A DNA stretch of 35,585 nt from NCBI GenBank assembly GCA_017451915.1, contig JAFTNJ010000028.1, forward strand, positions 1-35,585, written 5' to 3'. The position numbers and the translations under genes were made by a program. The stretch is from Clostridia bacterium. GTDB taxonomy: Bacteria > Bacillota > Clostridia > Oscillospirales > CAG-272. Below the pieces are notes generated by a model. It saw nothing but the letters and a program-made list of their open reading frames with translations. It was not told where the DNA came from and did not search any database. Shown one piece after another: positions 1-35,585 of the stretch. How positions within the stretch are numbered: the stretch's first letter is position 1; every line of letters starts with the position of its first letter.

Positions 1-26
1 AAATACCTGCGCTTGAATCGCGCCAC

Positions 27-77
27 GCTTTTGCAGTCTCCTCTCGGGGCTCCGCCCCTCCTTCCGACTGCAAAAGC
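27..77. repeat. Nested inverted repeat at window start
   Basis: A 12-bp perfect inverted repeat (GCTTTTGCAGTC at 27-38, GACTGCAAAAGC at 66-77) encloses a smaller GGGGC/GCCCC hairpin at 46-58. It lies upstream of the peptidase promoter and looks like an intergenic palindromic repeat unit or the terminator of a gene outside the window. No clear T-run follows directly. Confidence 0.5.
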
Positions 78-181
78 ATTTAACCGAACTCGTTACTTTT
101 ATTTTTACTTTTTTAGTCTCACATCATTGACAAAACTACATGCGGCAAAGAAAAAAAGAGGTCCTGCGGCACAAAAGAGCC

Positions 182-210
182 TTTACAAATCCCCAAAGCT
201 GTTGTATAAT
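182..210 (+). promoter_or_regulatory. Sigma-A promoter of the M20 peptidase gene
   Basis: TTTACA at 182-187, a 17-bp spacer and TATAAT at 205-210, about 30 bp before the start codon. Confidence 0.75.
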
Positions 211-240
211 AAACGTAGAACCTACAACAAGGAGGATCCC

Positions 241-1389
241 ATGGACTACACCCTTCCCACCCCCGTCCTGCGCTATCTGGAGGAGCAGGAGGAGGCCACC
301 CTGGAGCTGATCGAATCCCTTTGCCGCATTCCCGCCCCCTCGGGACAGGAAGCCACCCGCGCCGCCTTTTGCAAGGAGTGGCTGACCGCCAAGGGCGCCA
401 AAGGCGTTTACGTAGACGACGCTCTGAACACCCTCTACCCCGTGAACTGTGACGGGCGGGACGACATCATCCTCTTTTTGGCCCACACCGATACCGTCTT
501 TCCCGACACCGAGCCCATGCCGGTTCACCGGGACGGCGATTACCTCTATTCCCCCGGTGTGGGGGATGACACCACCTGCCTGGCCCAGCTATTGACGGTG
601 GCGGGCTACGTAGCGCAGGCGAATCTGACCCCCGACTGCGGCATCCTCTTTGCCGCCAACGCGGGCGAGGAGGGGCTGGGCAACCTCAAGGGGATCCGTC
701 AGATCATGAAGGACTACGCCGGCAGGATCCGGGAGGTCTATTCCTTTGACTGGCAATACACCGCCTTTGTGAACAAGTGCGTGGGATCCCACCGCTACGA
801 GATCACCTTTGCCACCGAGGGGGGACACTCCTTTGGAGCCTTTGGCAACCGCAACGCCATTCGCGCCGCGGCGGATCTGGTGTGCGATCTGTACAGCTGT
901 CTCGTCCCCATGTACGGAAACAGCCGAACCACCTACAACGTGGGCACCATTGAGGGCGGAACCTCGGTGAATACCATTGCTCAAAATGCCAAGCTGCTTT
1001 ACGAATACCGCTCCGATAATGCCAAGTGCTTGGAGGAAATGCGCCGATTCTTTGAATCCAAGATCGCCGCGGCGCGAAAAAAGAATACCGCCGAGATCAC
1101 CGTAACCCCCGTAGGAGAACGCCCCTGCGGCGGCGGGGTGGATGCGGCGCACCTGGCTCGCATGAGCGAGACCGTTGCCCGCGTCTCCCAAAAGTATTCG
1201 GGGCTTCCCTGCGTAGCCCAATCGGGCTCCACCGATTGCAACATTCCCATGTCCCTGGGAGTTCCCGCCGTATGCGTGGGCACCTATCTGGGGAGCGGTC
1301 AGCACACCCGAGAGGAACGCGTTCTTCTTTCCAGCATCCCCGTGGGTCTGAAGATCGTTGCCGAGCTCATCCTCTCCCATTTTGCATAA
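241..1389 (+). CDS. M20 family metallopeptidase
   Basis: A 382-residue cytoplasmic zinc peptidase of the M20 family (di/tripeptidase or amidohydrolase-like). Metal-binding motifs are in the right order: HTDTV with His82 and Asp84, GVGDD with Asp109, and AGEEG with Glu143/Glu144 as general base and ligand. A GGHSFG stretch marks the lid/dimerisation domain. There is no signal peptide. The ATG at 241 is chosen because AAGGAGG lies at 229-235; the frame stays open further upstream, but that part runs through the promoter. The substrate cannot be read from sequence; peptidase T-like or aminoacylase activity are both possible. The gene is monocistronic, between its own promoter and a bidirectional terminator. 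Confidence 0.88.
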   Translation: MDYTLPTPVLRYLEEQEEATLELIESLCRIPAPSGQEATRAAFCKEWLTAKGAKGVYVDDALNTLYPVNCDGRDDIILFLAHTDTVFPDTEPMPVHRDGDYLYSPGVGDDTTCLAQLLTVAGYVAQANLTPDCGILFAANAGEEGLGNLKGIRQIMKDYAGRIREVYSFDWQYTAFVNKCVGSHRYEITFATEGGHSFGAFGNRNAIRAAADLVCDLYSCLVPMYGNSRTTYNVGTIEGGTSVNTIAQNAKLLYEYRSDNAKCLEEMRRFFESKIAAARKKNTAEITVTPVGERPCGGGVDAAHLARMSETVARVSQKYSGLPCVAQSGSTDCNIPMSLGVPAVCVGTYLGSGQHTREERVLLSSIPVGLKIVAELILSHFA

Positions 1390-1390
1390 A

Positions 1391-1434
1391 AAGAACCCTG
1401 CCGCGCCAATGTAAGCGCGGCAGGGTTCTTTCTT
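1391..1434. terminator. Bidirectional terminator
   Basis: A 16-bp perfect stem (1391-1406 with 1415-1430) with an 8-nt loop. It serves the peptidase gene from the left and the convergent ABC transporter operon from the right; the ATPase stop codon sits at its edge. Confidence 0.85.
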
Positions 1435-2233
1435 AAATATCCGTATGCTTCAAAAATGCGGCGGTCTTGGGGGACTTGGGATTGGTAAAGAGCTCGGCGG
1501 GGGTCCCCTCCTCCTCGATCACGCCGTCGGCGAAAAAGAGGACGCGGTCGGCCACGTTGCGGGCAAACTCCATCTCGTGGGTCACCACCAGCATGGTCCT
1601 TCCCTGCTCCTTGAGTCCCTTGATGACCCGCAGAACCTCGCCCGTCAGCTCGGGATCCAGAGCACTGGTGGGCTCGTCAAAGCAAAGAATGGCGGGCTCC
1701 TGCGCCAAGGCACGGGCAATGGCCACGCGCTGCTGCTGGCCACCGGAGAGCTGCCAGGGATAGTTCTCCATCTTGTCGGCAAGTCCAACGCCGGTCAAAA
1801 GCTGCTTTGCCCGAGTGCGGTTCTCCTCCAGCGCCGCGGCAATGGCCGCGCGACGCGCCCGCCCAAAGGGGTACTCGCCGCGGATCCTTTCCTTGGTCCG
1901 CAGCTGCAAGGGGAGATAAACGTTTTCCAGCGCCGTATATTGAGGAAACAGATTGAAGGACTGGAACACCAGCCCCAGCTGCAGGCGCATCTCGCGGATC
2001 TGCTTGGGGGTATAGCTTTCCTTGGCGTCAAAGTGGAACCCGCCAACAATATCAATGGTTCCCTCGTTTGCCATCTCCAAAAAGTTCAGACACCGCAAAA
2101 AGGTGGTCTTTCCTCCGCCGGAGGCACCGATCACGGCAACCACCTCACCCTGCTCCATGGAAAAATCAATGCCATGAAGCACGCGGGTGTTGCCAAACTG
2201 TTTTTTTAATTGCTTTACTTCTAAAAACGCCAT
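1433..2233 (-). CDS. Polar amino acid ABC transporter ATP-binding protein
   Basis: A 266-residue ATPase of the polar amino acid (GlnQ/HisP-type) transporter family. It powers uptake through the permease encoded just upstream. Walker A is GASGGGKT near residue 36, the ABC signature is LSGGQQQR, and Walker B is [12 protein letters not shown], followed by the H-loop VTHEM. GAGGTG precedes the ATG by 5 nt. About 20 residues between the Q-loop and the signature (near '[18 protein letters not shown]') look longer than in typical family members. It is the last gene of a three-gene operon. Confidence 0.93.
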
Positions 2234-2242
2234 GCCGTCACC

Positions 2243-2902
2243 TCACACCTTGTAATAGGACAGCTTCTTCTCGCAGTAGCGGAACAACAGGGTCAATCCG
2301 CCCACAAAGATCAAGAAGAACACGGCGATATAGAACAGCGGCCATACCAGGCCCTTGGACAAAAAATCCATCTCATTGATAAAGAAGATCTCGGCCACCG
2401 CGATCACGCGCGCCAGGGAGGTGTCCTTTACCAGAGTGATCACCTCGTTGCTCATGGGGGCCAGAATGCGCTTGACCACCTGCATCAGAATCACGGTGAA
2501 GAAGGTTTCCCGTGCCGTCATCCCCAGCACCTGCGCCGCCTCGTACTGGCCGCGGGGAGTGCCTTCGATGCCGCCTCGGTAGATCTCGGAGAAATAGCAG
2601 GCGTAATTGATGACAAAGGCCACCAACGCCGCAATAAAGCGTCCGTTCTCGCCGCCAAAGGGCTGCAAACCAAAGAGCATTCCGGGCACGTAGAATACCA
2701 CGAACAGCTGAAGCATCAGGGGCGTTCCGCGAATGATCCAAACCACCGTGCGGCAGAGCCAGGACAGGGGCTTGAACTTGGACATGGAGCCAAAGGAAAT
2801 GATCAGTCCCAGAGGGAGCGAAAAGACCAGGGTGAGCAAAAAGAGGAGACAGGTAACACCAAAGCCCTCAAAGAGCTTGGCGGTGATTTGCCAAAAATCC
2901 AT
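2243..2902 (-). CDS. Polar amino acid ABC transporter permease
   Basis: A 219-residue inner-membrane permease of the HisM/GlnP type with about five hydrophobic segments. The EAA loop that docks on the ATPase is visible (EIYRGGIEGTPRGQYEAAQ, about residues 104-122), followed by LGM. Its start lies 2 nt after the binding-protein stop. Only a weak GGTAAG precedes the ATG, so translation is probably coupled to the gene before it. Confidence 0.92.
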   Translation of the reverse strand: MDFWQITAKLFEGFGVTCLLFLLTLVFSLPLGLIISFGSMSKFKPLSWLCRTVVWIIRGTPLMLQLFVVFYVPGMLFGLQPFGGENGRFIAALVAFVINYACYFSEIYRGGIEGTPRGQYEAAQVLGMTARETFFTVILMQVVKRILAPMSNEVITLVKDTSLARVIAVAEIFFINEMDFLSKGLVWPLFYIAVFFLIFVGGLTLLFRYCEKKLSYYKV

Positions 2903-2904
2903 GC

Positions 2905-3729
2905 TTAGTTCTTACCGATATTGGCGATCAGATCGTTGGTCAGGCCATACTTCTCGGCCAGCGCGGCCAGCGTGCCGTCCTGAGAAAGCTTCTCAATGGC
3001 CTCGTTGATCTTTGCGGTCAGGTCACTGCCCTTGCGGCAACCAATGGCGTAAACCTCGGATTCGGGCTTCACGGCCTCGTTGATGGCCAGGGACGCATAG
3101 TCGCCCACGCCTACCATGGCCTTTGCCATCTGGTAGTCGATCACGGCAAAATCGGCGGTTCCGGCAACCAGCTCCATCAGAGCGGCGGCCTGGGAGGTAA
3201 AGGTAGTGATCTTCTTTGCGTCACCTGCCAACTCCTCGGCAACACCCTGACCCGAGGATCCACCCTCGGCAACGCCCTTCAGACCCTTGAAGGCCTCGGC
3301 AGTATTCAGCTCGGCAACACGGTCCGCCTTGGTGATCAGGCACTGACGGTTCTCCAGATATGCGTGGGTGAAATCTACGTACTCGGTACGGGAAACACCG
3401 TCGCTCTCCAGACCGTAGGTAAAGCCGTTCCAGATCAGGTCGATGGCACCGCCGTTGAGCTCAATGTACTTATTGGGCCAGCTGATGACCTGGAATTTTG
3501 CCTCCAGACCCAGCTCCTTGGCAACGGCCTGAGCGAACTCGGTATCAAAGCCGACCAGATTGCCGTCTTCATCGAAATAGTTCATGGGCTCGTACACGGT
3601 GATGCCGCATACGAAGTAGCCCTTTTCCTTGACGGCTTCCCAATCGCTCTTTTTTCCGCAAGAGGAAAATCCGAGGGTCATGGAGGCAAGAAGAAGGACT
3701 GCCAGTACAAGTGTTAAAATGCGTTTCAT
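2905..3729 (-). CDS. Amino acid ABC transporter substrate-binding lipoprotein
   Basis: A 274-residue extracellular solute-binding protein of family 3 (SBP_bac_3). It starts with a lipoprotein signal: MKRIL, a hydrophobic stretch and a lipobox ending in SSC, so Lgt (encoded in this window) would lipidate it. The ligand-domain pattern GYFVCGITVYEPMNY...GFDTEFAQAVAKELG is typical. The ATG at 3729 is chosen because GAAAGGA lies 9 nt upstream; a longer in-frame start exists at 3750 but would put extra polar residues before the signal peptide. The exact ligand (Gln, Arg, His or Cys) cannot be told. First gene of the operon. Confidence 0.92.
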   Translation of the reverse strand: MKRILTLVLAVLLLASMTLGFSSCGKKSDWEAVKEKGYFVCGITVYEPMNYFDEDGNLVGFDTEFAQAVAKELGLEAKFQVISWPNKYIELNGGAIDLIWNGFTYGLESDGVSRTEYVDFTHAYLENRQCLITKADRVAELNTAEAFKGLKGVAEGGSSGQGVAEELAGDAKKITTFTSQAAALMELVAGTADFAVIDYQMAKAMVGVGDYASLAINEAVKPESEVYAIGCRKGSDLTAKINEAIEKLSQDGTLAALAEKYGLTNDLIANIGKN

Positions 3730-3778
3730 AATGTTTTTCCTTTCTATCACTTTAGTTTGCTAAAGCGTTGATGCTGCT

Positions 3779-3807
3779 ATTATACTACACTTTCCCCGGT
3801 TTGTAAA
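3779..3807 (-). promoter_or_regulatory. Sigma-A promoter of the amino acid transporter operon
   Basis: On the minus strand: TTTACA (3802-3807), a 17-bp spacer and TATAAT (3779-3784), about 50 bp before the ATG at 3729. Confidence 0.75.
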
Positions 3808-3869
3808 GGGGGTTTTGGAAAAAAGATCGGCAAAATGCGGGAAACAGAGAAAGAAGCTTCCTAAATTTA

Positions 3870-3902
3870 CAAAAAATCCGCCGAGCACACGGCTCGGCGG
3901 AT
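3870..3902 (-). terminator. Terminator of the ymfF-ymfH-lgt-folD operon
   Basis: An 11-bp stem (3876-3886 with 3892-3902) followed on the minus strand by a T-run. It lies about 50 nt after the folD stop codon. Confidence 0.85.
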
Positions 3903-3950
3903 GGAGGGAGGCAAAAAGCACTCCGGATTCGGATTCCTGCAACAGGGGCG

Positions 3951-4793
3951 TTACTTCTTTGCCGCCGTCAGGGTATTCTGCAGCAGCATGGTAATCGTCA
4001 TGGGGCCAACGCCGCCCGGCACCGGGGTGATGGCCGACGCGATGGGCTCGACCTCGGCAAAATTGACGTCTCCCGTCAGCTTGCCGTCGGCGCGGCGGTT
4101 CATTCCCACGTCAATGACCACGGCACCCGGCTTGACCATATCGGCGCCTACGAAATCGGCGCGACCGATGGCCACCACCAGAATGTCGGCCTCACGGGTC
4201 ACCTCGGCCAGGTTTTTGGTGCGGCTGTGGCAGACCGTAACCGTGCCGTTGGCGTGGAGCAAAAGCATGGCCATGGGCTTGCCAACGATGTTGGAGCGTC
4301 CGATCACCACGCAATTCTTGCCCGCGGGATCAATGCCGCTCCGCTCCAGGAGTGCCATAACGCCCGCAGGGGTGCAAGGAAGAAAATCATAGTCTCCAAT
4401 CATGATCTTACCCACGTTATAAGGGTGGAACGCGTCCACGTCCTTTTTGGGATCGATGCGAAGAAGCACCTCGGTCTCGTCCAGGTGCTTGGGAAGGGGC
4501 AGCTGCACCAGGATGCCGTGGATCTGTTGGTTGGCGTTGAGCTCGTCCACCAGAGCGTTCAGCTCGGCCTGGGTGGTTTCGGCAGGCAGGCGGTGCACCT
4601 GGGAATAAAAGCCCACCTGCTCGCAGGCCAGTGCCTTGTTGCGCACGTAGACCTGGGACGCGGGATCCTCTCCCACGATCACCACTGCCAAGCCGGGAGT
4701 ATATCCCCGTTCCGCCACAAAGGCAGCGGTCTGTTCCTTAATTTCCTCTCGGATCTGCGCCGAGATCGCTTTGCCGTCAATTCGAATTGCCAT
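3951..4793 (-). CDS. folD: Bifunctional methylenetetrahydrofolate dehydrogenase / cyclohydrolase
   Basis: FolD interconverts 5,10-methylene-THF, methenyl-THF and 10-formyl-THF in the cytoplasm, supplying one-carbon units for purine synthesis. The 280-residue length is standard. Visible motifs are [10 protein letters not shown] with the catalytic lysine, QLPLPKHLD, the nucleotide-binding [10 protein letters not shown] and the C-terminal PGGVGPMTI. The ATG at 4793 is used: GGAGGA lies about 14 nt upstream and the protein begins MAIRIDG as in other FolDs; the longer open frame upstream is antisense-like lgt sequence. It overlaps the end of lgt by 17 nt, so translation is likely coupled. Confidence 0.96.
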
Positions 4794-5811
4794 GGTCTTC
4801 GAGTTCCTCCGTGTCGGGTTGATTGGTTTCTTCCGCAGATTCCTCCTCGGGAGCCACGGGCTCCCGGGCGGGTACGCCCTCTGCGGCGAGGGCGAGCTTT
4901 CTTTCCCGGGTGCGCTCACGAAGCAGGAAGTACACCAACAGGCCGATGCCTGCCAGGAAGCAGACCAGGCCAATGCACTGAGATATCCGCAGGGTGGTTC
5001 CGGGAATATAGAGGCTATCGGTGCGAAGCCCCTCGATAAACATACGGCCAAAGCCGTACCAAGCAAAATAGATCAGAGCGATCTGTCCGTCAAATTTCTT
5101 TCTCTTGTAGAGGAGATTCAACAGAATAAAGCCCATCACGTTCCAAACGCTTTCATAAAGGAAGGTGGGGTGGTAATAGTCCCGGTAGCTGGCCCAGGAA
5201 TGCCCGTGCAGTCCCATACGCAAAACGTGGAACAGGGTCCCCTCTCCCGAATTCAGAATGTATTCCTTATTGAAGAAATAGAAGCGGGTGGTTTCTCCAA
5301 TGGCATAGCCGTAGGCCTCGCCGTTGAAGAAGTTGCCCCAGCGTCCCAGAGCCTGGGCGATCACCACACCGGGGGCGATCATGTCAAAGAGCTTGCGCCA
5401 CTTCATCTTTTTGATCTTGCAGGCCAGAAGAATACCAAGACAGCCGCCGATGATGCCGCCGTAGATGGCCAGGCCGCCCTCCCAAATGGCGATCACGTCG
5501 TAAAGGGAATCGTAGGCGTATACGTCCAGGGTGGTGAGCACATAGTAAAGACGGGCACCCAGCACACCGCCAAATACGGTAAACAGTCCCACGTCAATCA
5601 CGTCGTCGGGAATAATGCCCTCGTTGCGCTTTCCCCGCCACATGGCGTACAAAAAGGCGAAAAAGATACCGCAGGTAATGATGATGCCGTACCAGCGCAC
5701 CTCGAGCTTGCCAAACAGGGTAAACGCTACCTTGTTTACGTCAAACCAGTCAATTCCCAATCCCGGGAACGACAAGCTCGTAACGTCATAATTCAATGTA
5801 ACCTCACGCAT
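4777..5811 (-). CDS. lgt: Prolipoprotein diacylglyceryl transferase
   Basis: Lgt moves diacylglycerol from phosphatidylglycerol to the lipobox cysteine of prolipoproteins in the cytoplasmic membrane. The 344-residue protein has about seven membrane segments and the family signature [13 protein letters not shown], plus HPTFLYES and EGLRTDSL. The C-terminus carries about 45 extra charged, Glu-rich residues not needed for the family fold. GGAGG lies 9 nt before the ATG; the start overlaps the end of ymfH by 8 nt. Candidate substrates in the window are the amino acid binding protein, the caspase-like lipoprotein and the LRR protein. Confidence 0.96.
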
Positions 5812-7114
5812 TGGTCATAACCTCCTCATTCTTTTGTTCCAGAGGATATACGGCGGAAAGAGATACGTACTCCTCACGGAAGACGGTACGCAGATACTCC
5901 TCCAGCTCCTCCTTGGTAATGCTTTGCAGCAGCGCGGGATAGGAGAACATCTCGCTGCCGTCCTGCACGAAGGAGATCAAACGGTTGGCGATCTCCTCGG
6001 TGGAATCGTAAGCGCAGATCTCGTCGGCGTACAGGGCACGGCGGCAACGCTCAAAGGTCATGGGATCGATCCCCTCCCTCTGCATCCGCGCCAGATAGCT
6101 CCAAAACCGCTCCAACACCAAATGCGGATCGTCGGCCTCTCCCGAGATGCAATGGTAAGCAAAGCGATCGGTAGAGGAATATCCTCCGTAAAAGGCGGGA
6201 GTAATAAGCCCCTCCTCAAACAGCTCGTTGTAAAAGGGTCCCGAGCGGGAAAAGAGGATCTCATCCAACAGGGTCAGAGCCGCGTCGCGGCGCAACCGCT
6301 CGGCGGGGGTGGCGGGAATCACGGGGTCCTTGACGCCGATGTAAAACAGGGGCTTGGCCACCTGCATAAAGCACCGGATCTCCCGCTTGGCCACCGTGGG
6401 GGGCTCCTGGGGCAGGATGCGCTCCGGGAGCGGCGCCGGCGTGGAGGGAGGCAGAGCCCGCTCCACCACCGCCATCACCTGCTCGGGGGTCACGTCACCG
6501 CACACCACCAGGGTCAGGTTGGAGGGATGATAAAAGACCTCGTGACAGCGATACAACAGCTCCGGGGTGATCCTTTGGATCGACGCGTAGCTACCGCAGA
6601 TATTCTTTCGCACCGGATTGGCGTGGTACATGGCGCAAAGCAGATTGCGCTGGGCCCGATCCCAGGGATGATCCTCGTACATACGGATCTCCTCGGCAAT
6701 GATCCCCTGCTCCTTTTTGACCGACGCCTCGGTGAAATAGGGATGGGTAACGAAGGTGATCAGCTCCTCCAGCGCCGCCTCAAAATTCCCCGTACAGCTG
6801 AACAGATAGGCCGTGCGCTGATAGGAGGTGTAGGCGTTGGCGTCGGCGCCCAGGGCCGAAAACCGACCGAAGGAATCGCTTCCGTCCTCGTTCTCAAAGA
6901 GCTTGTGCTCCAAAAAATGGGCAATGCCGTCGGGCACCTCCACGTGCTCTCCGTGGATGCAAAAGGCGTTGTCGATGGAGCCGTAGGCAGTAGACAGGAG
7001 CGCGTAGGTGCCGCTCATTTTTTTGGGGAATACGTAGACCGAAAGGCCGCCGGGATGATCGATCCGAAGATACCGTTCCCGCAAAAGCTCCGATTTAAAC
7101 TCCGTCGTCTTCAT
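5804..7114 (-). CDS. ymfH: M16 family metallopeptidase, YmfH-type (active)
   Basis: A 436-residue pitrilysin-family protein. The inverted zinc motif HxxEH is intact (HFLEH, His66, Glu69, His70), with the distal glutamate in EQGIIAEEI. It pairs with the adjacent ymfF product, as in Bacillus subtilis, where the ymfFHI genes are linked to the 5-aminopentanol modification of elongation factor P and to motility. The pairing of one active and one inactive M16 subunit is typical. GGAGG precedes the ATG. The start overlaps ymfF by 20 nt. Confidence 0.88.
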   Translation of the reverse strand: MKTTEFKSELLRERYLRIDHPGGLSVYVFPKKMSGTYALLSTAYGSIDNAFCIHGEHVEVPDGIAHFLEHKLFENEDGSDSFGRFSALGADANAYTSYQRTAYLFSCTGNFEAALEELITFVTHPYFTEASVKKEQGIIAEEIRMYEDHPWDRAQRNLLCAMYHANPVRKNICGSYASIQRITPELLYRCHEVFYHPSNLTLVVCGDVTPEQVMAVVERALPPSTPAPLPERILPQEPPTVAKREIRCFMQVAKPLFYIGVKDPVIPATPAERLRRDAALTLLDEILFSRSGPFYNELFEEGLITPAFYGGYSSTDRFAYHCISGEADDPHLVLERFWSYLARMQREGIDPMTFERCRRALYADEICAYDSTEEIANRLISFVQDGSEMFSYPALLQSITKEELEEYLRTVFREEYVSLSAVYPLEQKNEEVMTNA

Positions 7115-8414
7115 CCTCGTCGCCTCCTTCCTCCAGGGTTCCCTTCAAGAAATAGACCGTATCGGCGCGCAGGCCGCAAGCCGCGGCAATCACGTCCTCG
7201 CGCGTGACCTTGGCAAAATCCGCGCGGGTGGAATCAATGGTAGCCGTTGAGCCCAACAGCGCCCGTCCGTAATAAAAGCTCTCCATAGCGCCGGGACTGT
7301 CGGTCAGCTGACGGTAGGAGTTCTCCAGGGAGCTCTTGGCCGCCGCCAGTTCCTCCGCGGTAAAGTCCCCCCGTTGCAGAGCGGCCAGCTGGGAAAGGAT
7401 CTCGGCCTCGGCACGGTCGCGGTTGACGGGATCCAGGCCGCAATGAATCAGGACGGTTCCCTTGTAAAAGTTATAGCTGGAGCCGCAGGAATAGCAAAGA
7501 CTCAGCTTTTCCCGCACGTTGACGAAAAGCTTGGAGATGGGCGAGACGCCCAGCAGCTCGTTCATGACCACGCAGGCCGAAAAGCCGGGATCGGTAAGGG
7601 TAGCGTTGGTACGAAAGCCCATCATCAGATGTCCCTGGGACACGGGAAGCTCCTCTTCTGCCCGCAGGGGCGTTTCCTTGGGACTTGCCAAGGCACGGCA
7701 AAGCGGTCCCCGGGGTTGGCGCGCATCTCCAAAGGTCTCCCGTCCCAACGTGTCTTGCAGAGCGCGGGTCAGCTCGGCGGGCTCCTGATTGCCCACGTAG
7801 AAGCAATCCAGAGAAAGGCCCTGTAAAAGTGCCTGCCAATGTTGGGTCAGCTCGGCGGGGGTGACCGCCATGACCTCCTCCTCCCGTCCGTTGGGAGAAA
7901 GGCCGCAGGGCTCGTCTTGGTAGATCAGCTCACGGCAGCGCGCCGTAGCGTAGGCTCGGGGATTGTTTTTCAGAGCGCGGATGGCGTCGCATTGCAGCTT
8001 CTTTTCGCTCTCCACGTATTTCTCGGTCAGGTTGCCGTTCCCGTCCAACAGGGGATGAAAGAGGATCTGGCAGAGTACCTCCAGCACGTCGCGCAAAAGG
8101 GAGGCTCCTTGGGGAAGGTACTCCGGCCCCAGGAGCTCGGCCGAGAAGCCGACGATCTGGCTATCCCCGCGATAAAAATTATGAATGGCGATCTCGGTAC
8201 CGTAGAGGTAGTCCAGCCGCGCGTTCAGGTCGGCCAGGGTAGGATAGCGGCAGGAGCCCCGCCGCAAAACCGAAAAGAGCAGCGAGGTTTTATAAACGCT
8301 ATCCTTTTGAATGGGAAGCACCGCCGAGACCGACAGCATATTGGATTTGAATTTTTCGGTACGGCAGACGCGAAGGGTCACGCCGTCCATGGGTGAATGA
8401 ACCGTTGGAATCAT
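7095..8414 (-). CDS. ymfF: M16-like protein, YmfF-type (no zinc motif)
   Basis: A 439-residue partner of YmfH. Both M16 halves are recognisable (N-terminal LSVSAVLPIQKDSVYKTS region; C-terminal INFL-like barrel), but no HxxEH motif is present: the equivalent stretch reads LLFSVLRRGSCRYPT. It is therefore probably the structural, non-catalytic subunit of a heterodimer. The C-terminus is acidic (EEGGDEDEDDG). AGGAAGG lies 4 nt before the ATG. First gene of the operon. Confidence 0.85.
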   Translation of the reverse strand: MIPTVHSPMDGVTLRVCRTEKFKSNMLSVSAVLPIQKDSVYKTSLLFSVLRRGSCRYPTLADLNARLDYLYGTEIAIHNFYRGDSQIVGFSAELLGPEYLPQGASLLRDVLEVLCQILFHPLLDGNGNLTEKYVESEKKLQCDAIRALKNNPRAYATARCRELIYQDEPCGLSPNGREEEVMAVTPAELTQHWQALLQGLSLDCFYVGNQEPAELTRALQDTLGRETFGDARQPRGPLCRALASPKETPLRAEEELPVSQGHLMMGFRTNATLTDPGFSACVVMNELLGVSPISKLFVNVREKLSLCYSCGSSYNFYKGTVLIHCGLDPVNRDRAEAEILSQLAALQRGDFTAEELAAAKSSLENSYRQLTDSPGAMESFYYGRALLGSTATIDSTRADFAKVTREDVIAAACGLRADTVYFLKGTLEEGGDEDEDDGV

Positions 8415-8457
8415 AATACCTTCCTATCAAACAAACACTTTCCATTGTACTACCTAT

Positions 8458-8486
8458 ATCATACACCAAAAAGACGTTTTTTGCAA
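8458..8486 (-). promoter_or_regulatory. Promoter of the ymfF-ymfH-lgt-folD operon
   Basis: Minus strand: TTGCAA (8481-8486), a 17-bp spacer and TATGAT (8458-8463), giving a 5' leader of roughly 40 nt. Confidence 0.6.
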
Positions 8487-8573
8487 TGGGTTTGCGAAAA
8501 AAATCAACGAAGGACACCACAAAAGAAAACCTTCCAGCGGCAATCAAAAACGCGACGCCGAAACGGCAGGTTT

Positions 8574-8736
8574 TTATAAGGATGTTTGCCTAACACACGG
8601 TAGGGGTGACCGCCACGCTTGTGTGGTATTTGTTCGCCCGTGGGAGACCGCAGGTCTTCCCTACGGAGAAACAAAAATTTCTTCGCAGAAAACAAATAAT
8701 GACCCCCGACAGATTTTTAGAGTCTGTCGGGGGTTG
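8574..8736 (+). repeat. Dispersed ~150-bp repeat, copy 1
   Basis: This matches 29859-30024 over its whole length with scattered substitutions. It has three parts: a GTAGGGG-containing palindrome (GGTAGGGGTGACC...TTGTTCGCCCG...GGTCTTCCCTACGG), an AAACAAATAATGA spacer, and a 12-bp hairpin of the CCCCCGACAGA type (8702-8736) that may terminate the acetyltransferase gene. It fills most of the gene-free stretch 8415-8757; apart from the operon promoter nothing else is seen there. Confidence 0.8.
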
Positions 8737-8757
8737 GTCGGTTCTACAAATCAAAAG

Positions 8758-9324
8758 TTATTTCTCTCGCCGCTTTTTCCACTCTTCTTTTAGTAAACTA
8801 TACATACAAGCATCCACGATCCCTTTATTGCTATAATCAGCTTGCCTTAAAGTTCCCTCGTACAGCAACCCACACTTTCTCATTACATTTCCGGAATACG
8901 GATTGTTAGGATCGTGTTGAGATTCAATTCTGTTTGCTCCAACTTCATCAAACAAGTAGGGAATGATCGAAGAAAAAGCCTCACTTGTTATACCTTGGTG
9001 CCACCATTTACTACCTATGCAATACCCAATATGCAGAATATTCAAATCATCGTTTTTACCCACGACGCTGATTGTTCCAATAGGTTCATTTAATTCCTTT
9101 AATACGATTGCCCATTGATAAAAATCTGCTTTTTTGCTTTCTTCAACCCAATCACGTATGACTTTTTCTGTTATTGAGATGTCCGAATGCGCAGGCCAAC
9201 GAAGAAACTCCGTGACTCTTTCATCAGAAGTCCAATTTCTATACGCAGCTTCTGTGTCACTTAATTCAAACGCTCTTAAGCGTAGTCGGTTTGTTTCTAT
9301 TGTAATCGTTCCTTTGTGTTGCAT
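8758..9324 (-). CDS. GNAT family N-acetyltransferase (RimJ/RimL-like)
   Basis: A 188-residue acetyl-CoA-dependent acetyltransferase. It opens with ETNRLRLRAFELSDTEA, the typical RimJ/RimL beginning. The acetyl-CoA-binding motif A reads GSKWWHQGITSEA, followed by NPYSGNVMRKCGLLYEG, which corresponds to the N-x-x-S-x-x-V-x-x-K-x-G-F motif B. The substrate is unknown: an N-terminal amine of a protein or a small-molecule amine. GGAG lies 7 nt before the ATG. It is AT-richer than the flanking core genes and lies between repeats, 59 nt downstream of the RAYT gene, so it may have been acquired with it. Confidence 0.88.
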   Translation of the reverse strand: MQHKGTITIETNRLRLRAFELSDTEAAYRNWTSDERVTEFLRWPAHSDISITEKVIRDWVEESKKADFYQWAIVLKELNEPIGTISVVGKNDDLNILHIGYCIGSKWWHQGITSEAFSSIIPYLFDEVGANRIESQHDPNNPYSGNVMRKCGLLYEGTLRQADYSNKGIVDACMYSLLKEEWKKRREK

Positions 9325-9360
9325 AACATCACTCCGTCAAACTCTTATTTATCGTTTCGT

Positions 9361-9412
9361 TTTATCGCCGTTTCGCCTTTGTATTACAAAGGCATAGGGC
9401 TTGGCCCATCCT
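9361..9412. repeat. Left-end repeat of the RAYT element
   Basis: TTTCGCCTTTGTATTACAAAG with the perfect palindrome CTTTGTA-T-TACAAAG, followed by a GGGCT...ATCCT segment. The same sequence in the same orientation occurs at 30384-30432. The RAYT stop codon lies inside it. Confidence 0.75.
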
Positions 9413-9947
9413 CCGATTCTTCTGTGTATAATTCATCGTAATACCAACGGATAGGATTTTCATAAATATAATTCGATCTTGTTTTGTAATCTTCTTTATT
9501 TCGTATCACATGTTCAATAAATGATTTTTGCCAAATAGGTCTACCAACCTTTTTTGTCACCGCTCCTTTGAACTGCTTCACCATCCGTTCCACCGTAGGG
9601 GCGACCTGTGGTCGCCCGTATTCATCGGCAGAAATAACAACCATTATATGTAGGTGATTCGGCATAATCACATAGGAATATAGTGATACCGCAGGATATG
9701 TTTGATTCCATCGTTCTAATTCGTCTAAAACGATCTTACCTATATTTGATAATGGCAGATTTTGCGGGCGAACACAGTTCGCCCCTACGGAACGCCAATT
9801 AAATTTCTGCGGATCAATCGATCCGTTCCAAAAGTAATTCTTTCTGTTTTCCGTACAGATCGTTACAAAATATGCACCGGGAGAACTATAATCATAATTC
9901 TTTAACCGTATATCTTTTCTTTTCGGCAATTCTTTTTCCTTATCCAT
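9384..9947 (-). CDS. REP-associated tyrosine transposase (RAYT, Y1/HUH family)
   Basis: A 187-residue single-domain HUH nuclease related to IS200/IS605 TnpA that acts on REP palindromes. The N-terminus LKNYDYSSPGAYFVTICTE and the metal-binding HUH motif in MPNHLHIMV are clear, as is the C-terminal WQKSFIEHVIRNKEDY segment with the likely catalytic tyrosine. The ATG at 9947 is chosen because GGGTGATGAA lies just before it and the promoter overlaps any longer frame. Two REP palindromes lie inside the coding sequence (9595-9617 and 9766-9787) and are translated in frame as GRPQVAPT and GANCVRPQ. Confidence 0.9.
   Translation of the reverse strand: MDKEKELPKRKDIRLKNYDYSSPGAYFVTICTENRKNYFWNGSIDPQKFNWRSVGANCVRPQNLPLSNIGKIVLDELERWNQTYPAVSLYSYVIMPNHLHIMVVISADEYGRPQVAPTVERMVKQFKGAVTKKVGRPIWQKSFIEHVIRNKEDYKTRSNYIYENPIRWYYDELYTEESEDGPSPMPL
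9595..9618 (+). repeat. REP palindrome inside the RAYT gene
   Basis: GTAGGGGCGACC-tgt-GGTCGCCC: an 8-bp perfect palindrome (9599-9606 / 9610-9617) with the GTAG head also found in the other REP units here. Confidence 0.85.
9766..9790 (-). repeat. Second REP palindrome inside the RAYT gene
   Basis: GGGCGAAC-aca-GTTCGCCC followed by CTACGG. It is the same unit in the opposite orientation. Confidence 0.85.
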
Positions 9948-9950
9948 TTC

Positions 9951-10012
9951 ATCACCCACACTATTATAACACAAAATCGGCAGAGGAAGCAATCCCCCTG
10001 CCAAAATTTGTT
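9951..10012. repeat. Right-end repeat of the RAYT element, with promoter
   Basis: CTATTATAACAcAAAAtCGGCAGAG...CTGCC recurs at 30581-30626 in the same orientation. On the minus strand it contains TATAAT (9963-9968) with TTGCTT 18 bp further upstream, a plausible RAYT promoter that would give a very short leader. Confidence 0.7.
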
Positions 10013-10013
10013 T

Positions 10014-10062
10014 GTAGGGGCGTTCATTGAACGCCCGCGGGCGAACGCAGTTCGCCCCTACC
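10014..10062. repeat. Inverted pair of REP units (BIME-like)
   Basis: GTAGGGGCGTTC-att-GAACGCCC is followed 2 nt later by GGGCGAAC-gca-GTTCGCCCCTACC, i.e. two REP units head to head, just upstream of the RAYT gene. Confidence 0.85.
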
Positions 10063-10114
10063 GAGTGACGGGAACATCCTTATGAGAATCTGCCAAAGGT
10101 GCCTCGCGCTTTCA

Positions 10115-10519
10115 TTATTTCTCGCAGAAGAATTCCAGCTCCTCGCCAACCGGGCCAATGCAAAAGGCAATGCGGGCGGGACATCTGGGGTTCGACGGAA
10201 TAACGATGTCATTGGGCTCCTGGGTGATCTCGTAGCCAGCGGCACGTACCGTTTCTACGCAAACGTCGGTATCCTCCACCGCCAGGGCGATGTGGCGCAG
10301 AGCCCCTGCCCCCAGTCGGTCGGTACCGTTGGCAAAGATCTCTAAGATCCCCGCGCCGGTGTCCAGCATCACGGCGGCCTTATCCTCCTTGCCCCAGCTT
10401 CGCAGAACCGGGAGACCTAACAGGTCGTGATAAAAATGAATCGTCTTTTCATAATGCTCCACGCCACAGCACTTGAGGGCTACGTGGTGGATGCCGGTAA
10501 TCTTGGGCTTGGTTGCCAT
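10115..10519 (-). CDS. VOC family protein (glyoxalase/dioxygenase fold)
   Basis: A 134-residue vicinal-oxygen-chelate protein. Metal ligands fit the family: His in GIHHVAL, Glu in GILEIF, His in LRHIALAV and Glu near the C-terminus in EELEFF. Methylmalonyl-CoA epimerase, glyoxalase I and antibiotic-resistance proteins share this layout, so the substrate is not assignable. The ATG at 10519 follows AAGGAG with 8-nt spacing. Monocistronic with its own consensus promoter. Confidence 0.85.
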   Translation of the reverse strand: MATKPKITGIHHVALKCCGVEHYEKTIHFYHDLLGLPVLRSWGKEDKAAVMLDTGAGILEIFANGTDRLGAGALRHIALAVEDTDVCVETVRAAGYEITQEPNDIVIPSNPRCPARIAFCIGPVGEELEFFCEK

Positions 10520-10559
10520 AAGAGAGCTCTCCTTTCCAATCTGCAAATGAACTACCCCT

Positions 10560-10588
10560 ATTATAGCAGGTCTTGGAGAAAATGTCAA
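10560..10588 (-). promoter_or_regulatory. Consensus sigma-A promoter of the VOC gene
   Basis: Minus strand: perfect TTGACA (10583-10588), 17-bp spacer, perfect TATAAT (10560-10565). It begins 3 nt after the stop of the preceding lipoprotein gene. Confidence 0.9.
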
Positions 10589-10591
10589 CGC

Positions 10592-12382
10592 TTATTGCAA
10601 AAAGGAATTCAGCTTGGCGCGATCGATCACCTGATAGACGGCATAGCCCTTCTCGCTTTGCAGGCTGATGTAAAGCTCCTGATCCTTTTTCAGCTCCTCC
10701 ACCGAAAGATCCACCACCATGCGAAGCTCTCCATACCCAAGCATCACACCGCCGCCATTGGTATACATCGCATTGACGGGCTTTTCATTCAGCATCCAGA
10801 CCTGCGTACCGGTGGGAGCCCGCAGAGAAAAGGAAAAGCGAAGGTAGCCGTTATCCAGGGGCTGAACCCGCATGGCCGACACGGTAGCAGCCTCTCCGGC
10901 ACTGCCCAACCGCGCAATGCTCAGACGGATCTCCTCCCCCGTCGGCTGGCCGCAGGTAAGATAGAGCACCTCCCGCGCCGCCAAAGGATCCTCCTTGGGA
11001 CTCTCGTCTACCACGGCGTCGGGCAGGACGGCCGCATCGGGCTCCAGAATTCCCAGATTGGCAAGCGCCAAAAGGTTGTGATAGCCAAACTGATAGTTTG
11101 CCGCATAGTCAACCTCCTGCCGGGAGGATTCCATCAACACCGCCTCCATGCATTGCTGGGCCACCAGGAAGGCCTCGCTCCGCGATTTTCCCTCGTTTTG
11201 TGCCTTGAGATAAGAATAATAGAAATAAAAGAAATTGCTCCCCTCCTGCATTTCCTCCAAAGAAACGCGGCAGCTGATGCCGTTATTGGCCATCGCAGAC
11301 GTGGCGGCAAAGGCACCGAGGCACCCGTTGTTCAGGGCGGTACGTACCAAATGGAAATCCAGACCCGCGGCGGTCTCGCAGGAATGCAGCGTCAGAAAGT
11401 AGGGAGAGGCCCCCAAAACCGAAGCAATCTCCTCGTAGGTAAGCAACGACTCTCGGGATTCCGTCCCCTTCTCGTCAAAGTAGGTGCGAAAGAGCATGTT
11501 CTTCGAGCCGTGGGACGAAACGAAGAACTCCGCCGCTCCTCTCTCGTTCTCGGCGCGCAGGGTTTCCAGGCTACAATCTCCCAACACCGGGGTTGGAGTG
11601 ACCATGGCCCCCTTTTGGTTGGCGTACAGCCGTGGCGCATCCACCAGCCCCCACTCGCTCTCGGCACGGGACAGGAAGGTGGCAAAATCGTCCACGGGTG
11701 GGCGGTCAACGTAGCAACGGAAGATGGAAGAGCTCCAGCCAACCACTGGCAACCGCTCCCCCGCCCAGTCCTTCCAAAAAGCCTGATAATTGTTTGCGTA
11801 AGCCGAAAACTCGCCGCTCCCCAGAGGCAACCGCGCCACACGCCAGGAGGGTGTGAGACAGACCTCCCCGGCTCCGGCAAAATGGTCGGCCAGATTGAAG
11901 TTCTCCAAAAGGGCGGGATCGTTCTCAAGATTGGAATAGAAATAGTCGCTGAAGAAGGGCTTTTGCAGGTCGTAGGAGTCCCTCATTTGTACCTTGTACT
12001 CCAGCAGGAAGGGGGGCACCATGTAGGAGGCACCAAAGATCTGAATACCGTCCAGCCGTCCGGTCTTGGTCTTTTGTTCTTCCTGCAACAGCGTATAGAC
12101 CTCCCCTGCCGTGGACAGATCCTTCACGTCCAGAACAAAAACGTCGTGCTCCTCGTAAGAAGCCAGAATCTGCCCAATGGCGGCCTCGTCCTCCCGCGTC
12201 AGATAGGCCGAATTGAGAAGAACGAAGTAATACGCCTCTTTTGCCGGCACGATGGGATCGGGCTCCGCAGTGGTACCGGCAGAGGTGGAAGCCGCGGGAG
12301 GAGGCTCCACCGCGCAGGCCACCGCCCCCAGCAGCAGACAGAAGCTCAGCATCAGCAAAGCAAACCGTTGGATCATTTTCAT
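10592..12382 (-). CDS. Lipoprotein with clan CD (caspase/gingipain-like) cysteine protease domain
   Basis: A 596-residue predicted surface lipoprotein. A hydrophobic signal ends in VAC (Cys23), followed by a Pro/Ala/Ser/Thr-rich linker. Residues about 50-380 look like a caspase-hemoglobinase fold: a His291 in FFVSSHGS and, 44 residues later, Cys335 in YFLTLHSCETA. The His-Gly plus hydrophobic-strand-Cys layout and spacing are those of clan CD peptidases such as C25 gingipains. The C-terminal part (about 480-596) may form a beta sandwich. The ATG at 12382 follows GGAGG with 8-nt spacing and overlaps the MerR-gene stop as ATGA. It could process surface or secreted proteins. The protease call is from motifs only; it could also be inactive. 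Confidence 0.7.
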   Translation of the reverse strand: MKMIQRFALLMLSFCLLLGAVACAVEPPPAASTSAGTTAEPDPIVPAKEAYYFVLLNSAYLTREDEAAIGQILASYEEHDVFVLDVKDLSTAGEVYTLLQEEQKTKTGRLDGIQIFGASYMVPPFLLEYKVQMRDSYDLQKPFFSDYFYSNLENDPALLENFNLADHFAGAGEVCLTPSWRVARLPLGSGEFSAYANNYQAFWKDWAGERLPVVGWSSSIFRCYVDRPPVDDFATFLSRAESEWGLVDAPRLYANQKGAMVTPTPVLGDCSLETLRAENERGAAEFFVSSHGSKNMLFRTYFDEKGTESRESLLTYEEIASVLGASPYFLTLHSCETAAGLDFHLVRTALNNGCLGAFAATSAMANNGISCRVSLEEMQEGSNFFYFYYSYLKAQNEGKSRSEAFLVAQQCMEAVLMESSRQEVDYAANYQFGYHNLLALANLGILEPDAAVLPDAVVDESPKEDPLAAREVLYLTCGQPTGEEIRLSIARLGSAGEAATVSAMRVQPLDNGYLRFSFSLRAPTGTQVWMLNEKPVNAMYTNGGGVMLGYGELRMVVDLSVEELKKDQELYISLQSEKGYAVYQVIDRAKLNSFLQ

Positions 12383-13485
12383 ACTTGTTTCCTCCGAAAT
12401 ACGTAATAGCAAAAGATCTTACCAAGATGGAGATAGTCCCCGCTTTTGTGCTCCACGATCAAATAGTCCTCTCCGTCCACGTGGCGGAGCTCGTAATGCT
12501 CGGCCACCCCCATGGTGGGATTAAGGAGAACGCCCGCCGTGTAGGAAAGGGGCTGAGGGTGCGTACCGGAGCCCGCGCGACCAAAGCGGACGCATTGCCC
12601 GCGGGAAAAAAACTCCAGACCCGTATACATTCCGCGGCCCCCACCGACGGAGGGGTGCGGGGAGAAGCCGGCGGGATCCCGGATCAGATCAAAGGCCTCC
12701 CATTTGCCCAGCACCCGATCGTCGGGCACAAAGGGCAGCTCCAGATCGTCCTTTGCCACAAAGGTTTCCTTTTCGGTATAGGCGCGCCGATCCACCCTTC
12801 GGTAGATCCGCGTACAGTCCGCGGCATCCTCGGTCAAGCATTTGTCCACCATCCAATTCAACAAAAGGTATTCCGTGTCCCCCAAGGTCACCGTTCGGTA
12901 GCGATTGGGAACGATGATGTTTCGCTCCGCCAACACGAAATAGAGGATTCCCCGCGTCCAGAAATAGGTCCATACGTGACCTCCGCCGGGGAGGAAAAAG
13001 ATGGTTTTGAGGAGTGTGTCCCCCGGGAGCAGCCCCGCTTCCCCATCAAAGGAAGCGTCGGGAGAAAGATCACCGCAGTAGTCCCACCGTCCCACCACGT
13101 CGGGGTCATCTGTAAACTCCAGGGCACGGATCTGGGCAGTAAGCGAAAGGATCCCTTGCTCGGGAACCTCACACGCCTGATCGATCTGACGGATCCGCTC
13201 CCGATCCATACGGATCTGCTCCCGCAGGGCATTCTTTTTTTGACTGTACATGGCTGTCTGCAGGCTTTGAGGGCTTTGCAAAAAACGCTTGATCTCCTCC
13301 AGGGAGAAGCCCAGATCCTTCAGATGCCGTATTTTTTGATAGTCCCCGATCTTATCGGGATGATAATAGCGATACCCGCTGAAATCGTCCACAACGTCGG
13401 CGCAAAGAAGCCCCAAACGGTCATAATACCGCAGGGTCTGCACGCTGACCTTGCAAATGCTTGCCATTTCTCCAATTTTAAGCAC
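12379..13485 (-). CDS. MerR family regulator with duplicated C-terminal sensor domain
   Basis: A 368-residue activator. Residues 1-70 form the MerR winged helix (LKIGEMASICKVSVQTLRYYDRLGLL), then a coiled-coil dimerisation helix to about 115. The rest contains two related modules, each opening with D-x-V-x-G-(R/K)-W (DPDVVGRWDY and DDRVLGKWEA), likely lipocalin-like ligand domains. The GTG at 13485 is chosen over the ATG at 13512: GGGAGG lies 7 nt before the GTG, the protein then begins at the usual MerR position, and the ATG overlaps the promoter -10 box. The inducer is unknown. It is co-translated with the lipoprotein gene. Confidence 0.85.
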   Translation of the reverse strand: MLKIGEMASICKVSVQTLRYYDRLGLLCADVVDDFSGYRYYHPDKIGDYQKIRHLKDLGFSLEEIKRFLQSPQSLQTAMYSQKKNALREQIRMDRERIRQIDQACEVPEQGILSLTAQIRALEFTDDPDVVGRWDYCGDLSPDASFDGEAGLLPGDTLLKTIFFLPGGGHVWTYFWTRGILYFVLAERNIIVPNRYRTVTLGDTEYLLLNWMVDKCLTEDAADCTRIYRRVDRRAYTEKETFVAKDDLELPFVPDDRVLGKWEAFDLIRDPAGFSPHPSVGGGRGMYTGLEFFSRGQCVRFGRAGSGTHPQPLSYTAGVLLNPTMGVAEHYELRHVDGEDYLIVEHKSGDYLHLGKIFCYYVFRRKQV

Positions 13486-13510
13486 CGGCTCGCCTCCCTT
13501 CTCTTCCTCC

Positions 13511-13541
13511 ATTATAACACTATAGTAAACTATAGTGTCAA
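13511..13541 (-). promoter_or_regulatory. MerR-type promoter with 19-bp spacer and palindromic operator
   Basis: Minus strand: TTGACA (13536-13541) and TATAAT (13511-13516) are both perfect but 19 bp apart, the over-long spacing that MerR proteins correct by DNA distortion. The perfect 22-bp palindrome ACACTATAG-TTTA-CTATAGTGT (13517-13538) fills the spacer. This predicts autoregulation of the merR-lipoprotein operon. Confidence 0.9.
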
Positions 13542-13551
13542 GCCCTTTTTG

Positions 13552-13588
13552 AAAAAAAGCCCCAAATCTTTAAGAAAAGATTTGGGGC
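13552..13588 (-). terminator. Terminator of the purine permease gene
   Basis: A 13-bp perfect stem (13559-13571 / 13576-13588), 4-nt loop, then seven T residues on the minus strand. Confidence 0.92.
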
Positions 13589-13619
13589 CGATTGTGTTTG
13601 GTTGTGGATTTTGTCCGCC

Positions 13620-15029
13620 TCAATGGGTCAGAAGCAGCATGGCCACAAAGAGGGCGGCGATCACCCAGGAGCTGGCCTTGATCTTCTTGCCGTCTCCGCA
13701 GAAGATGCTGATCACAATGTAGGAGATCAGACCAAAGGCGATACCGTAGGAAATGTTGTAGGTAAAGGGCATGACGGCCATGGTGAGGAAGGCGGGCACC
13801 GAGATCTTAAAATCGTTCCAATCAATGTTCATGACCGACGAGATCATCAAAAGACCAACGTAGATCAGTGCCGCTGCCGTGGCGCACCCGGGAATGAGCT
13901 GCGCGATGGGACTTAAGAACATGGCAATAAAGAAGAAGATTCCGCAAAATACCGAGGTCAGGCCCGTGCGTCCTCCTGCGGCCACGCCTGCGTTCACCTC
14001 ACTGAAGGTGGTCACCGTGGAGGTGCCGCAAATGGCTCCGGTGGTGGTAGCAATGGCATCCGAAAGCATTCCCCGATTCATGTTCAGGGGCTCGCCGTGC
14101 TCGTCCATCAGGCCGGCTCTCTCACAGGCGGCGTAGAGCGTGCCCAGGGTATCAAACATATCCACCATGCAAAAGGCCAAGGCCGTGGTGGCAATGGTCA
14201 AAACCAGATTGGCGTTCCCGTGCGCCGCGGTGTAGGCCGAAAAGTCAAATCCGTTGAGAAAGACCTGCAGGAAGGATTGATCAAAAAACTCGCCAAAGGC
14301 GGCAAAGGGGCTGACCACCGTGATCTCCATCTGCGCGTAAAAGCCCTCTACGGTCAGACCCAGCAGGTAGTAAAGACCCATGCCTCCCAAAATTCCGATG
14401 AGAACCGAACCGCGGACACCCTTGTGGCTCATGATAACGATGGCAAGAAAGGTAAAAAAGGTAACGACCATGGGCATGATCTGTCCCCAATCCTGGGTGA
14501 GGAGGTTGAAGGAGCCCAGATCCACGCAGGTGGAGGGGCTGGGCACCACGATCCCCGCGTTCTGCAACCCCAGGAGCGCAATGAACAGACCAATTCCGGG
14601 AGGAATGGCCTTTCGCACCGCATCGGGAAGCGACTCAAAGATCTTTTTCCGCAGGCCGGTGACTGTGAGGAAGATGAACACCAGACCCTCCAGAAGGATC
14701 AGCACCAGGGCGTTGGCATAGGAAAGCCCAAAGCCGATGCACACGGTATAAACGAAAAAGGCGTTCAGTCCCATACCGCTGGCCTGAGCCAGAGGGAGAT
14801 TGGCCAAAAGACCCGCCAAAATGGTACCCACCACCGCGGAGATGGCCGTGGCGATATAGATTGCTCCATAGGAAACCCCAAGGGGATTGGAGCCGTCGCC
14901 AAAGGGATCGGCGAACATATTGGCATTGACCATAAGTATGTAAACCATCGAGAAGAACGTGGTCATGCCGGCAATCAGTTCGGTTCTGACCGAGGTGTTC
15001 CGTTCCTTCAGTTTAAAAAATCGATCCAT
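13620..15029 (-). CDS. NCS2 family purine permease (AzgA/PbuG-like)
   Basis: A 469-residue membrane transporter with 12-14 hydrophobic segments. The AzgA subgroup is recognisable from the N-terminal ERNTSVRTELIAGMTTFFSM, from ASGMGLNAFF, from MVDMFDTLGTL and from ICGTSTVTTFSE. Members import guanine, hypoxanthine or adenine with protons. AAAAGGAG lies 7 nt before the ATG. In the ancestral order it probably followed guaA, a purine gene, before the island was inserted between them. A structured leader suggests RNA-level control. Confidence 0.93.
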   Translation of the reverse strand: MDRFFKLKERNTSVRTELIAGMTTFFSMVYILMVNANMFADPFGDGSNPLGVSYGAIYIATAISAVVGTILAGLLANLPLAQASGMGLNAFFVYTVCIGFGLSYANALVLILLEGLVFIFLTVTGLRKKIFESLPDAVRKAIPPGIGLFIALLGLQNAGIVVPSPSTCVDLGSFNLLTQDWGQIMPMVVTFFTFLAIVIMSHKGVRGSVLIGILGGMGLYYLLGLTVEGFYAQMEITVVSPFAAFGEFFDQSFLQVFLNGFDFSAYTAAHGNANLVLTIATTALAFCMVDMFDTLGTLYAACERAGLMDEHGEPLNMNRGMLSDAIATTTGAICGTSTVTTFSEVNAGVAAGGRTGLTSVFCGIFFFIAMFLSPIAQLIPGCATAAALIYVGLLMISSVMNIDWNDFKISVPAFLTMAVMPFTYNISYGIAFGLISYIVISIFCGDGKKIKASSWVIAALFVAMLLLTH

Positions 15030-15190
15030 ACAACTTCTCCTTTTGCTTAAAAAACCTCCCGCGCCGGGGCTTTCCCGGATCGGTTAGGGAAAAGGCGGCC
15101 CGGGATCCTTTGATCTCAAGCCACCAACGGGCAGATTCCCTCCGGGAATCGCGGACGCCCGCGAGAAATCCCCGCAAGCCATCCCACAAT
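15030..15190 (-). promoter_or_regulatory. Structured 5' leader of the purine permease gene
   Basis: About 160 nt between promoter and start. On the minus strand it forms GATTCCC-gga-GGGAATC nested inside CGGGC...GCCCG, then CCGGG-aaagc-CCCGG, then a GC-rich stretch followed by TTTTTT (15049-15054) right before the ribosome binding site. This looks like an attenuator or riboswitch. I do not recognise a known purine, PRPP or ppGpp aptamer in it. Confidence 0.4.
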
Positions 15191-15196
15191 GGAATC

Positions 15197-15225
15197 ATTA
15201 TAGCATAAAAGCCCAACAATTACAA
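15197..15225 (-). promoter_or_regulatory. Promoter of the purine permease gene
   Basis: Minus strand TTGTAA (15220-15225), 17-bp spacer, TATAAT (15197-15202). Confidence 0.7.
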
Positions 15226-15257
15226 GCCGTTCCGAAAGAATTTCTTCGAAAAGGGTC

Positions 15258-15292
15258 GAAAAAAGTGGCCCGCCCCAAAAGGGGCAGGCCAC
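15258..15292 (-). terminator. Terminator downstream of the nuclease gene
   Basis: GTGGCC-t-GCCCC / GGGGC-g-GGCCAC hairpin (15265-15292) followed by seven T on the minus strand. It may be the original terminator of guaA left behind when the island was inserted, since it lies outside the island's candidate ends. Confidence 0.8.
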
Positions 15293-15411
15293 GGGAAGTT
15301 TTTTTCACTCGCTCCTGAAAAACAAATCGTAAACAGATTTGCTTATGGGATTTAGCTCAAGGTCTTAGGATTATTTCAATCATTTAGACGGCAAGGACTA
15401 TCTGATTTTTT

Positions 15412-15428
15412 GTTGCCATAGTGTTGCC
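15412..15428 (+). repeat. Paired GTTGCC motifs, left side of nuclease segment
   Basis: GTTGCC at 15412-15417 and 15423-15428 are 11 bp apart, like integrase arm-type sites. A matching pair lies at 17604-17620, beyond the other end of the nuclease gene. In 15293-15448 nothing else is recognised. Confidence 0.5.
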
Positions 15429-15448
15429 GCATGGTAATAAAAGATTGA

Positions 15449-17485
15449 TCAAAATCCCTTTTCAATTGCATCTGCCAATGCTCGTAATCTGTTGACACAA
15501 TGCTTTTCACCTTGAATTGCATAGGTGGTGTTTTCAACAGAGGATGCTTTTTTAACTTGTGATAGAATTCCAATCTCTTCTTTTGATAGTGTGCTAAAAG
15601 CATTAATCAACTCTTCAAGCGAAGGCGATAACTCAGTTCTACGCAAAAGGAAGTACAAATCTCTTGCAGAAAGACTATCCATGGCATCTTGCTCTTGCTT
15701 AAATGTAGAAACAACAAGGGTAATTATGTCTTGTTCTCGTTTTCTGGTTGCAATCAACTCATCTAATTGTACCATTCCGTTTGGAACTTTAAAAAGTGTT
15801 GCGATTTCTGTTAAGGAAAGACCGAGTTTTCGAGCACGCTGCGCAGTATCTCTTAATTCCTCGTCAGTGATTAATGCAAAGCCTTTTTTGCGCGCATGAT
15901 TCTTAAGTGTATCTCCTCCAAACCCCGGTCCAATTATTGCCACATACTCAGCTGCATTTTTTTCTTTGTGAGTTTCTATTGCCACATCACTCACATCGCC
16001 ATGTGAAACAATTCCATTTGACTTGGATTTACCGTCGACTACTGCTGTGTTTATTTTCCCTTCCGAATCTTTCCAACGAACAACAACATCAGTATTTCCG
16101 GAACCACCAATTCGCTTTGCTTCAAACCCCATATAGTCAAAAACTGCAGCTATTGCTTCTTCAAACGCAACTCCAGACTGTTTTCCATCTGCCACGGGAT
16201 TTCGTGCTGAAGTACTCAACAAATCAAAAATGTCCGGTTCTTTAGAAACCACGGAAACAGAGGTTGTTTCTGCAAATGAAACAGAACCGGGAGTTATATC
16301 ATCGGGAATAGGTTCTGCCAACGGCAATTCGGATATAAATTTTTTCCCCAGCTGAGTGGCTTTTACATGTAGATACTGCGTTTCTTCCAAAAGCCCAGCT
16401 TCAAGGAGAAATCCCATTATCCATCTGGCCTTTTCTGTATTGATTCCATACTGTTTAGCCTGCGCATAGATTTCATTTCTGGTAACTACTTTTTCTGAAA
16501 AAGCAACCATTTCACCAACAAATCGTTTATGAGAATGGATGATTCTGATAAAATCTAAATCATTTCCAGTGTCACACCAGGCTTTTGCTGCCGATGTTGC
16601 AACATATACATTACGACCAACCTCTTCTATTAATCCATCAGCTTTTAGAAAGGGCATCATTGATTCAACACTACTGTTTTTCAAATTAAACTCATCTTCG
16701 ATAAACTTAAACAAGTCTGAACGAGAAACTTTTTCAAACGCAAATTGGATTATTGTTCGTAGGTTCTCGATTCTGTTCGGACTTGGCACCCAAATATTAT
16801 AGGTGTTCCGTTTGTTATGCATGATTGGATCAGAGCCTAATCTTACTAGAAGCTCTTTTATTTCTGCAGGAGGAGGCGCAATAGTGATTTCTTCATTGTA
16901 ATCTAGTTCGAAATTAACAGCATCCGGTGATAAAACAATCCACTCATCGATTGCTTTTTTTCCGTCTTCTGTTAACCCCCACTTTCTATTGCCTACACTC
17001 TCTATCAGGCCAAGAACTTCTAACCAATCCATTCTGCGGCGCGTATTACTTAGATTTGTCCAATCTAAACAAAAATCTCGGCATAATTCCTTATCTACAT
17101 CTTCTACAGTTTTTGATTCATGCGAGAGTAAATCTAAAACCTCTCCGACAAGTCTGTATCTATCATGCAAAAGATTCGCTAAAAACCTTCGAGACGGGGA
17201 TTTCAAGAAAGTATCACCAACATCGTTCAGACTTAAAACGCCAGAACGATTGCTTACCAACCCAACGCCTTGTAGAAAAGGAGCATAGGCGCGCCACGGA
17301 TAAGCCGTATCAACTGAATTCAGAATCGGAAAAGCACTAACATCAGTAATAGACGCAGTTCCAATTTGTTGAACCAATTCAACAACGATATTGAACCATT
17401 CTTGTTTTCCACCTCTCAGTTCAGGGATGGACCACCCTTTTCTCTTCCATTCGGATCTCTGTTTTTGCATATCATTAATTTTCAT
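15449..17485 (-). CDS. FokI-like nuclease with N-terminal winged-helix domains
   Basis: A 678-residue protein. Residues about 1-400 contain several winged-helix-like segments (e.g. WLEVLGLIESVG..GLTEDGKKA; FLLEAGLLEETQYLHV), as in DNA-recognition regions. Residues about 437-565 resemble the FokI cleavage domain: FEEAIAAVFDYMGF, then GGSGNTD (Asp466) and VVDGKS (Asp484, Lys486), then YVAIIGPGF, a helix ending NHARKKGFALITDEEL, and LSLTEIATLF. The D-x17-D-x-K spacing matches the FokI active site. No methyltransferase is nearby. The ATG at 17485 follows GGAG at 9-nt spacing. It is AT-rich and island-borne. A defence role is inferred, not shown. Confidence 0.7.
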   Translation of the reverse strand: MKINDMQKQRSEWKRKGWSIPELRGGKQEWFNIVVELVQQIGTASITDVSAFPILNSVDTAYPWRAYAPFLQGVGLVSNRSGVLSLNDVGDTFLKSPSRRFLANLLHDRYRLVGEVLDLLSHESKTVEDVDKELCRDFCLDWTNLSNTRRRMDWLEVLGLIESVGNRKWGLTEDGKKAIDEWIVLSPDAVNFELDYNEEITIAPPPAEIKELLVRLGSDPIMHNKRNTYNIWVPSPNRIENLRTIIQFAFEKVSRSDLFKFIEDEFNLKNSSVESMMPFLKADGLIEEVGRNVYVATSAAKAWCDTGNDLDFIRIIHSHKRFVGEMVAFSEKVVTRNEIYAQAKQYGINTEKARWIMGFLLEAGLLEETQYLHVKATQLGKKFISELPLAEPIPDDITPGSVSFAETTSVSVVSKEPDIFDLLSTSARNPVADGKQSGVAFEEAIAAVFDYMGFEAKRIGGSGNTDVVVRWKDSEGKINTAVVDGKSKSNGIVSHGDVSDVAIETHKEKNAAEYVAIIGPGFGGDTLKNHARKKGFALITDEELRDTAQRARKLGLSLTEIATLFKVPNGMVQLDELIATRKREQDIITLVVSTFKQEQDAMDSLSARDLYFLLRRTELSPSLEELINAFSTLSKEEIGILSQVKKASSVENTTYAIQGEKHCVNRLRALADAIEKGF

Positions 17486-17535
17486 AACTTTCAACTCCTG
17501 TAGAACTCAGATTCAGTAGCGCAAAAAAATGCATG

Positions 17536-17573
17536 ACTGCCCGGAGCCCTTCTTTCAAAGGATTCCGGGCAGT
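17536..17573 (-). terminator. Hairpin upstream of the nuclease gene
   Basis: ACTGCCCGGA / TCCGGGCAGT, a 10-bp stem with an 18-nt loop; on the minus strand CATGCA and then seven T follow. It is either a terminator shielding the nuclease gene from upstream transcription or an attenuator in its leader. Confidence 0.5.
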
Positions 17574-17603
17574 TATAAGCCAGTTGTGTATTCTATTGAA
17601 AAG

Positions 17604-17620
17604 ATTGCCATTTCGTTGCC
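17604..17620 (+). repeat. Paired (A/G)TTGCC motifs, right side of nuclease segment
   Basis: ATTGCC (17604-17609) and GTTGCC (17615-17620) are 11 bp apart and in the same orientation as the pair at 15412-15428. Confidence 0.5.
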
Positions 17621-17676
17621 ACGAAAGGCTCTAATCCTCAAAAACCTCGATTTTACAGGCTTTTTCTACCTCTGAA

Positions 17677-17688
17677 TCATTCCCACTC
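17677..17688 (-). other. guaA-tail-like 12-mer, candidate left attachment core
   Basis: On the minus strand this reads GAGTGGGAATGA, which encodes Glu-Trp-Glu-stop, the conserved end of GMP synthase genes. The resident guaA ends GAATGGGAATAA at 24360-24371 in the same orientation (10 of 12 identical). guaA 3' ends are known integration sites of genomic islands. Confidence 0.5.
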
Positions 17689-17780
17689 TTTGGCACGGAT
17701 TTAATCACCCGTGTTTTTTTGTGCTTTTTGGTCTCATTTTGGGGTTTTTCGTCTCTGTAATCTCTCGTGTCTCAAAATTA

Positions 17781-17800
17781 TTAGTACGATTTTAGTACGC
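17781..17800 (+). repeat. Left copy of 20-bp repeat (arm-type site candidate)
   Basis: TTAGTACGATTTTAGTACGC, two TTAGTACG units 11 bp apart. It matches 24280-24299 in 19 of 20 positions and lies about 93 bp inside the candidate left core. Confidence 0.65.
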
Positions 17801-17848
17801 ATAGGTTGAGAGACTAATGCGTGAAACGAACCTTTATTAACCGTCACT

Positions 17849-17877
17849 ATTATACCATTTTACAGCGATTTTGTCAA
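17849..17877 (-). promoter_or_regulatory. Perfect consensus promoter pointing out of the element
   Basis: Minus strand TTGACA (17872-17877), 17-bp spacer, TATAAT (17849-17854). It fires leftward across the candidate junction toward the nuclease gene, 364 nt away. No other strong promoter for that gene is seen. Confidence 0.8.
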
Positions 17878-17942
17878 CATAAACTACACGCAAAAAGAGA
17901 AAAAAGGAAGCAGGCGCGTCGCGCCAACTTCCTTTTTGATGT

Positions 17943-18134
17943 TTATATGTACATTCTTTCGTGAAAATACTTCTTGGACACCTTACCGCTAAACGTGAAG
18001 CATCCTTTTTCCTCAAGCTCTCGGTTGAGTATGTCTATCGTTCTATACGCAGTTGCACGTGAACAAGATACGATTTGTGCGACGTCTTTTGCATTGTAAA
18101 ATTCCATTTTTGGTGTTTCATTATTCTTATTCAT
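17943..18134 (-). CDS. Small helix-turn-helix protein (excisionase/regulator-like)
   Basis: A 63-residue protein. EFYNAKDVAQIVSCSRATAYRTIDILNREL is a clear helix-turn-helix of the AlpA/Xis type, followed by a beta wing (KGCFTFSGKVSKKYF). Proteins of this size beside a tyrosine integrase usually act as recombination directionality factors or repressors. AAAGGA lies 10 nt before the ATG. It could be the protein that binds the 18-bp iterons, but that is a guess. Confidence 0.7.
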   Translation of the reverse strand: MNKNNETPKMEFYNAKDVAQIVSCSRATAYRTIDILNRELEEKGCFTFSGKVSKKYFHERMYI

Positions 18135-18269
18135 ATTTATAAAAATCCTTTCTTATTTCATCTTTCATCAATATTTTTTATTCTATGTAGAGGTAAATTG
18201 CACTCTGGTTCTATTATAGAGTGGAATATCCAATCTCCTTCATGACTTTCGTAAAATAATTAGAAAAAT

Positions 18270-18337
18270 GAGAAATTTGAGACGTATGAGAAATTTGAGA
18301 CGTGTGAGAATATCATTACCGTTGATTTTTGACGCCA
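18270..18337 (+). repeat. 18-bp iterons upstream of rep, with conserved box
   Basis: GAGAAATTTGAGACGTGT occurs at 18270-18287 (one mismatch) and 18288-18305, then a decayed third copy begins. It is followed by ACGCCACTAAAATA, which also follows the iterons at 23085-23156. No spacers are present, so this is not a CRISPR array. Confidence 0.85.
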
Positions 18338-18399
18338 CTAAAATAATTTCAGACGTCAAACGAAGGACGCTGAAACTTCAATATCTCGAAATCCGTGTG

Positions 18400-18517
18400 T
18401 CAAGTGTCATATAATCCAAAGCTCTCAAAAAAGCCTTATACAACAAGGCTTAAGAACATCGTGCGGCGGATTATCATTCCCGCCGCACGATGTATCACGT
18501 GTCAGAAAGACACTTGA
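18400..18517 (+). other. Candidate rolling-circle origin: nested hairpins before rep
   Basis: The core is a 14-bp perfect stem (ACATCGTGCGGCGG, 18456-18469; partner 18480-18493) with a 10-nt AT-rich loop ATTATCATTC. It is preceded by AAGCCTT/AAGGCTT (18431-18451), followed by GTGTC-agaaa-GACAC (18499-18513), and all of it is bracketed by TCAAGTGTC/GACACTTGA (18400-18408 / 18509-18517). A GC stem presenting an AT-rich loop next to a rep gene is the usual layout of an HUH nick site. A TATAAT at 18410-18415 may belong to the rep promoter. The rest of 18135-18637 shows only the iterons. Confidence 0.6.
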
Positions 18518-18637
18518 TATATCAATAGGTAACTCAATAAAAGAGATTATCTTATTTATCATATTTGAATATTGAATTTATAGGTTTCTTTCGATTTGCC
18601 AGACGTTAAATTTTTAGAAATACGGAGGTATTTTCTT

Positions 18638-20005
18638 ATGGCAAAGAGAACTAAACCGCAGGATATCGACCTGCAGAACAAAACACAGTGCGACAAGCTC
18701 AAAGACCGTATGCGTGTAGTGTTTATGCGATTAACAGTTACAAACGAGGTAAAAGATACCGAAATGAAAAAGCTATACGGAAACACTTTCACCTACACCG
18801 AGGAATATATTAAAAAGTTCCTCAAAAGATATAAATGCATTGAATTCTGTTATATCTTGCACGAAAACGACGTTAACGAGTTCGGGGAAATCGAACAACC
18901 CCATTACCACATCTGTATGCGTTACGTTACCGATTCATCGTTTAGCTTTAAGGTGCTAAAAAAAGATTTTCCGTTCGGTATGATTCAAGTCGGTAGGTAT
19001 TGGAACTGTATGGTTCAATACCTTATCCACAAGAACAATAAGAAAAAGACACCTCACGAGGTGTCGGAAATCGTTACCAATATTGACCCTGCAACGCTCA
19101 AGTTTTACTTGGAAAGCGAATACGAAGACCCTAAAAAGAAGGAAGATAACGCCTTGACTGAGCTTTTACAAATGATTTTGGACGGCTTGAGTCGTAAGCA
19201 ATATCTTTTGATGTTGGATAACGAAAGAGAGAAATATTTACCGTTGCATAAGAAATACGCTTCAAAGATCAACGAGTTTTTCAAGATTCAAAAGACGTTG
19301 TTTGCGGAAAAAGCCAAGACACGCGATATTCAAACCATCTTTATTGAGGGCTCGGCAGGATCAGGCAAGTCTGCCTATGCGGTTTCACTCGCGGAGTCGC
19401 AGGGGCTTACATATTATGTTTCGGGCTCTTCCAATGACATTATGGAGGGCTATGATAACGAGGACGTTTTAATCATTGATGACGGTCGTTCGTCTATCTT
19501 CAAGTATAGCGATTTCTTGAAGATTATCGACCCTCACGTATCGACAGCCATTCAATCGCGTTATAGCAATAAGACGTTTGTGGGCAAGATGATTATAATT
19601 ACCTCTTACGTTCCGCTTTACGAGTGGTATCGCAAGTGTACCGATAATGACGAAATGGACAAGGATTATAACGGCTCGTCAGCTCGTGAACAGTTAAACC
19701 GCCGTATCAATACGGTTATAAAGGTTGATAAGGCACAAATCAAGGTTTACTATCACGATTGCAACGGTGAAGATACACTCCTTTACAGATTGCCGAACGC
19801 TACCTATCTTCTCAAAAGACAAGAGAACGCACCTAAAAGAATTGAGCGTGATGTTCTTTGGAGAGCCGCCGATCATCTTGCCGAAAAGTTGGAGGTCGCA
19901 GAAGAATATGAACAGTTCAAGGACGTTGATTTCCTTAAAGCCCCCGAAAGTAACATAACGGATACTGACGAATGGATTTATCGCACCGATGGCAAAGAAC
20001 CGTAA
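18638..20005 (+). CDS. CRESS-like replication initiator: HUH endonuclease plus SF3 helicase
   Basis: A 455-residue Rep. The N-terminal HUH nuclease has motif I-like FMRLTVT, motif II HYH (His89, His91) and motif III YLIHK (Tyr128, Lys132), the nicking tyrosine. A superfamily 3 helicase follows: Walker A GSAGSGKS (238-245), Walker B VLIIDD (277-282) and motif C IITSYVP (320-326), where the usual Asn is Tyr. This fusion is typical of pCRESS plasmids and eukaryotic CRESS-DNA viruses. It should nick the nearby origin and unwind DNA for rolling-circle replication. The ATG at 18638 follows GGAGG at 9 nt. It is AT-rich and unlike the host genes. Confidence 0.88.
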   Translation: MAKRTKPQDIDLQNKTQCDKLKDRMRVVFMRLTVTNEVKDTEMKKLYGNTFTYTEEYIKKFLKRYKCIEFCYILHENDVNEFGEIEQPHYHICMRYVTDSSFSFKVLKKDFPFGMIQVGRYWNCMVQYLIHKNNKKKTPHEVSEIVTNIDPATLKFYLESEYEDPKKKEDNALTELLQMILDGLSRKQYLLMLDNEREKYLPLHKKYASKINEFFKIQKTLFAEKAKTRDIQTIFIEGSAGSGKSAYAVSLAESQGLTYYVSGSSNDIMEGYDNEDVLIIDDGRSSIFKYSDFLKIIDPHVSTAIQSRYSNKTFVGKMIIITSYVPLYEWYRKCTDNDEMDKDYNGSSAREQLNRRINTVIKVDKAQIKVYYHDCNGEDTLLYRLPNATYLLKRQENAPKRIERDVLWRAADHLAEKLEVAEEYEQFKDVDFLKAPESNITDTDEWIYRTDGKEP

Positions 20006-20142
20006 TTTTTTGAAAAACTGTTATATCGTGATAATGATTCAACTATAGTATAGAAAGATTCATTATCGCAAGGTAAAGAATGTGATTGGTGAATTACTAT
20101 ATTGTGTTTCCTTTTTCCTGTCTTTCTTTTTTGTTTGGCCAT
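19978..20142 (-). CDS. Possible 54-residue basic protein (uncertain)
   Basis: An open frame with a purine-rich ribosome-binding stretch (AAAGGAAAGGAAAAGAA before ATG). The protein begins MAKQKRKTGKRKH and has no family I recognise. It is antisense to the last 28 nt of rep and its start lies inside an inverted repeat, so it may be chance. Confidence 0.2.
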   Translation of the reverse strand: MAKQKRKTGKRKHNIVIHQSHSLPCDNESFYTIVESLSRYNSFSKNYGSLPSVR

Positions 20143-20176
20143 TTCTTTTCCTTTCCTTTCTGCTAACACAATATAG
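20097..20176. repeat. 12-bp inverted repeat around a pyrimidine-rich tract
   Basis: CTATATTGTGTT (20097-20108) and AACACAATATAG (20165-20176) enclose 56 nt of almost pure pyrimidine on the plus strand. It lies just after rep, where a single-strand origin of a rolling-circle element could be. Confidence 0.5.
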
Positions 20177-20180
20177 GAAT

Positions 20181-20212
20181 GCCCCACCGCGTTGAGCGCG
20201 GTGGGGCTGTTT
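20181..20212 (+). terminator. Terminator-like hairpin after rep
   Basis: GCCCCACCGCG-ttgag-CGCGGTGGGGC (20181-20207) followed by a weak TGTTTCT. The gene-free stretch 20006-20432 otherwise holds the pyrimidine-tract repeat and the next promoter. Confidence 0.65.
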
Positions 20213-20294
20213 CTATTGATGGCGAAAAAAGAGCATATAAAAATAATCAATGATCTGTTTTATATGTTTAACCGCACAAAATTGTCAAAACGCC

Positions 20295-20323
20295 TTGAAT
20301 TATTCATAAATTTGTGGTATACT
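20295..20323 (+). promoter_or_regulatory. Promoter of the LRR lipoprotein gene
   Basis: TTGAAT (20295-20300), 17-bp spacer, TATACT (20318-20323); leader of about 100 nt. Confidence 0.6.
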
Positions 20324-20432
20324 CTTATGTACGATAACCATCAATTACAATATTTGATGTACGCTTTACGCCTTGTAAAAATCATCAATTATGGGGCGTA
20401 ATATTGAGTACATCAAAGGAAAGAAGGATTTT

Positions 20433-21758
20433 ATGAAAAAACTGCTTACTCTTTTGCTTACATTGGTATTGTTGACAACCGCATTTGTAAGCTGCGGCAA
20501 CAATGGCAATCCACCCAGCAACGCCCCTGAACAATCACAGCCCAACTCCAACGGTGATTCTACCACCGACGGCAACGAAACCACCGATGGCGAGGGCACT
20601 ACCGACGGCAACGAAACCACCGATGGCGAGGACACTACCGACGGCAATAGCGAAGCTACCTATAGCCAAGGTCTTTATTTCGAATTGCATAACGATAACT
20701 CGTCCTACTACCTCTCCAGCGTAGGCACTTGCAAAGATAGTGAAGTGATTATCCCTGCAGAATATAACAATCTGCCTGTAACGAGTATTGCTGCGTATGC
20801 TTTTGAAAATTGCACTTGGATCACAAAAGTAACGATTCCGGAGAGCGTGACCGACATTAGTCATAATAGCTTCAAAAATTGTCCTAACGCTGTTGAAACA
20901 CAGGACGGTGTTACCTATATAGGTAAGTGGTTGCTCGAATGCGACACAAATGTTGCCAATGTTGCGATTCGTGAAAATACGATTGGTATAGCAGAGTGGG
21001 CATTTTGGGGATGCAATCAGATTACAGAAGTTGTAATTCCCGACAGCGTAAAGTATATGAATATGGTGTTTAGAGAATGCTCATCCTTAAAGAGCGTTAC
21101 GTTACCCAATGGATTAACCAAAATTGGAAGGTTTGACGGTTGCCCCGCTTTGGAGTTTGTCACCATTCCTAATAGTGTAAAAACAATTGGAGATGGTGCT
21201 TTTTATGGTTGTAGTTCTTTGTCAACAATCACGCTTCCCGAAGGATTGACAACTATTGAAGACTCTGCTTTTTATAACTGTTCCTCTCTTGTAAGTATAT
21301 CTATTCCTGATAGCGTCGTGTCGTTGGGACACTCTGCCTTTAGTAACTGCGGATCGCTCAAAAACGTTAAGCTTTCGAATTCTTTAACAACAATTGAAAG
21401 CTCCCTCTTTTCAATGTGTTTTGCACTTGAAAGTATTGAAATCCCCGAAAGTGTAACTTGTATTAAAGACAACGCTTTCAATATGTGTAGCAATATTACA
21501 AATATATGCTTGCCAGATTCGGTAACAGGTGTCGGAGAAGGAGCCTTTGAATATTGCAATGGTCTCTCCTCAATAACGATGGGAAATGGTATTACTGAAT
21601 TTCCGTCTGATTTATTTAGCGGCTGTATAAAGTTGAAAACTATCGAATTCAAAGGAACAAAAACAGAGTGGGAAAACATCGTAAAAGATACGACGTGGAA
21701 TTACGATGTTAGCGGTTGTACCGTCAAATGCACCGATGGCGACATTACCATAAGATAA
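20433..21758 (+). CDS. BspA-type leucine-rich repeat lipoprotein
   Basis: A 441-residue surface protein. A lipoprotein signal ends in FVSC (Cys20), then a Pro/Asn/Ser linker and a TTDGNETTDGEG repeat (12 residues, about 2.5 copies). From about residue 95 to 420 there are roughly a dozen LRR_5 repeats of the form I-P-x-S-V-x-x-I-G-x-x-A-F-x-x-C-x-x-L. Such proteins bind host or microbial surfaces in gut and oral bacteria. AAGGA lies 4 nt before the ATG at 20433. It has its own promoter and terminator and is most likely cargo of the element. Confidence 0.92.
   Translation: MKKLLTLLLTLVLLTTAFVSCGNNGNPPSNAPEQSQPNSNGDSTTDGNETTDGEGTTDGNETTDGEDTTDGNSEATYSQGLYFELHNDNSSYYLSSVGTCKDSEVIIPAEYNNLPVTSIAAYAFENCTWITKVTIPESVTDISHNSFKNCPNAVETQDGVTYIGKWLLECDTNVANVAIRENTIGIAEWAFWGCNQITEVVIPDSVKYMNMVFRECSSLKSVTLPNGLTKIGRFDGCPALEFVTIPNSVKTIGDGAFYGCSSLSTITLPEGLTTIEDSAFYNCSSLVSISIPDSVVSLGHSAFSNCGSLKNVKLSNSLTTIESSLFSMCFALESIEIPESVTCIKDNAFNMCSNITNICLPDSVTGVGEGAFEYCNGLSSITMGNGITEFPSDLFSGCIKLKTIEFKGTKTEWENIVKDTTWNYDVSGCTVKCTDGDITIR
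20565..20654 (+). repeat. 36-bp tandem repeat in the LRR gene linker
   Basis: Copies at 20565-20600 and 20601-20636 differ at one base; a partial third follows. Period 36 keeps the frame, so copy number can change linker length without disrupting the protein. Confidence 0.9.
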
Positions 21759-21776
21759 TTCAAACAATACAGTTAA

Positions 21777-21805
21777 CCACGGCTCACAGCGAGCCGTGGT
21801 TTTTC
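21777..21805 (+). terminator. Terminator of the LRR lipoprotein gene
   Basis: ACCACGGCTC-acagc-GAGCCGTGGT followed by TTTT. Confidence 0.9.
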
Positions 21806-21820
21806 CGTTGCATAATGATA

Positions 21821-21858
21821 AAACGCAGAGCTTTAGTTTTAAGGCTCTGCGTTTTTTA
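21821..21858. terminator. Second, bidirectional terminator
   Basis: AAAACGCAGAGC / GCTCTGCGTTTT, a 12-bp stem with 12-nt loop, T-run on either strand. Confidence 0.8.
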
Positions 21859-21955
21859 CTACAGTAATGATATATAGCGGAAATCCGCAGATTTTTTGAA
21901 AGGGGTAGAATAACGTATGGTGTGAAAAAAGCAAGGATTTACAAAGCAAAGAGAG

Positions 21956-22081
21956 TTTTTAGAAGCCGTTTTTTGTGGCTTCTAAAAAGTAACATTGCAA
22001 AAATGTGAAGAAACGGTACGCGTGAAGCGCGTAACGCTTCTTCACACAAACAAAGGGATTTTTCACAAAGAAAAATCCTAC
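21956..22081 (+). other. Series of hairpins upstream of the second recombinase gene
   Basis: TTTTTAGAAGCC/GGCTTCTAAAAA (21956-21988), TGTGAAG...CTTCACA enclosing ACGCG/CGCGT (about 22004-22046) and GGATTTTTC-acaaa-GAAAAATCC follow one another. This may be a leader with RNA-level control or a recombination site. Nothing coding is seen in 21759-22148. Confidence 0.45.
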
Positions 22082-22148
22082 AAAAAGGTTGCTACTTTCC
22101 TGCGTAATGCGAAAAGTGGTTATAGTCTTAACACCAAGGAGAACGAAA

Positions 22149-23078
22149 ATGTCACGCAACAAAGAAAACATCAAAATGCAATTAAACCGCCGATTGAACG
22201 AGCTTTTACGCATTAGGCAGAAAAAGCAAAAGGAAACCAAAGGAACGCCCAATTATAACCCATCAAGAAGTGAGGGGGTGCATTCGGTTTCGTGTGCTGA
22301 CACCTACAGAAAAAGTTTGAATACGTTCGGTGAATATTGCAAAACGCAGAACATACGGAGCATAGACCAAATTGACGAAAAGGTAGTCGAGGGCTTTCTA
22401 CAAAGCAGACGGAACTTGTCGGGGCATACCATTTCAAAAGATTTGAGTGCCATTAACAAGGTTTTAGGCTCAAATTACACCCCAAGTCAATTTGGCTTTG
22501 CGAAACGTACTGCAGATAAGATCGTACATAACCGTGGCATTTTAACGGCAAATAGTACGGCACATTTAGACCGCAATCAAGCGGCTTTGTGGTTTGCCTA
22601 TTCTACTGGCTGCCGTCGTTCGTCTATCCTCACGACGACGGCTGATAAAGCTATCCGTGACGAACACGGAACTGTTATAGGTTTTGAATTTCGGGAAAAG
22701 GGAGGCAGGTGTAGAAACGCATTCCTATTGCCGTCCGAACAAGCAAAAATGACCGCTTACGTGGACGGACGTATCGCGGCATTGGGTGCAAATTGTAGGC
22801 TTATTGACTCTTGTGACAGTTCCTGTAACCCTCATTTTCAGCGTGGTTTGTATGCCCAAGAGTTGTACCAAGAAATGAAAGCGGCAAAAGATGATGGACG
22901 AGATATTTATAATGGTCATAGGGATATTTTCGTAAATCGAGAGCTTTACGAACGTGCTGTCTCACGCTATAAGTCCGACACCGTTTGCGGCTATAACCCC
23001 AGAATCTGTGCAGAAATCTCGCAGAGCCTTGGTCATAATAGAATTTCCGTGGTCATAGACTCGTATTTACGCAAATAA
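22149..23078 (+). CDS. Second tyrosine recombinase (short, integrase-like)
   Basis: A 309-residue protein. An N-terminal SAM-like core-binding domain (residues about 48-110) is followed by a catalytic domain with all expected residues: Arg in TGCRRS (about 156), Lys in EKGGR (184), HFQR (His229, Arg232), LGHNR (His296) and Tyr306 in DSYLRK at the very C-terminus. The catalytic domain is divergent and compact. It lacks the arm-binding domain of the other integrase, so a resolvase or accessory (XerC-like) role is plausible. AAGGAG lies 7 nt before the ATG at 22149. Confidence 0.75.
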   Translation: MSRNKENIKMQLNRRLNELLRIRQKKQKETKGTPNYNPSRSEGVHSVSCADTYRKSLNTFGEYCKTQNIRSIDQIDEKVVEGFLQSRRNLSGHTISKDLSAINKVLGSNYTPSQFGFAKRTADKIVHNRGILTANSTAHLDRNQAALWFAYSTGCRRSSILTTTADKAIRDEHGTVIGFEFREKGGRCRNAFLLPSEQAKMTAYVDGRIAALGANCRLIDSCDSSCNPHFQRGLYAQELYQEMKAAKDDGRDIYNGHRDIFVNRELYERAVSRYKSDTVCGYNPRICAEISQSLGHNRISVVIDSYLRK

Positions 23079-23084
23079 CACGTT

Positions 23085-23176
23085 GAGAAATTTGAGACGT
23101 GTGAGAAATTTGAGACGTGTGAGAAATTTGAGACGTGTGAGAAAATCGTGAGCGTGTATTTCTTACGCCACTAAAA
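23085..23176 (+). repeat. 18-bp iterons upstream of the integrase gene, with conserved box
   Basis: Three identical copies of GAGAAATTTGAGACGTGT (23085-23102, 23103-23120, 23121-23138), a degenerate fourth to 23156, then ACGCCACTAAAATA as in front of rep. The unit and the order of parts match 18270-18337. Confidence 0.92.
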
Positions 23177-23230
23177 TACTAACAGATGTGCAAACATCAA
23201 ATATTTACTTAAAAGAAAGGACACAGAATT

Positions 23231-24283
23231 ATGTCTGTCAAGAAAACCGCCAAGGGAACTTGGTACACAAAATTTTATTATACCGATTGGAACGGTGAGC
23301 GTAAGCAAAAGAAGAAAGAGGGCTTTAAGACAAGGGGTGAAGCCTTGGCATTTGAACGTGATTTCCTCAATAAACACGCAGGCTCTCCCGATATTACTTT
23401 CGGCAATTTGATTGAAAGATATATGCTTGATTGTCAAGCTCGTTTGAAGGAAACCACAATGGGCACAAAGAAGCATATGATTGAAACAAAAATATTGCCC
23501 TATTTTAAGGATTTACCCATTTCCAAGATTGACTCTCTCAAGGTCAGAGAGTGGCAAACACTCCTCATCAACGATGAAAACCACTATGAGCAAACATATC
23601 TCAAGGTTATACATAATCAGATGTCGGCAATTATGAACTATGCCGTTGAGTATTATAATCTGCCGAAAAACCCTGCCAAGAAATCAATGGGCAAGAAGCA
23701 AGCCGAGAATATGCAGTTTTGGACGGTTAATGAATTTCAAACCTTTATCAAGACCACCGAGGACGATATGACGGTAAATACCATTTTCAATCTCTTTTTC
23801 TTCAGCGGTATTCGCGAGGGTGAACTACTTGCCTTGACGTTGAATGATTTCGACTTTGATAAAAATACGGTTTCCATTACCAAGACTTATGCGAGGGTAA
23901 AGGGAAAGGACATTATTCAGCCCCCAAAGACTAAAAAGAGCAATCGCGTTGTGTCTTTGCCTCCCGATATTATGAACAAGGTTAAAGAATATTCAACGCA
24001 TTTGTACGCCTACAAGCCAAAGTACAGACTCTTTTCATATACCAAAGGTAATTTGCACCGTTGGATGACAAAGTATTGTGAAAAGTCGGGTGTGAAAAGA
24101 ATTCGTATACACGATTTACGCCATAGTCACGCAAGTTTGTTGGTAGAAAAGAACGTACCCATTAAGGCAATCAGCGAAAGACTTGGGCACGAAGATGTTC
24201 AAACAACGCTGAACACCTATTCCCACCTCTATCCGCAGAAGCAGGACGAAATAGCTAATCTTCTGTCAGCTTTTACGATTTAG
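23231..24283 (+). CDS. Tyrosine integrase (Tn916/phage type)
   Basis: A 350-residue integrase with three domains: AP2-like arm-binding (about 8-45), SAM-like core-binding (55-145) and catalytic (165-345). The active site is complete: Arg195 (GIREGE), Lys near 235, HDLRH (His294, Arg297), GH (His320) and Tyr330 in LNTYSHLY. It should join the element to the guaA 3' end. GAAAGGA lies about 9 nt before the ATG. The stop codon is inside the right 20-bp repeat. It converges on guaA. Confidence 0.95.
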   Translation: MSVKKTAKGTWYTKFYYTDWNGERKQKKKEGFKTRGEALAFERDFLNKHAGSPDITFGNLIERYMLDCQARLKETTMGTKKHMIETKILPYFKDLPISKIDSLKVREWQTLLINDENHYEQTYLKVIHNQMSAIMNYAVEYYNLPKNPAKKSMGKKQAENMQFWTVNEFQTFIKTTEDDMTVNTIFNLFFFSGIREGELLALTLNDFDFDKNTVSITKTYARVKGKDIIQPPKTKKSNRVVSLPPDIMNKVKEYSTHLYAYKPKYRLFSYTKGNLHRWMTKYCEKSGVKRIRIHDLRHSHASLLVEKNVPIKAISERLGHEDVQTTLNTYSHLYPQKQDEIANLLSAFTI

Positions 24284-24299
24284 TACGATTGTAGTACGC
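24280..24299 (+). repeat. Right copy of 20-bp repeat (arm-type site candidate)
   Basis: TTAGTACGATTGTAGTACGC; units at 24280-24287 and 24291-24298 are 11 bp apart. Overlaps the integrase stop codon. Confidence 0.65.
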
Positions 24300-24305
24300 T
24301 TGACA

Positions 24306-24354
24306 AAAAAGAAAACCCGAAACCCCTTGATATATAAGGGGTTTCGGGTATTTT
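24306..24354. terminator. Bidirectional terminator between integrase and guaA
   Basis: 14-bp perfect stem (24315-24328 / 24336-24349), 7-nt loop, flanked by A-rich and T-rich tracts so that it works for both converging genes. Confidence 0.9.
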
Positions 24355-24359
24355 TATCA

Positions 24360-25367
24360 TTATTCCCATTCAATCGTTCCCGTGGGCTTCGGCGTCAGGT
24401 CGTACAGCACGCGGTTGATGCCCTCTACCTCGGAGGTGATGCGCTGGGTGATCTTATGGAGAACCGCGTAGGGGATCTCCTCGATGGTAGCGGTGATGGC
24501 GTCCTTGGTGTTTACGGCGCGGATGATGGCCGGCCAGCCCTCGTAACGGCTGTCGTCGCGTACGCCAACGCTCTTGATGTCGGGAATCGAAACAAAATAC
24601 TGCCACACGGTCTTGGCCAGGCCGCAGTTGTCAAACTCCTCACGGAGAATGGCGTCGGCCTCGCGCAGCGCGTGCAAACGGTCACGGGTGATGGCACCCA
24701 GGCAACGCACGCCCAGTCCGGGACCCGGGAAGGGCTGACGGTCTACCATCTCGGAGGGCAGACCCAGGGCACGTCCAACCACGCGGACCTCGTCCTTATA
24801 CAGGAACTTAATGGGCTCGACCAGAGCAAATTTCTCGGCCAGGTCATCGGGAAGACCGCCCACGTTGTGGTGGGACTTGACGGCCTTTTTGCCCTCGCCC
24901 TGCTTAATGCTTTCCAAAATATCGGGATAAATGGTGCCCTGCGCCAGGAAGGAAACCTCCTCCAGCTTGCGCGCCTCCTCGGCAAACACGTTGATAAACT
25001 CGGCACCAATGATCTTTCTCTTCTTCTCGGGATCGGCAACGCCCTCCAAAAGATTCAAAAAGCGGTCGGTGGCGTCCACGTAGATCAGGTTGGCATCCAG
25101 CTGATTGCGGAAGACCTCGATCACGTTCTCGGACTCATTTTTACGCATCAGGCCGTGGTTGACGTGTACGCAGACCAGCTGCTTGCCAATGGCCTTGATG
25201 AGCAGGGCGGCAACCACCGAGGAATCCACGCCGCCGGACAGGGCCAGCAGCACCTTTTTGTTGCCTACCTGGGCGCGAACCTCCGCGATCTGTTCCTCAA
25301 TAAAAGTCTCGGCCAGGGTGGGAGTTGTGATCCGCTCCATGGATTCGGGACGCATATTCTCGTTCAT
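24360..25367 (-). CDS. guaA: GMP synthase, ATP-pyrophosphatase and dimerisation domains only
   Basis: Catalyses the ATP-dependent amination of XMP to GMP. The 335-residue protein begins directly in the ATP-pyrophosphatase domain (P-loop SGGVDSS, about residues 34-40) and ends with the dimerisation domain (RQPFPGPGLGVR; terminal GTIEWE). The about 190-residue N-terminal glutamine amidotransferase domain of the usual 510-525-residue bacterial enzyme is missing and is not in the neighbouring genes. It may use free ammonia or a separate GATase subunit, as in archaea. The ATG at 25367 is chosen because GGAGG lies 8 nt upstream; a TTG at 25382 would include the ribosome binding site. Its 3' end is next to the island. 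Confidence 0.93.
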   Translation of the reverse strand: MNENMRPESMERITTPTLAETFIEEQIAEVRAQVGNKKVLLALSGGVDSSVVAALLIKAIGKQLVCVHVNHGLMRKNESENVIEVFRNQLDANLIYVDATDRFLNLLEGVADPEKKRKIIGAEFINVFAEEARKLEEVSFLAQGTIYPDILESIKQGEGKKAVKSHHNVGGLPDDLAEKFALVEPIKFLYKDEVRVVGRALGLPSEMVDRQPFPGPGLGVRCLGAITRDRLHALREADAILREEFDNCGLAKTVWQYFVSIPDIKSVGVRDDSRYEGWPAIIRAVNTKDAITATIEEIPYAVLHKITQRITSEVEGINRVLYDLTPKPTGTIEWE

Positions 25368-25401
25368 TGGTTTTTCCTCCAAATCCTATTACTTGGTGCA
25401 A

Positions 25402-26604
25402 TTAGTTGGTATAGTTATCGAAATAGCCCTGCACCAGAACCACGGGGGTTCCCTTATCGCCCGAACCCGAGGTCAGGTCGCAAAGAGATCCGATCAGGTC
25501 GGTGAGCTGACGGGGAGTGGTTCCCTGTGCCGCCATGTTGCCCACCAGGCTTCCGCTCTTGGCGCGGATGCTGGCCGAAATGGCTTCCTTGAGAGCCTCG
25601 CCGGAGAGATCCTTATAATCGTTATCGGCCAGGTACTTCAGCTTGAGCTCGTTGGGGGTACCCACCAGGCCGTCGGTATAAGCGGGAGAAACCACCGGGT
25701 CGGCCAGCTCCCAGATCTTGCCCTTGGGATCCTTAAAGGCACCGTCGCCGTAAACCATAACCTCCACGTGCTTGCCGGTGCGGTCAAGAACACGCTTTTG
25801 AATATCCAGTACCAGGTCGCGGCACTCCCGAGGGAAGAGCTTTACGCTATCCTCGGTGGACTTATTGGAGCCCAGCAGGCCGTACTTCTCGTTACAGCCA
25901 CTGCCGTTCACGGGAGCGGTGAGAATATCGTCCAGACCGCAAACCACCTTGGCACCCGCAGCCTTTAGGATGCGCTTGGTGCGCGCGCGGGTGTGAATGT
26001 CGCAGGTCAGCACGCAATCGGTATAATCCAGGATCGCCTTTGCCTGGTTGGCAAACACGATCTCCACCTCGGCTCCGCAGGAGCGGATGAGGTCTGCGTA
26101 ATAATCAACGTAGTCCACGCCGGTAAACTCCAGGGTGGTATGGGAGCCAAACAGTTCACGGTAGCGCTCCAGGGTCAGCACGTCGCTGTAAGGATTGACA
26201 CCGGCCTCGTCGATCTGATCCAGGGTGATCATGGAGTTGCCCACCTCGTCGGAGGGATAGCTCAGCATCAAAACGATCTTCTTTGCGCCCTTGGCAATAC
26301 CGCGCAGGCAGATGGCAAAACGGTTACGCGAAAAGATGGGGAACAGAACTCCAACCGTCTCACCGCCCAGCTTATTCTTTACGTCCTCGGCAATGGCATC
26401 CACGCTGGCATAGTTGCCCTGGGCTCTTGCCACGATGGACTCGGTGATGGAGATGACGTCGCGGTCACGGAGCTCAAAGCCCTCGATCTGCGCGGCTTCC
26501 ACCACGCTGTCGGTCACGATCTGCGCCAGATCGTCTCCCTCGCGGATGATGGGGCAACGAATGCCTCTGGATACGGTACCTACTCTACGTTCATTCTTAT
26601 CCAT
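25402..26604 (-). CDS. Coenzyme F420-0:L-glutamate ligase-like protein
   Basis: A 400-residue protein similar to the CofE/F420 ligase family, which adds L-glutamate to F420-0 with GTP. The N-terminal GIRCPIIREGDDLAQIV and GFELRDRDVISITESIVARAQG fit that family. F420 is not expected in Clostridia, so another acceptor is likely; such orphan homologues are common there. AAAGGA lies 7 nt before the ATG at 26604. It is 34 nt upstream of guaA and probably co-transcribed with it from the consensus promoter. Confidence 0.65.
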   Translation of the reverse strand: MDKNERRVGTVSRGIRCPIIREGDDLAQIVTDSVVEAAQIEGFELRDRDVISITESIVARAQGNYASVDAIAEDVKNKLGGETVGVLFPIFSRNRFAICLRGIAKGAKKIVLMLSYPSDEVGNSMITLDQIDEAGVNPYSDVLTLERYRELFGSHTTLEFTGVDYVDYYADLIRSCGAEVEIVFANQAKAILDYTDCVLTCDIHTRARTKRILKAAGAKVVCGLDDILTAPVNGSGCNEKYGLLGSNKSTEDSVKLFPRECRDLVLDIQKRVLDRTGKHVEVMVYGDGAFKDPKGKIWELADPVVSPAYTDGLVGTPNELKLKYLADNDYKDLSGEALKEAISASIRAKSGSLVGNMAAQGTTPRQLTDLIGSLCDLTSGSGDKGTPVVLVQGYFDNYTN

Positions 26605-26678
26605 ATAAAATCCTTTCTGAACGCTACTGCCGCCCCGCAACGCGGGCCGACGGTCTGCGCCCACCAATTTACCTTACT

Positions 26679-26707
26679 ATTATAAACTTTTTTTGCCCTA
26701 TTGTCAA
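26679..26707 (-). promoter_or_regulatory. Perfect consensus promoter of the F420-ligase-like/guaA operon
   Basis: Minus strand TTGACA (26702-26707), 17-bp spacer, TATAAT (26679-26684); leader of about 70 nt. Confidence 0.92.
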
Positions 26708-26783
26708 GAAAAACTGCGAGAATCCACGAAAAAAAACAAATAAAATTTTTTCCTTTTTGCGAAATCTTTTTTTCATTTGCACC

Positions 26784-26815
26784 AAAAAGGCGAACCGGGG
26801 GAGTTCCCCTCCCCC
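26784..26815 (-). terminator. Terminator-like hairpin after the AraC gene
   Basis: GGGGGAG/CTCCCCC (26797-26815); a five-T run follows 8 nt later on the minus strand. Weak. Confidence 0.45.
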
Positions 26816-26824
26816 AAGGATGGG

Positions 26825-27592
26825 TCAATAGCGTCCCGGAGGAACCCCTGTAAATTCCTTGAACACGCGACTGAAATAGTACTCGTTTTGAAACCCGCAG
26901 GCCACGGCGATCTCCTCCATGGAAAACTGTCCGCTGGTCAGCATCTCCTTTGCCCGCTCAACGCGGACCCGATTGAGATACCGCACCGGGGGCTCTCCCC
27001 GGGCTCTTCGGAACAGACTTCGCAAATGGGATTCCGAGAGTCCCACCGCTGCGGCGATCTGCCCCACGGAGAGCGGACTAGCGAAATGCTTTTCCACAAA
27101 CCACCGCGCCGCCGTGACGGGATCGGCAGCCTCCCGCGGGGCTTGCGCGCTTTGCTCCCGAATGATCCTGCAAAGCAGCTCCTGCACCAGGGCGCGCAGA
27201 TAGGAATCGGCGCAAACGCCCCGCTCCTCGCTGACCTGCACCGCCTTGAAAAAAAGCTCCCGGTAGCGGTTGGGTCGCTCGGGCACGAACCTCCGCACGG
27301 GCAGGTAGGCCAGCAGGCTCTCCCTTGGCGCGGCGTCGTAGGAGATCACCAGATACTCGGCCCCCTCCTCTGCGGTCGCCTCCAGAAGATAGCTATCCCC
27401 CGCACGTTGCAGCAGGATCTCTCCCGCGTCAGCCGTCACCTCCCGATCCTCCAAAAGGATCCGCAAAGAGCCCGACAGCACCAACGTCAAACCAAAATAA
27501 TGCCGCCGCTGAACGCGAAGGACCTGCCCCTGCCGATAGGTTCTGGCATAGGCAAAGGCCACCTTGGTCACACTCCAATCTCCCGTTTCCAC
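26825..27592 (-). CDS. AraC family transcriptional regulator
   Basis: A 255-residue regulator. An N-terminal cupin-like ligand domain (about 20-95, FGLTLVLSGSLRI..AGEILL) precedes two helix-turn-helices: LSVGQIAAAVGLSESHLRSLF and MEEIAVACGFQNEYYFSRVFK, then GVPPGRY at the very end. The start is a GTG with GGAGGAG 5 nt upstream. It is divergent from the Fe-S gene pair with a palindrome in between, so it probably controls them. Ligand unknown. Confidence 0.93.
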   Translation of the reverse strand: METGDWSVTKVAFAYARTYRQGQVLRVQRRHYFGLTLVLSGSLRILLEDREVTADAGEILLQRAGDSYLLEATAEEGAEYLVISYDAAPRESLLAYLPVRRFVPERPNRYRELFFKAVQVSEERGVCADSYLRALVQELLCRIIREQSAQAPREAADPVTAARWFVEKHFASPLSVGQIAAAVGLSESHLRSLFRRARGEPPVRYLNRVRVERAKEMLTSGQFSMEEIAVACGFQNEYYFSRVFKEFTGVPPGRY

Positions 27593-27626
27593 CGTCTCTC
27601 CTCCTCAAAAATCAATTTCTATAAAC

Positions 27627-27655
27627 ATTGTACCCCAAAAACAGAAAAAAATCAA
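27627..27655 (-). promoter_or_regulatory. Promoter of the AraC regulator gene
   Basis: Minus strand TTGATT (27650-27655), 17-bp spacer, TACAAT (27627-27632). Confidence 0.6.
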
Positions 27656-27691
27656 GAAAAACAAGCGAAAATTATAAAAACATGATCGGAT

Positions 27692-27726
27692 TTTGAATTG
27701 CAAATTCAAAGCCTCTCTGCTATAAT
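27692..27726 (+). promoter_or_regulatory. Promoter of the Fe-S gene pair with overlapping palindrome
   Basis: TTGCAA (27698-27703), 17-bp spacer, TATAAT (27721-27726). The perfect palindrome TTTGAATT-GCA-AATTCAAA (27692-27710) covers the -35 box and is a likely operator. Confidence 0.75.
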
Positions 27727-27758
27727 GGAATCACCAAATCAAAAACGAGGTGAATGAC

Positions 27759-28772
27759 ATGACCAAAGACGAGATCAAAGCCCTTGCCAAAAGCCTTGGC
27801 GCCGACCTGGTAGGTATTGCCTCCATGGATCGCTTTGAGGGCGCGCCCAAGCAAATGGATCCCCGCTACATCATGCCCGAGGCCAAAAGCATGATCGTAA
27901 TGGCCTTCCGCGTCATGCGCGGCTCTCTGCGCGGCATTGAGGAAGGCACCTTCTTCAGCAACTACTCTGCCATGGGCTACGGCGGTCTGACCTACAACTA
28001 CATTCCCATGACCGTGATCAACCTCTGCCGCCACATTGAGGACGAGGGCTACGAGGCCATTCCCATTGGTCACCAGAGCGACTGGCGAGGCATTCACAAC
28101 GACGGAAGACTGAAGAAGAACTTCAGCGTTCCCGTAAGAGAGGGCTATCCCCAGCCCGACATTATGATCCACCTCCGCATTGCCGCCTACCTGGCAGGTC
28201 TGGGAGAGATTGGATACAGCAAAATGCTCCTGACCCCCGAGTTTGGTCCCCGCGTCCGCATTGGCGTGGTGCTGACCGAGATGGAGCTGGAGCCCGATCC
28301 CATTTACGACGGTCCCAAGCTCTGCAATAAGTGTATGGCCTGCGTACGGGAGTGCCCCGGCGGCTGCATCAGCCCCACCAAGACCGTAAAGGTGACCCTG
28401 GCGGGCCACGAGGTGGAATGGGGCGATATTGACGTGGCCAAGTGCAACGACTACTTCAGCGGTGGTCAGCGCGTTGCCCCCGGCGAGACCTCGGACTACA
28501 TTGAGGGACGCGATGACATCAAGCGCGCCTCCCATACCCCCTTCTTTCGCCGTCCCAAAAAGCTTTATAACAGCGGCCAGGCCGTTTGCGGAGCCCGCGG
28601 CTGCACCCGCGCCTGCATGATCAGCCTGGAATCCCGCGGAGTTCTCAAAAATCAGTTCAAGGAGCCCTTCCGCCGTCGCCGCCCCTGGCAGGTGGACTGG
28701 AGTGAGGAAGGCAACGTCCGCTTCCTGGACACCGACAAAAAGGAAGGAAACAGCGACCATGAGGCCGATTGA
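27759..28772 (+). CDS. 4Fe-4S protein of the QueG/reductive dehalogenase-like type
   Basis: A 337-residue protein. The middle region resembles the cobalamin-binding part of epoxyqueuosine reductase/reductive dehalogenases (IAAYLAGLGEIGYSKMLLTPEFGP), followed by a ferredoxin-type cluster motif CNKCMACVRECPGGC and a second set of cysteines (CGARGCTRAC). It is not a standard QueG, whose length and C-terminal repeats differ. A redox reaction on an unknown substrate is inferred. The ATG at 27759 is chosen because GAGGTG ends 7 nt upstream; an in-frame GTG at 27750 is inside that site. It overlaps the next gene by 14 nt. Confidence 0.7.
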   Translation: MTKDEIKALAKSLGADLVGIASMDRFEGAPKQMDPRYIMPEAKSMIVMAFRVMRGSLRGIEEGTFFSNYSAMGYGGLTYNYIPMTVINLCRHIEDEGYEAIPIGHQSDWRGIHNDGRLKKNFSVPVREGYPQPDIMIHLRIAAYLAGLGEIGYSKMLLTPEFGPRVRIGVVLTEMELEPDPIYDGPKLCNKCMACVRECPGGCISPTKTVKVTLAGHEVEWGDIDVAKCNDYFSGGQRVAPGETSDYIEGRDDIKRASHTPFFRRPKKLYNSGQAVCGARGCTRACMISLESRGVLKNQFKEPFRRRRPWQVDWSEEGNVRFLDTDKKEGNSDHEAD

Positions 28773-29829
28773 TCCCGAAAAGAAGGCCTCCCACGGCATT
28801 CCCCTTTGCGTAGGCTACACCATGACCGAGGAGGGGCGTCCCACCTTCCCCCAGATCGTTTCCCGCTATCGGGAGTCGATCTCCGAGGTCTATTTCGCCT
28901 TTCCCGGGGTGGCCAGCGGACGCAGTCCCTTGGGGCTGGAGACCGGCTACGCGGATCATGCCGCCATTGAGCGGCTGATGGAGGAGATCCACGCCATTGC
29001 GGGGATGGGAGTAAAGCTGGATCTGCTCTTTAACGCCGCCTGCAACGGCGACGACGCCATGAGCCTTGCCCATGAGCGTCACGTGGTTTCGATCCTGGAA
29101 TACCTGTACGAAAAGAACTGCCCCCCGCAGGTGGTTACCACCGCCTCCCCCGTGACCGCCGAGATCGTGCATCGCTTTGACCCGAAGATCGACGTCCGCG
29201 CGTCGGTGAATATGCGGATCTCCACGATCAAGGGCATTCAATATCTGGAGCATCTCTTTGATTCCTTCTGCGTGTTCCGGGACATCAACCGCGATCTCGA
29301 ATCTCTCGCCCGCGTTTCGGAATACCTGCACGGGAACGGCAAGGGCATCACGATCCTGGCCAACAGCGGATGCCTGCGAAGCTGCTCCATGCAGAGCTTT
29401 CACGACAACGCCGTGGCCCATGAGGCCGGCATTATGACCAAGGCCAATCTGCCCTGGGCGGGTGCCTCGGCCTGCCGCGCTTACCTGGCCGAGCCCAAGC
29501 ATTGGACCGCCTTTTTGCAAAACACCTGGATCCGCCCGGAGGATCTGCACCATTACGCCGACCTGGTGGACGGGGTAAAGCTTGCCACGCGGATGCATTC
29601 CCTGCCCGCCATGGTGATCGACGCCTATGCCAGAGGTCGCTACAACGGGAACCTGGCCGACCTCTTTGAGCCCGGCCACGGTCCCACCTTTGCTCCCTAC
29701 GTTATTGACAACGACCGCTTCCCCGACGACTGGTTTGAGCGCACCACCGCCTGCAACAAGGAATGCACCACCTGCTCCTATTGCGACGGCATCCGCGAGC
29801 GTGTATTCGTCAACGCGGAGGAGATGTAA
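28759..29829 (+). CDS. U32 peptidase-like Fe-S protein
   Basis: A 356-residue protein with features of the peptidase U32 family (TIM-barrel-like; NSGCLRSCSMQSFHDN resembles the Cys-rich U32 signature). A C-terminal cluster CNKECTTCSYC could complete a 4Fe-4S site. U32 relatives hydroxylate RNA bases or ubiquinone precursors rather than cut peptides. It is translationally coupled to the QueG-like gene (14-nt overlap, GGAAGG upstream), so both probably act in one pathway. Function not assignable. Confidence 0.6.
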   Translation: MRPIDPEKKASHGIPLCVGYTMTEEGRPTFPQIVSRYRESISEVYFAFPGVASGRSPLGLETGYADHAAIERLMEEIHAIAGMGVKLDLLFNAACNGDDAMSLAHERHVVSILEYLYEKNCPPQVVTTASPVTAEIVHRFDPKIDVRASVNMRISTIKGIQYLEHLFDSFCVFRDINRDLESLARVSEYLHGNGKGITILANSGCLRSCSMQSFHDNAVAHEAGIMTKANLPWAGASACRAYLAEPKHWTAFLQNTWIRPEDLHHYADLVDGVKLATRMHSLPAMVIDAYARGRYNGNLADLFEPGHGPTFAPYVIDNDRFPDDWFERTTACNKECTTCSYCDGIRERVFVNAEEM

Positions 29830-29858
29830 GAAAAAAACTCTTGGCAAGGGCTGGTTCT

Positions 29859-30024
29859 CATAAGGAAGGATGCCTAAAAGGCCCGGTAGGGGCGACCTCC
29901 ACGCTTGCGTGGTGTTTGTTCGCCCGCGGGAGACCTCAGGTCTCCCCTACGGGTAAATGAAACATACGCTGCCGTAAACAAATAATAAACCCCGACGGAT
30001 TTTTCAAGGTCTGTCGGGGTTTTA
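29859..30024 (+). repeat. Dispersed ~150-bp repeat, copy 2
   Basis: Matches 8574-8736: GGTAGGGGCGACC...TTTGTTCGCCCG...GGTCTCCCCTACGG, AAACAAATAATAA, then hairpin ACCCCGACGGA...TCTGTCGGGGT plus TTTT (29989-30023) that can terminate the U32-like gene. Confidence 0.8.
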
Positions 30025-30027
30025 ATA

Positions 30028-30369
30028 CTATTTTTTTATGTCGAAGAAACACGGAACAAGTATATGTGGCTTATGAGCTTTTATGGTAGAATTAATATGT
30101 TCTTTGATTTCCAATAGAGATTTGCAACCTAAATCCTGATCGTATATCATTGTTTCAGCCCACATATATTCAGAATTTTCTTTATCTCCATATCCGCCAC
30201 CGCCCAATGAATTTTTCTGCTTTTCTATGAGCACATATTCAAACCAAAGAATTTCATTTACAGAGCCGCCGCAAGCAAAAAGAATATTTAAAAACGCATT
30301 CCAATCTCTAAATATTAACGCAGAACAAACCTTGTTTTGCTCAATGTATCTTTCTAATGCTTGTAGCAT
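30028..30369 (-). CDS. Hypothetical protein, unrecognised
   Basis: A 113-residue protein with a strong AAGGAGG 7 nt before the ATG, so it is probably expressed. It has no signal peptide, no membrane segment and no motif I recognise. A short hydrophobic part (FLNILFACGG) lies near residue 27, a GGGG turn near 56, and an aromatic-rich middle. It is AT-rich and sits between two dispersed repeats, like the acetyltransferase/RAYT patch. A toxin-immunity protein is possible but there is no partner gene. Confidence 0.65.
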   Translation of the reverse strand: MLQALERYIEQNKVCSALIFRDWNAFLNILFACGGSVNEILWFEYVLIEKQKNSLGGGGYGDKENSEYMWAETMIYDQDLGCKSLLEIKEHINSTIKAHKPHILVPCFFDIKK

Positions 30370-30457
30370 ATTAAGACCTCCTTTTATCCCCGGTTTCGCC
30401 TTTGTATTACAAAGTCATATTGGGCTAATCCTATTCCCTCAAGGTTGTGCGTACCCA

Positions 30458-30575
30458 AAGGCTCTCCCTTTGGGAGAGCTCCCGCGGTAGCGGGTGAGAG
30501 GGCTTTTTGCTCCATCTCCTCCCCCTCTCCGCCGGCTTCGCCGCCACCTCTCCCAAAGGGAGAGGCTTTTCATAA
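30458..30575. repeat. Inverted CTCTCCCTTTGGGAGAG repeat
   Basis: GGCTCTCCCTTTGGGAGAG at 30460-30478 recurs inverted as CTCTCCCAAAGGGAGAGGC at 30548-30566, with CCCGCGGTAGCGGG and GCCGGCTTCGCCG hairpins between. Each arm is itself palindromic. Repeats of this type are frequent between genes in gut Clostridia. Confidence 0.8.
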
Positions 30576-30593
30576 GTTCTATTATAACAAAAG

Positions 30594-30626
30594 TCGGCAG
30601 AGAAAACAATATCTCTGCCGATTTTT
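30594..30626. terminator. Terminator of the rhamnose operon (bidirectional)
   Basis: TCGGCAGAGA-aaacaata-TCTCTGCCGA with TTTTT on the plus and CTTTTG on the minus side. It also forms the right end of the MITE-like element. Confidence 0.7.
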
Positions 30627-30692
30627 ATGTGCCTTTGATTCTCCGTTAAGAATAACAGAGAAAAACCAAAGCGTCTGTTTTCTTCTTTTCCC

Positions 30693-31346
30693 TTATGCGC
30701 CGAAGAATTCCTCTTCCAGCATCAGGCACAGGCAATGGTACACCGGCAGGTGCAGCTCCTGGATCTGATAGGTCTGAGTGCGCGGCACACGGATGCAGAC
30801 GTCGGCAAAGCCCGAAAGCGCGCTTTCCTTCTCTCCCGTCAGTCCAATGACCGGCATGCCTTTGGCCCGGGCGGTTACGGCGGCATACATAATGTTTTTG
30901 CTATTGCCCGAGGTGGAGATCCCCAGGAATACGTCCCCCGCCACGCCAAAGCCGTTGACCTGTTGGGCAAAGCAAAGCAGAGGCTCACAGTCGTTCATAT
31001 AAGCGGTGCTCAGGGAAAGATGGCCGTCCAGCGCAATGGCGGGCAGAGCCCCTTGCAGGTGCATCTGCAGGGTCTGTCCCAGCTCCCCATCCACCTCCAA
31101 AAGGCGGTTGGAAAAATCCTCGGAAAGCTTGCGGGGAAGCACGAAGCTCTTCATCAGTTCCCCCACGATATGCTCGGCATCCGCGGCCGAGCCACCGTTG
31201 CCCGCAACCAAAAGCTTGCCGCCCTTTTGGTAACTGCTCTTCAATACGGCAAAGGCTTCCAGGATCTGCTCCTTACAGCAAGCCAGGTCGGGATAGCGCT
31301 CCAAAAGCAGCTCCAGGGGAGCCGCTACGTGATTTGAAAGTTCCAT
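30693..31346 (-). CDS. gmhA: SIS domain phosphoheptose isomerase-like protein
   Basis: A 217-residue SIS-fold sugar-phosphate isomerase resembling GmhA, which turns sedoheptulose 7-phosphate into D-glycero-D-manno-heptose 7-phosphate. GNGGSAADAEHIVGEL and STSGNSKNI are the phosphate/substrate loops, and QIQELHLPVYH near the C-terminus carries the catalytic Gln/His region. GGAG lies 6 nt before the ATG. Last gene of the rhamnose operon. No other heptose gene is visible, so the partner enzymes must be elsewhere, or its substrate differs. Confidence 0.85.
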   Translation of the reverse strand: MELSNHVAAPLELLLERYPDLACCKEQILEAFAVLKSSYQKGGKLLVAGNGGSAADAEHIVGELMKSFVLPRKLSEDFSNRLLEVDGELGQTLQMHLQGALPAIALDGHLSLSTAYMNDCEPLLCFAQQVNGFGVAGDVFLGISTSGNSKNIMYAAVTARAKGMPVIGLTGEKESALSGFADVCIRVPRTQTYQIQELHLPVYHCLCLMLEEEFFGA

Positions 31347-31403
31347 AATTACTCCATTCCATCGGCGCGTTCCCGCCGATCGTTGATATGCAATCGAAGG
31401 TGG

Positions 31404-32003
31404 TCAAAGGGTGTGGATCCCGGTCCATTTCTGATCCTTCTCGCTCAGGTTCAGGGGCGTGCCGTCACAGAGGGTGTAACCCTCGGCCGACGCCGAGCCT
31501 TGGTAGGTTCCGCAGAGCATGGGCCACTCGATGCCAATGGCGGGATCGTTCCACGCCAGGCCGCCCTCGTCTCCGGGATGATAAAAATCGGTGCACTTGT
31601 AGCAGAATTCCGCCACGTCGCTCAACACCAGGAATCCGTGAGCAAAGCCCTCGGGAATATAAAACTGCTTTTTATTCTCCTCGGTCAGCTCCACGCCGTA
31701 CCATTTCCCGTAGGTGGCGGAGCCGGGGCGAAGATCCACGGCCACGTCAAAGACGCTTCCCTTGATCACCCGCACCAGCTTGCCCTGGGAATACTGCTTT
31801 TGAAAATGCAATCCCCGCAGCACGCCCTTGACCGACATGCTCTGATTGTCCTGCACAAAGACCATATCCAAGCCGGCCTCGCGCATATCGTTTTGATTGT
31901 AGGTCTCCATAAAGTAGCCGCGGGAGTCACCGTGAACAGTGGGCTGAATCACACACAGTCCCTCAATGCCTCCAACGTTCTTTTCCACTTGAATCTGTCC
32001 CAT
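31404..32003 (-). CDS. rfbC: dTDP-4-dehydrorhamnose 3,5-epimerase
   Basis: Third step of dTDP-L-rhamnose synthesis. The 199-residue cupin has DSRGYFMETY, the catalytic His in LRGLHFQ, and PEGFAHGFLVLSD. It begins 6 nt after rfbD ends; the C-terminal 20 residues (PLNLSEKDQKW) are typical of the family. Confidence 0.96.
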   Translation of the reverse strand: MGQIQVEKNVGGIEGLCVIQPTVHGDSRGYFMETYNQNDMREAGLDMVFVQDNQSMSVKGVLRGLHFQKQYSQGKLVRVIKGSVFDVAVDLRPGSATYGKWYGVELTEENKKQFYIPEGFAHGFLVLSDVAEFCYKCTDFYHPGDEGGLAWNDPAIGIEWPMLCGTYQGSASAEGYTLCDGTPLNLSEKDQKWTGIHTL

Positions 32004-32009
32004 AAATTT

Positions 32010-32915
32010 TTATTCCTTTCCTGCGCTCTCGCCAAGGACGGCAAGATAACGCGCCAGGGCATCCTTCCAATCGGGTAAAGGGGAAAAGCCCTTTTCCCGC
32101 AGCTTTTGCTTATTCAACCGACTGTTGCGGGGACGTGCCGCCTTGGAAAGTCCGTATTCCTCGGTGGTCACGGGGAGCACCTTGGTGGAAAGCCCCGCCT
32201 GACGGTAGATCTCCTTGGTAAACTCGTACCAGGAAATGAATCCGCCCTCGTTGGTGGCGTGGTAGTAGCCGTATTCCTCACTCTCGATCATATCCACCAG
32301 AAGTCTGGAGAGATCAAAGGTGTAGGTAGGCGTTCCGATCTGATCGTTGACCACCCGCACGGTGTCGTACTTGCGACCCACGTTCAGCATGGTCTTTACA
32401 AAGTTCTTGCCGTTGACACCAAACACCCAGGCAATGCGAACGATAAAATAACGCTCCAGGAGCGCGGCCACGGCCTGCTCGCCCTCCAGCTTGGTCTGTC
32501 CATAATGATTGAGGGGGGCGTAGTCCTTGCAATCGGGCTCCCAGGGGGTCTCGCCCTGCCCGTGGAACACGTAGTCGGTGCTGATATACAGCATCTTACA
32601 GCCAAGGGTGGCGCAGGCGCTCGCCACGGCCGCCGTGCCACCGGCATTGACGGCGCGTACCAGATCCCGATGTTCCTCCTCCTCGGCGGCGTCCACCGCC
32701 GTCCAGGCCGCGCAATGGATCACGGCATCGGGAGCAATTTGCAAAACGGCACGCTCTACCGCCGCGGCATCGGTCAGATCCAGGGGAAGATAGGAGGTCT
32801 CCACGGGGGAAACGGGAGAAAGGTCACTCCCCACGGCTTCGTGTCCGCGGGAAAGTAGCTCGTTGACGACGTCGTAGCCCAGCTGGCCACCCACGCCGGT
32901 TACCAAAACCTTCAT
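32010..32915 (-). CDS. rfbD: dTDP-4-dehydrorhamnose reductase
   Basis: Final step, NAD(P)H reduction to dTDP-L-rhamnose. A 301-residue short-chain dehydrogenase with the nucleotide motif TGVGGQLG, then YISTDYVFHG and the catalytic Tyr in YGQTKLEGE. The ATG at 32915 is chosen because GGAGG lies 8 nt upstream; a TTG two codons earlier would fall within that spacing. Confidence 0.96.
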   Translation of the reverse strand: MKVLVTGVGGQLGYDVVNELLSRGHEAVGSDLSPVSPVETSYLPLDLTDAAAVERAVLQIAPDAVIHCAAWTAVDAAEEEEHRDLVRAVNAGGTAAVASACATLGCKMLYISTDYVFHGQGETPWEPDCKDYAPLNHYGQTKLEGEQAVAALLERYFIVRIAWVFGVNGKNFVKTMLNVGRKYDTVRVVNDQIGTPTYTFDLSRLLVDMIESEEYGYYHATNEGGFISWYEFTKEIYRQAGLSTKVLPVTTEEYGLSKAARPRNSRLNKQKLREKGFSPLPDWKDALARYLAVLGESAGKE

Positions 32916-32930
32916 TCTCAAGGCCTCCGA

Positions 32931-33950
32931 TCAGCGATTGCCGTACATTTTTTCGTAGTAATTTTGATATTCGCCCGAGACGATCTCCTCCCACCACGTG
33001 CGATTCTCCAAATACCAGGCAATGGTCTTTTCAATGCCCACGGCAAAGGGGGTCTCGGGAAGCCAACCAAGCTCGGAATGGATCTTGGTGGGGTCGATGG
33101 CGTAGCGCATATCGTGTCCCTTGCGATCAGCCACGTAGGTGATCAGGGACTCGGGCTTGCCAAGGGCCCGGCAGATGATCTTAACGATATCGATGTTCTT
33201 CATCTCGTTGTGTCCGCCAATGTTATAGACCTCGCCTACCCGTCCCTTATGAATAATCAGGTCGATGGCCTTGCAGTGATCCTCCACGTAGAGCCAATCA
33301 CGCACGTTCTCGCCGGTTCCGTAAACGGGAAGGGGCCGATCGTGCAGAGCGTTGGCGATCATGAGGGGGATCAGCTTTTCGGGAAAATGATAGGGGCCGT
33401 AGTTGTTGGAGCAACGGCTGATGGATACGGGAAGCCCGTAGGTTCGATGGTAGGCCAGCACCAAAAGATCCGCCGCCGCCTTGGACGAGGAATAGGGGGA
33501 GCTGGTGTGAATGGGGGTCTCCTCGGTGAAAAACAGGTCGGGACGATCCAGGGGAAGATCTCCGTAGACCTCGTCGGTCGATACCTGATGATAGCGCTGG
33601 ATGCCGTACTTGCGGCAGGCATCCATCAGGGTTGCGGTTCCCATAATGTTGGTCTGCAAAAAGACGCCGGGATCCTCGATGGAGCGATCCACGTGACTCT
33701 CGGCGGCAAAGTTGACCACCATTTGGGGATGCTCCTCCTCAAAAAGCTTATACACCGCCTCACGGTCGCAGATGTCGGCCTTTACAAAGCGGAAGTTGGG
33801 CTGCTCCATGACCGAGGCCAGGGTGGAAAGGTTGCCCGCGTAGGTCAGCTTATCCAAGCATACCAGGCGGTACTCGGGATGGGCCTTGCGCATATGGAAA
33901 ATAAAGTTGGAGCCGATGAATCCGGCGCCTCCGGTTACGATGATGGTCAT
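32931..33950 (-). CDS. rfbB: dTDP-glucose 4,6-dehydratase
   Basis: Second step, dTDP-glucose to dTDP-4-keto-6-deoxyglucose. 339 residues with TGGAGFIGSNF, HVDRSI, STDEVYGDL and catalytic YSSSKAAAD; RCSNNYGPYHFPEKL is the family signature. AGGAG lies 8 nt before the ATG. Confidence 0.97.
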   Translation of the reverse strand: MTIIVTGGAGFIGSNFIFHMRKAHPEYRLVCLDKLTYAGNLSTLASVMEQPNFRFVKADICDREAVYKLFEEEHPQMVVNFAAESHVDRSIEDPGVFLQTNIMGTATLMDACRKYGIQRYHQVSTDEVYGDLPLDRPDLFFTEETPIHTSSPYSSSKAAADLLVLAYHRTYGLPVSISRCSNNYGPYHFPEKLIPLMIANALHDRPLPVYGTGENVRDWLYVEDHCKAIDLIIHKGRVGEVYNIGGHNEMKNIDIVKIICRALGKPESLITYVADRKGHDMRYAIDPTKIHSELGWLPETPFAVGIEKTIAWYLENRTWWEEIVSGEYQNYYEKMYGNR

Positions 33951-33974
33951 AATATTTCTCCTCTTTTGTCCGCG

Positions 33975-34871
33975 TTAGTGCAGAACGTCCAGATACTTTC
34001 CGTCCAGCACGTCCTTCAGATACTGGCCGTACTGGTTCTTCTTGAGAACCTCGTAGACCGCGGTCAGATCCTCCCGGGAGATCCAGCCGTTGAGATAGGC
34101 AATCTCCTCCAGGCAAGCGATCTTACGGTGCTGGTGGGTCTCTACGGTCTTTACAAAATTGGTGGCCTCCACCAAGCTCTCGTGAGTTCCGGTGTCCAGC
34201 CAGGTAAAGCCCTGCCCCAACAGCTCCACGTGGAGCTCGTCCATTTCCAGATAGATACGGTTGAGATCGGTGATCTCCAGCTCTCCGCGAGCCGAGGGCG
34301 TCAGATTCTTGGCGTACTCCACCACTCGGTTGTCATAGAAATAGAGCCCGGTCACGCAGTAGTTGCTCTTGGGCTTTTGGGGCTTTTCCTCAATGGAAAC
34401 CGCCTTGCCCTCGGCGTTGAACTCCACAATGCCAAAGCGCTCGGGATCGTCCACGTAGTAGCCAAACACCGTGGCACCCTTGCCCTCCTCCGCGTTCTTG
34501 ACCGCCGCCTTAAGGCGTTTTTTGAGGCCGTGCCCGGCAAAGATGTTGTCACCCAGAACCATGGCCACGGTATCGTTGCCAATGAAATCGGCACCGATGA
34601 TAAAGGCCTGCGCCAGGCCGTCGGGCGAGGGCTGAACGGCGTAGGAAAATTGTACGCCAAACTGACTTCCGTCCCCGAGAAGGTCACGGAAGCGGGGGGT
34701 GTCCTGGGGGGTGGAAATGATCAGGATCTCCCGAATTCCCGCGTTCATGAGAACCGAGATGGGATAATAGATCATGGGCTTATCATATACGGGAAGCAGT
34801 TGCTTTGAGGTAACCTTGGTCAGCGGATAGAGCCGTGTGCCGGAGCCTCCGGCAAGAATGATCCCTTTCAT
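33975..34871 (-). CDS. rfbA: Glucose-1-phosphate thymidylyltransferase
   Basis: First step, glucose 1-phosphate plus dTTP to dTDP-glucose. 298 residues starting [18 protein letters not shown], with VLGDNIF and the IEEKP motif. The ATG at 34871 follows AAAGGA. It is the first gene of the operon; the rhamnose made probably goes into a cell-wall polysaccharide. Confidence 0.97.
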
Positions 34872-34989
34872 AGTAGCAGTTCCTTTCGTACGTAGTTGCT
34901 CCCCCGCCGCGGCGTTCCGCAGTCCCAAAACGGGGGGCGATATGAGCTTTGGCCGTCATAGCCCACAGTTATACATTCTAATTCAGTTT

Positions 34990-35018
34990 ATTATAACATA
35001 TTAGTATATGTTTGTCAA
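34990..35018 (-). promoter_or_regulatory. Perfect consensus promoter of the rhamnose operon
   Basis: Minus strand TTGACA (35013-35018), 17-bp spacer, TATAAT (34990-34995); leader of about 110 nt. Confidence 0.92.
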
Positions 35019-35130
35019 CCCTTTTCCCTCCATACCTCCGGGGACCGCGGCGAGGAATCTCCCTCCCACATCTTGCAAAGCGGGCTTTCATCCAACGGAG
35101 TGAAAGGTCATGAGAACCGTTCCCGTTCTC

Positions 35131-35585
35131 TCTCCCACCAACAAAAAGAGCATTGCTTGCGCAATGCCTTCCCGCCACAATGCGAGATTTTATTAAAAAA
35201 ATCTCTAACGCGGTTTCCTGCCGCGCTCGGTACGCCGGTGCGAACACACCAAAGGTCCTCGCCCTAAAAACGCTCCCCCGGAGCGTTTTTGCCCGCCTAC
35301 GGCATGGGCGCGGGCTGTCCGAATCCACGTTCAATATCTCCCACCAACAAAAAGAGCATTGCTTGCGCAATGCCTTCCCTCCACAATGCGAGATTTTATC
35401 AACAAATCCTCTAACGCGGTTCCTTGCCGCGCTCGGTACGCCGGTGCGAACACACCAAAGGTCCTCGCCCTAAAAACGCTCCGGGGGAGCGTTTTTGCCC
35501 GCCTACGGCATGGGCGCGGGCTGTCCGAATCCACGTTCAATATCTCCCACCAACAAAAAGAGCATTGCTTGCGCAATGCCTTCCC
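35131..35585. repeat. 206-bp tandem repeat, at least 2.2 copies
   Basis: Units begin at 35131, 35337 and 35543; the third is cut by the window end. Each holds the palindrome ATTGCTTGCGCAAT and the hairpin AAAACGCTCC...GGAGCGTTTT, plus GCGCGG/CCGCGC arms. The period is not a multiple of three and frames break between copies, so it is non-coding. The rest of 34872-35130 holds the rhamnose promoter and nothing else recognised. Confidence 0.93.

Follow-up and report, generated by a model that had tools for sequence, protein, structure and literature searches.

Relationship to described pCRESS plasmids

Integrated pCRESS plasmids have been proposed as the bacterial source of the replication genes of CRESS-DNA viruses. 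As reported by Kazlauskas et al. (2019; PMC6668415), 97.5% of the Reps outside pCRESS7 and 9 belong to elements integrated site-specifically in bacterial chromosomes, the YLxH-type Reps take a basal position in the CRESS-virus assemblage, and pCRESS1–3 (p4M-like) form a branch beside circoviruses, nanoviruses and smacoviruses. Because integrated pCRESS plasmids are thus already published, the element described here, which lies at positions 17676–24371 of the window (the whole analysed stretch of 35,585 nt), is not new as a kind; it is a further member of this group and a new lineage within it. The element measures 6.7 kb from core to core, as delimited by a guaA-end core on either side, by comparison with the empty site of a same-genus genome and by G+C content, which is about 40% in a contig of 55% G+C. 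It comprises an Xis, a hairpin candidate origin, an HUH+SF3 Rep, an LRR lipoprotein, a second tyrosine recombinase (YR2) and an integrase (Int), and this gene content together with both ends supports its completeness at the sequence level. Since the Rep motifs, the tree position, the integrase with Xis, the att cores, the arm-like repeats and the empty-site comparison agree, an integrated pCRESS-type plasmid, as the initial annotation had also proposed, is the best reading: the locus is very probably a pCRESS plasmid of the YLxH type, integrative and replicating by the rolling-circle mode, that occupies the 3′ end of guaA.

With pCRESS4–8 (YLxH; Kazlauskas et al. 2019) the element has in common an HUH+SF3 Rep with YLxH, site-specific chromosomal integration, direct-repeat borders and the absence of a capsid gene. 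However, its Rep is only 22–28% identical to the aligned YLxH Reps, apart from that of L011 (a locus in the Clostridia MAG RGIG4287, JAFTZI010000111), with which it forms a branch of its own, and it adds YR2. The best-ranked named matches of the Rep are those of phytoplasma plasmids, pCPa and its kin (pCRESS7), with up to 31% identity; these are free plasmids with other genes and no annotated integrase, whereas the window element is integrated. Plasmid pRGI00478 (HG796329), a 3.9-kb circle, encodes a Rep whose helicase part alone reaches 42% identity to that of the window, and a YR2-type protein (hhalign 98.3%), but Int and Xis, both present in the window element, were not found on it. L011 has a Rep 75–76% identical to that of the window, the same hairpin candidate origin and a YR2 with 55% identity in the order rep–cargo–YR2, with an Mrr endonuclease as cargo; it carries a large serine integrase beside Rep and YR2, in contrast to the tyrosine Int of the window. 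Neither Int nor Xis was found on the L011 contig, whose sequence stops to the left of the element, and the right end of L011 abuts a truncated cotJC-type gene. Plasmid p4M and the p4M-like elements (pCRESS1–3) found in the order, class and phylum resemble the window element in their rep-strand hairpin and in a chromosomal Rep that is often accompanied by Int, but differ in a YxxK-type motif III, a position on the opposite side of a 100/100 branch and the canonical nonanucleotide.

Integration site and integration module

The left att core (GAGTGGGAATGAT, − strand; 17676–17688) is a copy of the guaA-end sequence, and the right core (GAATGGGAATAAT, − strand; 24359–24371) consists, by sequence comparison, of the final codons and stop of guaA. 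The two are identical at 11 of 13 bases and coincide with the ends (17677–24371) at which a single mobile element terminating at guaA had been placed in the initial annotation. Such cores were present at guaA ends throughout the genus, and of 20 guaA regions from the same genus (four with less than 500 nt), 4 had a second direct copy of a like core downstream of the gene. In the same-genus genome G019, guaA directly joins the sequence that is found beyond the element here, representing an empty site; the flank past the left core is 78% identical to the post-guaA sequence of G019 over 104 columns (E = 3.7e-14). The block had also been described as AT-rich, and its composition does stand apart (G+C 0.399 vs 0.555 in the window outside 15.0–24.5 kb), but the AT-richness begins at about 15.3 kb rather than at the element edge, because a second guaA cassette adjoins the element.

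Inside the cores lie paired repeats (family D8), the left copy, TTAGTACGATTTTAGTACGC, at 17781–17800 (+) and the right copy at 24280–24299 (+), where it overlaps the int stop codon. They match at 19 of 20 positions and are made up of two TTAGTACG copies 11 bp apart. Paired direct repeats occurred in 7 of 25 guaA flanks, against 0.91 expected, and six were at a similar distance from the core; L027 and L044 (flanks too short), L030 (DITPKP spelling missed by the pattern) and L049, L050 and L052 (guaA end absent) were left out of this count. The six like-spaced pairs reduce to three types of sequence and therefore cannot be counted as six independent cases. The 19/20 repeat was considered as the att core itself and dropped, since like pairs lie about 70 nt from the core in other guaA flanks; judging from sequence, the repeats are now read as putative arm sites and the guaA-end sequence as the core. 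A bidirectional terminator-like hairpin was identified by repeat and fold analysis between int and guaA (24309–24355).

The Xis-like HTH protein (63 aa; 17943–18134, −) matched the NCBIfam ICEBs1 excisionase model at 1.2e-10 and 40.9 bits, under the model cut-off of 100, and PHROG 989, of unknown function, at 1e-21. The tyrosine integrase Int (23231–24283, +), recognized with Pfam, NCBIfam and PHROGs, contains an arm-binding domain (Arm-DNA-bind_4, 1.8e-11) in addition to Phage_integrase (2.6e-23; both Pfam), and an Int was located near Rep in 5 of the 12 other Rep loci fetched. The Tn916/ICEBs1-type tyrosine integration module, which we take to consist of an arm-binding Int and Xis with paired arm sites at both ends, is apparently matched in architecture by the Int arm domain, the Xis-like protein and the arm-like repeats of the element. 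The cores, arm-like repeats and empty site correspond to the site-specific integration with att repeats of integrated pCRESS plasmids.

Replication protein and candidate origin

The Rep (455 aa; 18638–20005, +) combines an HUH endonuclease with an SF3 helicase and matched Rep_OBD (9.3e-10) and the PF00910 helicase (5.3e-7) in Pfam. Its motifs PHYHI (residue 88), YLIHK (motif III; residue 128) and GSAGSGKS (residue 238) could all be located, and the Y and H of YLxH plus the Walker A residues were invariant in the 9 aligned Reps (the window Rep and eight others). The nine-row profile matched solved Replication-associated proteins (9pqq, 3.8e-18; 7lar, 1e-9), to whose helicase parts the SF3 domain corresponds, and RepB (3dkx, 4.6e-8); many general ATPases are also matched by this profile. 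In a midpoint-rooted tree of 23 Reps, built without any virus of eukaryotes, the Rep fell on the 12-row side, that of phytoplasma pCPa, of the 100/100 branch that separates it from p4M-like Reps, and the only firm closer grouping was the pair formed with L011 (100/100). The features of pCRESS4–8, namely HUH motif II, a YLxH motif III, an SF3 helicase and the tree grouping, were all found, and both the profile matches and the tree bear out the relationship that had been suggested for this Rep.

A hairpin with loop ATTATCATTC and perfect 14-bp arms (18456–18493, +) is the candidate double-strand origin. The fold of the 121-nt stretch around it gave z = −9.3, and none of 200 shuffles was equally good. 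In L011, the one close Rep relative from which conservation of the origin was judged, the loop bases TTATCATTCC are unchanged, two stem pairs are altered on both sides and one pair is lost. The candidate Rep-binding repeats include GTGTCAAGTGTCA (18397–18409, +), identical in L011, as well as CGTGTCA and GACACTTG 3′ of the hairpin. The origin region had no match in plasmids. A CRESS-virus-type loop, NANTATTAC, was not found in the window hairpin, which carries the variant TATCATTCC, and NANTATTAC within a hairpin was seen in none of the 9 YLxH loci scanned; the origin scan and the tree left out L083, L084 and L085 (weak or partial), L133 (broken), four weak phylum matches and the four other genus matches.

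Among the p4M-like Reps, the CRESS-virus nonanucleotide NANTATTAC lay in a rep-strand hairpin in 8 of 9 chromosomal loci, one of them in the window's own genome. By this comparison, bacterial p4M-like elements appear to possess the viral nonanucleotide already, beside pCRESS1–3-type Reps. We consider it somewhat probable that the NANTATTAC stem-loop is general to p4M-like pCRESS, so that Rep and origin moved together, as a unit, between bacterial plasmids and CRESS viruses, with the YLxH variant loop TATCATTCC perhaps being older. The direction of transfer can then be asked of Rep and origin jointly.

Distribution and integrity of the element

Counting the window's own genome, the Rep was detected in 1 of 60 near relatives, 10 of 295 genomes in the order and 5 of 391 in the class; a 14-row profile detected it in 8 of 358 genomes of the phylum and in 5 of 35 of the genus. 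Among the phylum matches, one was broken by stops and four were weak (E 1e-6 to 1e-5); the four other genus matches comprised three short Reps whose match covered only the endonuclease part and one holding a stop. YR2 was found in 2 of 98 genomes in the family and, with a profile, in 12 of 315 in the order, where 8 of the 11 other genomes were fetched. As single proteins, neither the window Rep nor YR2 had a match in viral contigs.

The open frames were intact in all five element genes, and Rep, YR2 and Int retain their catalytic motifs. A former pCRESS plasmid that is now a fixed, decayed relic, retained by chance or for the sake of its LRR gene, would agree with the difference between the cores at 2 of 13 bases and with the low spread (no Rep match in the 59 other relatives), but seems unlikely given five open genes with their Rep, YR2 and Int motifs kept, arm-like repeats preserved at 19/20 and a perfect hairpin.

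Second recombinase and TGAGA arrays

YR2 (22149–23078, +), identified by Pfam and alignment as a second tyrosine recombinase that is not close kin of Int, had been missed in the initial annotation, whose gene list otherwise stood for Rep, hairpin, Xis and Int. Its R-K-H-R-H-Y residues were retained in 6 of 6 aligned proteins, and of the 16 YR2 loci, nine are beside another integrase and four on a free plasmid. An inverted repeat, TGTGAAGAA...TTCTTCACA, lies upstream of YR2 in both the window and L012; it was not called as a YR2 site, because the full repeat differs in length between the two (43 and 34 nt).

Repeat analysis revealed two arrays of TGAGANNNN, one of five copies in exact 9-bp phase between xis and rep (18269–18313, +) and one of seven copies in 9-bp phase just before int (23084–23146, +), containing the 18-bp repeats twice at 18269 and three times at 23084. 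Allowing two mismatches, the genome contains no further copy of their 16-bp part TGAGAAATTTGAGACG. In other genomes the array pattern gave single 1-mismatch matches only, in 13 of 394 (a reversed-pattern control matched in about two dozen genomes, by count of the table), and in viral contigs a single exact match in each of two contigs. The 18-bp repeats had been taken as iterons, but they are probably not iterons of Rep, a role that is not favoured for the TGAGA repeats since L011 retains Rep and hairpin yet has no array. They seem to go with Int/Xis instead, because L011, without array, Int or Xis on its contig, keeps the hairpin.

Still less probable than a relic is a nested arrangement, in which a YR2-driven plasmid (rep–LRR–YR2, 18269 to ~23.1 kb) lies inside an older minimal xis–int element and the TGAGA arrays are attL and attR. 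The arrays do have about 85 bp in common (family D2) and flank exactly the rep–YR2 module, L011 has rep–cargo–YR2 with Int and Xis not found on its contig, and the free circular pRGI00478 encodes both a Rep of the pCRESS type and a YR2-type protein. On the other hand, L011 is without such an array (0 matches within three mismatches), YR2 need not integrate, since most YR2 genes either have another integrase next to them or are on a free plasmid, and the 9-bp phasing of five and seven units, in arrays that both precede genes, resembles a protein-binding array.

Cargo and mobility genes

The cargo is a BspA-type LRR_5 protein (20433–21758, +; LRR_5, 3.4e-80) with a lipoprotein-like N-terminus, the lipobox being recognized by eye. 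Searches of the element proteins against Pfam, NCBIfam and PHROGs at E up to 1 found no capsid or other viral structural gene, no type IV secretion and, Rep aside, no relaxase, the sole partial exceptions being weak matches of the Rep P-loop, for instance to a terminase PHROG at 0.0045; conjugation or mobilisation genes that would mark an ICE or IME were likewise not found in these databases, unless Rep itself serves. This content makes an ICE, IME or prophage satellite with an incidental CRESS-like Rep very improbable, although the Xis resembles that of ICEBs1, guaA has been reported as a site for ICEs and islands, and CRESS-like Reps occur in Inovirus-labelled records. That unlinked genes lie together by chance is hardly credible: Rep and YR2 are each found elsewhere without the other, but the shared borders with arm-like repeats and the empty site largely refute it, and the two are also paired in L011.

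Proposed cycle of the integrated plasmid

For the integrated pCRESS-type plasmid, excision by Int and Xis would proceed through recombination between the two guaA-end cores, with the paired TTAGTACG sites serving as putative arm sites. Rep would nick the loop ATTATCATTC of the hairpin at 18456–18493 and remain on the 5′ end via the YLIHK tyrosine, while its SF3 helicase would unwind the DNA for rolling-circle replication of the excised circle. From its context, YR2 probably resolves multimers of this circle. An element protein, most likely Xis, probably binds the TGAGA arrays that precede rep and int, and could couple excision with replication. Reintegration would restore the guaA stop and supply the element's own terminator, and the LRR lipoprotein may be a passenger. 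Against this reading count the imperfect cores (11/13), the fact that an intact int can sit in a dead element, the different integrase of the sole close Rep relative and the one hairpin stem pair lost there. With both ends, the empty site and a conserved candidate origin known, excision and nicking are directly testable.

A guaA cassette with an Mrr-like gene and no recombinase follows beyond the element, in tandem with the plasmid, and the guaA site hosts recombinase-less cassettes of this sort with one or two genes, which in some cases are defence-like (ToxN/AbiQ, Mrr-like).

An integrated pCRESS-type element at the 3′ end of guaA

The window makes up the entire contig C16 (35,585 bp) of the 2.2-Mb host genome (79 contigs, 87% complete), and the element occurs once in that assembly. 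Its interval, 17676-24371, holds five genes, with xis on the minus strand and rep, an LRR lipoprotein gene, the gene for a second tyrosine recombinase (YR2) and int on the plus strand; its G+C content is 0.399 versus 0.555 for the window outside 15.0-24.5 kb, and no tRNA was found in the window by ARAGORN. guaA itself (24360-25382, minus strand) ends in GAATGGGAATAAT, and a further copy of this 13-base core, GAGTGGGAATGAT at 17676-17688, matches the guaA end at 11 of 13 bases. In G019, a genome of the same genus (L051/L071), guaA passes directly into the sequence found beyond the left core in the window (78% over 104 columns, E 3.7e-14), and on this alignment G019 shows the empty site for the window element. 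With cores at both ends, this empty site and the Rep domains described below, the initial annotation was correct in reading the block as an integrated pCRESS-type mobile element at guaA. The finding is sound, and the kind of element is already published, because integrated pCRESS elements are reported in passages of PMC6668415; what this analysis adds is a new lineage, the element's exact anatomy, its second recombinase and a comparison of origins.

A guaA match was present in 28 of the 35 genomes of the genus, and the DNA 3′ of the stop codon differs strongly between genomes. Across 20 downstream regions from 18 genomes (four with <500 nt downstream), a second core in the same orientation was found in four, and a fifth region has an inverted core. 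The sequence TTAGTACGATTkTAGTACGC, itself two copies 11 bp apart, lies just inside both element ends (19/20 identical). Such paired repeats were found in 7 of the 25 guaA flanks scanned, the window's own two included, versus 0.91 expected; six of the seven have a nearly equal distance to the core, and they fall into three sequence types. We read them as putative arm sites of the respective integrases. In another genome of the genus (G017), genes for an Xis and an Int lie between 1.0 and 2.2 kb downstream of guaA; this Int is 46% identical to that of the window. Published abstracts describe ICEs and islands that attach at guaA.

Rep belongs to the YLxH branch

The window Rep contains both expected domains (endonuclease and helicase) together with HUH, YLxH and Walker motifs. 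A profile of nine Reps matched solved Replication-associated protein and RepB entries, as well as many general ATPases. Plasmid matches comprised 33 records, all with query coverage <80%; the best were phytoplasma plasmids (≤31%), followed by those of Lactococcus, Staphylococcus, an uncultured plasmid, a Lactiplantibacillus and Mycoplasma. In a midpoint-rooted tree of 23 Reps, which has several long end branches and leaves viruses of eukaryotes outside the sample, a 100/100 branch separates the p4M-like Reps from the YLxH side; the window Rep falls on the YLxH side, where its one firm partner (100/100) is the Rep of L011, a locus in the Clostridia MAG RGIG4287. One phytoplasma Rep on this side reads YMIH, and the p4M Rep had no match to the motif III pattern used; its group assignment is taken from PMC6668415. 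According to passages of that paper (Kazlauskas et al.), YLxH defines pCRESS4-8, and 97.5% of the Reps outside groups 7 and 9 lie in site-specifically integrated elements.

Candidate origin hairpin and an apparently exchangeable integration module

A hairpin at 18456-18493 ends 144 bp upstream of the rep ATG. The L011 Rep is 75% identical to that of the window, and ten bases, TTATCATTCC, are unchanged between the two hairpins; counted by eye, two stem pairs are altered on both sides with pairing kept, and one loop-adjacent pair is lost in L011. Both loci also have GTGTCAAGTGTCA 5′ of the hairpin and CGTGTCA...GACACTTG 3′ of it. The TGAGA arrays (9-bp phased repeats upstream of rep and of int) had 0 matches within 3 mismatches in L011, and neither Xis nor Int was found on the L011 contig, which stops left of the element. 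The 'iterons' are therefore probably not part of the Rep origin, since the arrays are absent from L011, where Rep and hairpin persist. On the simplest reading of this one sequence pair, the hairpin and the GTGTCA repeats would go with Rep, and the arrays with the Int/Xis module.

L011 carries genes for a large serine recombinase, Rep, an Mrr endonuclease (Mrr_cat 2e-34) and YR2, and on the right it adjoins a truncated manganese-catalase gene (cotJC-type; first 66 positions). A further contig of this genome starts at position 150 of the same family. Because L011 pairs rep and YR2 with a different integrase, the core of the element appears, from these two examples, to be rep, YR2 and variable cargo, with an exchangeable integration module.

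Candidate virus-type origins in the p4M-like branch

Nineteen Rep loci, picked by Rep similarity alone, were scanned on both strands (~232 kb) for NANTATTAC, the CRESS-virus nonanucleotide, in hairpins with arms of at least 7 bp, giving 8 sites versus 0.35 per shuffled set. All eight lie in p4M-like loci, one per locus and on the rep strand; of the nine chromosomal p4M-like loci in the scan, eight thus have such a hairpin (L078, L079, L081, L082, L086, L130, L131 and L132). Six are within ~110 bp of the frame start used, with the others at -383 (L131) and -728 (L132); the L082 hairpin is within the open frame, ahead of the likely ATG. In the ninth locus, L080, the sequence is TATCATTGC, and in plasmid p4M it is TAGTGTTAC. 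None of the nine YLxH loci scanned, some with short upstream DNA (L076) or as circular records scanned linearly, had NANTATTAC in a hairpin; the loop of the window and L011 is TATCATTCC. A looser pattern covering this loop yielded 14 sites in all versus 0.95 per shuffled set, which is no proof by itself because the pattern was chosen after the window loop was known and chance sites matched.

One of the eight, L130 on contig C27, lies in the same host genome and represents a second, p4M-like pCRESS element (357-4237), in which a perfect hairpin with TAGTATTAC (357-391) is accompanied by rep (437-1378), a gene of the FtsK type and an integrase. By eye, it adjoins a gene resembling ychF, and the contig start (1-117) duplicates an inner piece of rep before a different reading frame begins, which could be either a contig-end artefact or a real duplication.

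The nonanucleotide occurs 0 times in the main text of PMC6668415, whose supplement may hold more. Passages of PMC8780604 discuss how Reps, pCRESS included, may bind the viral nonanucleotide and describe no pCRESS origin; its presence in pCRESS elements is likewise not described in passages of PMC7000223 and PMC10378824 or among the literature matches listed. An excerpt of a 2011 paper (PMC3154185) reports a phytoplasma plasmid with an 8-of-9 variant.

The second recombinase

The only Pfam match of YR2 that passes the cut-offs is an N-terminal SAM-like domain. R, K, H, R, H and Y, the usual residue order, are invariant across six homologues, whose profile has Cre as its best, though weak, match in solved structures (0.0035); YR2 and the Int of the element are not closely related (hhalign 0.2%). 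Using four query recombinases, we found a tyrosine or large serine integrase within the stretch examined in 9 of 16 further YR2 loci, once as a fragment; the remainder are four circular plasmids and three contigs of 7.8 to 11.6 kb. YR2 thus occurs both on free plasmids and next to other integrases, which suggests a role in plasmid maintenance, e.g. multimer resolution, rather than in integration. Two large inverted repeats lie upstream of YR2 (21946-22046); the arms of the second, TGTGAAGAA/TTCTTCACA, recur with different spacing upstream of YR2 in another locus (L012). Three viral contigs (L099, L100 and L101) carry a YR2 relative, in L099 and L100 a few kb from a large serine recombinase.

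Neighbouring guaA cassettes

A second guaA cassette, in which no recombinase was seen, extends from ~15304 to 17675, up to the left core. Its ends match those of a 1.1-kb single-gene guaA cassette of G019 (89%/123 and 78%/104 columns), and its sole long gene (15449-17494) matches Mrr_cat weakly (3.2e-4, at the family cut-off). In G009 and G032, also of the genus (L057 and L065), 2.35-kb cassettes downstream of guaA are flanked by two guaA cores and contain a ToxN/AbiQ gene, called in G032 from a like reading frame only and in G009 supported by PF13958 (1.7e-46) and PADLOC AbiQ (2.1e-37), plus a second gene, TPR-like in G009. Integrases acting at guaA could mobilise such recombinase-less cassettes in trans. 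Judged by eye, the native terminator of guaA lies at ~15240-15298 and is now separated from the gene by 9 kb. Elsewhere in the window, an AT-rich stretch (9384-10004) has a gene that by eye we take to resemble a REP-associated (Y1, HUH) transposase.
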